The notes under the pieces: generated by a model
Seen by the model: the letters and a program-made list of their open reading frames with translations, nothing else
Database searches by the model: none
What the model was told of the DNA's origin: nothing
Origin: Polyangia bacterium
Lineage (GTDB): Bacteria > Myxococcota_A > Polyangia > Fen-1088
NCBI GenBank assembly: GCA_036268875.1
Contig: DATATI010000068.1
Location: 1 to 34,985, forward strand
Length of the DNA stretch: 34,985 nucleotides
Reading direction: 5' to 3'
Made by a program: the position numbers and the translations under genes
In this document: in pieces, positions 1 through 34,985 of the stretch
Layout: each line of letters opens with the position of its first letter
Position numbering within the stretch: the first letter of the stretch is position 1

Positions 1-1
1 G

Positions 2-493
2 TTCATGTTCACGTGTTCGGCCTGCCACGGCAACTACGCCGACGCCGGGCTGGATCCGGTCACCTTCCACGAGGACTACGGCCACCGCAAGAGTCCAAAA
101 GGGCTCGCCTCCGCAACCCAGGGCTTCTTGACCGGCGTGACGTACGCCATGACCAATTTCAACAACACTTTGACGGCCATGATGAACTGCGCCGATGGAG
201 CCGGGAACCTCCTCGACAACTCGGTGGTGTACTCCACCTCCTGCACGAGCGAGTCGCAGACGCACAGTGGCGATGACTACCCAACCTTGGTCGCGGGAAA
301 GGCAGGCGGCCTGCTGAAGACCGACCAGCACATGCGCTTTGCCGGCGGGCCGCCGGGAACGACCGGGGCACCCAACGGCGACAACCAGTCCAAGGTGGCG
401 TACACGTTGCTGACGGCACTGGGGAGGCCTGCGAGTCCCTGGGGGATGGGGGCTTCGCAGGCCACCACCGGCCTCCCGTCGATGCTGGCATAG
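2..493 (+). CDS. DUF1552 family protein, C-terminal part (truncated by window edge)
   Basis: The reading frame is open from the left edge and ends at 493, so only the last ~163 residues are present. They align by eye along their length with the C-terminal third of the complete DUF1552 protein at 20563-21927: both carry a YGHR motif, then DGAGNLLDNS, TSCTSESQTHS, a GKAGG-LK-DQH motif, and both end in P-MLA. DUF1552 proteins are exported proteins of unknown biochemical role, related to the DUF1501/alkaline-phosphatase-like fold and usually encoded beside a DUF1592 protein; the partner would lie left of the window. Oddity: near the N-terminus of the visible part there is CSACH, a CxxCH-type heme motif, where the 20563 paralogue has PAASF. 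Family assignment is firm; function is unknown. Confidence 0.88.
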   Translation, partial: FMFTCSACHGNYADAGLDPVTFHEDYGHRKSPKGLASATQGFLTGVTYAMTNFNNTLTAMMNCADGAGNLLDNSVVYSTSCTSESQTHSGDDYPTLVAGKAGGLLKTDQHMRFAGGPPGTTGAPNGDNQSKVAYTLLTALGRPASPWGMGASQATTGLPSMLA

Positions 494-585
494 CGGCCCG
501 ACGCCCAGAGGGCGAGAATACGTGCGGCCTCAGCTCGCGGCGCGCATCGACGTTAATTGTCACGCGCGGCTGCTATGTTGCGGCG

Positions 586-1785
586 ATGCCCTTCTCACGG
601 GTGGAGTCGGTCCAGCACGAGATCCGTGCACACTATCGAGCGTTACGGGCGATCCGGACGCGCAAGGCGCTGGAGCGGAGCGCCCTGTGGGCTGAAATCG
701 CCGGCGAGGCGCAGCGGGTGCTCGAGGGCGTGGAGCGGGGCGATCGCGCATCGGTGGCCGCGCCAGGGTCGCGCGCGCGAAAGCTGCGGGCGGTTGCTTG
801 GAACATCCAGCGAGGGGCGCGACTAGATGACCTGCGGCGCGCCGTCGCGGCGCCGCCGTTCGCCGATGCCGACCTGTTCTTGCTCAGTGAGGTGGACATC
901 GGCCTCGGGCGTTCGGGCAACCGCAATGTCGCGCGCGAACTGGCCGAGACGCTCGGCATGAGCTACGCATTCGGCGTTTCCTATCTCGCGCTCACCGACG
1001 ATTTCGGTGATGACGCGGGGGGCGTCGAGAACACGCTGGCGTTGTCGGGCGCGGCCGTCATCTCCCGTCATCCCATCGGGCGCGTCGAGAACATCGATCT
1101 CCCCGAGATCCGCGACAAGTTTCACTCTTCGGAAAAGCGCCTTGGCAAGAAGCGCGCCCTGCTGGCGGAGATCGCTCTTCCCGACGGCCCGCTCGTGGTG
1201 GCGGCCTGCCACCTCGACTCGAACGCCTCCCCCGGGCAACGCGCGCACCAGCTTACCGGAGTGCTCGACAGCATCGATCGCAGTGGCGTGACCCGCGCGC
1301 TGGTGGGGGGCGACTTTAACAGCAGCACGTATGACCTCTCGAGCACGTTCGCGCTGGCCCGAGACATTCTGCACAAATTTCTTGTCACCGGGTTCCGCGC
1401 CACCGTCGATCAATATCTGACGCCGGAGAAGCACTACGAGCGGCCGGTGTTCGATCTCCTGCGGGCGCGCCACTTCGCTGTCGAGGGATTCAACGACCGC
1501 GCCCTTGGCACCTACTTCTACGACCTCACGGATTCATACGTCCTCGCCCACTCGCAGAAGCAGGTCGGACGATTGCTGACGCGCCTCCTCGTGCGCCTTC
1601 TCCGCCCATGGAACGGCTGCGTGCCCGTGCGGCTCGATTGGTTCGCCGGCCGTAACCTCACGCCAGTGGGCGCGACCGTCGAGCGCCCGCGCGCTGCCGT
1701 CGATGGACGGCCTCTGTCAGATCACTCGGCGGTCATCGTCGACGTCGCCGTCCAGAAGGCGGAACGTTCCGCCACCGACCAGTAG
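586..1785 (+). CDS. Endonuclease/exonuclease/phosphatase (EEP) fold protein
   Basis: A 399-residue protein with the ordered motifs of the EEP (DNase I/sphingomyelinase) fold: WNIQRG with the Asn at about residue 73, SEVD with the metal-binding Glu at about 102, an AACHLDS strand, GGDFNSS with the Asp/Asn pair, and a C-terminal LSDHSAV with the catalytic Asp-His. These residues bind Mg2+ and activate water for phosphodiester cleavage in the family. The first ~65 residues are helical and charged and precede the fold; no signal peptide or membrane segment is seen, so a cytoplasmic enzyme is likely. The substrate cannot be told from sequence: nucleic acid, lipid head group and inositol phosphate are all possible. 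No strong ribosome site precedes the ATG, so the start is moderately sure. It stands alone between the DUF1552 gene and the formamidase. Confidence 0.82.
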   Translation: MPFSRVESVQHEIRAHYRALRAIRTRKALERSALWAEIAGEAQRVLEGVERGDRASVAAPGSRARKLRAVAWNIQRGARLDDLRRAVAAPPFADADLFLLSEVDIGLGRSGNRNVARELAETLGMSYAFGVSYLALTDDFGDDAGGVENTLALSGAAVISRHPIGRVENIDLPEIRDKFHSSEKRLGKKRALLAEIALPDGPLVVAACHLDSNASPGQRAHQLTGVLDSIDRSGVTRALVGGDFNSSTYDLSSTFALARDILHKFLVTGFRATVDQYLTPEKHYERPVFDLLRARHFAVEGFNDRALGTYFYDLTDSYVLAHSQKQVGRLLTRLLVRLLRPWNGCVPVRLDWFAGRNLTPVGATVERPRAAVDGRPLSDHSAVIVDVAVQKAERSATDQ

Positions 1786-1918
1786 CGCTCGCTACTCCGC
1801 GCGGACAGCAGCAGAGATCCCAGGCTCTCCGCAGCGCGCCCGCCGTTTACCAACAACAGACCGAACGGAAACGAATGCCCCGCCCTCGCGGCGCGAAAAT
1901 GCCCCGCGGAGGTGGACC

Positions 1919-2941
1919 ATGAGCGGACTCGGTGGACTCAACAAATCACCGGCGGGCGTCGTGCTCGGCCTGGTGCAGCTGCAGCTGCCGACGGTGACGA
2001 CGCCTGGCGAGCTCGGGGCGCAGACCAAGCGCATCGTCGAGATGGTCGGCAAGGCGCGGCGCAACCTGCCGACGATGGACCTCGTCGTCTTCCCCGAGTA
2101 CTCGCTGCACGGGCTCTCGATGAGCATCGACCCCGCGCTCATGTGCCGCATGGACGGGCCCGAGGTCGCGGCGTTTCGCGCGGCTTGCCGCGAACAGCGA
2201 ATCTGGGGCTGCTTCTCGATCATGGAGGCGAACCCGCGCGGCAACCCTTACAACACGGGCTTCATCCTCGACGACGCGGGCGAGCTGCAGCTCTACTACC
2301 GCAAGCTGCACCCGTGGGTCCCCGTCGAGCCGTGGGAGCCCGGCGACCTCGGCATCCCCGTGTGCGAGGGCCCGAACGGCAGCCGCCTCGCGCTCATCAT
2401 CTGCCACGACGGCATGTTCCCCGAGATGGCGCGCGAGTGCGCGTACCAGGGCGCCGAGATCATCCTGCGCACGGCCGGGTACACGGCGCCCATCCGCCAC
2501 GCGTGGAAGATCACGAATCAGGCGAACGCGTTCCAGAACCTCGCCGTGACGGCATCGGTCTGCCTGTGCGGCTCCGACGGGACGTTCGACTCGATGGGCG
2601 AGGGCCAGATCGTGAACTTTGACGGCGTGGCACTTGCCGAGGGCGGCGCGCGCGCCGACGAGATCGTCACGGCGGAGGTGCGGCCCGATCTCGTGCGCGA
2701 GGCGCGGCGGCTCTGGGGCGTCGAGAACAACATCTATCAGCTCGGCCATCGCGGCTATGTGGCCGTCGCGGGCGGCGCCGACGATTGCCCTTACACGTAC
2801 ATGCGCGACCTCGTCGCCGGCCGATACCGACTGCCGTGGGAGAGCGAGGTCGTCCACGTCGACGGAACGTCATGCGGCTTCCCGGCGCCGACGCGCAAGT
2901 ACGCGCCCGCGGCCGCCGCGCCGCTCAAGCGCACGGGGTGA
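1919..2941 (+). CDS. amiF: Formamidase (AmiF-type aliphatic amidase, nitrilase superfamily)
   Basis: A 340-residue protein predicted to hydrolyse formamide to formate and ammonia. It carries the nitrilase-superfamily triad in the right order: Glu60 (FPEYS), Lys129 (YRKLHPW) and Cys162 (ICHDGMFPE). AmiF-like rather than AmiE-like features are CHDG around the nucleophile, GEGQI-NFDG, and ENNIYQLGHRGYVA; the C-terminus is short, and the length fits AmiF (about 334 residues). The open frame extends upstream to 1703, but the ATG at 1919 is chosen because a GGAGG site lies at 1908-1912 and because the protein then begins in the AmiF manner (MSGLGG-N-K-P). It is cytoplasmic, with no signal peptide. 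No urea or nickel genes are nearby; it appears monocistronic. The ammonia released could feed general nitrogen assimilation. Confidence 0.93.
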   Translation: MSGLGGLNKSPAGVVLGLVQLQLPTVTTPGELGAQTKRIVEMVGKARRNLPTMDLVVFPEYSLHGLSMSIDPALMCRMDGPEVAAFRAACREQRIWGCFSIMEANPRGNPYNTGFILDDAGELQLYYRKLHPWVPVEPWEPGDLGIPVCEGPNGSRLALIICHDGMFPEMARECAYQGAEIILRTAGYTAPIRHAWKITNQANAFQNLAVTASVCLCGSDGTFDSMGEGQIVNFDGVALAEGGARADEIVTAEVRPDLVREARRLWGVENNIYQLGHRGYVAVAGGADDCPYTYMRDLVAGRYRLPWESEVVHVDGTSCGFPAPTRKYAPAAAAPLKRTG

Positions 2942-3035
2942 CGTCCCGGATCAGTCGGCGGCGCCCCGCACGACCGCTGCAAAATCGTCGAGGATCGCTT
3001 TGGCGTCCCGAAGCTTCGCTTCCGCCGACGCTCGA

Positions 3036-3269
3036 TCAATGCAGCAGGCCGAACCGCTTGAGCAGCAGGGCCGCCGCGGCGATCACCAGGGCCGCGGTGG
3101 CGAGGTGGCCGAGGAGACGGCGGAACGGAGTGATGGGCTTCGGCTTCGTCTTGCTGGGTGCCGCGCCGGTCACACCGTGGACAGTGGCGCGGAAGCCGCC
3201 ACGCAGAGAGCTGAGAGTGCCTCCCCCACCGCTTCTGCTACGCCGAGAATGCCCCCGCTTGCGCCTCAT
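3036..3269 (-). CDS. Small basic single-helix membrane protein, unknown function
   Basis: A predicted 77-residue protein. The N-terminal half is very basic and Gly-rich (MRRKRGHSRRS, then GGGG), and residues about 52-70 form one hydrophobic helix (LATAALVIAAAALLL) ended by KRFGLLH. The frame is open further upstream to 3521, but that part is Arg/Pro/Ser-rich and looks non-coding, so the internal ATG at 3269 is preferred. The ribosome site is weak. Basic N-terminus before a C-terminal helix suggests a tail-anchored inner-membrane protein whose basic tail could bind nucleic acid or phospholipid; that is inference. I do not recognise a named family. It is convergent with the formamidase gene. 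Confidence 0.45.
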   Translation of the reverse strand: MRRKRGHSRRSRSGGGGTLSSLRGGFRATVHGVTGAAPSKTKPKPITPFRRLLGHLATAALVIAAAALLLKRFGLLH

Positions 3270-3517
3270 GCCTTGTTCATACCACCGGCGGGCGCTACGG
3301 GGAGCGCACGAGCGCGGGTAGAACGTATCTGGGAGCTTGCAGTCCAGCGCTCCGAACGATCCTGGAGGAAGGACCGCGCTCTCGGCCAACTCCAAGGAGA
3401 CGGCCGGACGGCGGCGGGTGACGGCACCAGTAACGCTGGGCGAGGGGCTTCTCGGTGACGTCGTCGCGGAGTGTCTGGCGCGGCATCCCCAGATGAGCGC
3501 CGAGAGACAATTTACCT

Positions 3518-4066
3518 TCACGCCGCGGCGGCATTTGCCGCGCGCACGGCTTGCAACTCGAGCTCGATCTCGACGCGATCACTGACCAGCACGCCCCCGG
3601 TCTCGAGGGCCTGGTTCCACTTGAGGCCGAAGTCCTTTCGGTCGAAGGCGCCCTTCGCCGTGAAGCCGACCCGTTCGTTGCCCCAGGGGTCCTTGCCGCG
3701 ACCGCCGTACTCGACGTCCAGCGCGATGTCGCGCTTGACATCGCGAATGGTCAGCTCTCCGGTCAGGCGGTAGCGCTCTTTCCCGAGCGTCTCGATCGCC
3801 GTGCTGCGAAACCGGATCTGGGGAAAATGCTCGACGTCGAAGAAGTCGGCCGACCTCAAGTGATCGTCGCGCTGGGCCGTGCCGGTGTCGATGCTGGAGG
3901 CATCGATCGTGGCTTCCACGACCGAGCGGGCGAGGTCGCTTTCGTCGAGCTCGATGTTCCCGCTGAACTTCCCGAAGCGGCCTCGGACCTTCGAGACCAC
4001 CATGTGGCGAACCGAGAAGCTGATGTCTGAGTGAACGGTGTCGAGGTTCCAGTGATTGGTCGGCAT
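3518..4066 (-). CDS. YceI family lipid-binding-like protein
   Basis: A 182-residue YceI-family protein, the lipocalin-like barrel that binds isoprenoid-type lipids in characterised members. Family hallmarks are the opening W-LDT-HSDISFSVRHMVVSKVRG-F, then DA-SIDTG--QRDDHLRS-DFFD-E-FP-I-F-S, and the closing RK-FGL-WN-ALETGGVLVSD-V-IELE-Q. Unlike E. coli YceI there is no signal peptide, so it is probably cytoplasmic; such leaderless YceI proteins are common. An AGGAGGA ribosome site (4074-4080) lies 7 bases before the ATG. It is transcribed divergently from a LysR regulator with a 78-base shared intergenic region, so the regulator probably controls it. The physiological ligand is unknown. Confidence 0.92.
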   Translation of the reverse strand: MPTNHWNLDTVHSDISFSVRHMVVSKVRGRFGKFSGNIELDESDLARSVVEATIDASSIDTGTAQRDDHLRSADFFDVEHFPQIRFRSTAIETLGKERYRLTGELTIRDVKRDIALDVEYGGRGKDPWGNERVGFTAKGAFDRKDFGLKWNQALETGGVLVSDRVEIELELQAVRAANAAAA

Positions 4067-4144
4067 TGACGTGTCCTCCTGCTACAACACATACAACCGT
4101 TCCAGCATTGGGACTAGACAGGAAGATCTAGACTATCTGTTCCC
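4067..4144. promoter_or_regulatory. Divergent yceI / lysR control region
   Basis: This 78-base region separates two divergent start codons and is AT-richer than its surroundings. It holds two copies of CTAGAC (4114-4119 and 4128-4133) around an AGATCTAGA element, inside a stretch bounded by GGGA (4110-4113) and TCCC (4141-4144). LysR regulators normally bind imperfect dyads in such spaces; this block just before the lysR start is the best candidate operator. Binding is inference. Confidence 0.4.
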
Positions 4145-5068
4145 ATGGTAGAACAATCTGCGGTCATGGACTTGAACGAGATGCTGGTGTTCGCGCGCGT
4201 CGCTCTGACCGGGAGTTTCACGACCGCGGCGGCCGACCTCGGGATGCCGAAGTCGACGGTCAGCCGGAAGGTCACCGAGTTGGAGGCCCGTCTCAAGGCG
4301 CGCCTCCTCAATCGCACCACCCGAAAGGTGAGCCTGACCGACGTCGGCCGGACCTACTACGACTACTGCGCCCGCGTGGTGGCCGAGATCGAAGACGCCG
4401 AGCGCGCCGTCACTAATCTCCAAGAGATGCCGCGCGGCTTGCTGCGCGTGACCACGGGACCGAACGTCGCTTTCTTGACCCCGATTCTGAATGACTACAT
4501 GAGGCGCTATCCGGAGGTGCGGGTCGAGATCTTCTGCACCGGACGCACTGTCGACCTGATCGAGGAGCGGTTCGACGTCGCGATCCGGGCAGGCGTGCTC
4601 GGCGACTCGACGCTGATCGCACGCAGCCTCGGCAAAGTGAGGTGGTTCCTGGTCGGCGCGCCGGCGTATCTCAAGAAACACGGACGCCCGCGAGCGATCG
4701 ACGATCTAAAGCAGCACGACTGCATCATGTTCGGCACGGCCTCGAGCGGCGCGGCGCTACGTCTCCAGAGAGGCGACAGGGCGGCGCATGTCGAGCCGCC
4801 CGCGCGCTTCATGGTGAACGACTTCGATCTCGTCCACGCCGCTGCGCTGGCGGGCTTGGGCGTCGCGCTCCTCCCCGCCTACTTTTGCCTGGACGACATT
4901 CGCACGAAGCGGCTCGAACGCGTACTCGGCGATTGGGAAGCACCGCCGGTGCCGGTCCACGTCGTGTACCCGGGCGCGCGCTACGTCTCGCCTAAGGTGA
5001 AGACCTTCGTCGACCATCTGCAGGAGCGCACGACGCCGCCGCCGTGGGAAGTCGGCCCCATGCCGTGA
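4145..5068 (+). CDS. LysR family transcriptional regulator (CrgA-like)
   Basis: A 307-residue LysR-type regulator. The N-terminal winged helix-turn-helix covers about residues 8-66 (FARVALTGSFTTAAADLGMPKSTVSRKVTELEARL, then LLNRTTRKVSLTDVG), followed by a linker helix and a type-2 periplasmic-binding-like effector domain from about residue 95 to 298 (LRVTTGPNVAF, GVALLPAYF). The sequence style is that of the large CrgA-like subgroup, which commonly controls adjacent oxidoreductase, quinone-response or YceI genes. Two starts are possible: ATG 4145 or ATG 4166 (MDLNEM), the latter closer to the usual family N-terminus. It is divergent from yceI, so yceI regulation and autoregulation are likely. 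The effector is unknown. Confidence 0.93.
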   Translation: MVEQSAVMDLNEMLVFARVALTGSFTTAAADLGMPKSTVSRKVTELEARLKARLLNRTTRKVSLTDVGRTYYDYCARVVAEIEDAERAVTNLQEMPRGLLRVTTGPNVAFLTPILNDYMRRYPEVRVEIFCTGRTVDLIEERFDVAIRAGVLGDSTLIARSLGKVRWFLVGAPAYLKKHGRPRAIDDLKQHDCIMFGTASSGAALRLQRGDRAAHVEPPARFMVNDFDLVHAAALAGLGVALLPAYFCLDDIRTKRLERVLGDWEAPPVPVHVVYPGARYVSPKVKTFVDHLQERTTPPPWEVGPMP

Positions 5069-5184
5069 GCTGTCAGCTTGGCCGTGCTCCGCTCATCCCG
5101 CCAAGCCATGGTGCGGCGCCGCCATCGAGTTCGTCACCCGGCCCTTCGCCGCTTCGCGCCCATTCACTTCTGGTTGCGCGAGAT

Positions 5185-5895
5185 CTAGATCGCGGCCGCC
5201 GCCGCCTTGAGAGCTTCTGCCGCGCCCGACGTCAGGCCGTCGCCGTGGCAGGGGACGAGGCGGGCCAACCCCGGCAGATCGGCCCACTCGGCGAGTTGCC
5301 GCTTGAGCGCGCCCTTGTCCTTGATGAACATCATCTTGAAGACGGGCACGATCTTCGGGCCCCCGCCGAAACCCATGAGGCGTGGAAGCAGGCCGAGGGA
5401 GTCCTTCGGATTGTTCTGGAGCACGTCGGAGACGAGGAGGCTCACCCGCCGTCCACCGTCGCTCTTGACGATGACGGCCGGCTCGCCGGTCTTCGCGCCC
5501 GCGACGGGCATGACCTCGACCGTCGGGTCAGGCGGGACGTCCTCGAGCATGCCCGCGATGTCGGCGCGCGCGCGCAGCTTCGCCTCGCATTGCTTCGGGC
5601 CGTAGACCTTGAGCCCGAGCTTCTCGGCGAACGCGCGCGCGTCGATCATGTGCTGGTCGTGCGTGACGACGAGGATCGACGGGCGTCCCCAGGCCGTCAC
5701 CTCGGCGAGCAGCTTCTCCTCGAGAGGGATCGCCATCCCGAAGAACATCAGCGTCCCGTCCGACCGCTTGATGATGAACATCCGTCGCTTGAAGGGAATG
5801 CCGGGCACATCCCCCTGGACGGCCCAGAGGTTGTCCTCGAGCTTCTCGATCGGATCGTGACGCGTGACGGTCCAGGGGCGCGGTGGCTTCGGCAT
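5185..5895 (-). CDS. Metallo-beta-lactamase-like protein (DUF4336-like), unknown substrate
   Basis: A 236-residue predicted cytoplasmic protein. The start is set at 5895 because a strong GGAAGGAGG site lies just upstream and the protein then opens with the motif PRPWTVTRHDPIEKLEDNLWAV; the frame itself stays open to 5988. The pattern LEDNLWAV-GDVPG-P--R-M-I-K-SDG-L-FF-AIPL, then a strand with HDQH (His79, His82) and KVYGP, resembles DUF4336-type members of the metallo-beta-lactamase fold; VPCHGD near residue 218 could supply another metal ligand. The classical HxHxDH motif is not intact, so hydrolase activity is uncertain. It is convergent with lysR and sits next to an acyl-CoA dehydrogenase remnant. 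Function unknown. Confidence 0.72.
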   Translation of the reverse strand: MPKPPRPWTVTRHDPIEKLEDNLWAVQGDVPGIPFKRRMFIIKRSDGTLMFFGMAIPLEEKLLAEVTAWGRPSILVVTHDQHMIDARAFAEKLGLKVYGPKQCEAKLRARADIAGMLEDVPPDPTVEVMPVAGAKTGEPAVIVKSDGGRRVSLLVSDVLQNNPKDSLGLLPRLMGFGGGPKIVPVFKMMFIKDKGALKRQLAEWADLPGLARLVPCHGDGLTSGAAEALKAAAAAI

Positions 5896-6027
5896 GGATC
5901 CTCCTTCCGTGTTGAGTACCACGCCTTCGATCGACGCCGGCGGATTGCTGATGCGCTCGCGTCGTGGCGCAGTCGTCCACGCCAGCATGGTCTAGCTGGC
6001 CGCCAAGGAGAAGCCGGGCAAGGAGAG

Positions 6028-6249
6028 ATGACGTCCTCGATGCTGGCGCGTCGGACCGTGATCGGGCAGGCGATTCTCAAGACGGTCGACAAGGCGATGG
6101 AAACCGCGGGCGGTGTGGGCTTCTTCCGCGAGACCGGCCTCGAGCGCCTGTTCCGCGACGTCCAGGCCTCGCGGTGCCAACCCGCGCCCGAAAAGACGCA
6201 GACGCGCCTCACGGGCCGCGTCCCCCTCGGTCTGGACATCGACGGATAA
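6028..6249 (+). pseudogene. Acyl-CoA dehydrogenase, C-terminal remnant
   Basis: This 73-codon stretch encodes the end of an acyl-CoA dehydrogenase: a helix with VDKAMETAGGVGFFRETGLERLFRDVQASR, then P-PEK-Q-R-TGR--LGLD. The AM--AGG-GFFR---LERLFRDV block is the characteristic C-terminal helical bundle motif that contacts FAD across the dimer. The rest of the gene (about 300 residues carrying FAD and substrate sites and the catalytic Glu) is not found upstream, which is instead the divergent DUF4336-like gene. In the 30 bases before the ATG a different frame reads LAAKEKPGKE, which may be a little more of the decayed gene. The GG Cys-Gln (RCQP) replaces the usual Phe-His (RFHP). It is almost certainly non-functional. 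Confidence 0.7.
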
Positions 6250-6289
6250 CGCCCAGAGCGTTCAAGGGACGAACAAGAGCCGGCGGTCG

Positions 6290-7507
6290 TTATTGAGCGA
6301 CGTGGTAGAGGATTGAAAGTTCGATACGGGCGTTCCGCGCGCGGCCGCCCGCGGTCGCGTTGTCGGCGACGGGTTGCTCCCGGCCTTTCCCGTCAACGTT
6401 CAGGCGCTTTGGATCGATACCCCGCGTGACCAGCGCCCAGTAAACAGCGTTGGCCCGCGCCAGGGAGAGCGCCGCCAGTTCCTTCGGCGCTCCCTGGTCG
6501 TCGGTGAAGCCCGCTATTTGGACCGGATAGCTCGGGTAATTGGCGAGAAGCTCTTTGACTGAATCCAGTGTCTTCGCGCCCTCCGGCAAAAGTACGGACT
6601 GCTTGTCGGCGAACAGCCCGCCCAGAACCACGACCAACCGCTGCAGATCCCCTGCTCGTTCAAGGCGCAGTTTCACACCAGAAAGGGCGCTGGCGTCGGC
6701 TTCCAGTGCAGCGTCGCGCGCGCGATTGGCGACGAGCTCCGCGGTTCTCTCGTATTGCGGCCGGGCCACCGCGATGCCGCCATCTGCTTCGGACTGGGCA
6801 AGCGCGGTCCGCGCCAGCGCCTCATCCCAGCGACCGGCGTCGAACTCTTTGTGGGCCTCCTGCAGCATGTTGGTGGCCGCGACGTACTTGACCTTGGCAT
6901 AGCGCGGGGCCTGGACCGTCTCGGCAGTTCGAATCGCCAGTTCGGCGCGACGGATCCCGTCCAGGGCCTCCGCCCGTCGCTGCTGCGATGACAGCTGGTC
7001 CGCCAACTTCTGCCGTTCGCTCACGGCCTGTTGTTTGGCGCTGGCCATTTGTTCGGTCATCGTCTTCCGTTCCTGCGCGGCCGCTGCCTTCGTCGCCCGG
7101 AGCTTCTCCAGCAGGTCCACGCCTTCCCTGACGATTGCCAGCTGATCTTCCAGCCGGGCGTCCTCGTCCCTGACGATGGCCAGCTTGTCGTCAAGCTGTG
7201 CGCTTTGGCTCTGGGCATACTCGGCCTGCAAGATTGCCAGCGCCGTTTTCATCTTGATCTGCCCCAGCAAGGCGTCTCGCCGGGCAGCGTAAGTATCTCG
7301 TCGATCCCACGCTGCGTGCGCGCGCAGCAAAAGATCGTCAGCTTCCGCCAGGAGATCGAACGCGCGGCGATCGGCATCCCTCAGCGTGGGATCGGCGCGC
7401 AGCTTCTCCAGCGCCACCAATTCGACCGGTCGGGGGCGGGCGGCGCAACCCAGCGTTGCGAGCACCGGGATGGCCAGAACCAGCAACGAACACTTCTTTT
7501 CCGACAT
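6290..7507 (-). CDS. OmpA family lipoprotein with coiled-coil periplasmic region
   Basis: A 405-residue predicted outer-membrane lipoprotein that anchors to peptidoglycan. It has an N-terminal signal with a lipobox-like LATLGC (Cys21). Residues about 30-280 are helical and charged, with Gln/Lys/Glu-rich coiled coil around 95-190 and a DUF4398-like helical stretch (YAKVKYVAATNMLQEAHKEFDAGRW-EALARTALAQSEAD). Residues about 295-402 are an OmpA C-terminal domain: LLPEGAKTLDSVKELLANYP, IAGFTDDQG, LSLARANAVYWALVTRGID, and GRARNARIEL, including the Asp and Arg that hold diaminopimelate in the family. The ATG at 7507 gives the complete signal. It ends beside the acyl-CoA dehydrogenase remnant and is divergent from the ammonium transporter cluster. 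Likely role: envelope integrity. Confidence 0.9.
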   Translation of the reverse strand: MSEKKCSLLVLAIPVLATLGCAARPRPVELVALEKLRADPTLRDADRRAFDLLAEADDLLLRAHAAWDRRDTYAARRDALLGQIKMKTALAILQAEYAQSQSAQLDDKLAIVRDEDARLEDQLAIVREGVDLLEKLRATKAAAAQERKTMTEQMASAKQQAVSERQKLADQLSSQQRRAEALDGIRRAELAIRTAETVQAPRYAKVKYVAATNMLQEAHKEFDAGRWDEALARTALAQSEADGGIAVARPQYERTAELVANRARDAALEADASALSGVKLRLERAGDLQRLVVVLGGLFADKQSVLLPEGAKTLDSVKELLANYPSYPVQIAGFTDDQGAPKELAALSLARANAVYWALVTRGIDPKRLNVDGKGREQPVADNATAGGRARNARIELSILYHVAQ

Positions 7508-7677
7508 CCTGCGCGCAGTCTACCTGAACCCGCTCAGCCGCCGAAAATCAGCGCTATTCCCCGGGTTTTCTGGCTTCGGTCGGACTGCCAAAACAAAGTT
7601 ACAAAGGTTTTTCGTGTGCGAAATCACCTGTTAACCAAAGCCCCCTAGAGTGGCTGTAAGGAAATCGGAGGCCAGCC

Positions 7678-7872
7678 ATGTGGGAGCAATACAAAAAAAC
7701 GTTCGGCAGCATGCAGGCATTCATCGTCCTCGTCGCGATCGCTCTCTATTTCGGATTGGGCCGGTCCGTGGCCACGGCTTCGGGATTTTTCTTGATGATG
7801 CAGGTGGGAGCAGTGTTCGGGGCGATGTGGGCCGCCAGACTGAGGCGGCGAGCCAATCCGCCAGCGTGGTGA
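7678..7872 (+). CDS. Small two-helix membrane protein upstream of amt
   Basis: A 64-residue protein with a GGAGG ribosome site 6 bases before its ATG. After a short amphipathic start (MWEQYKKTFGSMQ) there are two hydrophobic segments, about residues 13-28 (AFIVLVAIALYFGLGR) and 35-53 (SGFFLMMQVGAVFGAMWAA), and a basic C-terminus (RLRRRA). It begins 46 bases upstream of the ammonium transporter gene in the same direction, so co-transcription is likely. I do not recognise a named family. By position it could be an accessory or assembly subunit of the transporter; that is inference. No amphipathic GlnK/PII-like fold is present. Confidence 0.7.
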   Translation: MWEQYKKTFGSMQAFIVLVAIALYFGLGRSVATASGFFLMMQVGAVFGAMWAARLRRRANPPAW

Positions 7873-7918
7873 TGCGAGTGGTCCAACGTCAACCAACAGG
7901 TGAGAGGTAAAAAAAGAC

Positions 7919-9622
7919 ATGTTCAAAATCCGTAACGTGAAACAACGACGCTGGCTGGCGGCCATGGTTTTGACCGTGACGCTGGTCGGAGCGTCAGCCA
8001 CTCAGGCATTCGCCGACGACCCGGTGCCCGACAAGACCGGTGGGTTCCAGACCACGCCGACCGCTTTCTCGGTGCCTGGCTATACCAAGCCCGTGCCGGA
8101 GAAGGCGACCACCAAGGATCTGGCGGTCGCCGTCGACGCCGTGGCGCAATCCGCATCGCACAGCATCTACTCGATCAACTTCGTGTGGACCCTGGTGGCG
8201 GGCTTTCTGGTTATGTTCATGCAGGCGGGATTCGCTCTGGTCGAAACCGGCCTGATTCGCGCGAAGAACGCTTCCCACACGTTCTCGATGAACTTCATGG
8301 TGTACGGGCTGGGCATGCTGGGCTTCTTCGTCTGCGGCTTCGCCTTCATGTGCGGCGGCCTCAACGGAACGGCCATCGGCGGCCCAGCGTCGCTGGGAGG
8401 AACGCCGACGCTGCATTCGATGTTGACCATCGGATCGGCGATGAACGGTGACCACGGCTGGGGCCTCATCGGCACCACCGGCTTCTTCCTGACCGGCAAT
8501 GGCTATGACGCCAGCGTCGTCGTCCTGTTCTTGTTCATGATGGTCTTCATGGACACCACGGCCACCATCGTCACCGGCGCCTGCGCCGAGCGGTGGAGCT
8601 TCAAGAGCTTCTTCATCTTCAGCATCATCGTCGGTGCCTTCATCTACCCGGTGTTCGGCTGTTGGGTGTGGGGCGGCGGCTGGCTGGCGCAGATCGGCTA
8701 TCGGTTGGGTCTGGGCCACGGGGCGGTCGACTACGCTGGATCGGGCGTCGTGCACTTGCAAGGTGGCGCGCTGGCTTTCATCACGGCGCTGCTCATCGGG
8801 CCGCGCATCGGCAAGTACGACGCCGACGGCAAGGTCAACCCGATCCTTCCGCACGACATCCCGATGGTGCAGGTGGGCACGTTCATCCTGGCCTTCGGCT
8901 GGTTCGGCTTCAACGCCGGCAGCTCGCTGGCCGGTTCTGACGGCCGCATCGGCATCGTCGCCGCCAACACGATGATCGCCGGCATGTCGGCGACCATCTC
9001 GGGCGTCATCTATATGTGGACCCGCTATGGCAAGCCTGACCCCAGCATGATGTGCAACAGCATGCTGGCCGGCCTGGTGGCCATCACGTCGCCGTGCGCA
9101 TTCGTCACGCCGGTGGGCGCGTTCATCATCGGCGCCGTCGCCGGTGTGCTGGTCGTGGTCAGCGTGTTCTTCTTCGACAAGGTGAAGATCGACGATCCGG
9201 TCGGCGCCATCAGCGTTCACGGCGTCAACGGCGCCTGGGGCCTGATCGCTGTCGGCTTGTTCTCCGACGGCAGCTACGGTCAGGGTTGGAACGGCGTCGG
9301 CGCCACCGATTACCTGGGCGTCGCGGGCAAGGGAGTCGCCGGCCTGTTCTACGGCGACTCGAAGCAGCTGGTCGCCCAGCTGGTCGAGACCGGCGTCTGC
9401 ATCGCCTGGAACGTGGTGGTGGGCGGACTCGCCTTCTACGTCATCGGCAAGGTGCTGGGTTCGAACCGCGTCACCGCCGAGGTCGAGATCGCCGGTCTGG
9501 ACATTCCGGAGATGGGCCTGGCCGGTTACCCGGAGTTCTTGGACCACATGACCCCGGCCGACGTGCCCGCGCAGCAGGTGGCTGCCGCGAAGAAGGCCGT
9601 CCCCTCGTTGAGCAGCACCTAG
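7919..9622 (+). CDS. amt: Ammonium transporter (Amt/MEP/Rh family)
   Basis: A 567-residue inner-membrane ammonium channel. It opens with a cleavable signal peptide (about residues 1-32, ending ATQAFA), followed by an unusually long ~50-residue periplasmic segment before the first channel helix (FVWTLVAGFLVMFMQAGFALVETG). Conduction residues are in place: Phe210 (VFMDTTATIV) matches E. coli AmtB Phe107, Asp271 (AVDYAG) matches Asp160, and the pore histidines are His279 (GVVHLQGG) and His434 (SVHGVNGAWG). The conserved GACAERW and NAGS motifs are also present. A GAGG ribosome site precedes the ATG. A small membrane protein gene lies upstream and a terminator plus a Usp gene downstream; glnK, the usual amt partner, is not in this window. 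The C-terminal tail is Ala/Val-rich and longer than usual. Confidence 0.96.
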   Translation: MFKIRNVKQRRWLAAMVLTVTLVGASATQAFADDPVPDKTGGFQTTPTAFSVPGYTKPVPEKATTKDLAVAVDAVAQSASHSIYSINFVWTLVAGFLVMFMQAGFALVETGLIRAKNASHTFSMNFMVYGLGMLGFFVCGFAFMCGGLNGTAIGGPASLGGTPTLHSMLTIGSAMNGDHGWGLIGTTGFFLTGNGYDASVVVLFLFMMVFMDTTATIVTGACAERWSFKSFFIFSIIVGAFIYPVFGCWVWGGGWLAQIGYRLGLGHGAVDYAGSGVVHLQGGALAFITALLIGPRIGKYDADGKVNPILPHDIPMVQVGTFILAFGWFGFNAGSSLAGSDGRIGIVAANTMIAGMSATISGVIYMWTRYGKPDPSMMCNSMLAGLVAITSPCAFVTPVGAFIIGAVAGVLVVVSVFFFDKVKIDDPVGAISVHGVNGAWGLIAVGLFSDGSYGQGWNGVGATDYLGVAGKGVAGLFYGDSKQLVAQLVETGVCIAWNVVVGGLAFYVIGKVLGSNRVTAEVEIAGLDIPEMGLAGYPEFLDHMTPADVPAQQVAAAKKAVPSLSST

Positions 9623-9654
9623 TCACCGCGTAGAAGCCTTCTTTTAACCTTCGG

Positions 9655-9690
9655 GCTGGGCCTCGTTTGTGGCGGGGCCCAGCTTTTTCT
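9655..9690 (+). terminator. Intrinsic terminator after amt
   Basis: GCTGGGCC (9655-9662) pairs perfectly with GGCCCAGC (9676-9683) across a 13-base loop and is followed at once by TTTTTC. This is a typical rho-independent terminator, placed 33 bases past the amt stop and before the Usp gene, so amt is probably transcribed separately or with partial read-through. Confidence 0.85.
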
Positions 9691-9708
9691 TTGTAGAAGC
9701 ATCGACAA

Positions 9709-10545
9709 ATGATGAAAGACGTCCTGGTCTGCCTGGAAGAGTCCGCCAGCACGGAAGCAGCGACACGAACCGCGCTGCAGATTGCCAAGGCGCAGAACGC
9801 GCACCTGGTGGGACTGGTCGTCATCGACGAGCCACAGATTCGCGCCGGTGCCGCCACCGGCATCGGGGGCGCCAGTTACAAGCACGAACGCGACGAAGCA
9901 CTGATGGCCGACGCAGCAAAACACGCGGCCGCTTGGTTGGGCGCCTTCGATCGTCTTTGCCGGGAAGCAAAGATCGTGGGTGAAACCCGCCAGGTGGTCG
10001 GGCGGGCGGCGGCCAGCATCCTGCGCGAGATGCAATCCTTCGACGTCAGCGTGATGGGACGCGACGCCAACTTTCACTTCGAGACCGTGGCCGCCGATCC
10101 CGAGACGCGTAGTTATGTTCTTCACCGCTCACAAAAGCCGACCATCCTGGTACCGGCCACCGGGCGTCCAATCTGGAAGCGGGCGGTGATTGCCTATGAC
10201 GGAAGCTCGGCGTCCAAACGGGCGGTGGCCGCCTTCGCGGACAGCGGCCTGGCCCACGGGTTGGAACTGCACGTGGCCACCGTCGACGACGACGGCGCCA
10301 CCGCCTGGGAAATGGCCGGGCGCGCGATCGAGGACCTCAAACGACGTGGATTTCATGCAGCCTTGCACAACGTGGTCTCGGTCCTGCCCATCCCCGAAGC
10401 CTTGCTGGAGATAGCCGGCAAGCTGGACGCCGACGTGCTGGTGATGGGCGCCTATGCCGGCTCACGCATCCTCGAGCGGGTCTGGGGCTCCGTGACCACC
10501 GACCTCATCGAAAAGACGACCATCTCGCTTTTCCTCCAGCACTGA
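9709..10545 (+). CDS. Universal stress protein, tandem UspA domains
   Basis: A 278-residue cytoplasmic protein made of two UspA domains, about residues 1-145 and 155-278. Domain 1 begins MMKDVLVCLEESASTEAATRTALQIAKAQNAHL and ends in SQKPTILVPAT. Domain 2 begins KRAVIAYDGSSASKRAVAAF and keeps the nucleotide-binding pattern G-2x-G-9x-G-S/T as VMGAYAGSRILERVWGSVT followed by the final strand ISLFLQH, so the second domain probably binds ATP. The same loop in domain 1 is degenerate (VMGRDANFHFETVAADPETRSYVL). The gene lies 12 bases upstream of an antiporter gene and is almost surely co-transcribed with it, which suggests a role in ion or pH stress signalling; the direct partner is unknown. Confidence 0.93.
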   Translation: MMKDVLVCLEESASTEAATRTALQIAKAQNAHLVGLVVIDEPQIRAGAATGIGGASYKHERDEALMADAAKHAAAWLGAFDRLCREAKIVGETRQVVGRAAASILREMQSFDVSVMGRDANFHFETVAADPETRSYVLHRSQKPTILVPATGRPIWKRAVIAYDGSSASKRAVAAFADSGLAHGLELHVATVDDDGATAWEMAGRAIEDLKRRGFHAALHNVVSVLPIPEALLEIAGKLDADVLVMGAYAGSRILERVWGSVTTDLIEKTTISLFLQH

Positions 10546-10556
10546 AGGTCGACAAA

Positions 10557-11900
10557 ATGCCCAGCGTCCCAGTAGCCTTCGCCACGCCCCTGTGGGCGGT
10601 GCTGCCTTTCGCTTGCTACCTCCTGCTGATCGCCGGACTGCCGCTGTTCTTCGGACATTTCTGGGAGAGCAACCGCAACAAGCTCCTGACCGGCTTGGTG
10701 CTGGGCGCGCCGGTGATTTTCTATCTTCTGTGGCGCCCCGACGGCGCCGCCTTGCTAGCGCAGACCTTGATCGAATACGTCTCGTTCATTGCGCTCTTGG
10801 GCGCGCTGTTCGTCATCTCGGGCGGCATCTACCTGCGGGGATCGCTGACCGGCACACCACTGGTGAACACCGTGTTCATGGCCGTGGGCTCTTTGCTGGC
10901 CAGTTTGATCGGCACCACCGGGGCATCGGCGTTGCTGATTCGTCCCTTGCTGCGCGCCAACCAGGGACGCAGCAAGGTGACCCACATGGTGGTGTTCTTC
11001 ATCTTCATCGTCTCGAACGGGGCCGGCATGTTGACCCCGCTCGGCGATCCACCGCTGTTCTTGGGGTTTCTGCGCGGGGTCCCGTTCCTGTGGACGCTGC
11101 GGCTGGCACCGCCGTGGGCGATGGCGAACGGGGTGCTGCTGGTGTTGTTCTATGCGTTCGACTGGTGGACTTTCCGACGGGACGGCAAGGCCGAGCAACC
11201 GTCAGCCGCGCCAGCGGAAGGCATAGGCAAAGAACGATTGCGCATCGAAGGCCGCATCAATCTTTTGTGGCTGCTGGGGATCGTTCTCACCGTCTTTGCC
11301 GCCGGCACCTGGGGCCCGGCGGTGCTGCCGGACCCGCATGTCCGTTCGCTGGTCCAGATCCTGTGCATGATGGCGCTGGCGGGGGCTTCGTTGTGGACCA
11401 CGCCGCGGACCATTCACGAGGCGAACCGGTTTTCATGGGCGCCCATCGTCGAAGTCGGCGTCGTGTTCATCGGGATCTTCGTGACCATGGTGCCGGCGCT
11501 GCTGTTCCTTGAAGAGCGTGGAGCCACGTTGGGCGTCACCAAGCCGTGGCAATTTTTCTGGGCCTCGGGAGCGCTGTCCAGCGTGCTCGACAACGCGCCC
11601 ACCTATCTGACCTTCGCGTCGCTGGCCACCGGCGTGGCAGATCACGGCGCCGGCGTGCTGTCCGCCGCCAATCTGGGAACCCTGGCCGCCCACCCCGTCG
11701 GCCAGCAATTGCTGGCGGCGGTGGCCTGCGGATCGGTGTTCATGGGCGCCAACACCTATATTGGCAACGGTCCGAACTTCATGGTCAAGGCCATCGCCGA
11801 GCAGCACCACGTGCGCATGCCCAGTTTCTTCGGCTACACACTGTGGTCGGGCGCCATCCTCATCCCGCTGTTCGGCTTGGTCGCGCTTTTTTTCTTTTGA
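10557..11900 (+). CDS. Sodium:proton antiporter-like membrane protein (NhaD/ArsB/CitM superfamily)
   Basis: A 447-residue polytopic protein with about 11-12 hydrophobic segments. The re-entrant regions typical of the ion-transporter superfamily are visible: SLIGTTGASALLIRPLL--N and SNGAGMLTPLGDPPLFLGFL in the first half, and SSVLDNAPTYLTF and GANTYIGNGPNFMVKAIAE in the second half, giving the expected inverted duplication. These motifs characterise the putative Na+/H+ antiporters near NhaD and ArsB. The cytoplasmic loop at about residues 205-235 is charged. A GAAGG site precedes the ATG, which is 12 bases after the Usp stop. Predicted role: cation/proton exchange in the inner membrane. Substrate is not settled by sequence; arsenite or dicarboxylate transport is less likely. 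Confidence 0.87.
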   Translation: MPSVPVAFATPLWAVLPFACYLLLIAGLPLFFGHFWESNRNKLLTGLVLGAPVIFYLLWRPDGAALLAQTLIEYVSFIALLGALFVISGGIYLRGSLTGTPLVNTVFMAVGSLLASLIGTTGASALLIRPLLRANQGRSKVTHMVVFFIFIVSNGAGMLTPLGDPPLFLGFLRGVPFLWTLRLAPPWAMANGVLLVLFYAFDWWTFRRDGKAEQPSAAPAEGIGKERLRIEGRINLLWLLGIVLTVFAAGTWGPAVLPDPHVRSLVQILCMMALAGASLWTTPRTIHEANRFSWAPIVEVGVVFIGIFVTMVPALLFLEERGATLGVTKPWQFFWASGALSSVLDNAPTYLTFASLATGVADHGAGVLSAANLGTLAAHPVGQQLLAAVACGSVFMGANTYIGNGPNFMVKAIAEQHHVRMPSFFGYTLWSGAILIPLFGLVALFFF

Positions 11901-12028
11901 TCCGGCGCGCGCCCTGGCCCTGTTCCAGTCCAGCTGCCTGACACCCGAACCCCGTTGGGGCTGAATCGCTGGCGGCTCCCAGGAAAAGCTGGCTAACTAC
12001 CGGCTCCGGTCCCCGCGGGCCGTCAACG

Positions 12029-12262
12029 ATGTTCAACTTCGGACGCAGGATCGTGAGGGTCACCTTCGTCGACCGGATGTCGGGCGCGGTCATCTCGCAG
12101 GCGCGCATGCCCGTCGGGCGGCTGCCCGAGACGTTCACCAAGGACACCGTGCTCAAGATGGCGGGCGAGACGTACCTTGTTTCGCGCGCCGAACCTGCAA
12201 CCAAGGCCGAGTTTTCCGCCTCGAATCAGCTCAAGGTCTTCGTGATCAAGCACCAGCCCTAG
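12029..12262 (+). CDS. Small hypothetical protein
   Basis: A 77-residue soluble protein with a beta-rich look: RRIVRVTFVDRMSGAVISQ, then PVGRLPETFTKDTVLKMAGETYLVSRAEP-TKAEF, then LKVFVIKHQ. The pattern (strand with FVD---G, then LPETF, an aliphatic strand, V-RAEP-T--EF, final strand) resembles short uncharacterised proteins I have seen in related genomes, but I can give no family name. The ATG at 12029 has no visible ribosome site and the frame is open back to 11942, so an upstream non-ATG start is possible. It may also be a surviving domain of a longer gene, since the flanks are remnant-like. Confidence 0.5.
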   Translation: MFNFGRRIVRVTFVDRMSGAVISQARMPVGRLPETFTKDTVLKMAGETYLVSRAEPATKAEFSASNQLKVFVIKHQP

Positions 12263-12606
12263 TCACTCGCAAATATGTCCCAGGCCACGTTGGGAACCGC
12301 CAGGCCGGCAACGGCGGCGCCGTATGGCGTGTGGCGTGCAGGGCGTGGTGACAGACGCGCCCGAGACCGGCGTCCAGCCCTTTCACTCTCCGACCAGATC
12401 GCGGACGGTGTTGAGGTACTGCTCTTTCGTCAGCAGCGCATCGGCGATGCGCCCGGCTCGACGCCGTAGTTCCGACAGACACTGGGCGGTGGCATCGAAG
12501 GGTAATCGACGATGGCTGATCGGCGTTGACCGACGATCAAACAGCAAGGTTTCTCTCTTTCAACCCATCACTGCCAATGTCCGCTATGATCATGGGAGCA
12601 GGCGCC
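12263..12606. other. Gene-poor stretch before the GH95-like gene
   Basis: A 344-base stretch without a convincing complete gene. It contains a minus-strand coding-like fragment (12383-12547, listed separately). A TATGAT hexamer at 12585-12590 sits just upstream of the GH95-like start and could be a -10 element, but I see no matching -35 at the right distance. Confidence 0.4.
12383..12547 (-). pseudogene. Coding-like fragment, possible C-terminal remnant
   Basis: On the minus strand a short frame from a TTG at 12547 to a TGA at 12383 reads 54 residues with normal amino-acid composition, including LPFDATAQCLSELRRRAGRIADAL and LTKEQYLNTVRDLVGE. The last part resembles the LT--QY-NTVRDLLG motif at the start of DUF1592-type proteins, but here a stop follows directly, so the match may be chance or a broken gene. 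No start with a ribosome site is seen. Low certainty. Confidence 0.25.
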
Positions 12607-14874
12607 ATGAATTCGATTGGACGGTTGCTGGTCGCGTCGCTGATAGTCGGCGCTGGTGGCTTGAGCGCGTGCCGCCAGAGCAACCTGGTCGGCGGTCCTT
12701 TGCCGCCACCCGACAACGCTGGCGGCGTGGTGACTTCGTTGCCGACGATCCCCAATCAGGCCTTGATGTACCGGGCCGAGCTGACGGCGCAGCCCAAAGT
12801 GATCGACACCGATCAGACCACCGATGCGCCTTTGATGGGCAACGGCGATCTCGGCGTTGCCATCTTCGGCGGCATCGACGCGATGACCTTCAATCTGAAC
12901 AAGAACGAGTTCTGGTCGCTTGGCGAGGGCCGCGTCAAAGCGATGGAGCGCCTGACGCTGGCCATCCCGGGCATGGTCGGGGCGACTTACGCGATGACCG
13001 AGGAACTGGGCCTGGGCGAGATCACCGGAACGTTTTCGGTCGGAGATCGGACGATCACCACGAAGAGCTGGGTCCAGGCCGACGACACCACGGTGAATCG
13101 GGTGATCACTCAGCTGACGTTGACCGGCGGTGGCTCGCTGGCGGCCAGCGTCACCCTGGCGATCGGGCACCTCAACACTTACGCCAGTACGACGTCAGCA
13201 ATGGGCGACGTGCTGTATCGTGACGTGCGGGCCGACGACAGCGACACCATCGGCGCCCAGGCCACCCGCCGCGTGCGTGTCGCGACCCGCACCGTCGGCG
13301 CAACCGGAACCGTCGCCAACGACGCGATGACGTTCACCCTGACGTCGAATGCGCCGGTCTGGTTGATCACCGGTGTCATGAGCAACCTGGACGATGCCAA
13401 TTACCAAAGTCGGGTTTTGGATAGTGTCGCGTCGCTGGGAGCCAATGACGTCACGGCGCTGGAGGCCGCGCATCGTTCCTGGTGGGACCGCTTCTACCGT
13501 CAGTCTTTCGTCGAGATCCCCGACAAGGTCCTCGAGAAATTCTTTTATGCGGCGCTTTATCTGTTTGGCAGTGCGTCGCGCGCCGGCGAGCAGGCACCCG
13601 GCCTCTGGGCGAACTGGGTGATGCGGGATCCGGCGTGGAACGGCGACTACGGCCTCGACTACAACTACGAGGCGCCGTACTACGCCGTCTTCCCCACCAA
13701 CCACGTCGAACTGGCGGCCAATTATGACCAGCCAATCATCGATTGGCTTCCGAATGCTCAGGCCGAGGCAACAAAAAACGGTTGGACGGGCGCCTACTAC
13801 CGCGTGCACATCGGACCGTTGCCCAATGGCAGCGCCGACACGAATGAATGGAACCAGAAATTCAACAATGCCTTCGCCGCCAGCGTGATGATCAGCCACT
13901 ACTACTCGACGCGCGATCCGGCCTATGCGGCTGGCATTTACGACACGCTGAAACAGATGTCGATCTTCTGGCAGGACTATCTCAAGACCGACGGCGCCCG
14001 GTATGTGGTCTACAGCGATCCCCAACAAGAAGGCGGCGCAGATCCGCAGGTAAACGGGTTCATGTCTCTCGGTTTTGTCCGGCTTCTTTTCCAAGGAACA
14101 ATCGACATCAGCACCGCGCTGGGTCGTGACGCTGACCAAAGGGCGGTCTGGCAAGATCGGATGGCCAACCTTTCCGCGTTCCCGACATTCACCAGAGACG
14201 GCAAGACCGTCTTTCGTTACACCGAGGTCGGCCTGGACTGGTATCCGTCGAACGCCGTCGGGATCCATCCGATCTACCCCGCCGGTCAGATCGGCCTTGG
14301 CAGCGACCCGGCCCTGCTGTCCACTGCCCAGAACATGGTGGACGAGATGGCGCGATGGAATGACCAAAACGGCACCAATACGTTCTATCCAGCTGCGGCG
14401 CGCGTCGGGCACGATCCGATCGACATCCTCATGCACCTGGACACCTGGGTCGGGGGCAACAGCTACCCGAACCTGCACATTCACACCAGCGGCGGTGGAA
14501 TCGAGAACCTGAATACCGTCCCGTCGACCATCTCCGAGATGCTGTTGCAGTCGTTCCAGGGAAAGTTGCGGCTGTTCGCTGATTGGCCGATCTCATCGGA
14601 CGCGCGCTTCGGCAACCTGCGTGCGTGGGGCGGATTCCTGGTCGCCAGTCGCCTCACGGGAGGGATCGTCCAGTACGTTCGCATCGCCAGCGAGCAAGGA
14701 CAGACCGCCATCCTGGTGAATCCGTGGCCGGGCCAGACGCTGCGCCTTTATCGGAACGGTGTTGACGCCGGCACGTTGAGCGGTCCAGAGGTGACGCTGC
14801 CGACGGCGAAGGGCGAGGTCTTGACGCTGGCCCGAGACGGTACGACGTACGCAGCGATCGTCCCGAAGCTGTAG
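12607..14874 (+). CDS. GH95-like (six-hairpin) glycosidase lipoprotein
   Basis: A 755-residue surface lipoprotein with a lipobox at LSAC (about Cys23) after a short signal. Residues about 55-270 form a beta-sandwich beginning APLMGNGDLGVAIFGGIDAMTFNLNKNEFW, the layout found at the start of GH95 fucosidases and relatives. An (alpha/alpha)6-barrel follows, with FFYAALYLFGSASRAG, WNGDYGLDYNYEAPYYAVFPTNHVEL and DPQQEGGADPQVNGFMSLGFVRLLF, then a small C-terminal beta domain. The Asn-Tyr-Glu in the WNGDYGLDYNYEAPY motif lies where GH95 enzymes have NTEMNYW, so a retained catalytic acid is possible but not proven. ATG 12607 is chosen over upstream starts because GGAG lies 8 bases before it and the signal begins there. 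Predicted role: cleavage of an external glycan. It is convergent with the ECF sigma operon. Confidence 0.78.
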   Translation: MNSIGRLLVASLIVGAGGLSACRQSNLVGGPLPPPDNAGGVVTSLPTIPNQALMYRAELTAQPKVIDTDQTTDAPLMGNGDLGVAIFGGIDAMTFNLNKNEFWSLGEGRVKAMERLTLAIPGMVGATYAMTEELGLGEITGTFSVGDRTITTKSWVQADDTTVNRVITQLTLTGGGSLAASVTLAIGHLNTYASTTSAMGDVLYRDVRADDSDTIGAQATRRVRVATRTVGATGTVANDAMTFTLTSNAPVWLITGVMSNLDDANYQSRVLDSVASLGANDVTALEAAHRSWWDRFYRQSFVEIPDKVLEKFFYAALYLFGSASRAGEQAPGLWANWVMRDPAWNGDYGLDYNYEAPYYAVFPTNHVELAANYDQPIIDWLPNAQAEATKNGWTGAYYRVHIGPLPNGSADTNEWNQKFNNAFAASVMISHYYSTRDPAYAAGIYDTLKQMSIFWQDYLKTDGARYVVYSDPQQEGGADPQVNGFMSLGFVRLLFQGTIDISTALGRDADQRAVWQDRMANLSAFPTFTRDGKTVFRYTEVGLDWYPSNAVGIHPIYPAGQIGLGSDPALLSTAQNMVDEMARWNDQNGTNTFYPAAARVGHDPIDILMHLDTWVGGNSYPNLHIHTSGGGIENLNTVPSTISEMLLQSFQGKLRLFADWPISSDARFGNLRAWGGFLVASRLTGGIVQYVRIASEQGQTAILVNPWPGQTLRLYRNGVDAGTLSGPEVTLPTAKGEVLTLARDGTTYAAIVPKL

Positions 14875-14915
14875 CGCGCTTTCAGGAACTGTGCTGGATG
14901 CCGACGGAAAACCTT

Positions 14916-15842
14916 TCAGGGCGTTGCCGCGCCGGTGGCGGCGGAACCGCTCCGGAGACAGGCGGCGCGTCCCACCTGCGCGCGCCGCTTCATCGATCCG
15001 TCGCTGGCCAGTGACAACACCCGATCGAAATCGTTGACGGCGCGTGCACAGTCGTTTGCGGCCGCCCGCAGCTCGCCGCGAATCAGGCCCAATTCCAGAT
15101 CCCGCGCTCCTTCTGACAGTGACAGCTCGTTCAATTTGTTCAATGCAGGGCCGCGCCGTCCAGCCAGGAGGAGCGCATCGATTCTCAGACGGGCTGCCTC
15201 CGGGGCCAGCACGCCCGATGAGAACCGCCTTTCGTAGTCGTCCAGGAGAGCGAGCGCCCGGTGGGGATCGCGTTTTTGCCGAAGCGCCACCACGGCGCCT
15301 TCGAGGAAGGCACTTCCCCCCCCAGCGGCCGGCCGGCGGCGCGGCGACGGGCTGGTCGTAATCGGTGGCGGGAAGACCGTGGGCGCAGGATCCGGATCTG
15401 CGTCCGTCGTGGGGGCCGCCGCTGGTGCTGCGGGCGTGTTGGGTGAAATGATCCGGCTGGGTAAGCGCCGCCGGGTTGGCGATTCCGCCGGCGCCGCCGA
15501 GGTGTGCGGCAACAGAGCCAAAATGCGTGGCCAAACCGGCGCCCATCCTCGTGCCGCGGCAACCACACCGCCGCCGAAGAGCATGACGGCGCCGACCACC
15601 AGCCAGACGATCGCAGGCGCCCGACGGTGATTGGCAGACGTGGGTCGAATCGATCCATCCAGCCGCACGCGCACGCCAGAAAGCCGCGCCCAGGACACTG
15701 TCGTCGGTGGCTTTACGTTTCGCAGCAGCGCGCCGGCGCGTTTTTCGATTGAATCAGGTTCGCCGGGCCGGTCAGGCATGTCTGCGAAGCGCGTCGGGCC
15801 GTCTGTCGATTGGCGTTGCCCGGTGGAGTGGTCATCGCTCAT
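14916..15842 (-). CDS. Membrane protein with C-terminal TPR-like domain, sigma-factor partner
   Basis: A 308-residue single-pass protein. Residues 1-73 are cytoplasmic and polar; about 75-98 are a membrane helix (APAIVWLVVGAVMLFGGGVVAAA); about 115-185 are a Pro/Ala/Thr-rich linker; and about 190-300 are a helical domain that looks like tetratricopeptide repeats (DPHRALALLDDYERRFSSGVLAPEAARLRIDALLLAGR). The start at 15842 is chosen because its ATG overlaps the sigma factor stop as ATGA, implying translational coupling; the frame is open a little further. Genes of this architecture follow ECF sigma genes in myxobacteria and probably serve as anti-sigma or signalling partners, although no zinc-binding anti-sigma motif is present. 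That role is inference. Confidence 0.72.
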   Translation of the reverse strand: MSDDHSTGQRQSTDGPTRFADMPDRPGEPDSIEKRAGALLRNVKPPTTVSWARLSGVRVRLDGSIRPTSANHRRAPAIVWLVVGAVMLFGGGVVAAARGWAPVWPRILALLPHTSAAPAESPTRRRLPSRIISPNTPAAPAAAPTTDADPDPAPTVFPPPITTSPSPRRRPAAGGGSAFLEGAVVALRQKRDPHRALALLDDYERRFSSGVLAPEAARLRIDALLLAGRRGPALNKLNELSLSEGARDLELGLIRGELRAAANDCARAVNDFDRVLSLASDGSMKRRAQVGRAACLRSGSAATGAATP

Positions 15843-16507
15843 CGCGCACCACCTCGGGCCTGTTTCGCCTCCCATGCCAGGAGCTTCCGCAAGAACTGCT
15901 TTCTCGCCCGGTGCAACCGCAACCAGACATTGGCCACACTGGTCCCGCTGATGGCGGCGATCTCATCTCCGCTCAGGCCCTGTAATTCGAAAAGGATCAG
16001 CACCGTGCGGTGAACTTCGGACAATTCGTCGAGGACCTGGTACGTGAGCGCCTTGGCCTCCTTTTGCTCGATCGCCTCCAGGGGCGAGGCCGACGTCGAG
16101 GGAGCGTTCTTCATGGCGTCGGCGCCATCCGCGTCCCCGCCGCCGACCCAGCCGAACCAGCGACGCCATCGCCGCGCCCGGCGGCGGTCAGAGACAACCC
16201 GAATTGTGATGGCGTACAGCCAGGCGGGGACGCTGGCATCAGCGCGCAACGTGTGCAACCTCTTGTGCACCACCAGGAAAACCTCGTGGACGACGTCTTC
16301 GACTTCGACGTCTCGGCCCGTCAGCCATCCCACCCACCGTGCGACCATCGGCGCGTGAAGGCGATATATCTCGTCAAGCGTTGGCTTCTCGACATGTTTG
16401 GACGAGGCGCCGTTCGGCGCCTGCGGGGGCAAATTTTCAGGCCCAGAGGGTGGCGCCCCCCCATTGCCTTGATTGCCGGCCGCCAACACTAAAAGAGGGT
16501 TGGTCAT
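15839..16507 (-). CDS. RNA polymerase sigma factor, ECF (sigma-70) family
   Basis: A 222-residue ECF sigma factor. Region 2 covers about residues 45-115: Y-LHAPMVARWVGWLTGRDVEVEDVVHEVFLVVHKRLHTLRADASVPAWLYAITIRVVSDRRRARR, with the core-binding DVEDVVHEVF segment. Region 4 covers about 150-210: LDELSEVHRTVLILFELQGLSGDEIAAISGTSVANVWLRLHRARKQFLR, the -35 recognition helix-turn-helix. The ATG at 16507 is taken as start; a TTG at 16561, directly after the upstream gene's stop, would add 18 residues. Neither has a good ribosome site. The stop overlaps the next gene by ATGA. It probably governs envelope or stress genes, including its own operon; target promoters are not identifiable here. Confidence 0.95.
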   Translation of the reverse strand: MTNPLLVLAAGNQGNGGAPPSGPENLPPQAPNGASSKHVEKPTLDEIYRLHAPMVARWVGWLTGRDVEVEDVVHEVFLVVHKRLHTLRADASVPAWLYAITIRVVSDRRRARRWRRWFGWVGGGDADGADAMKNAPSTSASPLEAIEQKEAKALTYQVLDELSEVHRTVLILFELQGLSGDEIAAISGTSVANVWLRLHRARKQFLRKLLAWEAKQARGGAR

Positions 16508-16561
16508 AAATGTGCGATCGTCAGATGGGTGAAAATCGCGGTTCCTTTCAGACAAAATCAA

Positions 16562-17542
16562 TCAACGGCCGAAAAAGCTGAAACCCAAGGAAGTCGAGCC
16601 TGCCCAGGAGGGGATCTCCCGCCGTTGCCCCGACACGGTCTCATGAACGTCGCGCGCGTCCAGCCACCGCGTCGCATCGATGGCCAACCAAGCGCGCCAC
16701 GCCCGCCCCGGTGCAATCAGGCGCAGGCCCGTCGAAACCCCTCCATCGAATCCGCTGCTTTGAAAGCTGGCCGGGTACTGCTCACCGTGGACGCGAAAGA
16801 GCGCAGCGACCAGCATCAAGTTGGCATCGATCGCCCAGGCGCTGAGATTGCGGCGATAGGCTGGCCCAACGCCCGCCGTGTAGCGCGACCAGACTGCCTG
16901 GCCGGCACCGGCGGTCGTCGACCGATCACCTTCGCCGGTAGCGACCATCTGCGCTCCAATGCCGTTGCCGCGCAGCAACGCACCGGTCAGACGCGCACCG
17001 GGCACGAACGACCCGTCAGCCACCGAGCTGCCGACGCCGACCCCGAGATCCCACGTCGTCTTTGCGTGCGCAATCGGTGCCGGCGGCATCGGTTTTATGA
17101 CGTCAACGGTGGGCTGCGCCTTCGATGGCGATAAAGGCGCAGGTGGCGCCGCAAGTTGTCGCTCGAATGTGAGATGAACGTCGCTGGCCCAGGTGGCCAG
17201 GACAATCGCCGCCACCCGGGCGCGTTCGTCGCATGGGCCTTGCGCCGGCAAACGCCGACGACCGATGATGGTACCGTCGGCACGGAGCAGCACGATCTCG
17301 ATCGCGTCGTCGATCATTTCGATCCGGGCTCGGGCGCCGCCATCCGGCATCTGCCCCGAAGGTGCATGAGCCGCCGACGCCGGAGACAACAACGACGAGA
17401 ACCGCGCCGCCACCTCCGTGGCCGTGGGACACGTCGCGTCCCCATCGATCGTCCAGGGTCCAACGCTGTTCGAGGTGGTGCCGGCCGGTTCCACAACTGG
17501 CGCCAGCAACGCCAGCATCGCCCCTAGCCCAAAGGTCGTCAT
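16562..17542 (-). CDS. Exported beta-strand-rich hypothetical protein of the ECF operon
   Basis: A 326-residue protein with an N-terminal signal-like segment (MTTFGLGAMLALLAPVVEPAG). The first half has a small domain with CPTATEVAARF-S and a Cys pair (Cys37 region and GPCDERARV) that could form a disulfide; a Pro/Ala-rich linker follows at about 125-155; and the second half shows alternating strands (TWDLGVGVGSSVADG, GIGAQMVATGEGD, SRYTAGVGPAYRR, DANLMLVAALFRVHGEQY) ending in FSFFGR with a terminal aromatic pattern, consistent with an outer-membrane beta-barrel. This arrangement is frequent beside ECF sigma genes in myxobacteria. It starts the minus-strand operon and may be the surface sensor; that is inference. 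No named family recognised. Confidence 0.7.
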   Translation of the reverse strand: MTTFGLGAMLALLAPVVEPAGTTSNSVGPWTIDGDATCPTATEVAARFSSLLSPASAAHAPSGQMPDGGARARIEMIDDAIEIVLLRADGTIIGRRRLPAQGPCDERARVAAIVLATWASDVHLTFERQLAAPPAPLSPSKAQPTVDVIKPMPPAPIAHAKTTWDLGVGVGSSVADGSFVPGARLTGALLRGNGIGAQMVATGEGDRSTTAGAGQAVWSRYTAGVGPAYRRNLSAWAIDANLMLVAALFRVHGEQYPASFQSSGFDGGVSTGLRLIAPGRAWRAWLAIDATRWLDARDVHETVSGQRREIPSWAGSTSLGFSFFGR

Positions 17543-17720
17543 CCAATGCGCCTTGCTAGTGCCAGCCCATCGGCATCGTCATCGCCCATTGTACGACACC
17601 AACAGCGATAAGTAGCCCGATGCCGGCTGTTCGGTCCAAACATCGCCGCTGAGCGACGCTAACGGACGGCGCCATGAGACAGCGTGAAAGGAAGGACGAT
17701 TCTTACCCATCCTGTTTCCC

Positions 17721-18788
17721 ATGAGGGATTTGCGCGCCCGGCTGAGTTTCATCGCCGTGACGCCGGTCCTTCTACTGGCCGGCTGTACAAGCAGCGTGAC
17801 CGCTCCGCCCAGTTTCCCGACCGGCGGCCAAGGCGGTGTCGATGCTGGCATGTCGGTCGACGGCACCGTCGTCGACGTCGACCAAGAAAGCCCATCGCCG
17901 ACCGACGCTGGACCGACGGACGCGCCCATTGTCACGGATGTACCTGACGTCGTCACGGATGCCGCCAGCGATCTGGACGTGCCGTCGGGAGACGGTGCCT
18001 GCAGCAACCTGTTCTGCGAAGACTTCGAGCAGGGGATGATCGATCCCGCGAAGTGGAACGCCCAGATGGGGGGATCTGGCACCCTGGAAGTGCAGCAACA
18101 GATCATCCATAGCGGCAAGTACGCCTACCACGTGCACGGCAGTGGTGCGTCCCAGGACTTTGCGATGATCATCGCGACCGACGTTCCAGCGGCTTTGAAG
18201 GGTGCCGGCCCGCTCTATGGTCGCGCGTACGTCTATGCCAACACGAACGTTGGCTCGCATATCGAGCTCGGATTCGCCGGCAGCACGAGCAGCCCGACCG
18301 TGGCGCCAACGATCACCAAGGGAATGAACTTCAATTACATGGAGTTCGCCAACTACTCCAACTCCTGGCAACTCGGCTTCGACCTTTTCGCGCCAGCGCC
18401 CGACATTGCCAAGGGCTTCGTCGAGGAGGCGTCGTATCCACCGGCGCGCGACAAATATCCCGCCGGCACGTGGAACTGCCTTGAATGGGAGTTCGGCGAC
18501 AACCCCGACCTGATGGTCCTCTGGGTCGACGGCCAACAGATCGATCAATTCGATGTTCAACACATCGACTACACCAGCGTCGCCCGCACCGCCGGAAGTG
18601 TCCTGAACGGAAAGAGCAGCGGCGTCATCGGCGGCTATAACTTCTTTGGGTTTGGCTTTCACTCTTACGGTGCCTCAACGACTGTCGAACGTTATTTCGA
18701 CGACATCGCAATCGATATCAAAAGAGTCGGCTGCCTTCCCGACGCCCCATCCGGCGTCGGGAAGGCAAAGAGAGTTGGGAGATTGTAA
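17721..18788 (+). CDS. Lipoprotein with concanavalin/Cip1-like carbohydrate-binding-type domain
   Basis: A 355-residue predicted surface lipoprotein, lipobox LLAGC (Cys22). Residues about 30-92 are an Asp/Ala/Pro/Val-rich acidic linker. Residues about 93-340 form a compact domain beginning CSNLFCEDFEQGMIDPAKWNAQ and continuing with strands such as YAYHVHGSGA, LYGRAYVYAN, GTWNCLEWEFGDNPDLMVLWVDGQQI and a closing VERYFDDIAIDIKRVGC. This is the jelly-roll pattern of laminin-G/Cip1/polysaccharide-lyase-like folds that bind or cut glycans. No catalytic residues can be assigned with confidence. It opens the six-gene operon; its TAA overlaps the next ATG by one base. A long perfect hairpin lies in its last codons. 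Confidence 0.75.
   Translation: MRDLRARLSFIAVTPVLLLAGCTSSVTAPPSFPTGGQGGVDAGMSVDGTVVDVDQESPSPTDAGPTDAPIVTDVPDVVTDAASDLDVPSGDGACSNLFCEDFEQGMIDPAKWNAQMGGSGTLEVQQQIIHSGKYAYHVHGSGASQDFAMIIATDVPAALKGAGPLYGRAYVYANTNVGSHIELGFAGSTSSPTVAPTITKGMNFNYMEFANYSNSWQLGFDLFAPAPDIAKGFVEEASYPPARDKYPAGTWNCLEWEFGDNPDLMVLWVDGQQIDQFDVQHIDYTSVARTAGSVLNGKSSGVIGGYNFFGFGFHSYGASTTVERYFDDIAIDIKRVGCLPDAPSGVGKAKRVGRL
18732..18767 (+). repeat. Perfect 15-bp inverted repeat (hairpin) at the 3' end of a CDS
   Basis: TGCCTTCCCGACGCC (18732-18746) and GGCGTCGGGAAGGCA (18753-18767) are exact reverse complements separated by six bases. The RNA would form a very stable hairpin inside the last 20 codons of the preceding gene, 20 bases before the next start. 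No run of T follows, so it is not a standard intrinsic terminator; attenuation or transcript processing/stabilisation is possible. Confidence 0.85.
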
Positions 18789-20518
18789 TGATCATCAAGC
18801 GGCTATTGATTGACTCATTGACAGTGACGATCGGCGCCGCGCTGCTCGTTGGATGTTCGGGCGACATCGGCTGGTCCAATGGTGGTCCAAGCGGCGCAAC
18901 AGGCGGCGGCCAGCCGAACGGCGGCACGCCGAACAGTGGCCAGCCCAGCGGCGCAGGCGGCGGGACGCCGACGTCGGGCGCCGGCTTGCTCAATCTGCCG
19001 TCGGCGGCGCTACCAGCGAACGGCCTGCACAAGCTGACCGCGTGGGAATTCAGCAACAGCCTGCAAGATCTCCTGGGCAGCGCCGGACCACTGTCCCCGG
19101 TCGAGGTCGACACGCTGATCGGGGGATTCGCCACCGTCGGCGCGTCGTCGGTATCGATCTCGCCGGCCGGCGTCGGTCAGTACGAGACGGTCCTTGGCGC
19201 CGTAACCAACGTCGCGTTTGGCGATGCTGCCCACGCGGGGGCGGTCCTTCCCTGTGTGCCACAGTCGACGACGGATACCGCGTGCCTGACGTCCGCGCTG
19301 AACGCCTTCGGCCGCCGCGCTTTCCGGAGGCCGCTGTCCGCTGACGAGACGACGGCCTTCGTGAACCTCGCCACCAGCATCGGCACGCAAACAGGCGCCA
19401 CAGTCCTTACCGGCGTCCAGCACGCGGTCTGGGCGATGTTGCAGTCGCCCGACTTTCTTTACCGCGTCGAGCTCGGCGCACCCAGCGCCTCTGACGGCGG
19501 CCGCCTCAAGTATACCGGCTTCGAGATCGCGTCGCGCCTGGCGGCCGTGATCTGGGGTTCGGTGCCCGACGATCCGCTGCTGGACGCTGCGGCGGGCAAC
19601 ACGCTGGCGACGCCGGGCGGGATCCGAACCCAGGTGCAACGGATGGTCGCCGACCCGCGCGCGCACCGGGCCTTGGCCGCCTTCGCCGATCAGCTGTTCG
19701 ACGCGTTCGCGCTCAGCCAGGCGGACAAGGATCCCATGTTCACCGCGTACACGACCACGCTGCGGGCGGCGATGCTCAAGGAGATCGAGCTGCGCGTCGA
19801 CGACATGACGTTCACCCAGAAGGGCGATTACCTGTCGCTCTTCGAGAGCACCACGACGTTCGTGAACAAAGAGCTGGCAACGTTCTACGGCGTTCCCTTC
19901 ACCGCCACCGACAACGATTTCCACCGCGTCGACTTGCCGGCCGGCACGCCGCGCGTGGGCCTGCTGGGTTCGGCAGGGATCCTGGCCGGCCACGCCCACT
20001 CCCAGTTGACGTCACCCACGTCGCGCGGCAAGTACGTCGACACGATGCTCCTCTGCCGGACGGTGCCGCCGCCGCCGCCCGGCGTGCCGCCGCTGCCGGA
20101 CCATGCACCGCCTGGATCGACGGTGCGGCAGGTGATGGAGGCCCACCGATCACAGGCTCAGTGCTCGGCCTGCCACGCGATGATGGATCCGATCGGGTTC
20201 GGGATGGAGAACTTCGACACCACCGGGCAGTACCGGACGTCCGACAACGGGCAACCGATCGACGCCTCCGGGACGCTGGACGGCGTGGCGTTCAACTCGC
20301 TGGCCCAGCTGGGGTCCGCGCTGCGCAAGAACGCCTCGACCGGGCCGTGCCTGGTCAGCAAGGTCTACGAAAACGCGCTCGGGCGGCAGCCGATCGACAT
20401 CGACGCCGCGGCCCTGGATCAACTGATCACCAAGTTCAACGGCAGCGGCCACCACATCGATCAGTTGCTGGTCGATCTGGCCGGCAGCGACGGCTTTCGC
20501 TTCGTCAGCCCCAAGTAA
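18788..20518 (+). CDS. DUF1592 family lipoprotein with CxxCH heme motif
   Basis: A 576-residue surface lipoprotein, lipobox LLVGC (about Cys23), followed by a Gly/Asn/Pro-rich linker to about residue 68. The DUF1587/1595/1592/1588/1585-type order can be followed: LHKLTAWEFSNSLQDLLG near 78; ALNAFGRRAFRRPLSADE near 165 (DUF1595); LQSPDFLYRVELG and LKYTGFEIASRLAAVIWGSVPDDPLLDAA (DUF1592); TSPTSRGKYVDTMLLCRTVPPPPPGVPPL and CSACHAMMDPIGFGMENFDTTGQYR (DUF1588, heme motif Cys459-His463); and a C-terminal DUF1585 with LVSKVYENALGRQP. The CxxCH implies covalent heme c and an electron-transfer role. It begins within the previous gene's stop (TAATG). Biochemical function is not known; its constant companion is the DUF1552 protein encoded next. 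Confidence 0.93.
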   Translation: MIIKRLLIDSLTVTIGAALLVGCSGDIGWSNGGPSGATGGGQPNGGTPNSGQPSGAGGGTPTSGAGLLNLPSAALPANGLHKLTAWEFSNSLQDLLGSAGPLSPVEVDTLIGGFATVGASSVSISPAGVGQYETVLGAVTNVAFGDAAHAGAVLPCVPQSTTDTACLTSALNAFGRRAFRRPLSADETTAFVNLATSIGTQTGATVLTGVQHAVWAMLQSPDFLYRVELGAPSASDGGRLKYTGFEIASRLAAVIWGSVPDDPLLDAAAGNTLATPGGIRTQVQRMVADPRAHRALAAFADQLFDAFALSQADKDPMFTAYTTTLRAAMLKEIELRVDDMTFTQKGDYLSLFESTTTFVNKELATFYGVPFTATDNDFHRVDLPAGTPRVGLLGSAGILAGHAHSQLTSPTSRGKYVDTMLLCRTVPPPPPGVPPLPDHAPPGSTVRQVMEAHRSQAQCSACHAMMDPIGFGMENFDTTGQYRTSDNGQPIDASGTLDGVAFNSLAQLGSALRKNASTGPCLVSKVYENALGRQPIDIDAAALDQLITKFNGSGHHIDQLLVDLAGSDGFRFVSPK

Positions 20519-20562
20519 GAAAATAAATAAGCAGGAAGACAGGAAGGCAGAGAGGAGATCCG

Positions 20563-21927
20563 ATGCTCTACGGTCGTAACAGGCTCTCACGTCGTACGGT
20601 CCTGCGCGGGGCGATGCTCGGCGGGGCCACCGTCGCGCTTCCCCTGCCCCGCCTCGGTGCCATGCTGAACGGCAACGGCACTGCCTATGCCGACGGCACC
20701 GCGCTGCCGGTGCGCTTCGGCTGGTGGTTCTTCGGCAACGGCATCATCCCCGAGCGCTGGGTGCCATCGCGCACCGGTGTCGGCGACAACTGGGCGCTCA
20801 GCGAAGAGCTGGCGCCGCTGGAGAACGTCAAGCCCTGGGTCCAGGTCATCAGCGGCACGGCGATCAAGGTGCCGGACCGGGCGCCGCACTCCAGTTTCAC
20901 CGCGGCGGCGCTCTCGGGCGCGGACAGCGCTCCGAAGACCACCTTGCTTCCAACGATCGAACAGGTCATCGGAAAGATGATCAACACCAGCACGACGTTC
21001 CCCACCGGGCTGCACATCGGCATCGGCAACTCGGGGGGCGGGACGGAGATCGGAGATACGCACTCGTTCTCGGGCATGAACATGCCCAACCCGCCCGAGT
21101 TCGACCCCAGCAACATGTTCAAGAAGCTGATGCCGTTTGCCAGCAGCGCGAACGGCAAGCCGACGACGCCCGATCCCGAGCTGTTGCGTCGCCAGATGGT
21201 GCTGGACGCCGTCAGTAACCAGGCGAGCAACCTGCGCAAGCGCCTGGGCCTGGACGATCAGCAGCGCCTGGATCGGCACCTGCAAGGCATTCACGAGCTG
21301 CAGACCCAGATCATGCGCGCCTCGGGTCCGAAGGTCAGCGGCAAGCTCGTCGATCCGGCGACGGCGCATCCGAACGGCGGCTCGCCCGGGTCGCTGTCAC
21401 GCGTGCGCTGTCAGGCGTTCAACGATCTGCTGGTGTTCGCGCTGTCGACGGATCTGACGCGCGTCTTCAGCTACACGTTCACCCCGGCGGCGTCTTTCCA
21501 GGTGTACTCGGACTGCGGGTTGCCTGGCGGGTACCACAGCACCTACGGCCACCGCGGCAGCCCGATGGGCGCCGCGTTCGCCACCGCGGGCATGAACACC
21601 GGCTTGCGCTACGCGATCGGCAACCTGGGCGATCTGCTGACGCGCATGCAGGAGACGCCCGACGGCGCTGGCAACCTGCTCGACAATTCGTGCGTGTACA
21701 CCACGTCGTGCACGTCAGAGTCACAGACGCACTCGCCGCTGGACTTCCCCATCGTGGTGTCGGGCAAGGCGGGCGGCAAGCTGAAGGGCGATCAGCACAT
21801 CCGTCTCATCGACGAGAACACCTCCAAGGTGCTGTACACGCTGTACGGTGCTTACGGCGGCACCGCGCCGACCTTCGGCAAAGACGAAGGCCAGGTTTCA
21901 AGCGGCATACCGGAAATGCTGGCGTGA
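20563..21927 (+). CDS. DUF1552 family protein, Tat-exported
   Basis: A complete 454-residue DUF1552 protein. It starts with a twin-arginine signal (SRRTVLRG followed by AMLGGATVALPLPRL), so it is exported folded, consistent with a cofactor or metal in the family. The body shows FGWWFFGNGIIPERWVP, SGTAIKVPDRAPHSSF, RKRLGLDDQQRLDRHLQGIHELQ (a long helix), and the C-terminal NLLDNSCVYTTSCTSESQTHS and SGKAGGKLKGDQH motifs, which include conserved His residues that may bind metal. The family belongs near DUF1501 and alkaline-phosphatase-like proteins. A GAGAGGAGA ribosome site precedes the ATG, 44 bases after the DUF1592 stop. It is similar to the partial protein at the left edge. Its own activity is unknown. 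Confidence 0.93.
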   Translation: MLYGRNRLSRRTVLRGAMLGGATVALPLPRLGAMLNGNGTAYADGTALPVRFGWWFFGNGIIPERWVPSRTGVGDNWALSEELAPLENVKPWVQVISGTAIKVPDRAPHSSFTAAALSGADSAPKTTLLPTIEQVIGKMINTSTTFPTGLHIGIGNSGGGTEIGDTHSFSGMNMPNPPEFDPSNMFKKLMPFASSANGKPTTPDPELLRRQMVLDAVSNQASNLRKRLGLDDQQRLDRHLQGIHELQTQIMRASGPKVSGKLVDPATAHPNGGSPGSLSRVRCQAFNDLLVFALSTDLTRVFSYTFTPAASFQVYSDCGLPGGYHSTYGHRGSPMGAAFATAGMNTGLRYAIGNLGDLLTRMQETPDGAGNLLDNSCVYTTSCTSESQTHSPLDFPIVVSGKAGGKLKGDQHIRLIDENTSKVLYTLYGAYGGTAPTFGKDEGQVSSGIPEMLA

Positions 21928-23396
21928 GGCGGGCGCGTCGTCTTCTGCACGTCGCGGCGCTGGCGGCCGCGGCCTCGGCGATCGCTTGTGCATCCAGTTC
22001 AGGCGGCGGCGAGAAAACCGGCAGCGGCGGTACCACGGGCAGCGGCAGCGGCGGCGGCGGCGCTTCCACCGTCGGTGGCGAAGGGAGCGGCGGCACCAAC
22101 GGTGGCGGTGGCACCGCCATCGGCGGAAGCGGTGGCGCCGCCAGCACGACCGACGGTGGCGGGTCAGTTCCCATCGTTCCCGATGATGGCGCCGTCCCCA
22201 GCGCGCCGGTCATGGCCATCAAGGGACCGCCGGTGACCTTCACTGAATTCCCCATCACCGACGGAGGACCGATGACGGCATCGCCCGGCGGCATCTGCGC
22301 CGGCGCCGACGGGCGCATCTGGTATCTGCACCAGAACACCGGCCCCAGCGCGAACGGCGCCGTCGACATCAACGGCAGCAAGTTCAATCTGTACACGGTC
22401 GCCGTCACCAACATCGGCCCGGTGGCCATCGCGCCCGGGCCGGACGGCAACGTCTGGTACACCAGTCAACAAAAGGTCGGCAAGATGCTGCCTTCCGGCA
22501 GCTACACCGAGTACCAGGCGCCGCAAAAGCCGCAGACCGGCGGTCTGGTCAAAGGACCGGACAACAACATGTGGTTCACCGAACCGATCGCCAACCGCAT
22601 CGGTTACACCACGACCTCCGGTCAGATAAAGGAATTCCCCGTCCCCGGTACGGGCAAAGATCCGAGCGACCTCACCCTCGGCCCCGACGGCAATCTGTGG
22701 TTCAGCGAGACCACCGGGAACCAGATCGGGCGCATCACGCCCACTGGCACCGTCACGGAGTTTCCGATCCCCACGCCGGCCAGCTTTCCGAACGCCATCA
22801 CCGCCGGCCCCGACGGCAACCTGTGGTTCACCGAACACGACGGCCACAACATCGGGCGCATCACGCCGACCGGCACCATCACCGAGTTCGGCATCCCGTC
22901 GGGGGCGCGACCCTACGCCATCACCACCGGCCCCGACGGCAACCTGTGGTTCACCGAGCCGGGCAGCTTCAACGCCATCGGCCGCTGCACACCGACGGGC
23001 GGGATCTCCGAGTATCCGGTCCCCTCTCCCAACGCCGAGGTCATGGGCATCACCGTCGGCCCCGACAAGAACCTCTGGTTCGCCGAGCGCGACGCCAACA
23101 AGATCGCGCGCCTCAGCAACATCACCGGTGGCGGCACCGTCAACAGCGTCGCCGGCGACGGCCTGGGCGGCAGCGTCCTCAACTCGGTCGGCAAGTGCAC
23201 CGTCGATCACGACTGCATTGCCAGCGGCAAAGGCTGCGGCGGCGATGTCTGCAGCCACAAGAGCGCCGCGCCGACTTGCACGCTGGCCGTCAGCAACGAT
23301 CCCGGCTGGTGCAACACCGCCGCCGATTGCTGGTGCACTGTCGAGGGCGCGACCTGCGACGCCGCCACGCACCGCTGCTCGCTGATCGCCCCTTAA
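21924..23396 (+). CDS. Vgb-like seven-bladed beta-propeller lipoprotein, catalytic His replaced
   Basis: A 490-residue exported protein, beginning at a GTG that overlaps the previous stop (GTGA). The signal is short and basic with lipobox-like AIAC (about Cys22), followed by a Gly/Ser/Thr-rich linker to about residue 85. Seven GPDGNLWFTE-type repeats follow (GADGRIWYL, GPDGNVWYT, GPDNNMWFT, GPDGNLWFS, GPDGNLWFT twice, GPDKNLWFA), the blade signature of streptogramin B lyases (Vgb). Compared from memory with S. aureus Vgb, catalytic His228 aligns to Tyr (RPYAIT) and His270 to Met (AEVMGIT), while Glu268 is kept, so lyase activity is unlikely. The last ~70 residues hold ten Cys and look like a disulfide-rich module. 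A binding or scaffold role on the surface is more likely. Confidence 0.85.
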   Translation: MRRARRLLHVAALAAAASAIACASSSGGGEKTGSGGTTGSGSGGGGASTVGGEGSGGTNGGGGTAIGGSGGAASTTDGGGSVPIVPDDGAVPSAPVMAIKGPPVTFTEFPITDGGPMTASPGGICAGADGRIWYLHQNTGPSANGAVDINGSKFNLYTVAVTNIGPVAIAPGPDGNVWYTSQQKVGKMLPSGSYTEYQAPQKPQTGGLVKGPDNNMWFTEPIANRIGYTTTSGQIKEFPVPGTGKDPSDLTLGPDGNLWFSETTGNQIGRITPTGTVTEFPIPTPASFPNAITAGPDGNLWFTEHDGHNIGRITPTGTITEFGIPSGARPYAITTGPDGNLWFTEPGSFNAIGRCTPTGGISEYPVPSPNAEVMGITVGPDKNLWFAERDANKIARLSNITGGGTVNSVAGDGLGGSVLNSVGKCTVDHDCIASGKGCGGDVCSHKSAAPTCTLAVSNDPGWCNTAADCWCTVEGATCDAATHRCSLIAP

Positions 23397-23410
23397 CGCA
23401 CGGAGCTGCA

Positions 23411-23623
23411 ATGAATGCTGCCCGCCAAATGGTCCTTGAACTTGCGCCGACCGACCGGGTTGTGGTCGGCGCACTGGAAGACCTCAGCCACGGCTATTAC
23501 GACGGTCTCATCGACGAACTGCCCGTCGAGGCCGTCGCTCGTTCGGCGTCGCGGATCGCGCCACAAGCCATCGCCGTCACGGGCGACGCCATCACCATGG
23601 GACCCGAGGAGCACGCGCCATGA
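23411..23623 (+). CDS. Small hypothetical protein coupled to the SOD-like gene
   Basis: A 70-residue soluble acidic protein (MNAARQMVLELAPTD, then DGLIDELPVEAVARSASRIAP). GGAG lies 6 bases before the ATG, and the stop overlaps the next start as ATGA, the same coupling seen elsewhere in the operon. It lacks a signal peptide, unlike its neighbours, so it would stay in the cytoplasm. I do not recognise it. The regular ribosome site and coupling argue that it is translated. Confidence 0.6.
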   Translation: MNAARQMVLELAPTDRVVVGALEDLSHGYYDGLIDELPVEAVARSASRIAPQAIAVTGDAITMGPEEHAP

Positions 23624-24372
23624 GGAAGAACGTCCAGAACGCATCAATGAACGGCCGTTTGATGATGGCAGCGGTGTTGGTTTGCTGCCTGGGTGGCCTG
23701 CTGGCCTGCGGTGCGGACTCTGGCGCGGGTCCCGGGGGCAGCGCCGGCGGCGCGGGCATGCAACCCGGCGGCACCGGCGGCACCAGCAACAACGGCGGTG
23801 GCACCGGCGGGGTTGCCGAACCCGGTGGCATGATTGGCGGCGAAGGCGACACCGGCAAAGGCGGCACGTCGGGAAAGAACGTCGACGACGGTTCTCTCTT
23901 CAAAGACGCTGGCTCCGTCAGCAGCATTCTCGCCGACGCGGGCGGTCCCAACGCAACGCCCGACGCCGGCGCCAGCACAATGAAGGAAGTCGGGGCCTCG
24001 GCCATCCCGGGAGACGGCAACATGGCGACCGGAAAGATCGGCGGGTTCGGTCTCAAAGCGATCTTCACGCAGCAAGGCCTGGACGTCACTGTCGCCATCA
24101 CCGCCACGAATTGCCCGCAGGGAATGCACACCTTCACCATTCACGAAGGCTTCGCCTGCGACGATCCCACCAAGGGCCCGGTGTGGGGCAGTGGAAAACG
24201 CGGCGGCGGCATCCCCGCGCTCGTCTGCGATTCAACGAAGCACGGCACCTTGACGTACACCCGAACGGGCACCGATCCGTCGATGAATTGGACCGTCGCT
24301 GATCACAACCAGACAACCGACCTCACCCTTCACCCACTGATGGCGGACACACAATGCGGAACATTCTTCTAG
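23620..24372 (+). CDS. Lipoprotein with degenerate Cu/Zn superoxide dismutase-like domain
   Basis: A 250-residue surface lipoprotein: signal to about residue 30 with lipobox LLAC, a Gly/Thr/Asn-rich linker to about 85, a spacer, and a C-terminal domain from about 135. This domain follows the SodC fold: a strand LDVTVAITATNCPQGMHTFTIHEGFACDD in place of G-HG-H-HE, GPVWGSGKRGGGIPALVCDSTKHGTLTYT, and a final DLTLHPLMADTQCGTFF with the SodC-type terminal Cys-Gly. Of the usual ligands, one of the two Cu-binding His in HGFHxH is replaced by Thr, and the Zn-ligand His of GPHFNP seems to be missing. It is therefore probably not an active dismutase, but may keep a structural or partial metal site. It ends the operon. 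Confidence 0.72.
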   Translation: MRKNVQNASMNGRLMMAAVLVCCLGGLLACGADSGAGPGGSAGGAGMQPGGTGGTSNNGGGTGGVAEPGGMIGGEGDTGKGGTSGKNVDDGSLFKDAGSVSSILADAGGPNATPDAGASTMKEVGASAIPGDGNMATGKIGGFGLKAIFTQQGLDVTVAITATNCPQGMHTFTIHEGFACDDPTKGPVWGSGKRGGGIPALVCDSTKHGTLTYTRTGTDPSMNWTVADHNQTTDLTLHPLMADTQCGTFF

Positions 24373-24468
24373 CGCGAGCGAGTGTCCTGGCAGCCCAACA
24401 CTCTCGTTCGGTGCTCTTGTTGCCAACGCTCGGCGCACGCGAAAAAAATCCGCTCCCCATCGATCACC

Positions 24469-24852
24469 CTAATTTGAAAATGGTCTGGTCTTTGGCAACC
24501 AAAGGCCCGCTCTGGAGAGAATTTTTCGAACGGTCTCTTTTGCCAGTTTGATCCCGTGCTGCTCGGCCAGCTTGTCCCGCACCAGGCGGGGACCGAGCTG
24601 CCGATAAAACCGGCGCGAGAGGGCGACCACCCGAGCCTCGACCGCAGCGGGAAGCTTTCGATTTCCGACTCGGCCGCGTTTACGGGAAGCGAGGCCGGCG
24701 GCGCCGTCACGCAGGTAAGCCTGGAGAAGCCTTGAGACCTGTCTCACGCCGATCCCCAGCAAGCCGCCGGCCCGCGCGCGGGTCAGATGGCGCTCCGAGA
24801 CCAGCCGAATCACGCGCAGGCGATCGATCTCCTTGGCGCTCAGGAACATCAC
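24469..24852 (-). pseudogene. ISNCY-type transposase, N-terminal fragment
   Basis: 127 residues that match the start of ISNCY (ISDol1-like) transposases: LSAKEIDRLRVIRLVSERHLTRARAGGLLGIGVRQVSRLLQAYLRDGAAGLASRKRGRVGNRKLP is the DNA-binding helix-turn-helix, followed by YRQLGPRLVRDKLAEQHGIKLAKETVRKILSRAGLW. The frame then reads PKTRPFSN and stops, so the DDE catalytic domain, about two thirds of the usual length, is missing. It starts at GTG 24852 (ATG 24849), 8 bases past the stop of the minus-strand DUF1552 gene. No terminal inverted repeat or second copy is visible in the window. Not functional for transposition; it might still bind DNA. Confidence 0.75.
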
Positions 24853-24859
24853 GCCTGCC

Positions 24860-26272
24860 CTAGCCGAACAAGCCGGGAACCGCGCCTTTGCTGAAGGCGG
24901 TGTCTCCGAACGTCGCCATCGGCATGCCCAGGGCGTTGGCGATGGCGACCCAGACGTCGTTCATGTAGCGCATGCCGAATTGCAGGTGCTTTCCGGTCTG
25001 CAGCTTCAGGTTCTTCCCGCCGAACATCAGCACCGGCATGTTCTCGATCGAGTGGTCCCAGCCGTAGCAGCACTCGTTGAAGTACACGACCACCGTGTTG
25101 TCCAGCAGCGTGCCCGCGCCGTCGGGAGTGGCCTTCATCTTCGTCAGGAAGTCGGCCATCATCTGCGAATAGAACGTGTCGATGGCGGCGTGCTCGTTGG
25201 TGGCCCCCATGTTGTGCGAGATATCGTGGTGGCCTGCCCCGTCGGTGAAGCCGGGCAGAATCTTCGAGAAGCGCAGCGCCGAGTTGCCGTGCGCGAAGCT
25301 GAACGTCGCCACCCGGGCCAGGTCGCACTGGAACGCCGCCAGGATGATCCCCAGCTGATTTTGGGCCAGCGTCTTGTGTTGCGCCTCGTCCTGGGTGGTG
25401 TCACCGGTGGGAGCGGGCAAGGCCGCGTCGACGGGCGGCGTGCAGGAGGTGCCCGCGATCGGAATCGTCGGCGTCGATGTCAGGCGCGCCTGCAGCTTGG
25501 AGATGCCGTCCAGGTGCGCGTCCAGCTTGGTCGTCTGCGACTTCGGCACCAACCCACGCAACCGGGTCAGATCCTTGTTCACGAAGTTGAGGACGCTGGT
25601 GTTCTGCGTCCGCATCCGCGCCAGGTCTTGCGGCGAGGCGTTGGCCATCGCGCCGCCGAAGATGTTCGAGAACAGCACTGAATCGCGGCTCTCCGGGAAC
25701 ATCGCGCCGGCCGTGCCGTAAGACATGACCTTGAAGTTCGGCAGCCCGATGCTGGACGGCGGATAGGCCGTTGACTGGATGCCGGCGGACACCGGCACGT
25801 TCTGAAAGCCCAGCGACGGCTGCTGCAGGAAGAACTGATCCACCGAGAGGCCCGCGGCCATCTGGTTCTTGGCGTTGGCGTCGCCGCCCGAGTTGGTCCC
25901 GGGGATCTCGATCGGGCGCTTGCCCGACATCATGGTGATCATGCCCGCCCCGTGCTGGTCGCCGGCCCAGCCATGATCGCGCGGACAGTAGATGCCGTTC
26001 AGGATGACCATCTGATCTTGCAGCGGCGCGAAAGGCTGCAGGATCGACGGCAAGGTAAAGGTGGTGGCGTTGCCTCCCTGCGGGAAGAACGCGGTCGGGA
26101 ACGTTCCACACGGCCGGTGCACGATCAGCAAGCGCGTCGGCGACGTGCCAGCGGCCGCAGCGAACAGCGGCCGCAGCAGCGATCCGGCGGCGGTGGTCCC
26201 GACGCCGGCCAAAAAAGATCGCCGCGGAACATATCGAAACAGATCGCTCTTCATTTTCGTCTCGCTTTTCAT
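24860..26272 (-). CDS. DUF1552 family protein, Tat-exported (second type)
   Basis: A 470-residue DUF1552 protein. The start is taken at 26272 because its ATG overlaps the upstream DUF1592 stop as ATGA. The Tat signal is YVPRRSFLAGVGTTAAGSLL. The body has RLLIVHRPCGTFPTAFFPQGG, CPRDHGWAGDQHGAGMITMMSGKRP, and the C-terminal LLDNTVVVYFNECCYGWDHSIENMPVLMFGG, MRYMNDVWVAIANALG, with several His/Asp in the GDQHG and WDHS motifs that could bind metal. This C-terminal form differs from the TSCTSESQTHS form at the left edge and at 20563, so the window holds two DUF1552 subtypes. It is the second gene of a coupled DUF1592-DUF1552 pair. Activity unknown. Confidence 0.93.
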   Translation of the reverse strand: MKSETKMKSDLFRYVPRRSFLAGVGTTAAGSLLRPLFAAAAGTSPTRLLIVHRPCGTFPTAFFPQGGNATTFTLPSILQPFAPLQDQMVILNGIYCPRDHGWAGDQHGAGMITMMSGKRPIEIPGTNSGGDANAKNQMAAGLSVDQFFLQQPSLGFQNVPVSAGIQSTAYPPSSIGLPNFKVMSYGTAGAMFPESRDSVLFSNIFGGAMANASPQDLARMRTQNTSVLNFVNKDLTRLRGLVPKSQTTKLDAHLDGISKLQARLTSTPTIPIAGTSCTPPVDAALPAPTGDTTQDEAQHKTLAQNQLGIILAAFQCDLARVATFSFAHGNSALRFSKILPGFTDGAGHHDISHNMGATNEHAAIDTFYSQMMADFLTKMKATPDGAGTLLDNTVVVYFNECCYGWDHSIENMPVLMFGGKNLKLQTGKHLQFGMRYMNDVWVAIANALGMPMATFGDTAFSKGAVPGLFG

Positions 26273-27984
26273 GGCGTCAGATCCCGGGTCAGGAAGCCGG
26301 GAGAGGTGAAGACGGCGCGGTAGTAGTCGGTGAACGACCCGGTCGCGGCCAGCTTGTCTTTCACCTTCTGCAGATCGCACGAGTTGTCATTGAGCAGGTC
26401 GTCGCGACCGATGGTGGGCTTGGAAAGGTTCTTCACCGCGCAGTCGGACACCCGCCGTCCCATCTTCAGCTTGTTCACCAGATCGGGCAGCCCGGAGATC
26501 GGCCCGTCGAGATCCGGCCCCAGGTGAGCCAGCGTCGACGAGGCATCGATGACCTGGCCGCTGGTGTCCTTGGGGGTGTAACGCCCGACGGGATCGTATT
26601 GCTCGGTGGCCAGGCCCAGCGGATCGAAGAGCCCGTGGCAGGCGCCGCAGCCTTCCTTGGCGGTGGCGCGCAGCTGCGCCTTCTCGCGCTCGGTGGCCGT
26701 GGGCGGAAACGTCGAGGCCACCGCGGCCGCGTTGTCCGGCGGCTGCCCGATCGAGATGCCACACACCAGCGCGTTGTAGATGAACAACCCGCGGTGAATG
26801 ACGTCGCCCCGGTTGGCATCGCCGTCCGAGCTGGGCTGCGACCAGGCCGCCAGGATTCCCGGCTGGGTGATGATCCCGGCGGCGCGATCGCTGCCCGCGT
26901 GAACCGGCGTCAGGTCCGTGCCGCTGACTCCGGCGAGACCGTAAAGCTTGGCCACGCCCGCGTTGGCGTACAGCGTGTCCGACGTCAGTAGCTGGGCAAC
27001 TGTCCCGCGCGCCATCAGGTCGGTCACGAACAGCTCGCCGCTCTTGTACAGATCCTGGGTCATGGTGGCGTCGAAGTCCGGGAACGCGGTCGCGTTCCTC
27101 GGCACCATCGACCGGATCTTCTCGACGCCCAGCCAGTAGCCGGCCTTCTGCCCCAGATTGGCCTGCACCGCCGGATCCGCCAAAAGCCGATCGACCTCCG
27201 CCGCCAGCACGGCCGGCTTCAGCAACGCGGACGACTCTGCCTTCGCCCACAGCTGATCATCCGGCACAGAATCCAGCAGCGCGAACGAAACCGCCGTGGC
27301 CAGCTCGTGCGCGGTCAGCGCGGTCTTCTTGCCCGACATCGTCGTGCCAAGCTCGGTGCGGTACAGGAACGACGGCGATTGCAGGGTCGCCTCGATGACA
27401 AGGCGGATGCCGGCGGCGGCGCTCTCCGTCGACAGGCCGGTGTGATAGATGCCCAGCAGATCCGAAACCTCTCCTTCGGTCACCGGGCGTCCGAAGGCGC
27501 GGGCCACGCGGTTGCGAATGAACAGCTCGACCTCCGTGCCGGGCGGCGCGGTGGCGCTGGACGGAAGGAAGACGTTCAGGTTGGCGTGGACCGCCGCCGC
27601 CGCCGCGGTTTGCGCGGCCGTCGCGTAGGCGTTGACGGTGTTCGCTTGCACCGTCAGCTCGGGCGATTCTGCGGTGGCGGTGAAATCCGCCGGCGCCGTT
27701 TCTGCCTCTGTAATCGACGACGGAACCCGCACGCCGAAGACCTGGGCCACCACGTTGACGTATTGCTCGTCGGTCAGTCGCCAGATACGCGCCGCCGCCA
27801 GCGACGCGTCGGCCATGCACGGCGTCGGCGTTGGGGGCGGCGTGACCTGCCCGCCGGTGTCGGGCGGCGTCGTCACGCCGCCCCGGTCGCCTGGGTTCGA
27901 ACTATCAGCGATCGAACCCGAGCAACCGGCCGCCACAAACGCGGCGACCCCCGCCACTGTCAGCCCTAGGAACTTTTTTGCCAT
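26269..27984 (-). CDS. DUF1592 family lipoprotein with CxxCH heme motif (second copy)
   Basis: A 571-residue lipoprotein, lipobox FVAAGC (Cys18-19 region), then a short Pro/Thr/Gly-rich linker. Family segments in order: ARIWRLTDEQYVNVVAQVFG (DUF1587-like), VARAFGRPVTEGEV (DUF1595), LQSPSFLYRTELG and LTAHELATAVSFALLDSVPDDQLWAKAES (DUF1592), the heme motif CGACHGLFDPLGLATEQYDPVGRY (Cys446-His450, DUF1588), and a DUF1585-like C-terminus with VSDCAVKNLSKPTIGRD. The start at 27984 has an AAGAAGG ribosome site and gives the complete lipoprotein signal; the longer frame does not. Coupled by ATGA to the DUF1552 gene and divergent from a discoidin-like lipoprotein gene. Predicted surface heme c protein. 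Confidence 0.93.
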   Translation of the reverse strand: MAKKFLGLTVAGVAAFVAAGCSGSIADSSNPGDRGGVTTPPDTGGQVTPPPTPTPCMADASLAAARIWRLTDEQYVNVVAQVFGVRVPSSITEAETAPADFTATAESPELTVQANTVNAYATAAQTAAAAAVHANLNVFLPSSATAPPGTEVELFIRNRVARAFGRPVTEGEVSDLLGIYHTGLSTESAAAGIRLVIEATLQSPSFLYRTELGTTMSGKKTALTAHELATAVSFALLDSVPDDQLWAKAESSALLKPAVLAAEVDRLLADPAVQANLGQKAGYWLGVEKIRSMVPRNATAFPDFDATMTQDLYKSGELFVTDLMARGTVAQLLTSDTLYANAGVAKLYGLAGVSGTDLTPVHAGSDRAAGIITQPGILAAWSQPSSDGDANRGDVIHRGLFIYNALVCGISIGQPPDNAAAVASTFPPTATEREKAQLRATAKEGCGACHGLFDPLGLATEQYDPVGRYTPKDTSGQVIDASSTLAHLGPDLDGPISGLPDLVNKLKMGRRVSDCAVKNLSKPTIGRDDLLNDNSCDLQKVKDKLAATGSFTDYYRAVFTSPGFLTRDLTP

Positions 27985-28194
27985 TGGACCTTCTTCCCCT
28001 TTGGCGCGACGAAAGCTCACCCTCGGTGAGAGTTGTCCTCACAGGATGGGTCTTCTCCGCCGAACCTTTCCCGGTCCTTGTTCATCCTGGCGTCGGCCGA
28101 TTGGGCACCCTCGGCGGGGGGCCGGGTGTTCGGCAGACAGCGGTGGTAAGTAATCAGGTGCCTGCCCAATCGCCGGCCGCCGTCTTGGAAGGAA
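27985..28194. promoter_or_regulatory. Divergent control region, DUF1592 pair / discoidin-like gene
   Basis: This 210-base region must hold the promoters of both divergent units. It contains a short hairpin CTCACC-CTC-GGTGAG (28016-28030) and a widely spaced inverted repeat, CGATTGGGCA (28098-28107) with TGCCCAATCG (28163-28172). No clear -10/-35 pair was found. A shared regulator site is possible but unproven. Confidence 0.4.
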
Positions 28195-29007
28195 ATGCAC
28201 ATCTCACGATCAATTGTCTTTTCAATTGCGATTTCCAGTTTGCTTGCTAGCGCTGCCTGCAGCAGCTCTGACAAGCCCCCGGCCGGCGGCGGAAGCGGCG
28301 GGCAGGCCGCGGGGACCGGCGGCACAAATGCCGACGCTGGCTCCGGCGGCGGCAGCGGTGGAAACAGCGCGGGCACCGGCGGTACCAGCAACGACAGCGG
28401 TCAAACTGACGCCGCCGAAGACGTGGCCAGCGATGCGCCCGTCGATGCTCTGGATACGAATGCGGACGCACCAGCGCCCGTCGACGCCATCAATGGCACG
28501 CCTGACGGCGGCGCCTACAGTCGCACCGACTGGACCGCCACCTCCGTGCCGCCCTTCCCGACCGGCACCAAGGCGATGGGCCAGGATTTGAAGTACGCCA
28601 ATGCCCTCGACGGAAACTTCAGCACGCGCTGGTCCATCGGTGACACCAATTCACCCGCCCAAACCATTGGTGATCAGTTCACGCTCGACATGGTTCAGGC
28701 GCACGTGTTCAAGAAGATTCTTTTTTGGTCTGGTGGATCGAACGGCGTTGGCGGCCCTGACTCTCGCGACTATCCCGGCGGGCTGGATGCGTCGGTCTCG
28801 CTCGACTGTCAGACATTCGGGCCCACCGTCGCCAGTGGCACCGAGCCTCAACCCGGCTGCACTGGCAACGCCAGCTGCAACATGCCGTTCGTCATCGATT
28901 TCGCCAGCCCGACAACCGCCCGCTGTGTCCGATTGACGCTGAACAAGCGTCTTCAACTGGGCGGCGGGATCTGGTGGGCCATCGACGAGCTGTACGTCTA
29001 CCCGTGA
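28195..29007 (+). CDS. Lipoprotein with discoidin (F5/8 type C)-like domain
   Basis: A 270-residue surface lipoprotein. The signal ends in a lipobox ASAAC (Cys22); residues about 25-65 are Gly/Ser/Thr-rich and about 66-105 Asp/Ala-rich. The C-terminal domain (about 110-270) follows the discoidin pattern: ANALDGNFSTRWSIGD, a GDQFTLDMVQAHVFKKILFWSG strand pair, and a closing ARCVRLTLNKRLQ-GGGIWWAIDELYVYP. Such domains bind carbohydrates or other surface ligands. A GGAAGGAA ribosome site directly precedes the ATG. It is divergent from the second DUF1592-DUF1552 pair and has the same linker style as the 17721 protein, which suggests a shared surface function. Confidence 0.82.
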   Translation: MHISRSIVFSIAISSLLASAACSSSDKPPAGGGSGGQAAGTGGTNADAGSGGGSGGNSAGTGGTSNDSGQTDAAEDVASDAPVDALDTNADAPAPVDAINGTPDGGAYSRTDWTATSVPPFPTGTKAMGQDLKYANALDGNFSTRWSIGDTNSPAQTIGDQFTLDMVQAHVFKKILFWSGGSNGVGGPDSRDYPGGLDASVSLDCQTFGPTVASGTEPQPGCTGNASCNMPFVIDFASPTTARCVRLTLNKRLQLGGGIWWAIDELYVYP

Positions 29008-29043
29008 ATATTCCGGCGCGGATTGCGCGCCGGTTCGCGGTCT

Positions 29044-29526
29044 TCAGTGAGATGGCGAAGCCAACTCCCAGAGGGCTGTCAGCATCTCGGGCGGATCCAA
29101 TGGCTTTTGAAATGCGCGCTTCAGTCCCAAGAACCCGAGATCCTGCTCTCTGAAAGCGACCGCGGAAATGGCGATGAGCGGAATCTTCATTTGATCAGGC
29201 GTCGCCTTTTGTTGCATACAGAATTCGGGTCCGCTCATTCGAGGCATGATCATGTCCAGAAGGATCAGCGAAGGTCTGCGCCGGTTCGTAGAGGCCAGGC
29301 GCCGCAGGCCTTCGCGACCGTCAGCGGCACATTCGACGTCAAATCCTTCCTCATTCAGGAACTCGGCCAGCGATTTTCTAAGAATAAAATCGTCTTCGAT
29401 CAGCAGAATCAAAGGTCTGGGGCCTGCGATGGTCCAAGCTTTGATTCTCTTGTCCGGATCGACTCCTGCTTCCGAGAAATTGGGTAATTCCCGATTCGAC
29501 ACAAACTTGGATACCCAGCACTGCAT
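29044..29526 (-). CDS. Stand-alone response regulator receiver protein
   Basis: A 160-residue protein with a receiver domain from about residue 38 to 155 and no output domain. Phosphorylation-site residues are present: acidic pair Asp45/Asp46 (LLIEDD), phosphoacceptor Asp91 (LILLDMIMPRMSG), Ser121 (IAISAVA) and Lys141 (FQKPLD). The first ~37 residues are unrelated to the domain and could be an N-terminal extension or show that a later start is used; no internal ATG is available. No histidine kinase is adjacent; the downstream gene is a PAS/sigma-54 activator on the same strand further upstream in coordinates. A single-domain regulator probably relays phosphate or binds a partner protein. Confidence 0.9.
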   Translation of the reverse strand: MQCWVSKFVSNRELPNFSEAGVDPDKRIKAWTIAGPRPLILLIEDDFILRKSLAEFLNEEGFDVECAADGREGLRRLASTNRRRPSLILLDMIMPRMSGPEFCMQQKATPDQMKIPLIAISAVAFREQDLGFLGLKRAFQKPLDPPEMLTALWELASPSH

Positions 29527-29857
29527 TTGATTCGGAATATAAAGATCAGGTCCAACGCATTCAAGAGGTTAGACCGCAATTAAGCGGCCGCGATCGCCCG
29601 GGGGTCACCTTTCCCCTTCTCCAGGAAATGCCCAGGTTGCCAGGCCGAGACTGATCCTCGGCCGGCGAGGCGGCAGAGACGCACGGACACAACGCCACCG
29701 TTCATGGCGCTCTGATGAGCGGCCAGCGCGCCGTTGACCAAGCCTACGCTTTGCTTGCCCAGCGCGGAGCATGAGCGCGTGGCGTTCCTGACAGCGATCC
29801 GTCGCATGACTGCCTGGTCGTCTGCATCGCCGACGGCTTCGAAACGCCCGCCGTCAG
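29527..29857. other. Non-coding stretch between receiver and sigma-54 activator genes
   Basis: 331 bases with no convincing gene. The left part holds the receiver-gene promoter (29536-29564). The rest is Arg/Ala/Gly-rich in every frame; minus-strand frames read through it but share no motif with known proteins and lack ribosome sites. I see nothing else in it. Confidence 0.5.
29536..29564 (-). promoter_or_regulatory. Sigma-70-type promoter of the receiver gene, possibly leaderless
   Basis: Read on the minus strand, TTGAAT (29564-29559) and TATATT (29541-29536) are separated by exactly 17 bases. The -10 element ends 10 bases before the ATG at 29526, so transcription would start about 3 bases upstream or at the ATG itself. 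No ribosome site precedes the ATG, in agreement with a leaderless mRNA. Confidence 0.6.
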
Positions 29858-32086
29858 TCAAGAGGGCCGCGCGGGTCGCGCGCGAAAGCGGCTCTTGTTG
29901 ATCTTCAGGGCGCGAATCCTGGATTCCAGCGTCGAGCGGGGGATGCCGAGGCGCGCAGCCGCGCCCGACGGCCCGAAGACGCGCCCGCTGGTGGCGCGCA
30001 GGGCATCTTCGACGATGGCCTTCTCGTGCGCAGTGATGCTGCTCGACAACTTCAGCCGACTGTCGATAGCGGGTTTGGTCGACAGCCAGCTCTCGTCCAC
30101 CGTGAATTCGTCTGTGTCGCAAACAATCACCGACCGCTCGATCACATTCTGCAGCTCACGGATGTTCCCGGGCCATGGATACGACTGCAGATGGCTCAGC
30201 GCCCGCGTGTTCACCCGGCGGATCGACTTACCTGCCTTCCGGGCGTACCGATCGATGAAGTACCTGACCAGCAGGGGAATATCCTCTCGGCGCTCCCGCA
30301 GCGGGGGCATCGCCAAAGGAAACACGTTCAGCCGATAAAAAAGGTCCTGACGAAACGCCTCAGCCTCGATCGCTGCGGTCAAATCACGATTTGTCGCGGC
30401 GATGACGCGAACATCGACTTTGATGGGCTGCGTTCCTCCCAAGCGCTCGAACTCTTGCTCCTGCAGGACCCTCAACAGAATCACCTGAATTTCCGGCGAC
30501 AGCTCGCCAACCTCGTCCAGGAACAACGTTCCGCCGTCCGCCAGCTCGAACCGACCCAGCCGTCGCTGGAGGGCTCCGGTGAACGCCCCTTTCTCGTGAC
30601 CAAAGAGCTCCGAGGTGATGAGTTCGCGTGGAATGGCCGCGCAGTTCACGGCCACGAATGCCCCTGCCGACCGGCCGGAGCGGCGGTGGATCGCCCGGGC
30701 AATGAGCTCCTTGCCCGTGCCGGTCTCGCCGGTGATCAGAACCGTCGAGTCGCTGTTTGCGACCTTCGAGACGCGCGAGAGCACGGCGGCCAGCGCGGGC
30801 GATGCGCCGACGATCTCCTCGAACATCGAGGTCTCGTCGATCTCCTCTCGAAGCGCGACGTTCTCTTGTTGCAGCCTCTCCTCGGAGCGCTTGCGGTCGT
30901 CGATGTCCGTTGAGCCAAGGTGCCAGCGGGTGATCTTTGCCCGGTGATCGCGCACCGGGGTGCCACGGGAGAGAAACCAACGGTAGCTCCCATCATGTTT
31001 GCGGAGCCGGGTTTCCATCTCAAAAGCGGAGCCTTCCGTGAAAGCGCGCGCTATGGGAGCCTTCAGGCGTTCCAAGTCGTCAGGGTGAGTGTCGGCGCCC
31101 ATCGGTAGCCCCCGCCAGTCATCGAGGCTCATTCCGAAGTAGCTGAGCGCCACCAGGTTCGCGTACAGCCGCTCGCGCTCTGGGCCATAGACGGTCACCA
31201 GCTGCGGAGCGAGGTCAAGCACCTGCCGAAGCTCCTTCTCCTGTCCCTCGAGCTGTTGCTCCGCCTTCTTGCGCTCATCGATATCGGTCAGCATCGAGTA
31301 CCACCGAACAATGCGGCCTTGTCTGTCGCGTGAAGGTCGGCCCCGCATACGAAACCAGCGGTACACGCCGTCGTGGCGGCGAAGGCGGTGGTCAATCTCG
31401 AACGGATGGCCGCCCTGGACGGCCTCCATCCACCCCGCACATGCGGCATCGCGATCATCCGGGTGAACCGCCTCGCTGGGCCAACGATCTTTCAGTTCTT
31501 CCCTGGTCTTGGCGAAATATTCGAGGACCTGTTGGTTGATGAACTCGACCTTGCTTTCGGGTGTCGTCGCGACGACGAGAGCCGCGATCCCGTCAACCAC
31601 CAGACGAAAATTCTCTTCGCTCTGGCGCAACGCTTCGGTGAGTTGTTCCTGCTCCGTCACATCCATCCCTGTCCCGACGAAGCCGCGAAAGAGGCGGCCG
31701 CTGGGCGCAGGCATCCCGACGCACCGTATGTGACGAATCTCTCCGTCCGGGCGCACGATGCGCTTCGTAAAGTCGAAGGCACTGTTGTTCGCCAGCATCT
31801 TCTTCATTTCGCGCTCCACGGCGTCTCGATCCTCGGGGTGCACGAGCGCCACGTATTCCGCGATGGTCGGCGCCCGATCGCGTGGCTCGATGCCGTGGAT
31901 CCGGAACAGCTCCGAGGACCAGTACTCGAACCCGCCCGCGTTGAATGCCCAGCTACCCGTATGCGCGAGTCTCTGGCCCTCGGCGAGGTAGAGCTCGGCG
32001 TGCGCGGGGAGCAGGTTCAGCGTGGCTCGCAGCTCTGTTCGAAGCGGTTCATCCATGGCTCGAAGCTCCCGTCGATTGTCTAGCAT
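29858..32086 (-). CDS. PAS-domain sigma-54-dependent transcriptional activator
   Basis: A 742-residue enhancer-binding protein. Three PAS domains of PAS_3 type cover about residues 35-145, 155-272 and 285-400 (HPEDRD, HPDDRDA, HPDDLE and repeated R--DG-YRW patterns). An AAA+ sigma-54-interaction domain covers about 423-655: Walker A GETGTGKE (453-460), sigma-54-contacting GAFTGA (500-505), Walker B LFLDEVGE (521-528), and arginine-finger region [10 protein letters not shown] Fis-type helix-turn-helix ends the protein ([25 protein letters not shown], about 705-729). It lacks a receiver domain, so it probably senses a ligand, light or redox signal through PAS. Start: ATG 32086, or ATG 32056 which has GGGAG upstream. 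Targets are unknown. Confidence 0.95.
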
Positions 32087-32194
32087 TTCACCATTGGCGA
32101 GATCTAGTCAGGCCGCCGCGGGTGAAAACATACGTGGCCGTGGGGATTTATGACTACAAGGGCGCAGGCCCGGCGCTTGCTCCCGTAACAGCTC

Positions 32195-33117
32195 ATGTCT
32201 CCCACCATGTATCCGCTGGCCGACGACGATCGCGAACGGGAAAAAGAACTGCGCGCGCAGTTCGCTCAGTTTTGGAGTACGGCAACCGGCGATCCGAGAA
32301 CCGTCTATGACACGTTCATCTCGGCAACGCCGCTCGCCGAAGGCGTCTCCTCTGATGAGCGGGTCGAGACCGCCTCGGCGCGCGGCTGGTGGGTGCGACC
32401 GTCTTTGGCCGAGCACGACGGCGTGATTCTTTACCTTCACGGCGGCGGGTATGTCGCCGGATCAGCCAAGGCCTACCGGGGAATTGCCAGCCAGCTCGCC
32501 AGTCGCGCCCGCCGCCCCGTCCTCGTCCTGGACTACCCGCTGGCGCCAGAGGCGACGGTGCCGGCTGCACCGAATGTGGTCATGGCGGCTTACGACTGGC
32601 TGCGCGCCAACGGCAGCGAACGGATCGCCTTCGTCGGCGATTCTGCCGGCGGTGGCCTGACGCTGGTGACGCTCGCGCGCCTGGCCCACACCTCGCGGCC
32701 GAGCGGGGCCATCGCCGGAGTGGTGTTTTCGCCGTGGGTCGACCTGGCGTTTACCGGTGCCTCGATGAAGGACGGTCACATCGAGGATCCCTTGCTCAGC
32801 TACGAAAACCTGCAGCGAGGCGCGCGCATGTATCTCGGGGGTGCCGATTCCCGCGACCCGCTCGCTTCGCCGCTGTTCGGCGATCTATCTGGACTGCCGC
32901 CTCTGTTGATCCAGGTCGGCAGCGACGAGCGGCTGTTGGACGATGCCCGGCAGTATGCCGAGCGAGCCGCGGGCGCCGGATCGCCGGTGCGGCTGGAGGT
33001 GTGGCAAGGCATGCATCACGTGTTTCAGGTTGACGTTGCCCACCTGCGAACCAGCGGCGTTGCCCTCGACCGCGCCGCCGCGTTCCTGTCCGAAGCATTC
33101 AAAAAAGGAGAACTGTC

Positions 33118-33121
<4 letters not shown>
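32195..33121 (+). CDS. Alpha/beta hydrolase, hormone-sensitive-lipase (HSL) type esterase
   Basis: A 308-residue esterase of bacterial family IV. The oxyanion-hole motif HGGG is at residues 82-85, the nucleophile elbow GDSAGGG has Ser150, an acidic residue in GSDERLLDD and the His of QGMHHVFQ complete the triad, and DYPLAPEATVPAA is typical of the family. Members cleave short-chain acyl esters. No signal peptide is present, so the enzyme is cytoplasmic. The start could also be ATG 32207 (MYPLADD); neither start has a strong ribosome site. Its stop overlaps the start of a broken SDR gene (ATGA), so the two formed an operon, continued by an NmrA-like gene. The natural substrate is unknown. Confidence 0.93.
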
Positions 33122-33536
<415 letters not shown>

Positions 33537-33577
33537 GACCGAGCCATCGCTGACCCACCAACAAAAGGAACCAGAAT

Positions 33578-34450
33578 ATGTCGCAAGAGCTGACCGTTGT
33601 CGTCACCGGATCCACGGGCAAACAAGGCGGCGCCGTCGCGCGCGGCCTCCTCGAGCGAGGCCACAAGGTCCGCGCCGTCACGCGCGACCCCCACTCAAGT
33701 CAGGCGAAGGCACTCGCAAAGGTCGGGGCGACGGTGGTTGCGGCGTCGCTCGAAGACACCACGGCGATCACGAAGGCGCTCGAAGGCGCGACCTCACTCT
33801 TTGCGATGACGACGCCGTTTGGCGGAGGTACGGCCGCCGAGACCCGACAAGGTGTCGCCGCCGCCGACGCGGCCAAGACAGCCGGCGTGCATCTCGTCTT
33901 CACTTCCGTCAACTCCGCCAACCGGCAGACGGGCGTTCCGCACTTCGACAGCAAGTATGAGGTCGAAAAGCACATCGCCAAGATCGGGGTCCGCGCAACG
34001 ATCCTCGGGCCGGTTTTCTTTATGGAGAATCTCTATTTCGGCAAAGAGCAGCTCGCCAAAGGGATCTACGCGGTGGCGCTCCCGCCGACGAGAGCGTTGG
34101 CGCAAATCGCCGTCGCGGACATCGGGGCGGTCGCGGTTCGCGTCCTCGAGGATTCCGGGCGCTTCACGGGGAAGCGCTTCGACCTCGCGGGCGACGAGCT
34201 TACGGGGAATGACGTCGTCGCCATTCTCTCTCGCGTCACCGGCCGCCCCTTCGCCTATTACCAGGTCCCGCTCGATGTCATCCGCCAGCACATGGGCGAC
34301 GATAACGCCACGATGTTCGAATGGTTTGACCGCGTCGGCTATACGGTGGATCGCGCCGCGCTCCGCCGCGAATTTCCCGAAATCGCCTTTCACGACTTCG
34401 AATCCTGGGCAAAGACGCAGGATTGGAATGCGCTTCTGCAGGGCACTTAG
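33578..34450 (+). CDS. NmrA-like NAD(P)-binding protein (atypical SDR)
   Basis: A 290-residue protein of the NmrA/HSCARG atypical SDR group. The dinucleotide-binding motif is GSTGKQGG at residues 11-18, followed by VARGLLERGHKVRAVTRDP, a strand with VVAASLEDTTAITKALEGA, and the substrate-side segment GVHLVFTSVNSANRQTGVPHFDSKYEVEKHI. Typical late motifs are ILGPVFFMEN and FDLAGDELTGNDVVAILSRVTGRPFAYYQVPLD. Such proteins sense NAD(P) redox state or act as reductases; the conserved Tyr-Lys pair (YEVEK) is here partly kept. An AAAGGA ribosome site precedes the ATG. It follows the esterase and broken SDR gene in the same direction. Confidence 0.92.
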   Translation: MSQELTVVVTGSTGKQGGAVARGLLERGHKVRAVTRDPHSSQAKALAKVGATVVAASLEDTTAITKALEGATSLFAMTTPFGGGTAAETRQGVAAADAAKTAGVHLVFTSVNSANRQTGVPHFDSKYEVEKHIAKIGVRATILGPVFFMENLYFGKEQLAKGIYAVALPPTRALAQIAVADIGAVAVRVLEDSGRFTGKRFDLAGDELTGNDVVAILSRVTGRPFAYYQVPLDVIRQHMGDDNATMFEWFDRVGYTVDRAALRREFPEIAFHDFESWAKTQDWNALLQGT

Positions 34451-34596
34451 AGCCCGACCCTGGGAGTTGTCCCGAGAGCAAAGGCGGTCAAAACAATAGC
34501 AAGGGTGGGAAAGACGGATGCCGTTTTGCATGCGTTCCTTTGCTCCGTTCATCTTCCCGAGGCCGCCAAACTTTGCCCCGAAACGGAGCCAGAACC

Positions 34597-34985
34597 ATGA
34601 GCGTCACCCGCTATCTTCCGTTCGTTGGCAGATTGTTCATCGGGATTCCCTGGATCGCGAGCGGGCTCAGTAAAGTCGCAAATTACGCTGGGACAATCGC
34701 TTTAATAGAGCACTCCACGCTTCCGTTGCCACCGCCTCTGGCCTACGCCGGCGCGATCGCGGTTGAGTTGGGTTGCAGCATTCTCATTATTCTCGGCTAT
34801 CAGACACGCATTGTCGCCGTACTGTTCGCGTTGTTCTGCCTAGTCACGGCGGTGTGCTTCCACGCAAACTTTGCCGATCCCAATCAGACGTTCCATTTCA
34901 TCAAGAACCTGATCATGACGGGCGGTTTGCTGCAGATTGTCGCCAATGGCGCCGGCGCCATCAGCGTTGACAACCGAATTTTCAA
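34597..34985 (+). CDS. DoxX family membrane protein, 5' part (truncated by window edge)
   Basis: An open frame from ATG 34597 to the end of the window (129 complete codons so far, no stop). GGAG at 34585-34588 precedes the ATG by 8 bases. The sequence is DoxX-like: GRLFIGIPWIASGLSKVANYAGTIALIE, PPLAYAGAIAVELGCSILIILGYQTRIVAVLFALFCLVTAVCFHANF, and FIKNLIMTGGLLQIVANGAGAIS, with four hydrophobic helices. DoxX proteins are small inner-membrane proteins of uncertain function, linked to sulfur or redox metabolism in some bacteria. Its codons are AT-richer (TTA, ATA, ATT) than its neighbours', suggesting recent acquisition. It is separated from the NmrA-like gene by 146 bases without a feature. Confidence 0.88.
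   Translation, partial: MSVTRYLPFVGRLFIGIPWIASGLSKVANYAGTIALIEHSTLPLPPPLAYAGAIAVELGCSILIILGYQTRIVAVLFALFCLVTAVCFHANFADPNQTFHFIKNLIMTGGLLQIVANGAGAISVDNRIF

Follow-up and report, generated by a model that had tools for sequence, protein, structure and literature searches.

A putative surface redox/hydrolase operon of four genes built around a DUF1592-DUF1552 pair in a Polyangia bacterium

The window analysed here, a stretch of 34,985 nucleotides from a Polyangia bacterium (contig DATATI010000068.1, assembly GCA_036268875.1), contains four genes, g1 to g4 (17721-23396), which we read, with a probability of about one half, as a single operon encoding an extracytoplasmic redox/hydrolase module, the probable target of which is a glycan or a similar polymer at the cell surface. 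Judged by sequence comparison, the conserved core of this operon is g2-g3, a gene for a DUF1592-type heme c protein followed by a gene for a DUF1552 protein. The features of the locus are as follows:

g1, 17721-18788, plus strand: lipoprotein with a Cip1/X122-like jelly-roll domain (PF21340)
g2, 18788-20518, plus strand: lipoprotein, mono-heme c protein of PSD3-PSD5-PSD4-PSCyt3-PSD2 architecture (DUF1587/1595/1592/1588/1585), X132-like
g3, 20563-21927, plus strand: Tat-signal DUF1552 (HXXSHH) protein with a predicted alkaline-phosphatase/sulfatase-superfamily fold
g4, 21924-23396, plus strand: Vgb-type beta-propeller with a Cys-rich C-terminal tail, probable lipoprotein (non-canonical lipobox)
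g5, 23411-23623, plus strand: 70-aa ORF, read as a remnant of a DUF2341-LamG lectin-like gene (its 3' end)
g6, 23620-24372, plus strand: lipoprotein without an assigned fold, read as the ancestral first gene of the adjoining inverted pair h2-h3
HTH ORF, 24469-24849, minus strand: transposase-type helix-turn-helix ORF (HTH_32/HTH_23/HTH_33 in Pfam) at the g6/h3 junction
h3, 24860-26272, minus strand: DUF1552 member of the second pair; the start is set at 26272, and a longer ORF reaches 26380
h2, 26269-27984, minus strand: lipoprotein of the second pair, a DUF1592-type heme c protein, with an ATGA overlap with h3
h1, 28195-29007, plus strand: F5/8-type-C (discoidin-like) lipoprotein (Pfam 6.3e-7)
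DUF1552 end, 2-493, plus strand: C-terminal part of a further g3-clade DUF1552 protein, truncated at the contig start and 50% identical to g3 across 163 aa

The initial annotation had described g1 to g6 as a single operon, and its six plus-strand ORFs were recovered from the window sequence with identical positions and junctions: a TAATG overlap (g1/g2), a 44-nt gap (g2/g3), a GTGA overlap (g3/g4), a 14-nt gap (g4/g5) and an ATGA overlap (g5/g6). A codon-usage gene caller selected the same ORFs, g5 being the weakest (score 22). Export signals were judged by eye and pattern. Lipoprotein or Tat signals had been proposed for all products except the 70-residue protein, and this agrees with a lipobox-like cysteine in g1, g2 and g6 and a twin-arginine N-terminus in g3; the lipobox of g4 is non-canonical (AIAC). 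None of the products of g1 to g4 has a proven activity.

The product of g2 scored above the Pfam cut-offs for PSD5 (67.8 bits, cut-off 34.2), PSD4 (107.3, cut-off 23.3), PSCyt3 (108.3, cut-off 27) and, narrowly, DUF1587 (23.7, cut-off 23). It contains a single CxxCH motif at residues 459-463, which is invariant across 55 aligned relatives, and on this motif we classify g2 as a probable heme c protein, as the initial annotation had done. PSCyt3 was the only cytochrome c match in Pfam among g1 to g6, and no X183-type domain was found there. The AF2 model of g2 (pLDDT 88) gave no Foldseek match to the PDB at E<=0.001 and a best VIA Z of only 4.5, over 95-125 residues; such a weak match to the predicted structure does not prove a new fold.

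The pairing of g2 and g3 recurs widely. The source genome contains about 34 DUF1592-DUF1552 pairs, 29 of them intact and 13 of these 29 with a 4-nt overlap, and family relatives contain 0-43 copies. Across 65 loci of named genomes, 63 adjacent pairs in the order DUF1592, DUF1552 were found (57 of them no more than 60 nt apart, 21 overlapping by 4 nt). The pair noted initially was thus confirmed, although not as a singular one, as a second pair, at 24860-28020, is oriented towards the operon. A constant partner for the source-genome pairs was ruled out, since no Pfam family occurred in more than two of 41 flanking genes. True sulfatases or PAF-acetylhydrolase-like enzymes are frequent operon companions of the DUF1552 gene in Acidobacteria and other Myxococcota, and at four acidobacterial loci a PQQ-type propeller lies 3' of DUF1552-sulfatase. 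A search of plasmids identified two further cases. In Sphingobium the order is DUF1592-DUF1552-cytochrome c'-cytochrome b561, the cytochromes directly following the pair. In Pseudoalteromonas sp. Bsw20308 a 'starch-binding protein' of 2157 aa (WP_237113707) fuses CBM26, a GSDH propeller, cytochrome c and DUF1592, and a DUF1552 gene (WP_007377118) begins 16 nt after it.

The protein encoded by g3 matches HXXSHH (PF07586) with 165.8 bits against a cut-off of 30. Its AF2 model (pLDDT 86.7) has Foldseek matches to sulfatases, LtaS and alkaline phosphatases (E 6e-5 to 1e-3) and VIA Z values of 15.2-16.5 against the alkaline-phosphatase/sulfatase superfamily, mostly over 240-277 residues, and this fold is therefore predicted for g3. 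Residues H109, H330, D374 and H390 are invariant among its DUF1552 relatives. The naming motif H-x-x-S/T-H is absent from g3, which reads S326-T-Y-G-H330; among 60 relatives, 53 have His at 326, 49 have Ser or Thr at 329, and all have H330. His109 is spaced like the Cys of CxPSRxxLxTG, so that the sulfatase nucleophile position appears, by motif spacing only, to be occupied by His109. Position 383 is Asp or Glu in 50 of the 60 relatives, whereas g3 has Cys, and the acidic residue is missing from the g3 clade. We regard g3 as the putative catalytic partner.

The predicted fold, the four invariant residues and the frequent co-occurrence with true sulfatases or PAF-acetylhydrolase-like enzymes would also be compatible with a module without redox function, in which g3 and its paralogues are sulfatase- or phosphodiesterase-like, metal-dependent enzymes that hydrolyse extracellular glycans or lipids, and in which g2 is a chaperone, a sensor or a structural partner. 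We consider this somewhat improbable, as the heme motif is invariant in 55 of 55 g2-type partners and cytochromes c' and b561 follow the pair in Sphingobium; the apparent histidine at the nucleophile position and the cysteine of g3 in place of the common Asp/Glu also argue against an ordinary hydrolase.

The two genes flanking the core encode candidate substrate-facing modules. The g1 product matches PF21340 (E 3.4e-8), and a profile of g1 and three paralogues matched PDB entries 8q28 (2e-19), 8q2a (2.6e-19) and Cip1 3zyp (5.7e-13); TtX122A was matched at E 2e-19, placing g1 among X122 (Cip1-like) modules. In a family relative a Cip1-like gene lies directly 3' of a pair (DUF1592-24 nt-DUF1552-16 nt-Cip1-like). 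The g4 product is a propeller of the Vgb_lyase family (PF24684, E 4.6e-83, 278.8 bits against a cut-off of 50). It shares this propeller with virginiamycin B lyase but differs in its Cys-rich tail and export signal, and reaches 209 bits against a cut-off of 600 for that enzyme. The catalytic residues of VgbB, His228 and His270, are replaced by Tyr and Met in g4 and by other residues again in three paralogues; g4 as a streptogramin lyase was thus ruled out. The same propeller gene follows DUF1552 at three further loci (L022, L028, L030), giving four g3-g4 copies in the source genome, three with an intact g2 and the fourth cut at a contig end. Among the genomes compared, the g2-g3-g4 triad was seen in the source genome only, and in Nannocystis and others the g3-like pairs lack a conserved g1 or propeller neighbour. 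Conservation of the gene order in relatives, the check named initially as able to refute the operon, holds strongly for g2-g3, only within the source genome for g2-g3-g4, and not for all six genes.

Neighbouring PSCyt3/PSD and HXXSHH genes have been described in Planctomycetes and Verrucomicrobia with the same domain set as g2 (PMC5615132). In that study, PSCyt3 genes of Verrucomicrobia usually stood beside one family of unknown genes, with sulfatases nearby and fused CBMs, and their function was stated as unknown. The term undescribed, applied initially to the whole system, therefore does not hold for the core pair. Among the papers searched, none names DUF1592 and DUF1552 together. In contrast to those pairs, the genome studied here is myxobacterial with about 34 copies, the carbohydrate-binding-like and propeller modules are encoded as lipoproteins of their own, and the Vgb-type propeller is a fixed neighbour within a small subclade.

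The modules encoded by g1, g2 and g4 parallel domains that occur fused in bacterial redox proteins of cellulose and starch degradation. In Teredinibacter turnerae, TERTU_3803 fuses X122, a beta-propeller (pf08450), X183 and X132, and X122 and X132 are likewise fused in TERTU_2913 (PMC10916295). Their X122 domains are Cip1-like jelly-rolls like g1, whose profile matches both X122 structures, and X132, which has a DUF1587-type N-terminal domain and CxxCH (PMC10916295), may correspond to g2, judged by domain and motif. TERTU_3803 has a propeller, as does g4, which is however Vgb-type. Both proteins are single polypeptides with X183 cytochromes (TERTU_3803 also with CBMs), whereas here the genes are split, g1 to g6 lack an X183-type domain, and a DUF1552 partner is present. 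No activity was shown for isolated X122 domains or the TERTU_3803 propeller domain pair (PMC10916295). Cbp2D of Cellvibrio japonicus has DUF1587/X132 and heme c, as g2 probably does, but fuses them with CBM2, YceI-like X158 and X183 domains; without its gene the bacterium does not grow on insoluble cellulose, and its proposed partner is an AA10 LPMO (PMC8981238, PMC12542752). No match to the AA10 family (PF03067) was found in the source genome, which rules out an LPMO partner of this family, and the only electron acceptor so far demonstrated for a domain of Cbp2D is hence missing. The Pseudoalteromonas locus shares with the operon the DUF1592-type module followed by DUF1552, a dehydrogenase-type propeller and carbohydrate-binding domains, but has CBM26, propeller and cytochrome c in a single protein. 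Thus, g1, g2 and g4 may be regarded as separate-gene counterparts of domains fused in TERTU_3803 and, partly, in Cbp2D.

These fused or clustered relatives render plausible, without proving it, the redox role on an external polymer that had been proposed. In the module as we envisage it, g2 would be the lipid-anchored, mono-heme cytochrome-like core protein and g3 its Tat-exported partner enzyme with the phosphatase/sulfatase fold, while the g4 propeller and the g1 Cip1/X122 jelly-roll would serve as substrate-facing accessory modules. The polymer would be held by g1 and/or g4, g3 would transform it or free a substituent, and electrons would pass to or from the reaction through the g2 heme. 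Sequence and comparison give the gene order, the domains, the single heme motif and the relationships of g5 and g6, and the fold of g3 comes from structure prediction; the location, the substrate, the direction of electron flow and the catalytic role of g3 we infer. The genes g5 and g6 would stand outside the module.

The high and variable copy number (34 in the source genome, 0-43 in family relatives), the change of partners from copy to copy, CBM26, LamG and discoidin-like domains among these partners, and mosaic rearrangements with an apparent relic in the window would also fit a diversifying surface-protein family, whose pairs with changing lipoprotein partners have no chemical role but one in recognition, adhesion or contact with prey. 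We regard this as quite improbable, given that CxxCH and the enzyme-like His/Asp positions are invariant across phyla and that operons with dehydrogenase-type propellers and cytochromes exist.

The two distal genes appear to have other origins. Positions 23445-23618 share 83% DNA identity with 6080-6253 of locus L039, at the 3' terminus of a gene for a 408-aa protein, and g5 is thus best read as a relic of a DUF2341-LamG lectin-like gene; a conserved small protein was ruled out, as only these 174 nt are matched. In two relatives (L137, L138) and in the source genome (L027), the gene immediately upstream of the h2-h3 orthologues is a g6 homologue, all three loci reading g6, DUF1592, DUF1552, so that g6 belongs with the second pair and was parted from h2-h3 by an inversion. 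None of four g6 homologues matched Pfam at E<=1, and their profile found no match in the PDB, with no SOD at E<=5; the proposed SodC-like nature of g6 was therefore rejected. The second pair has close copies as well: h3 shares 92% amino acid identity with its L027 paralogue, 24857-28013 shares 86% DNA identity with L027 7558-10719, and h1 is 65% identical to L039 6308-7108, located between the LamG gene and a DUF1592-DUF1552 pair. The HTH ORF (73% DNA identity to L013 11005-11362) is likely a mobile-element remnant. As the six genes follow one another on the same strand, either overlapping or with gaps no longer than 44 nt, one mRNA may well span them all; that they make up a single functional system at the surface, with g6 and the 70-aa protein among its parts, is nevertheless highly improbable, as it is contradicted by the fragmentary match of g5, the position of g6 upstream of h2-h3 orthologues and the lack of g5 or g6 behind any other copy of the triad. 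The tight coupling of g1 to g4 remains as the part of the proposed operon that stands.

PSCyt/PSD proteins and their DUF1552 neighbours can number dozens in a single genome, as in some myxobacteria, and they are found in Acidobacteria and Verrucomicrobia as well, with their function unassigned. We suggest, very tentatively and as an unlikely extension of our reading, that a heme protein without a known fold and a phosphatase-fold partner, encoded by the DUF1592-DUF1552 pairs, make up a widespread two-component enzyme for a new oxidative or electron-coupled and LPMO-independent attack on glycans, of which fused Cbp2D/TERTU_3803 and the split operon would be two builds. The operon joins three loose ends, Cip1/X122 and X132, both without known activity, and DUF1552 with its predicted phosphatase/sulfatase fold. 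DUF1552 may be the missing co-expression partner where Cbp2D/TERTU_3803-type proteins alone show no activity, and the Sphingobium and Pseudoalteromonas versions would be the more tractable ones for testing.

Six ORFs on the forward strand, joined by TAATG, GTGA and ATGA overlaps and by gaps of 44 and 14 nt, were found as the initial annotation had described them, and a codon-usage caller chose the same six genes, with the lowest score for g5. A Pfam search assigned domains to g1-g4 and gave no match above cut-off for g5 and g6:

17721-18788, +: g1, Cip1-like jelly-roll (PF21340)
18788-20518, +: g2, DUF1592-type heme c protein (PSD3/PSD5/PSD4/PSCyt3/PSD2), one CxxCH motif
20563-21927, +: g3, HXXSHH (DUF1552)
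21924-23396, +: g4, Vgb_lyase propeller
23411-23623, +: g5
23620-24372, +: g6
24469-24849: ORF with transposase-type HTH domains, at the g6/h3 junction
24860-26272, -: h3, DUF1552
26269-27984, -: h2, DUF1592-type

The six genes had been proposed to form one unit, to which g5 and g6 do not belong. As g5 region 23445-23618 matches (83% DNA identity) only the 3' end (the final 174 nt) of the L039 gene for a 408-aa DUF2341-LamG protein, g5 is best read from this alignment as a truncated relic. Also at L039, 8006-8917 and a preceding 267-aa piece represent a DUF1592 gene frame-broken into two ORFs, possibly a pseudogene or assembly error, directly 3' of LamG and discoidin-like lipoprotein genes. 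Homologues of g6 lie directly upstream of h2-h3 orthologues (61-62 and 68-69% identity) in two relatives, L138 (g6, 1-nt overlap, DUF1592, 48 nt, DUF1552) and L137 (same order, gaps of 372 and 89 nt). The paralogous own-genome locus L027, 86% identical in DNA to h2-h3 region 24857-28013, has this order too. Since h2-h3 point the opposite way here, as against the g6-first order in these three loci, we infer that they were inverted, leaving g6 behind g5.

The window covers one complete contig, C68 (34,985 bases). Mapping over 18-20 kb round each DUF1552 (n=34) and DUF1592 (n=36) match of its genome, partial ones included, showed that 29 pairs are intact and adjacent and that 13 of these overlap by 4 nt; neighbours differ between copies, and every Pfam family among 41 flanking genes was seen at most twice. 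Named Myxococcota, Acidobacteria and other genomes supplied 65 loci, in which DUF1592 directly precedes DUF1552 on the same strand 63 times (57 spaced within 60 nt, 21 with 4-nt overlap); in the flanking sequence that was retrieved, the profiles used detected nothing like g4, g6 or g1. Same-family genomes hold 0 to 43 DUF1552 copies: none in G004, G005, G009, G010 and G012-G017 (two genera), several of which carry Vgb-type propellers instead, and 9-43 in sister genera.

The g2-g3-g4 triad recurs within the genome on contigs C11 (L022; 76/71/67% identity) and C80 (L028; 60/58/51%). On C9 (L030) a DUF1552-Vgb arrangement (56/52%) has its DUF1592 gene cut by the contig start, and window 2-493 holds the end of a g3-clade DUF1552, also cut. 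A search of 19 related genomes with a cut-off of E<=1e-80 detected no g3-clade DUF1552; the nearest named relatives, mostly Nannocystis, are 46-49% identical and without propeller. g4 has the Vgb fold, with Tyr and Met at the His228/His270 positions. A fifth Vgb-type propeller (366 aa; C83, L139, 6115-7215) has no DUF1592/DUF1552 neighbour within the 12 kb read.

Elsewhere in the genome, the copies closest to g1 (59 and 41% identity) lie away from any pair. Relative G003 has a g1-like gene placed after a pair (DUF1592, 24 nt, DUF1552, 16 nt). The g1-family profile matched TtX122A (8q28, 2e-19), TtX122B (8q2a, 2.6e-19) and Cip1 (3zyp, 5.7e-13), the first two assigned as X122 domains via PDB molecule names and PMC10916295.

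For the g3 AF2 model (pLDDT 86.7), the best eight Foldseek PDB matches were sulfatases, lipoteichoic acid synthase and alkaline phosphatase (E 6e-5 to 1e-3), and VIA returned nucleotide pyrophosphatases, sulfatases, PafA and MCR-1 (Z 15.2-16.5, mostly 240-277 residues). R51, H109, H330, D374 and H390 are invariant across 60 DUF1552 sequences; position 383 is Asp/Glu in 50 of them and Cys in g3. By motif spacing, not structural superposition, His109 lies ten residues ahead of a conserved Gly, as does the nucleophile of sulfatase CxPSRxxLxTG. g3 is read as the predicted phosphatase-fold enzyme partner in the module. The g2 model (pLDDT 88) gave no Foldseek match at E<=0.001 and a top VIA Z of 4.5.

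Upstream (14916-17542, -), three genes that possibly regulate the operon run away from its start: one for an ECF-type sigma factor (15839-16507), an ORF downstream of it whose product has a possible membrane segment, and one for an exported protein of 326 aa. An ECF sigma/anti-sigma-like pair likewise lies near a DUF1592-DUF1552 pair in relative L137. A GH95-like glycoside hydrolase (12607-14874, +; E 9.4e-17) lies a few kb upstream.

Pairs elsewhere have other partners. Sphingobium plasmids carry DUF1592-DUF1552-cytochrome c'-cytochrome b561. Acidobacteria have DUF1592-DUF1552-sulfatase, with a PQQ-type propeller next in four loci; in L105, L110, L111, L114-L116, L118 and L122 O-methyltransferases accompany these genes, some DUF1592 proteins have two CxxCH motifs, and the CTPTR or CSPTR sulfatase overlaps DUF1552 by 4 nt. 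Other Myxococcota combine a PAF-acetylhydrolase-like (alpha/beta-hydrolase) lipoprotein, DUF1592, DUF1552 and a ~300-400 aa lipoprotein without Pfam match, which looks like a separate conserved system (recurring in L072, L074, L076, L079, L093, L096 and L117). Verrucomicrobia PSCyt genes have CBMs, sulfatase neighbours and fixed uncharacterised neighbours (PMC5615132).

A plasmid of Pseudoalteromonas sp. Bsw20308 encodes a single 2157-aa protein in which three CBM26 modules and a GSDH propeller are joined to cytochrome c and PSD3/5/4-PSCyt3-PSD2; DUF1552 follows after 16 nt. In Teredinibacter TERTU_3803, X122, a pf08450 propeller, X183 and X132 are parts of one fused protein (PMC10916295). The X183 domain of Cbp2D reduces LPMOs slowly (PMC8981238), and growth on insoluble cellulose requires cbp2D (PMC12542752); an AA10 LPMO was not found in the own genome. 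The genes g1-g4 are best understood as split-gene kin of extracellular redox proteins such as TERTU_3803/Cbp2D. A cell-surface redox system on an external polymer had been proposed, and we infer that the g1-g4 module may be redox-active and act on a glycan at the outer surface.
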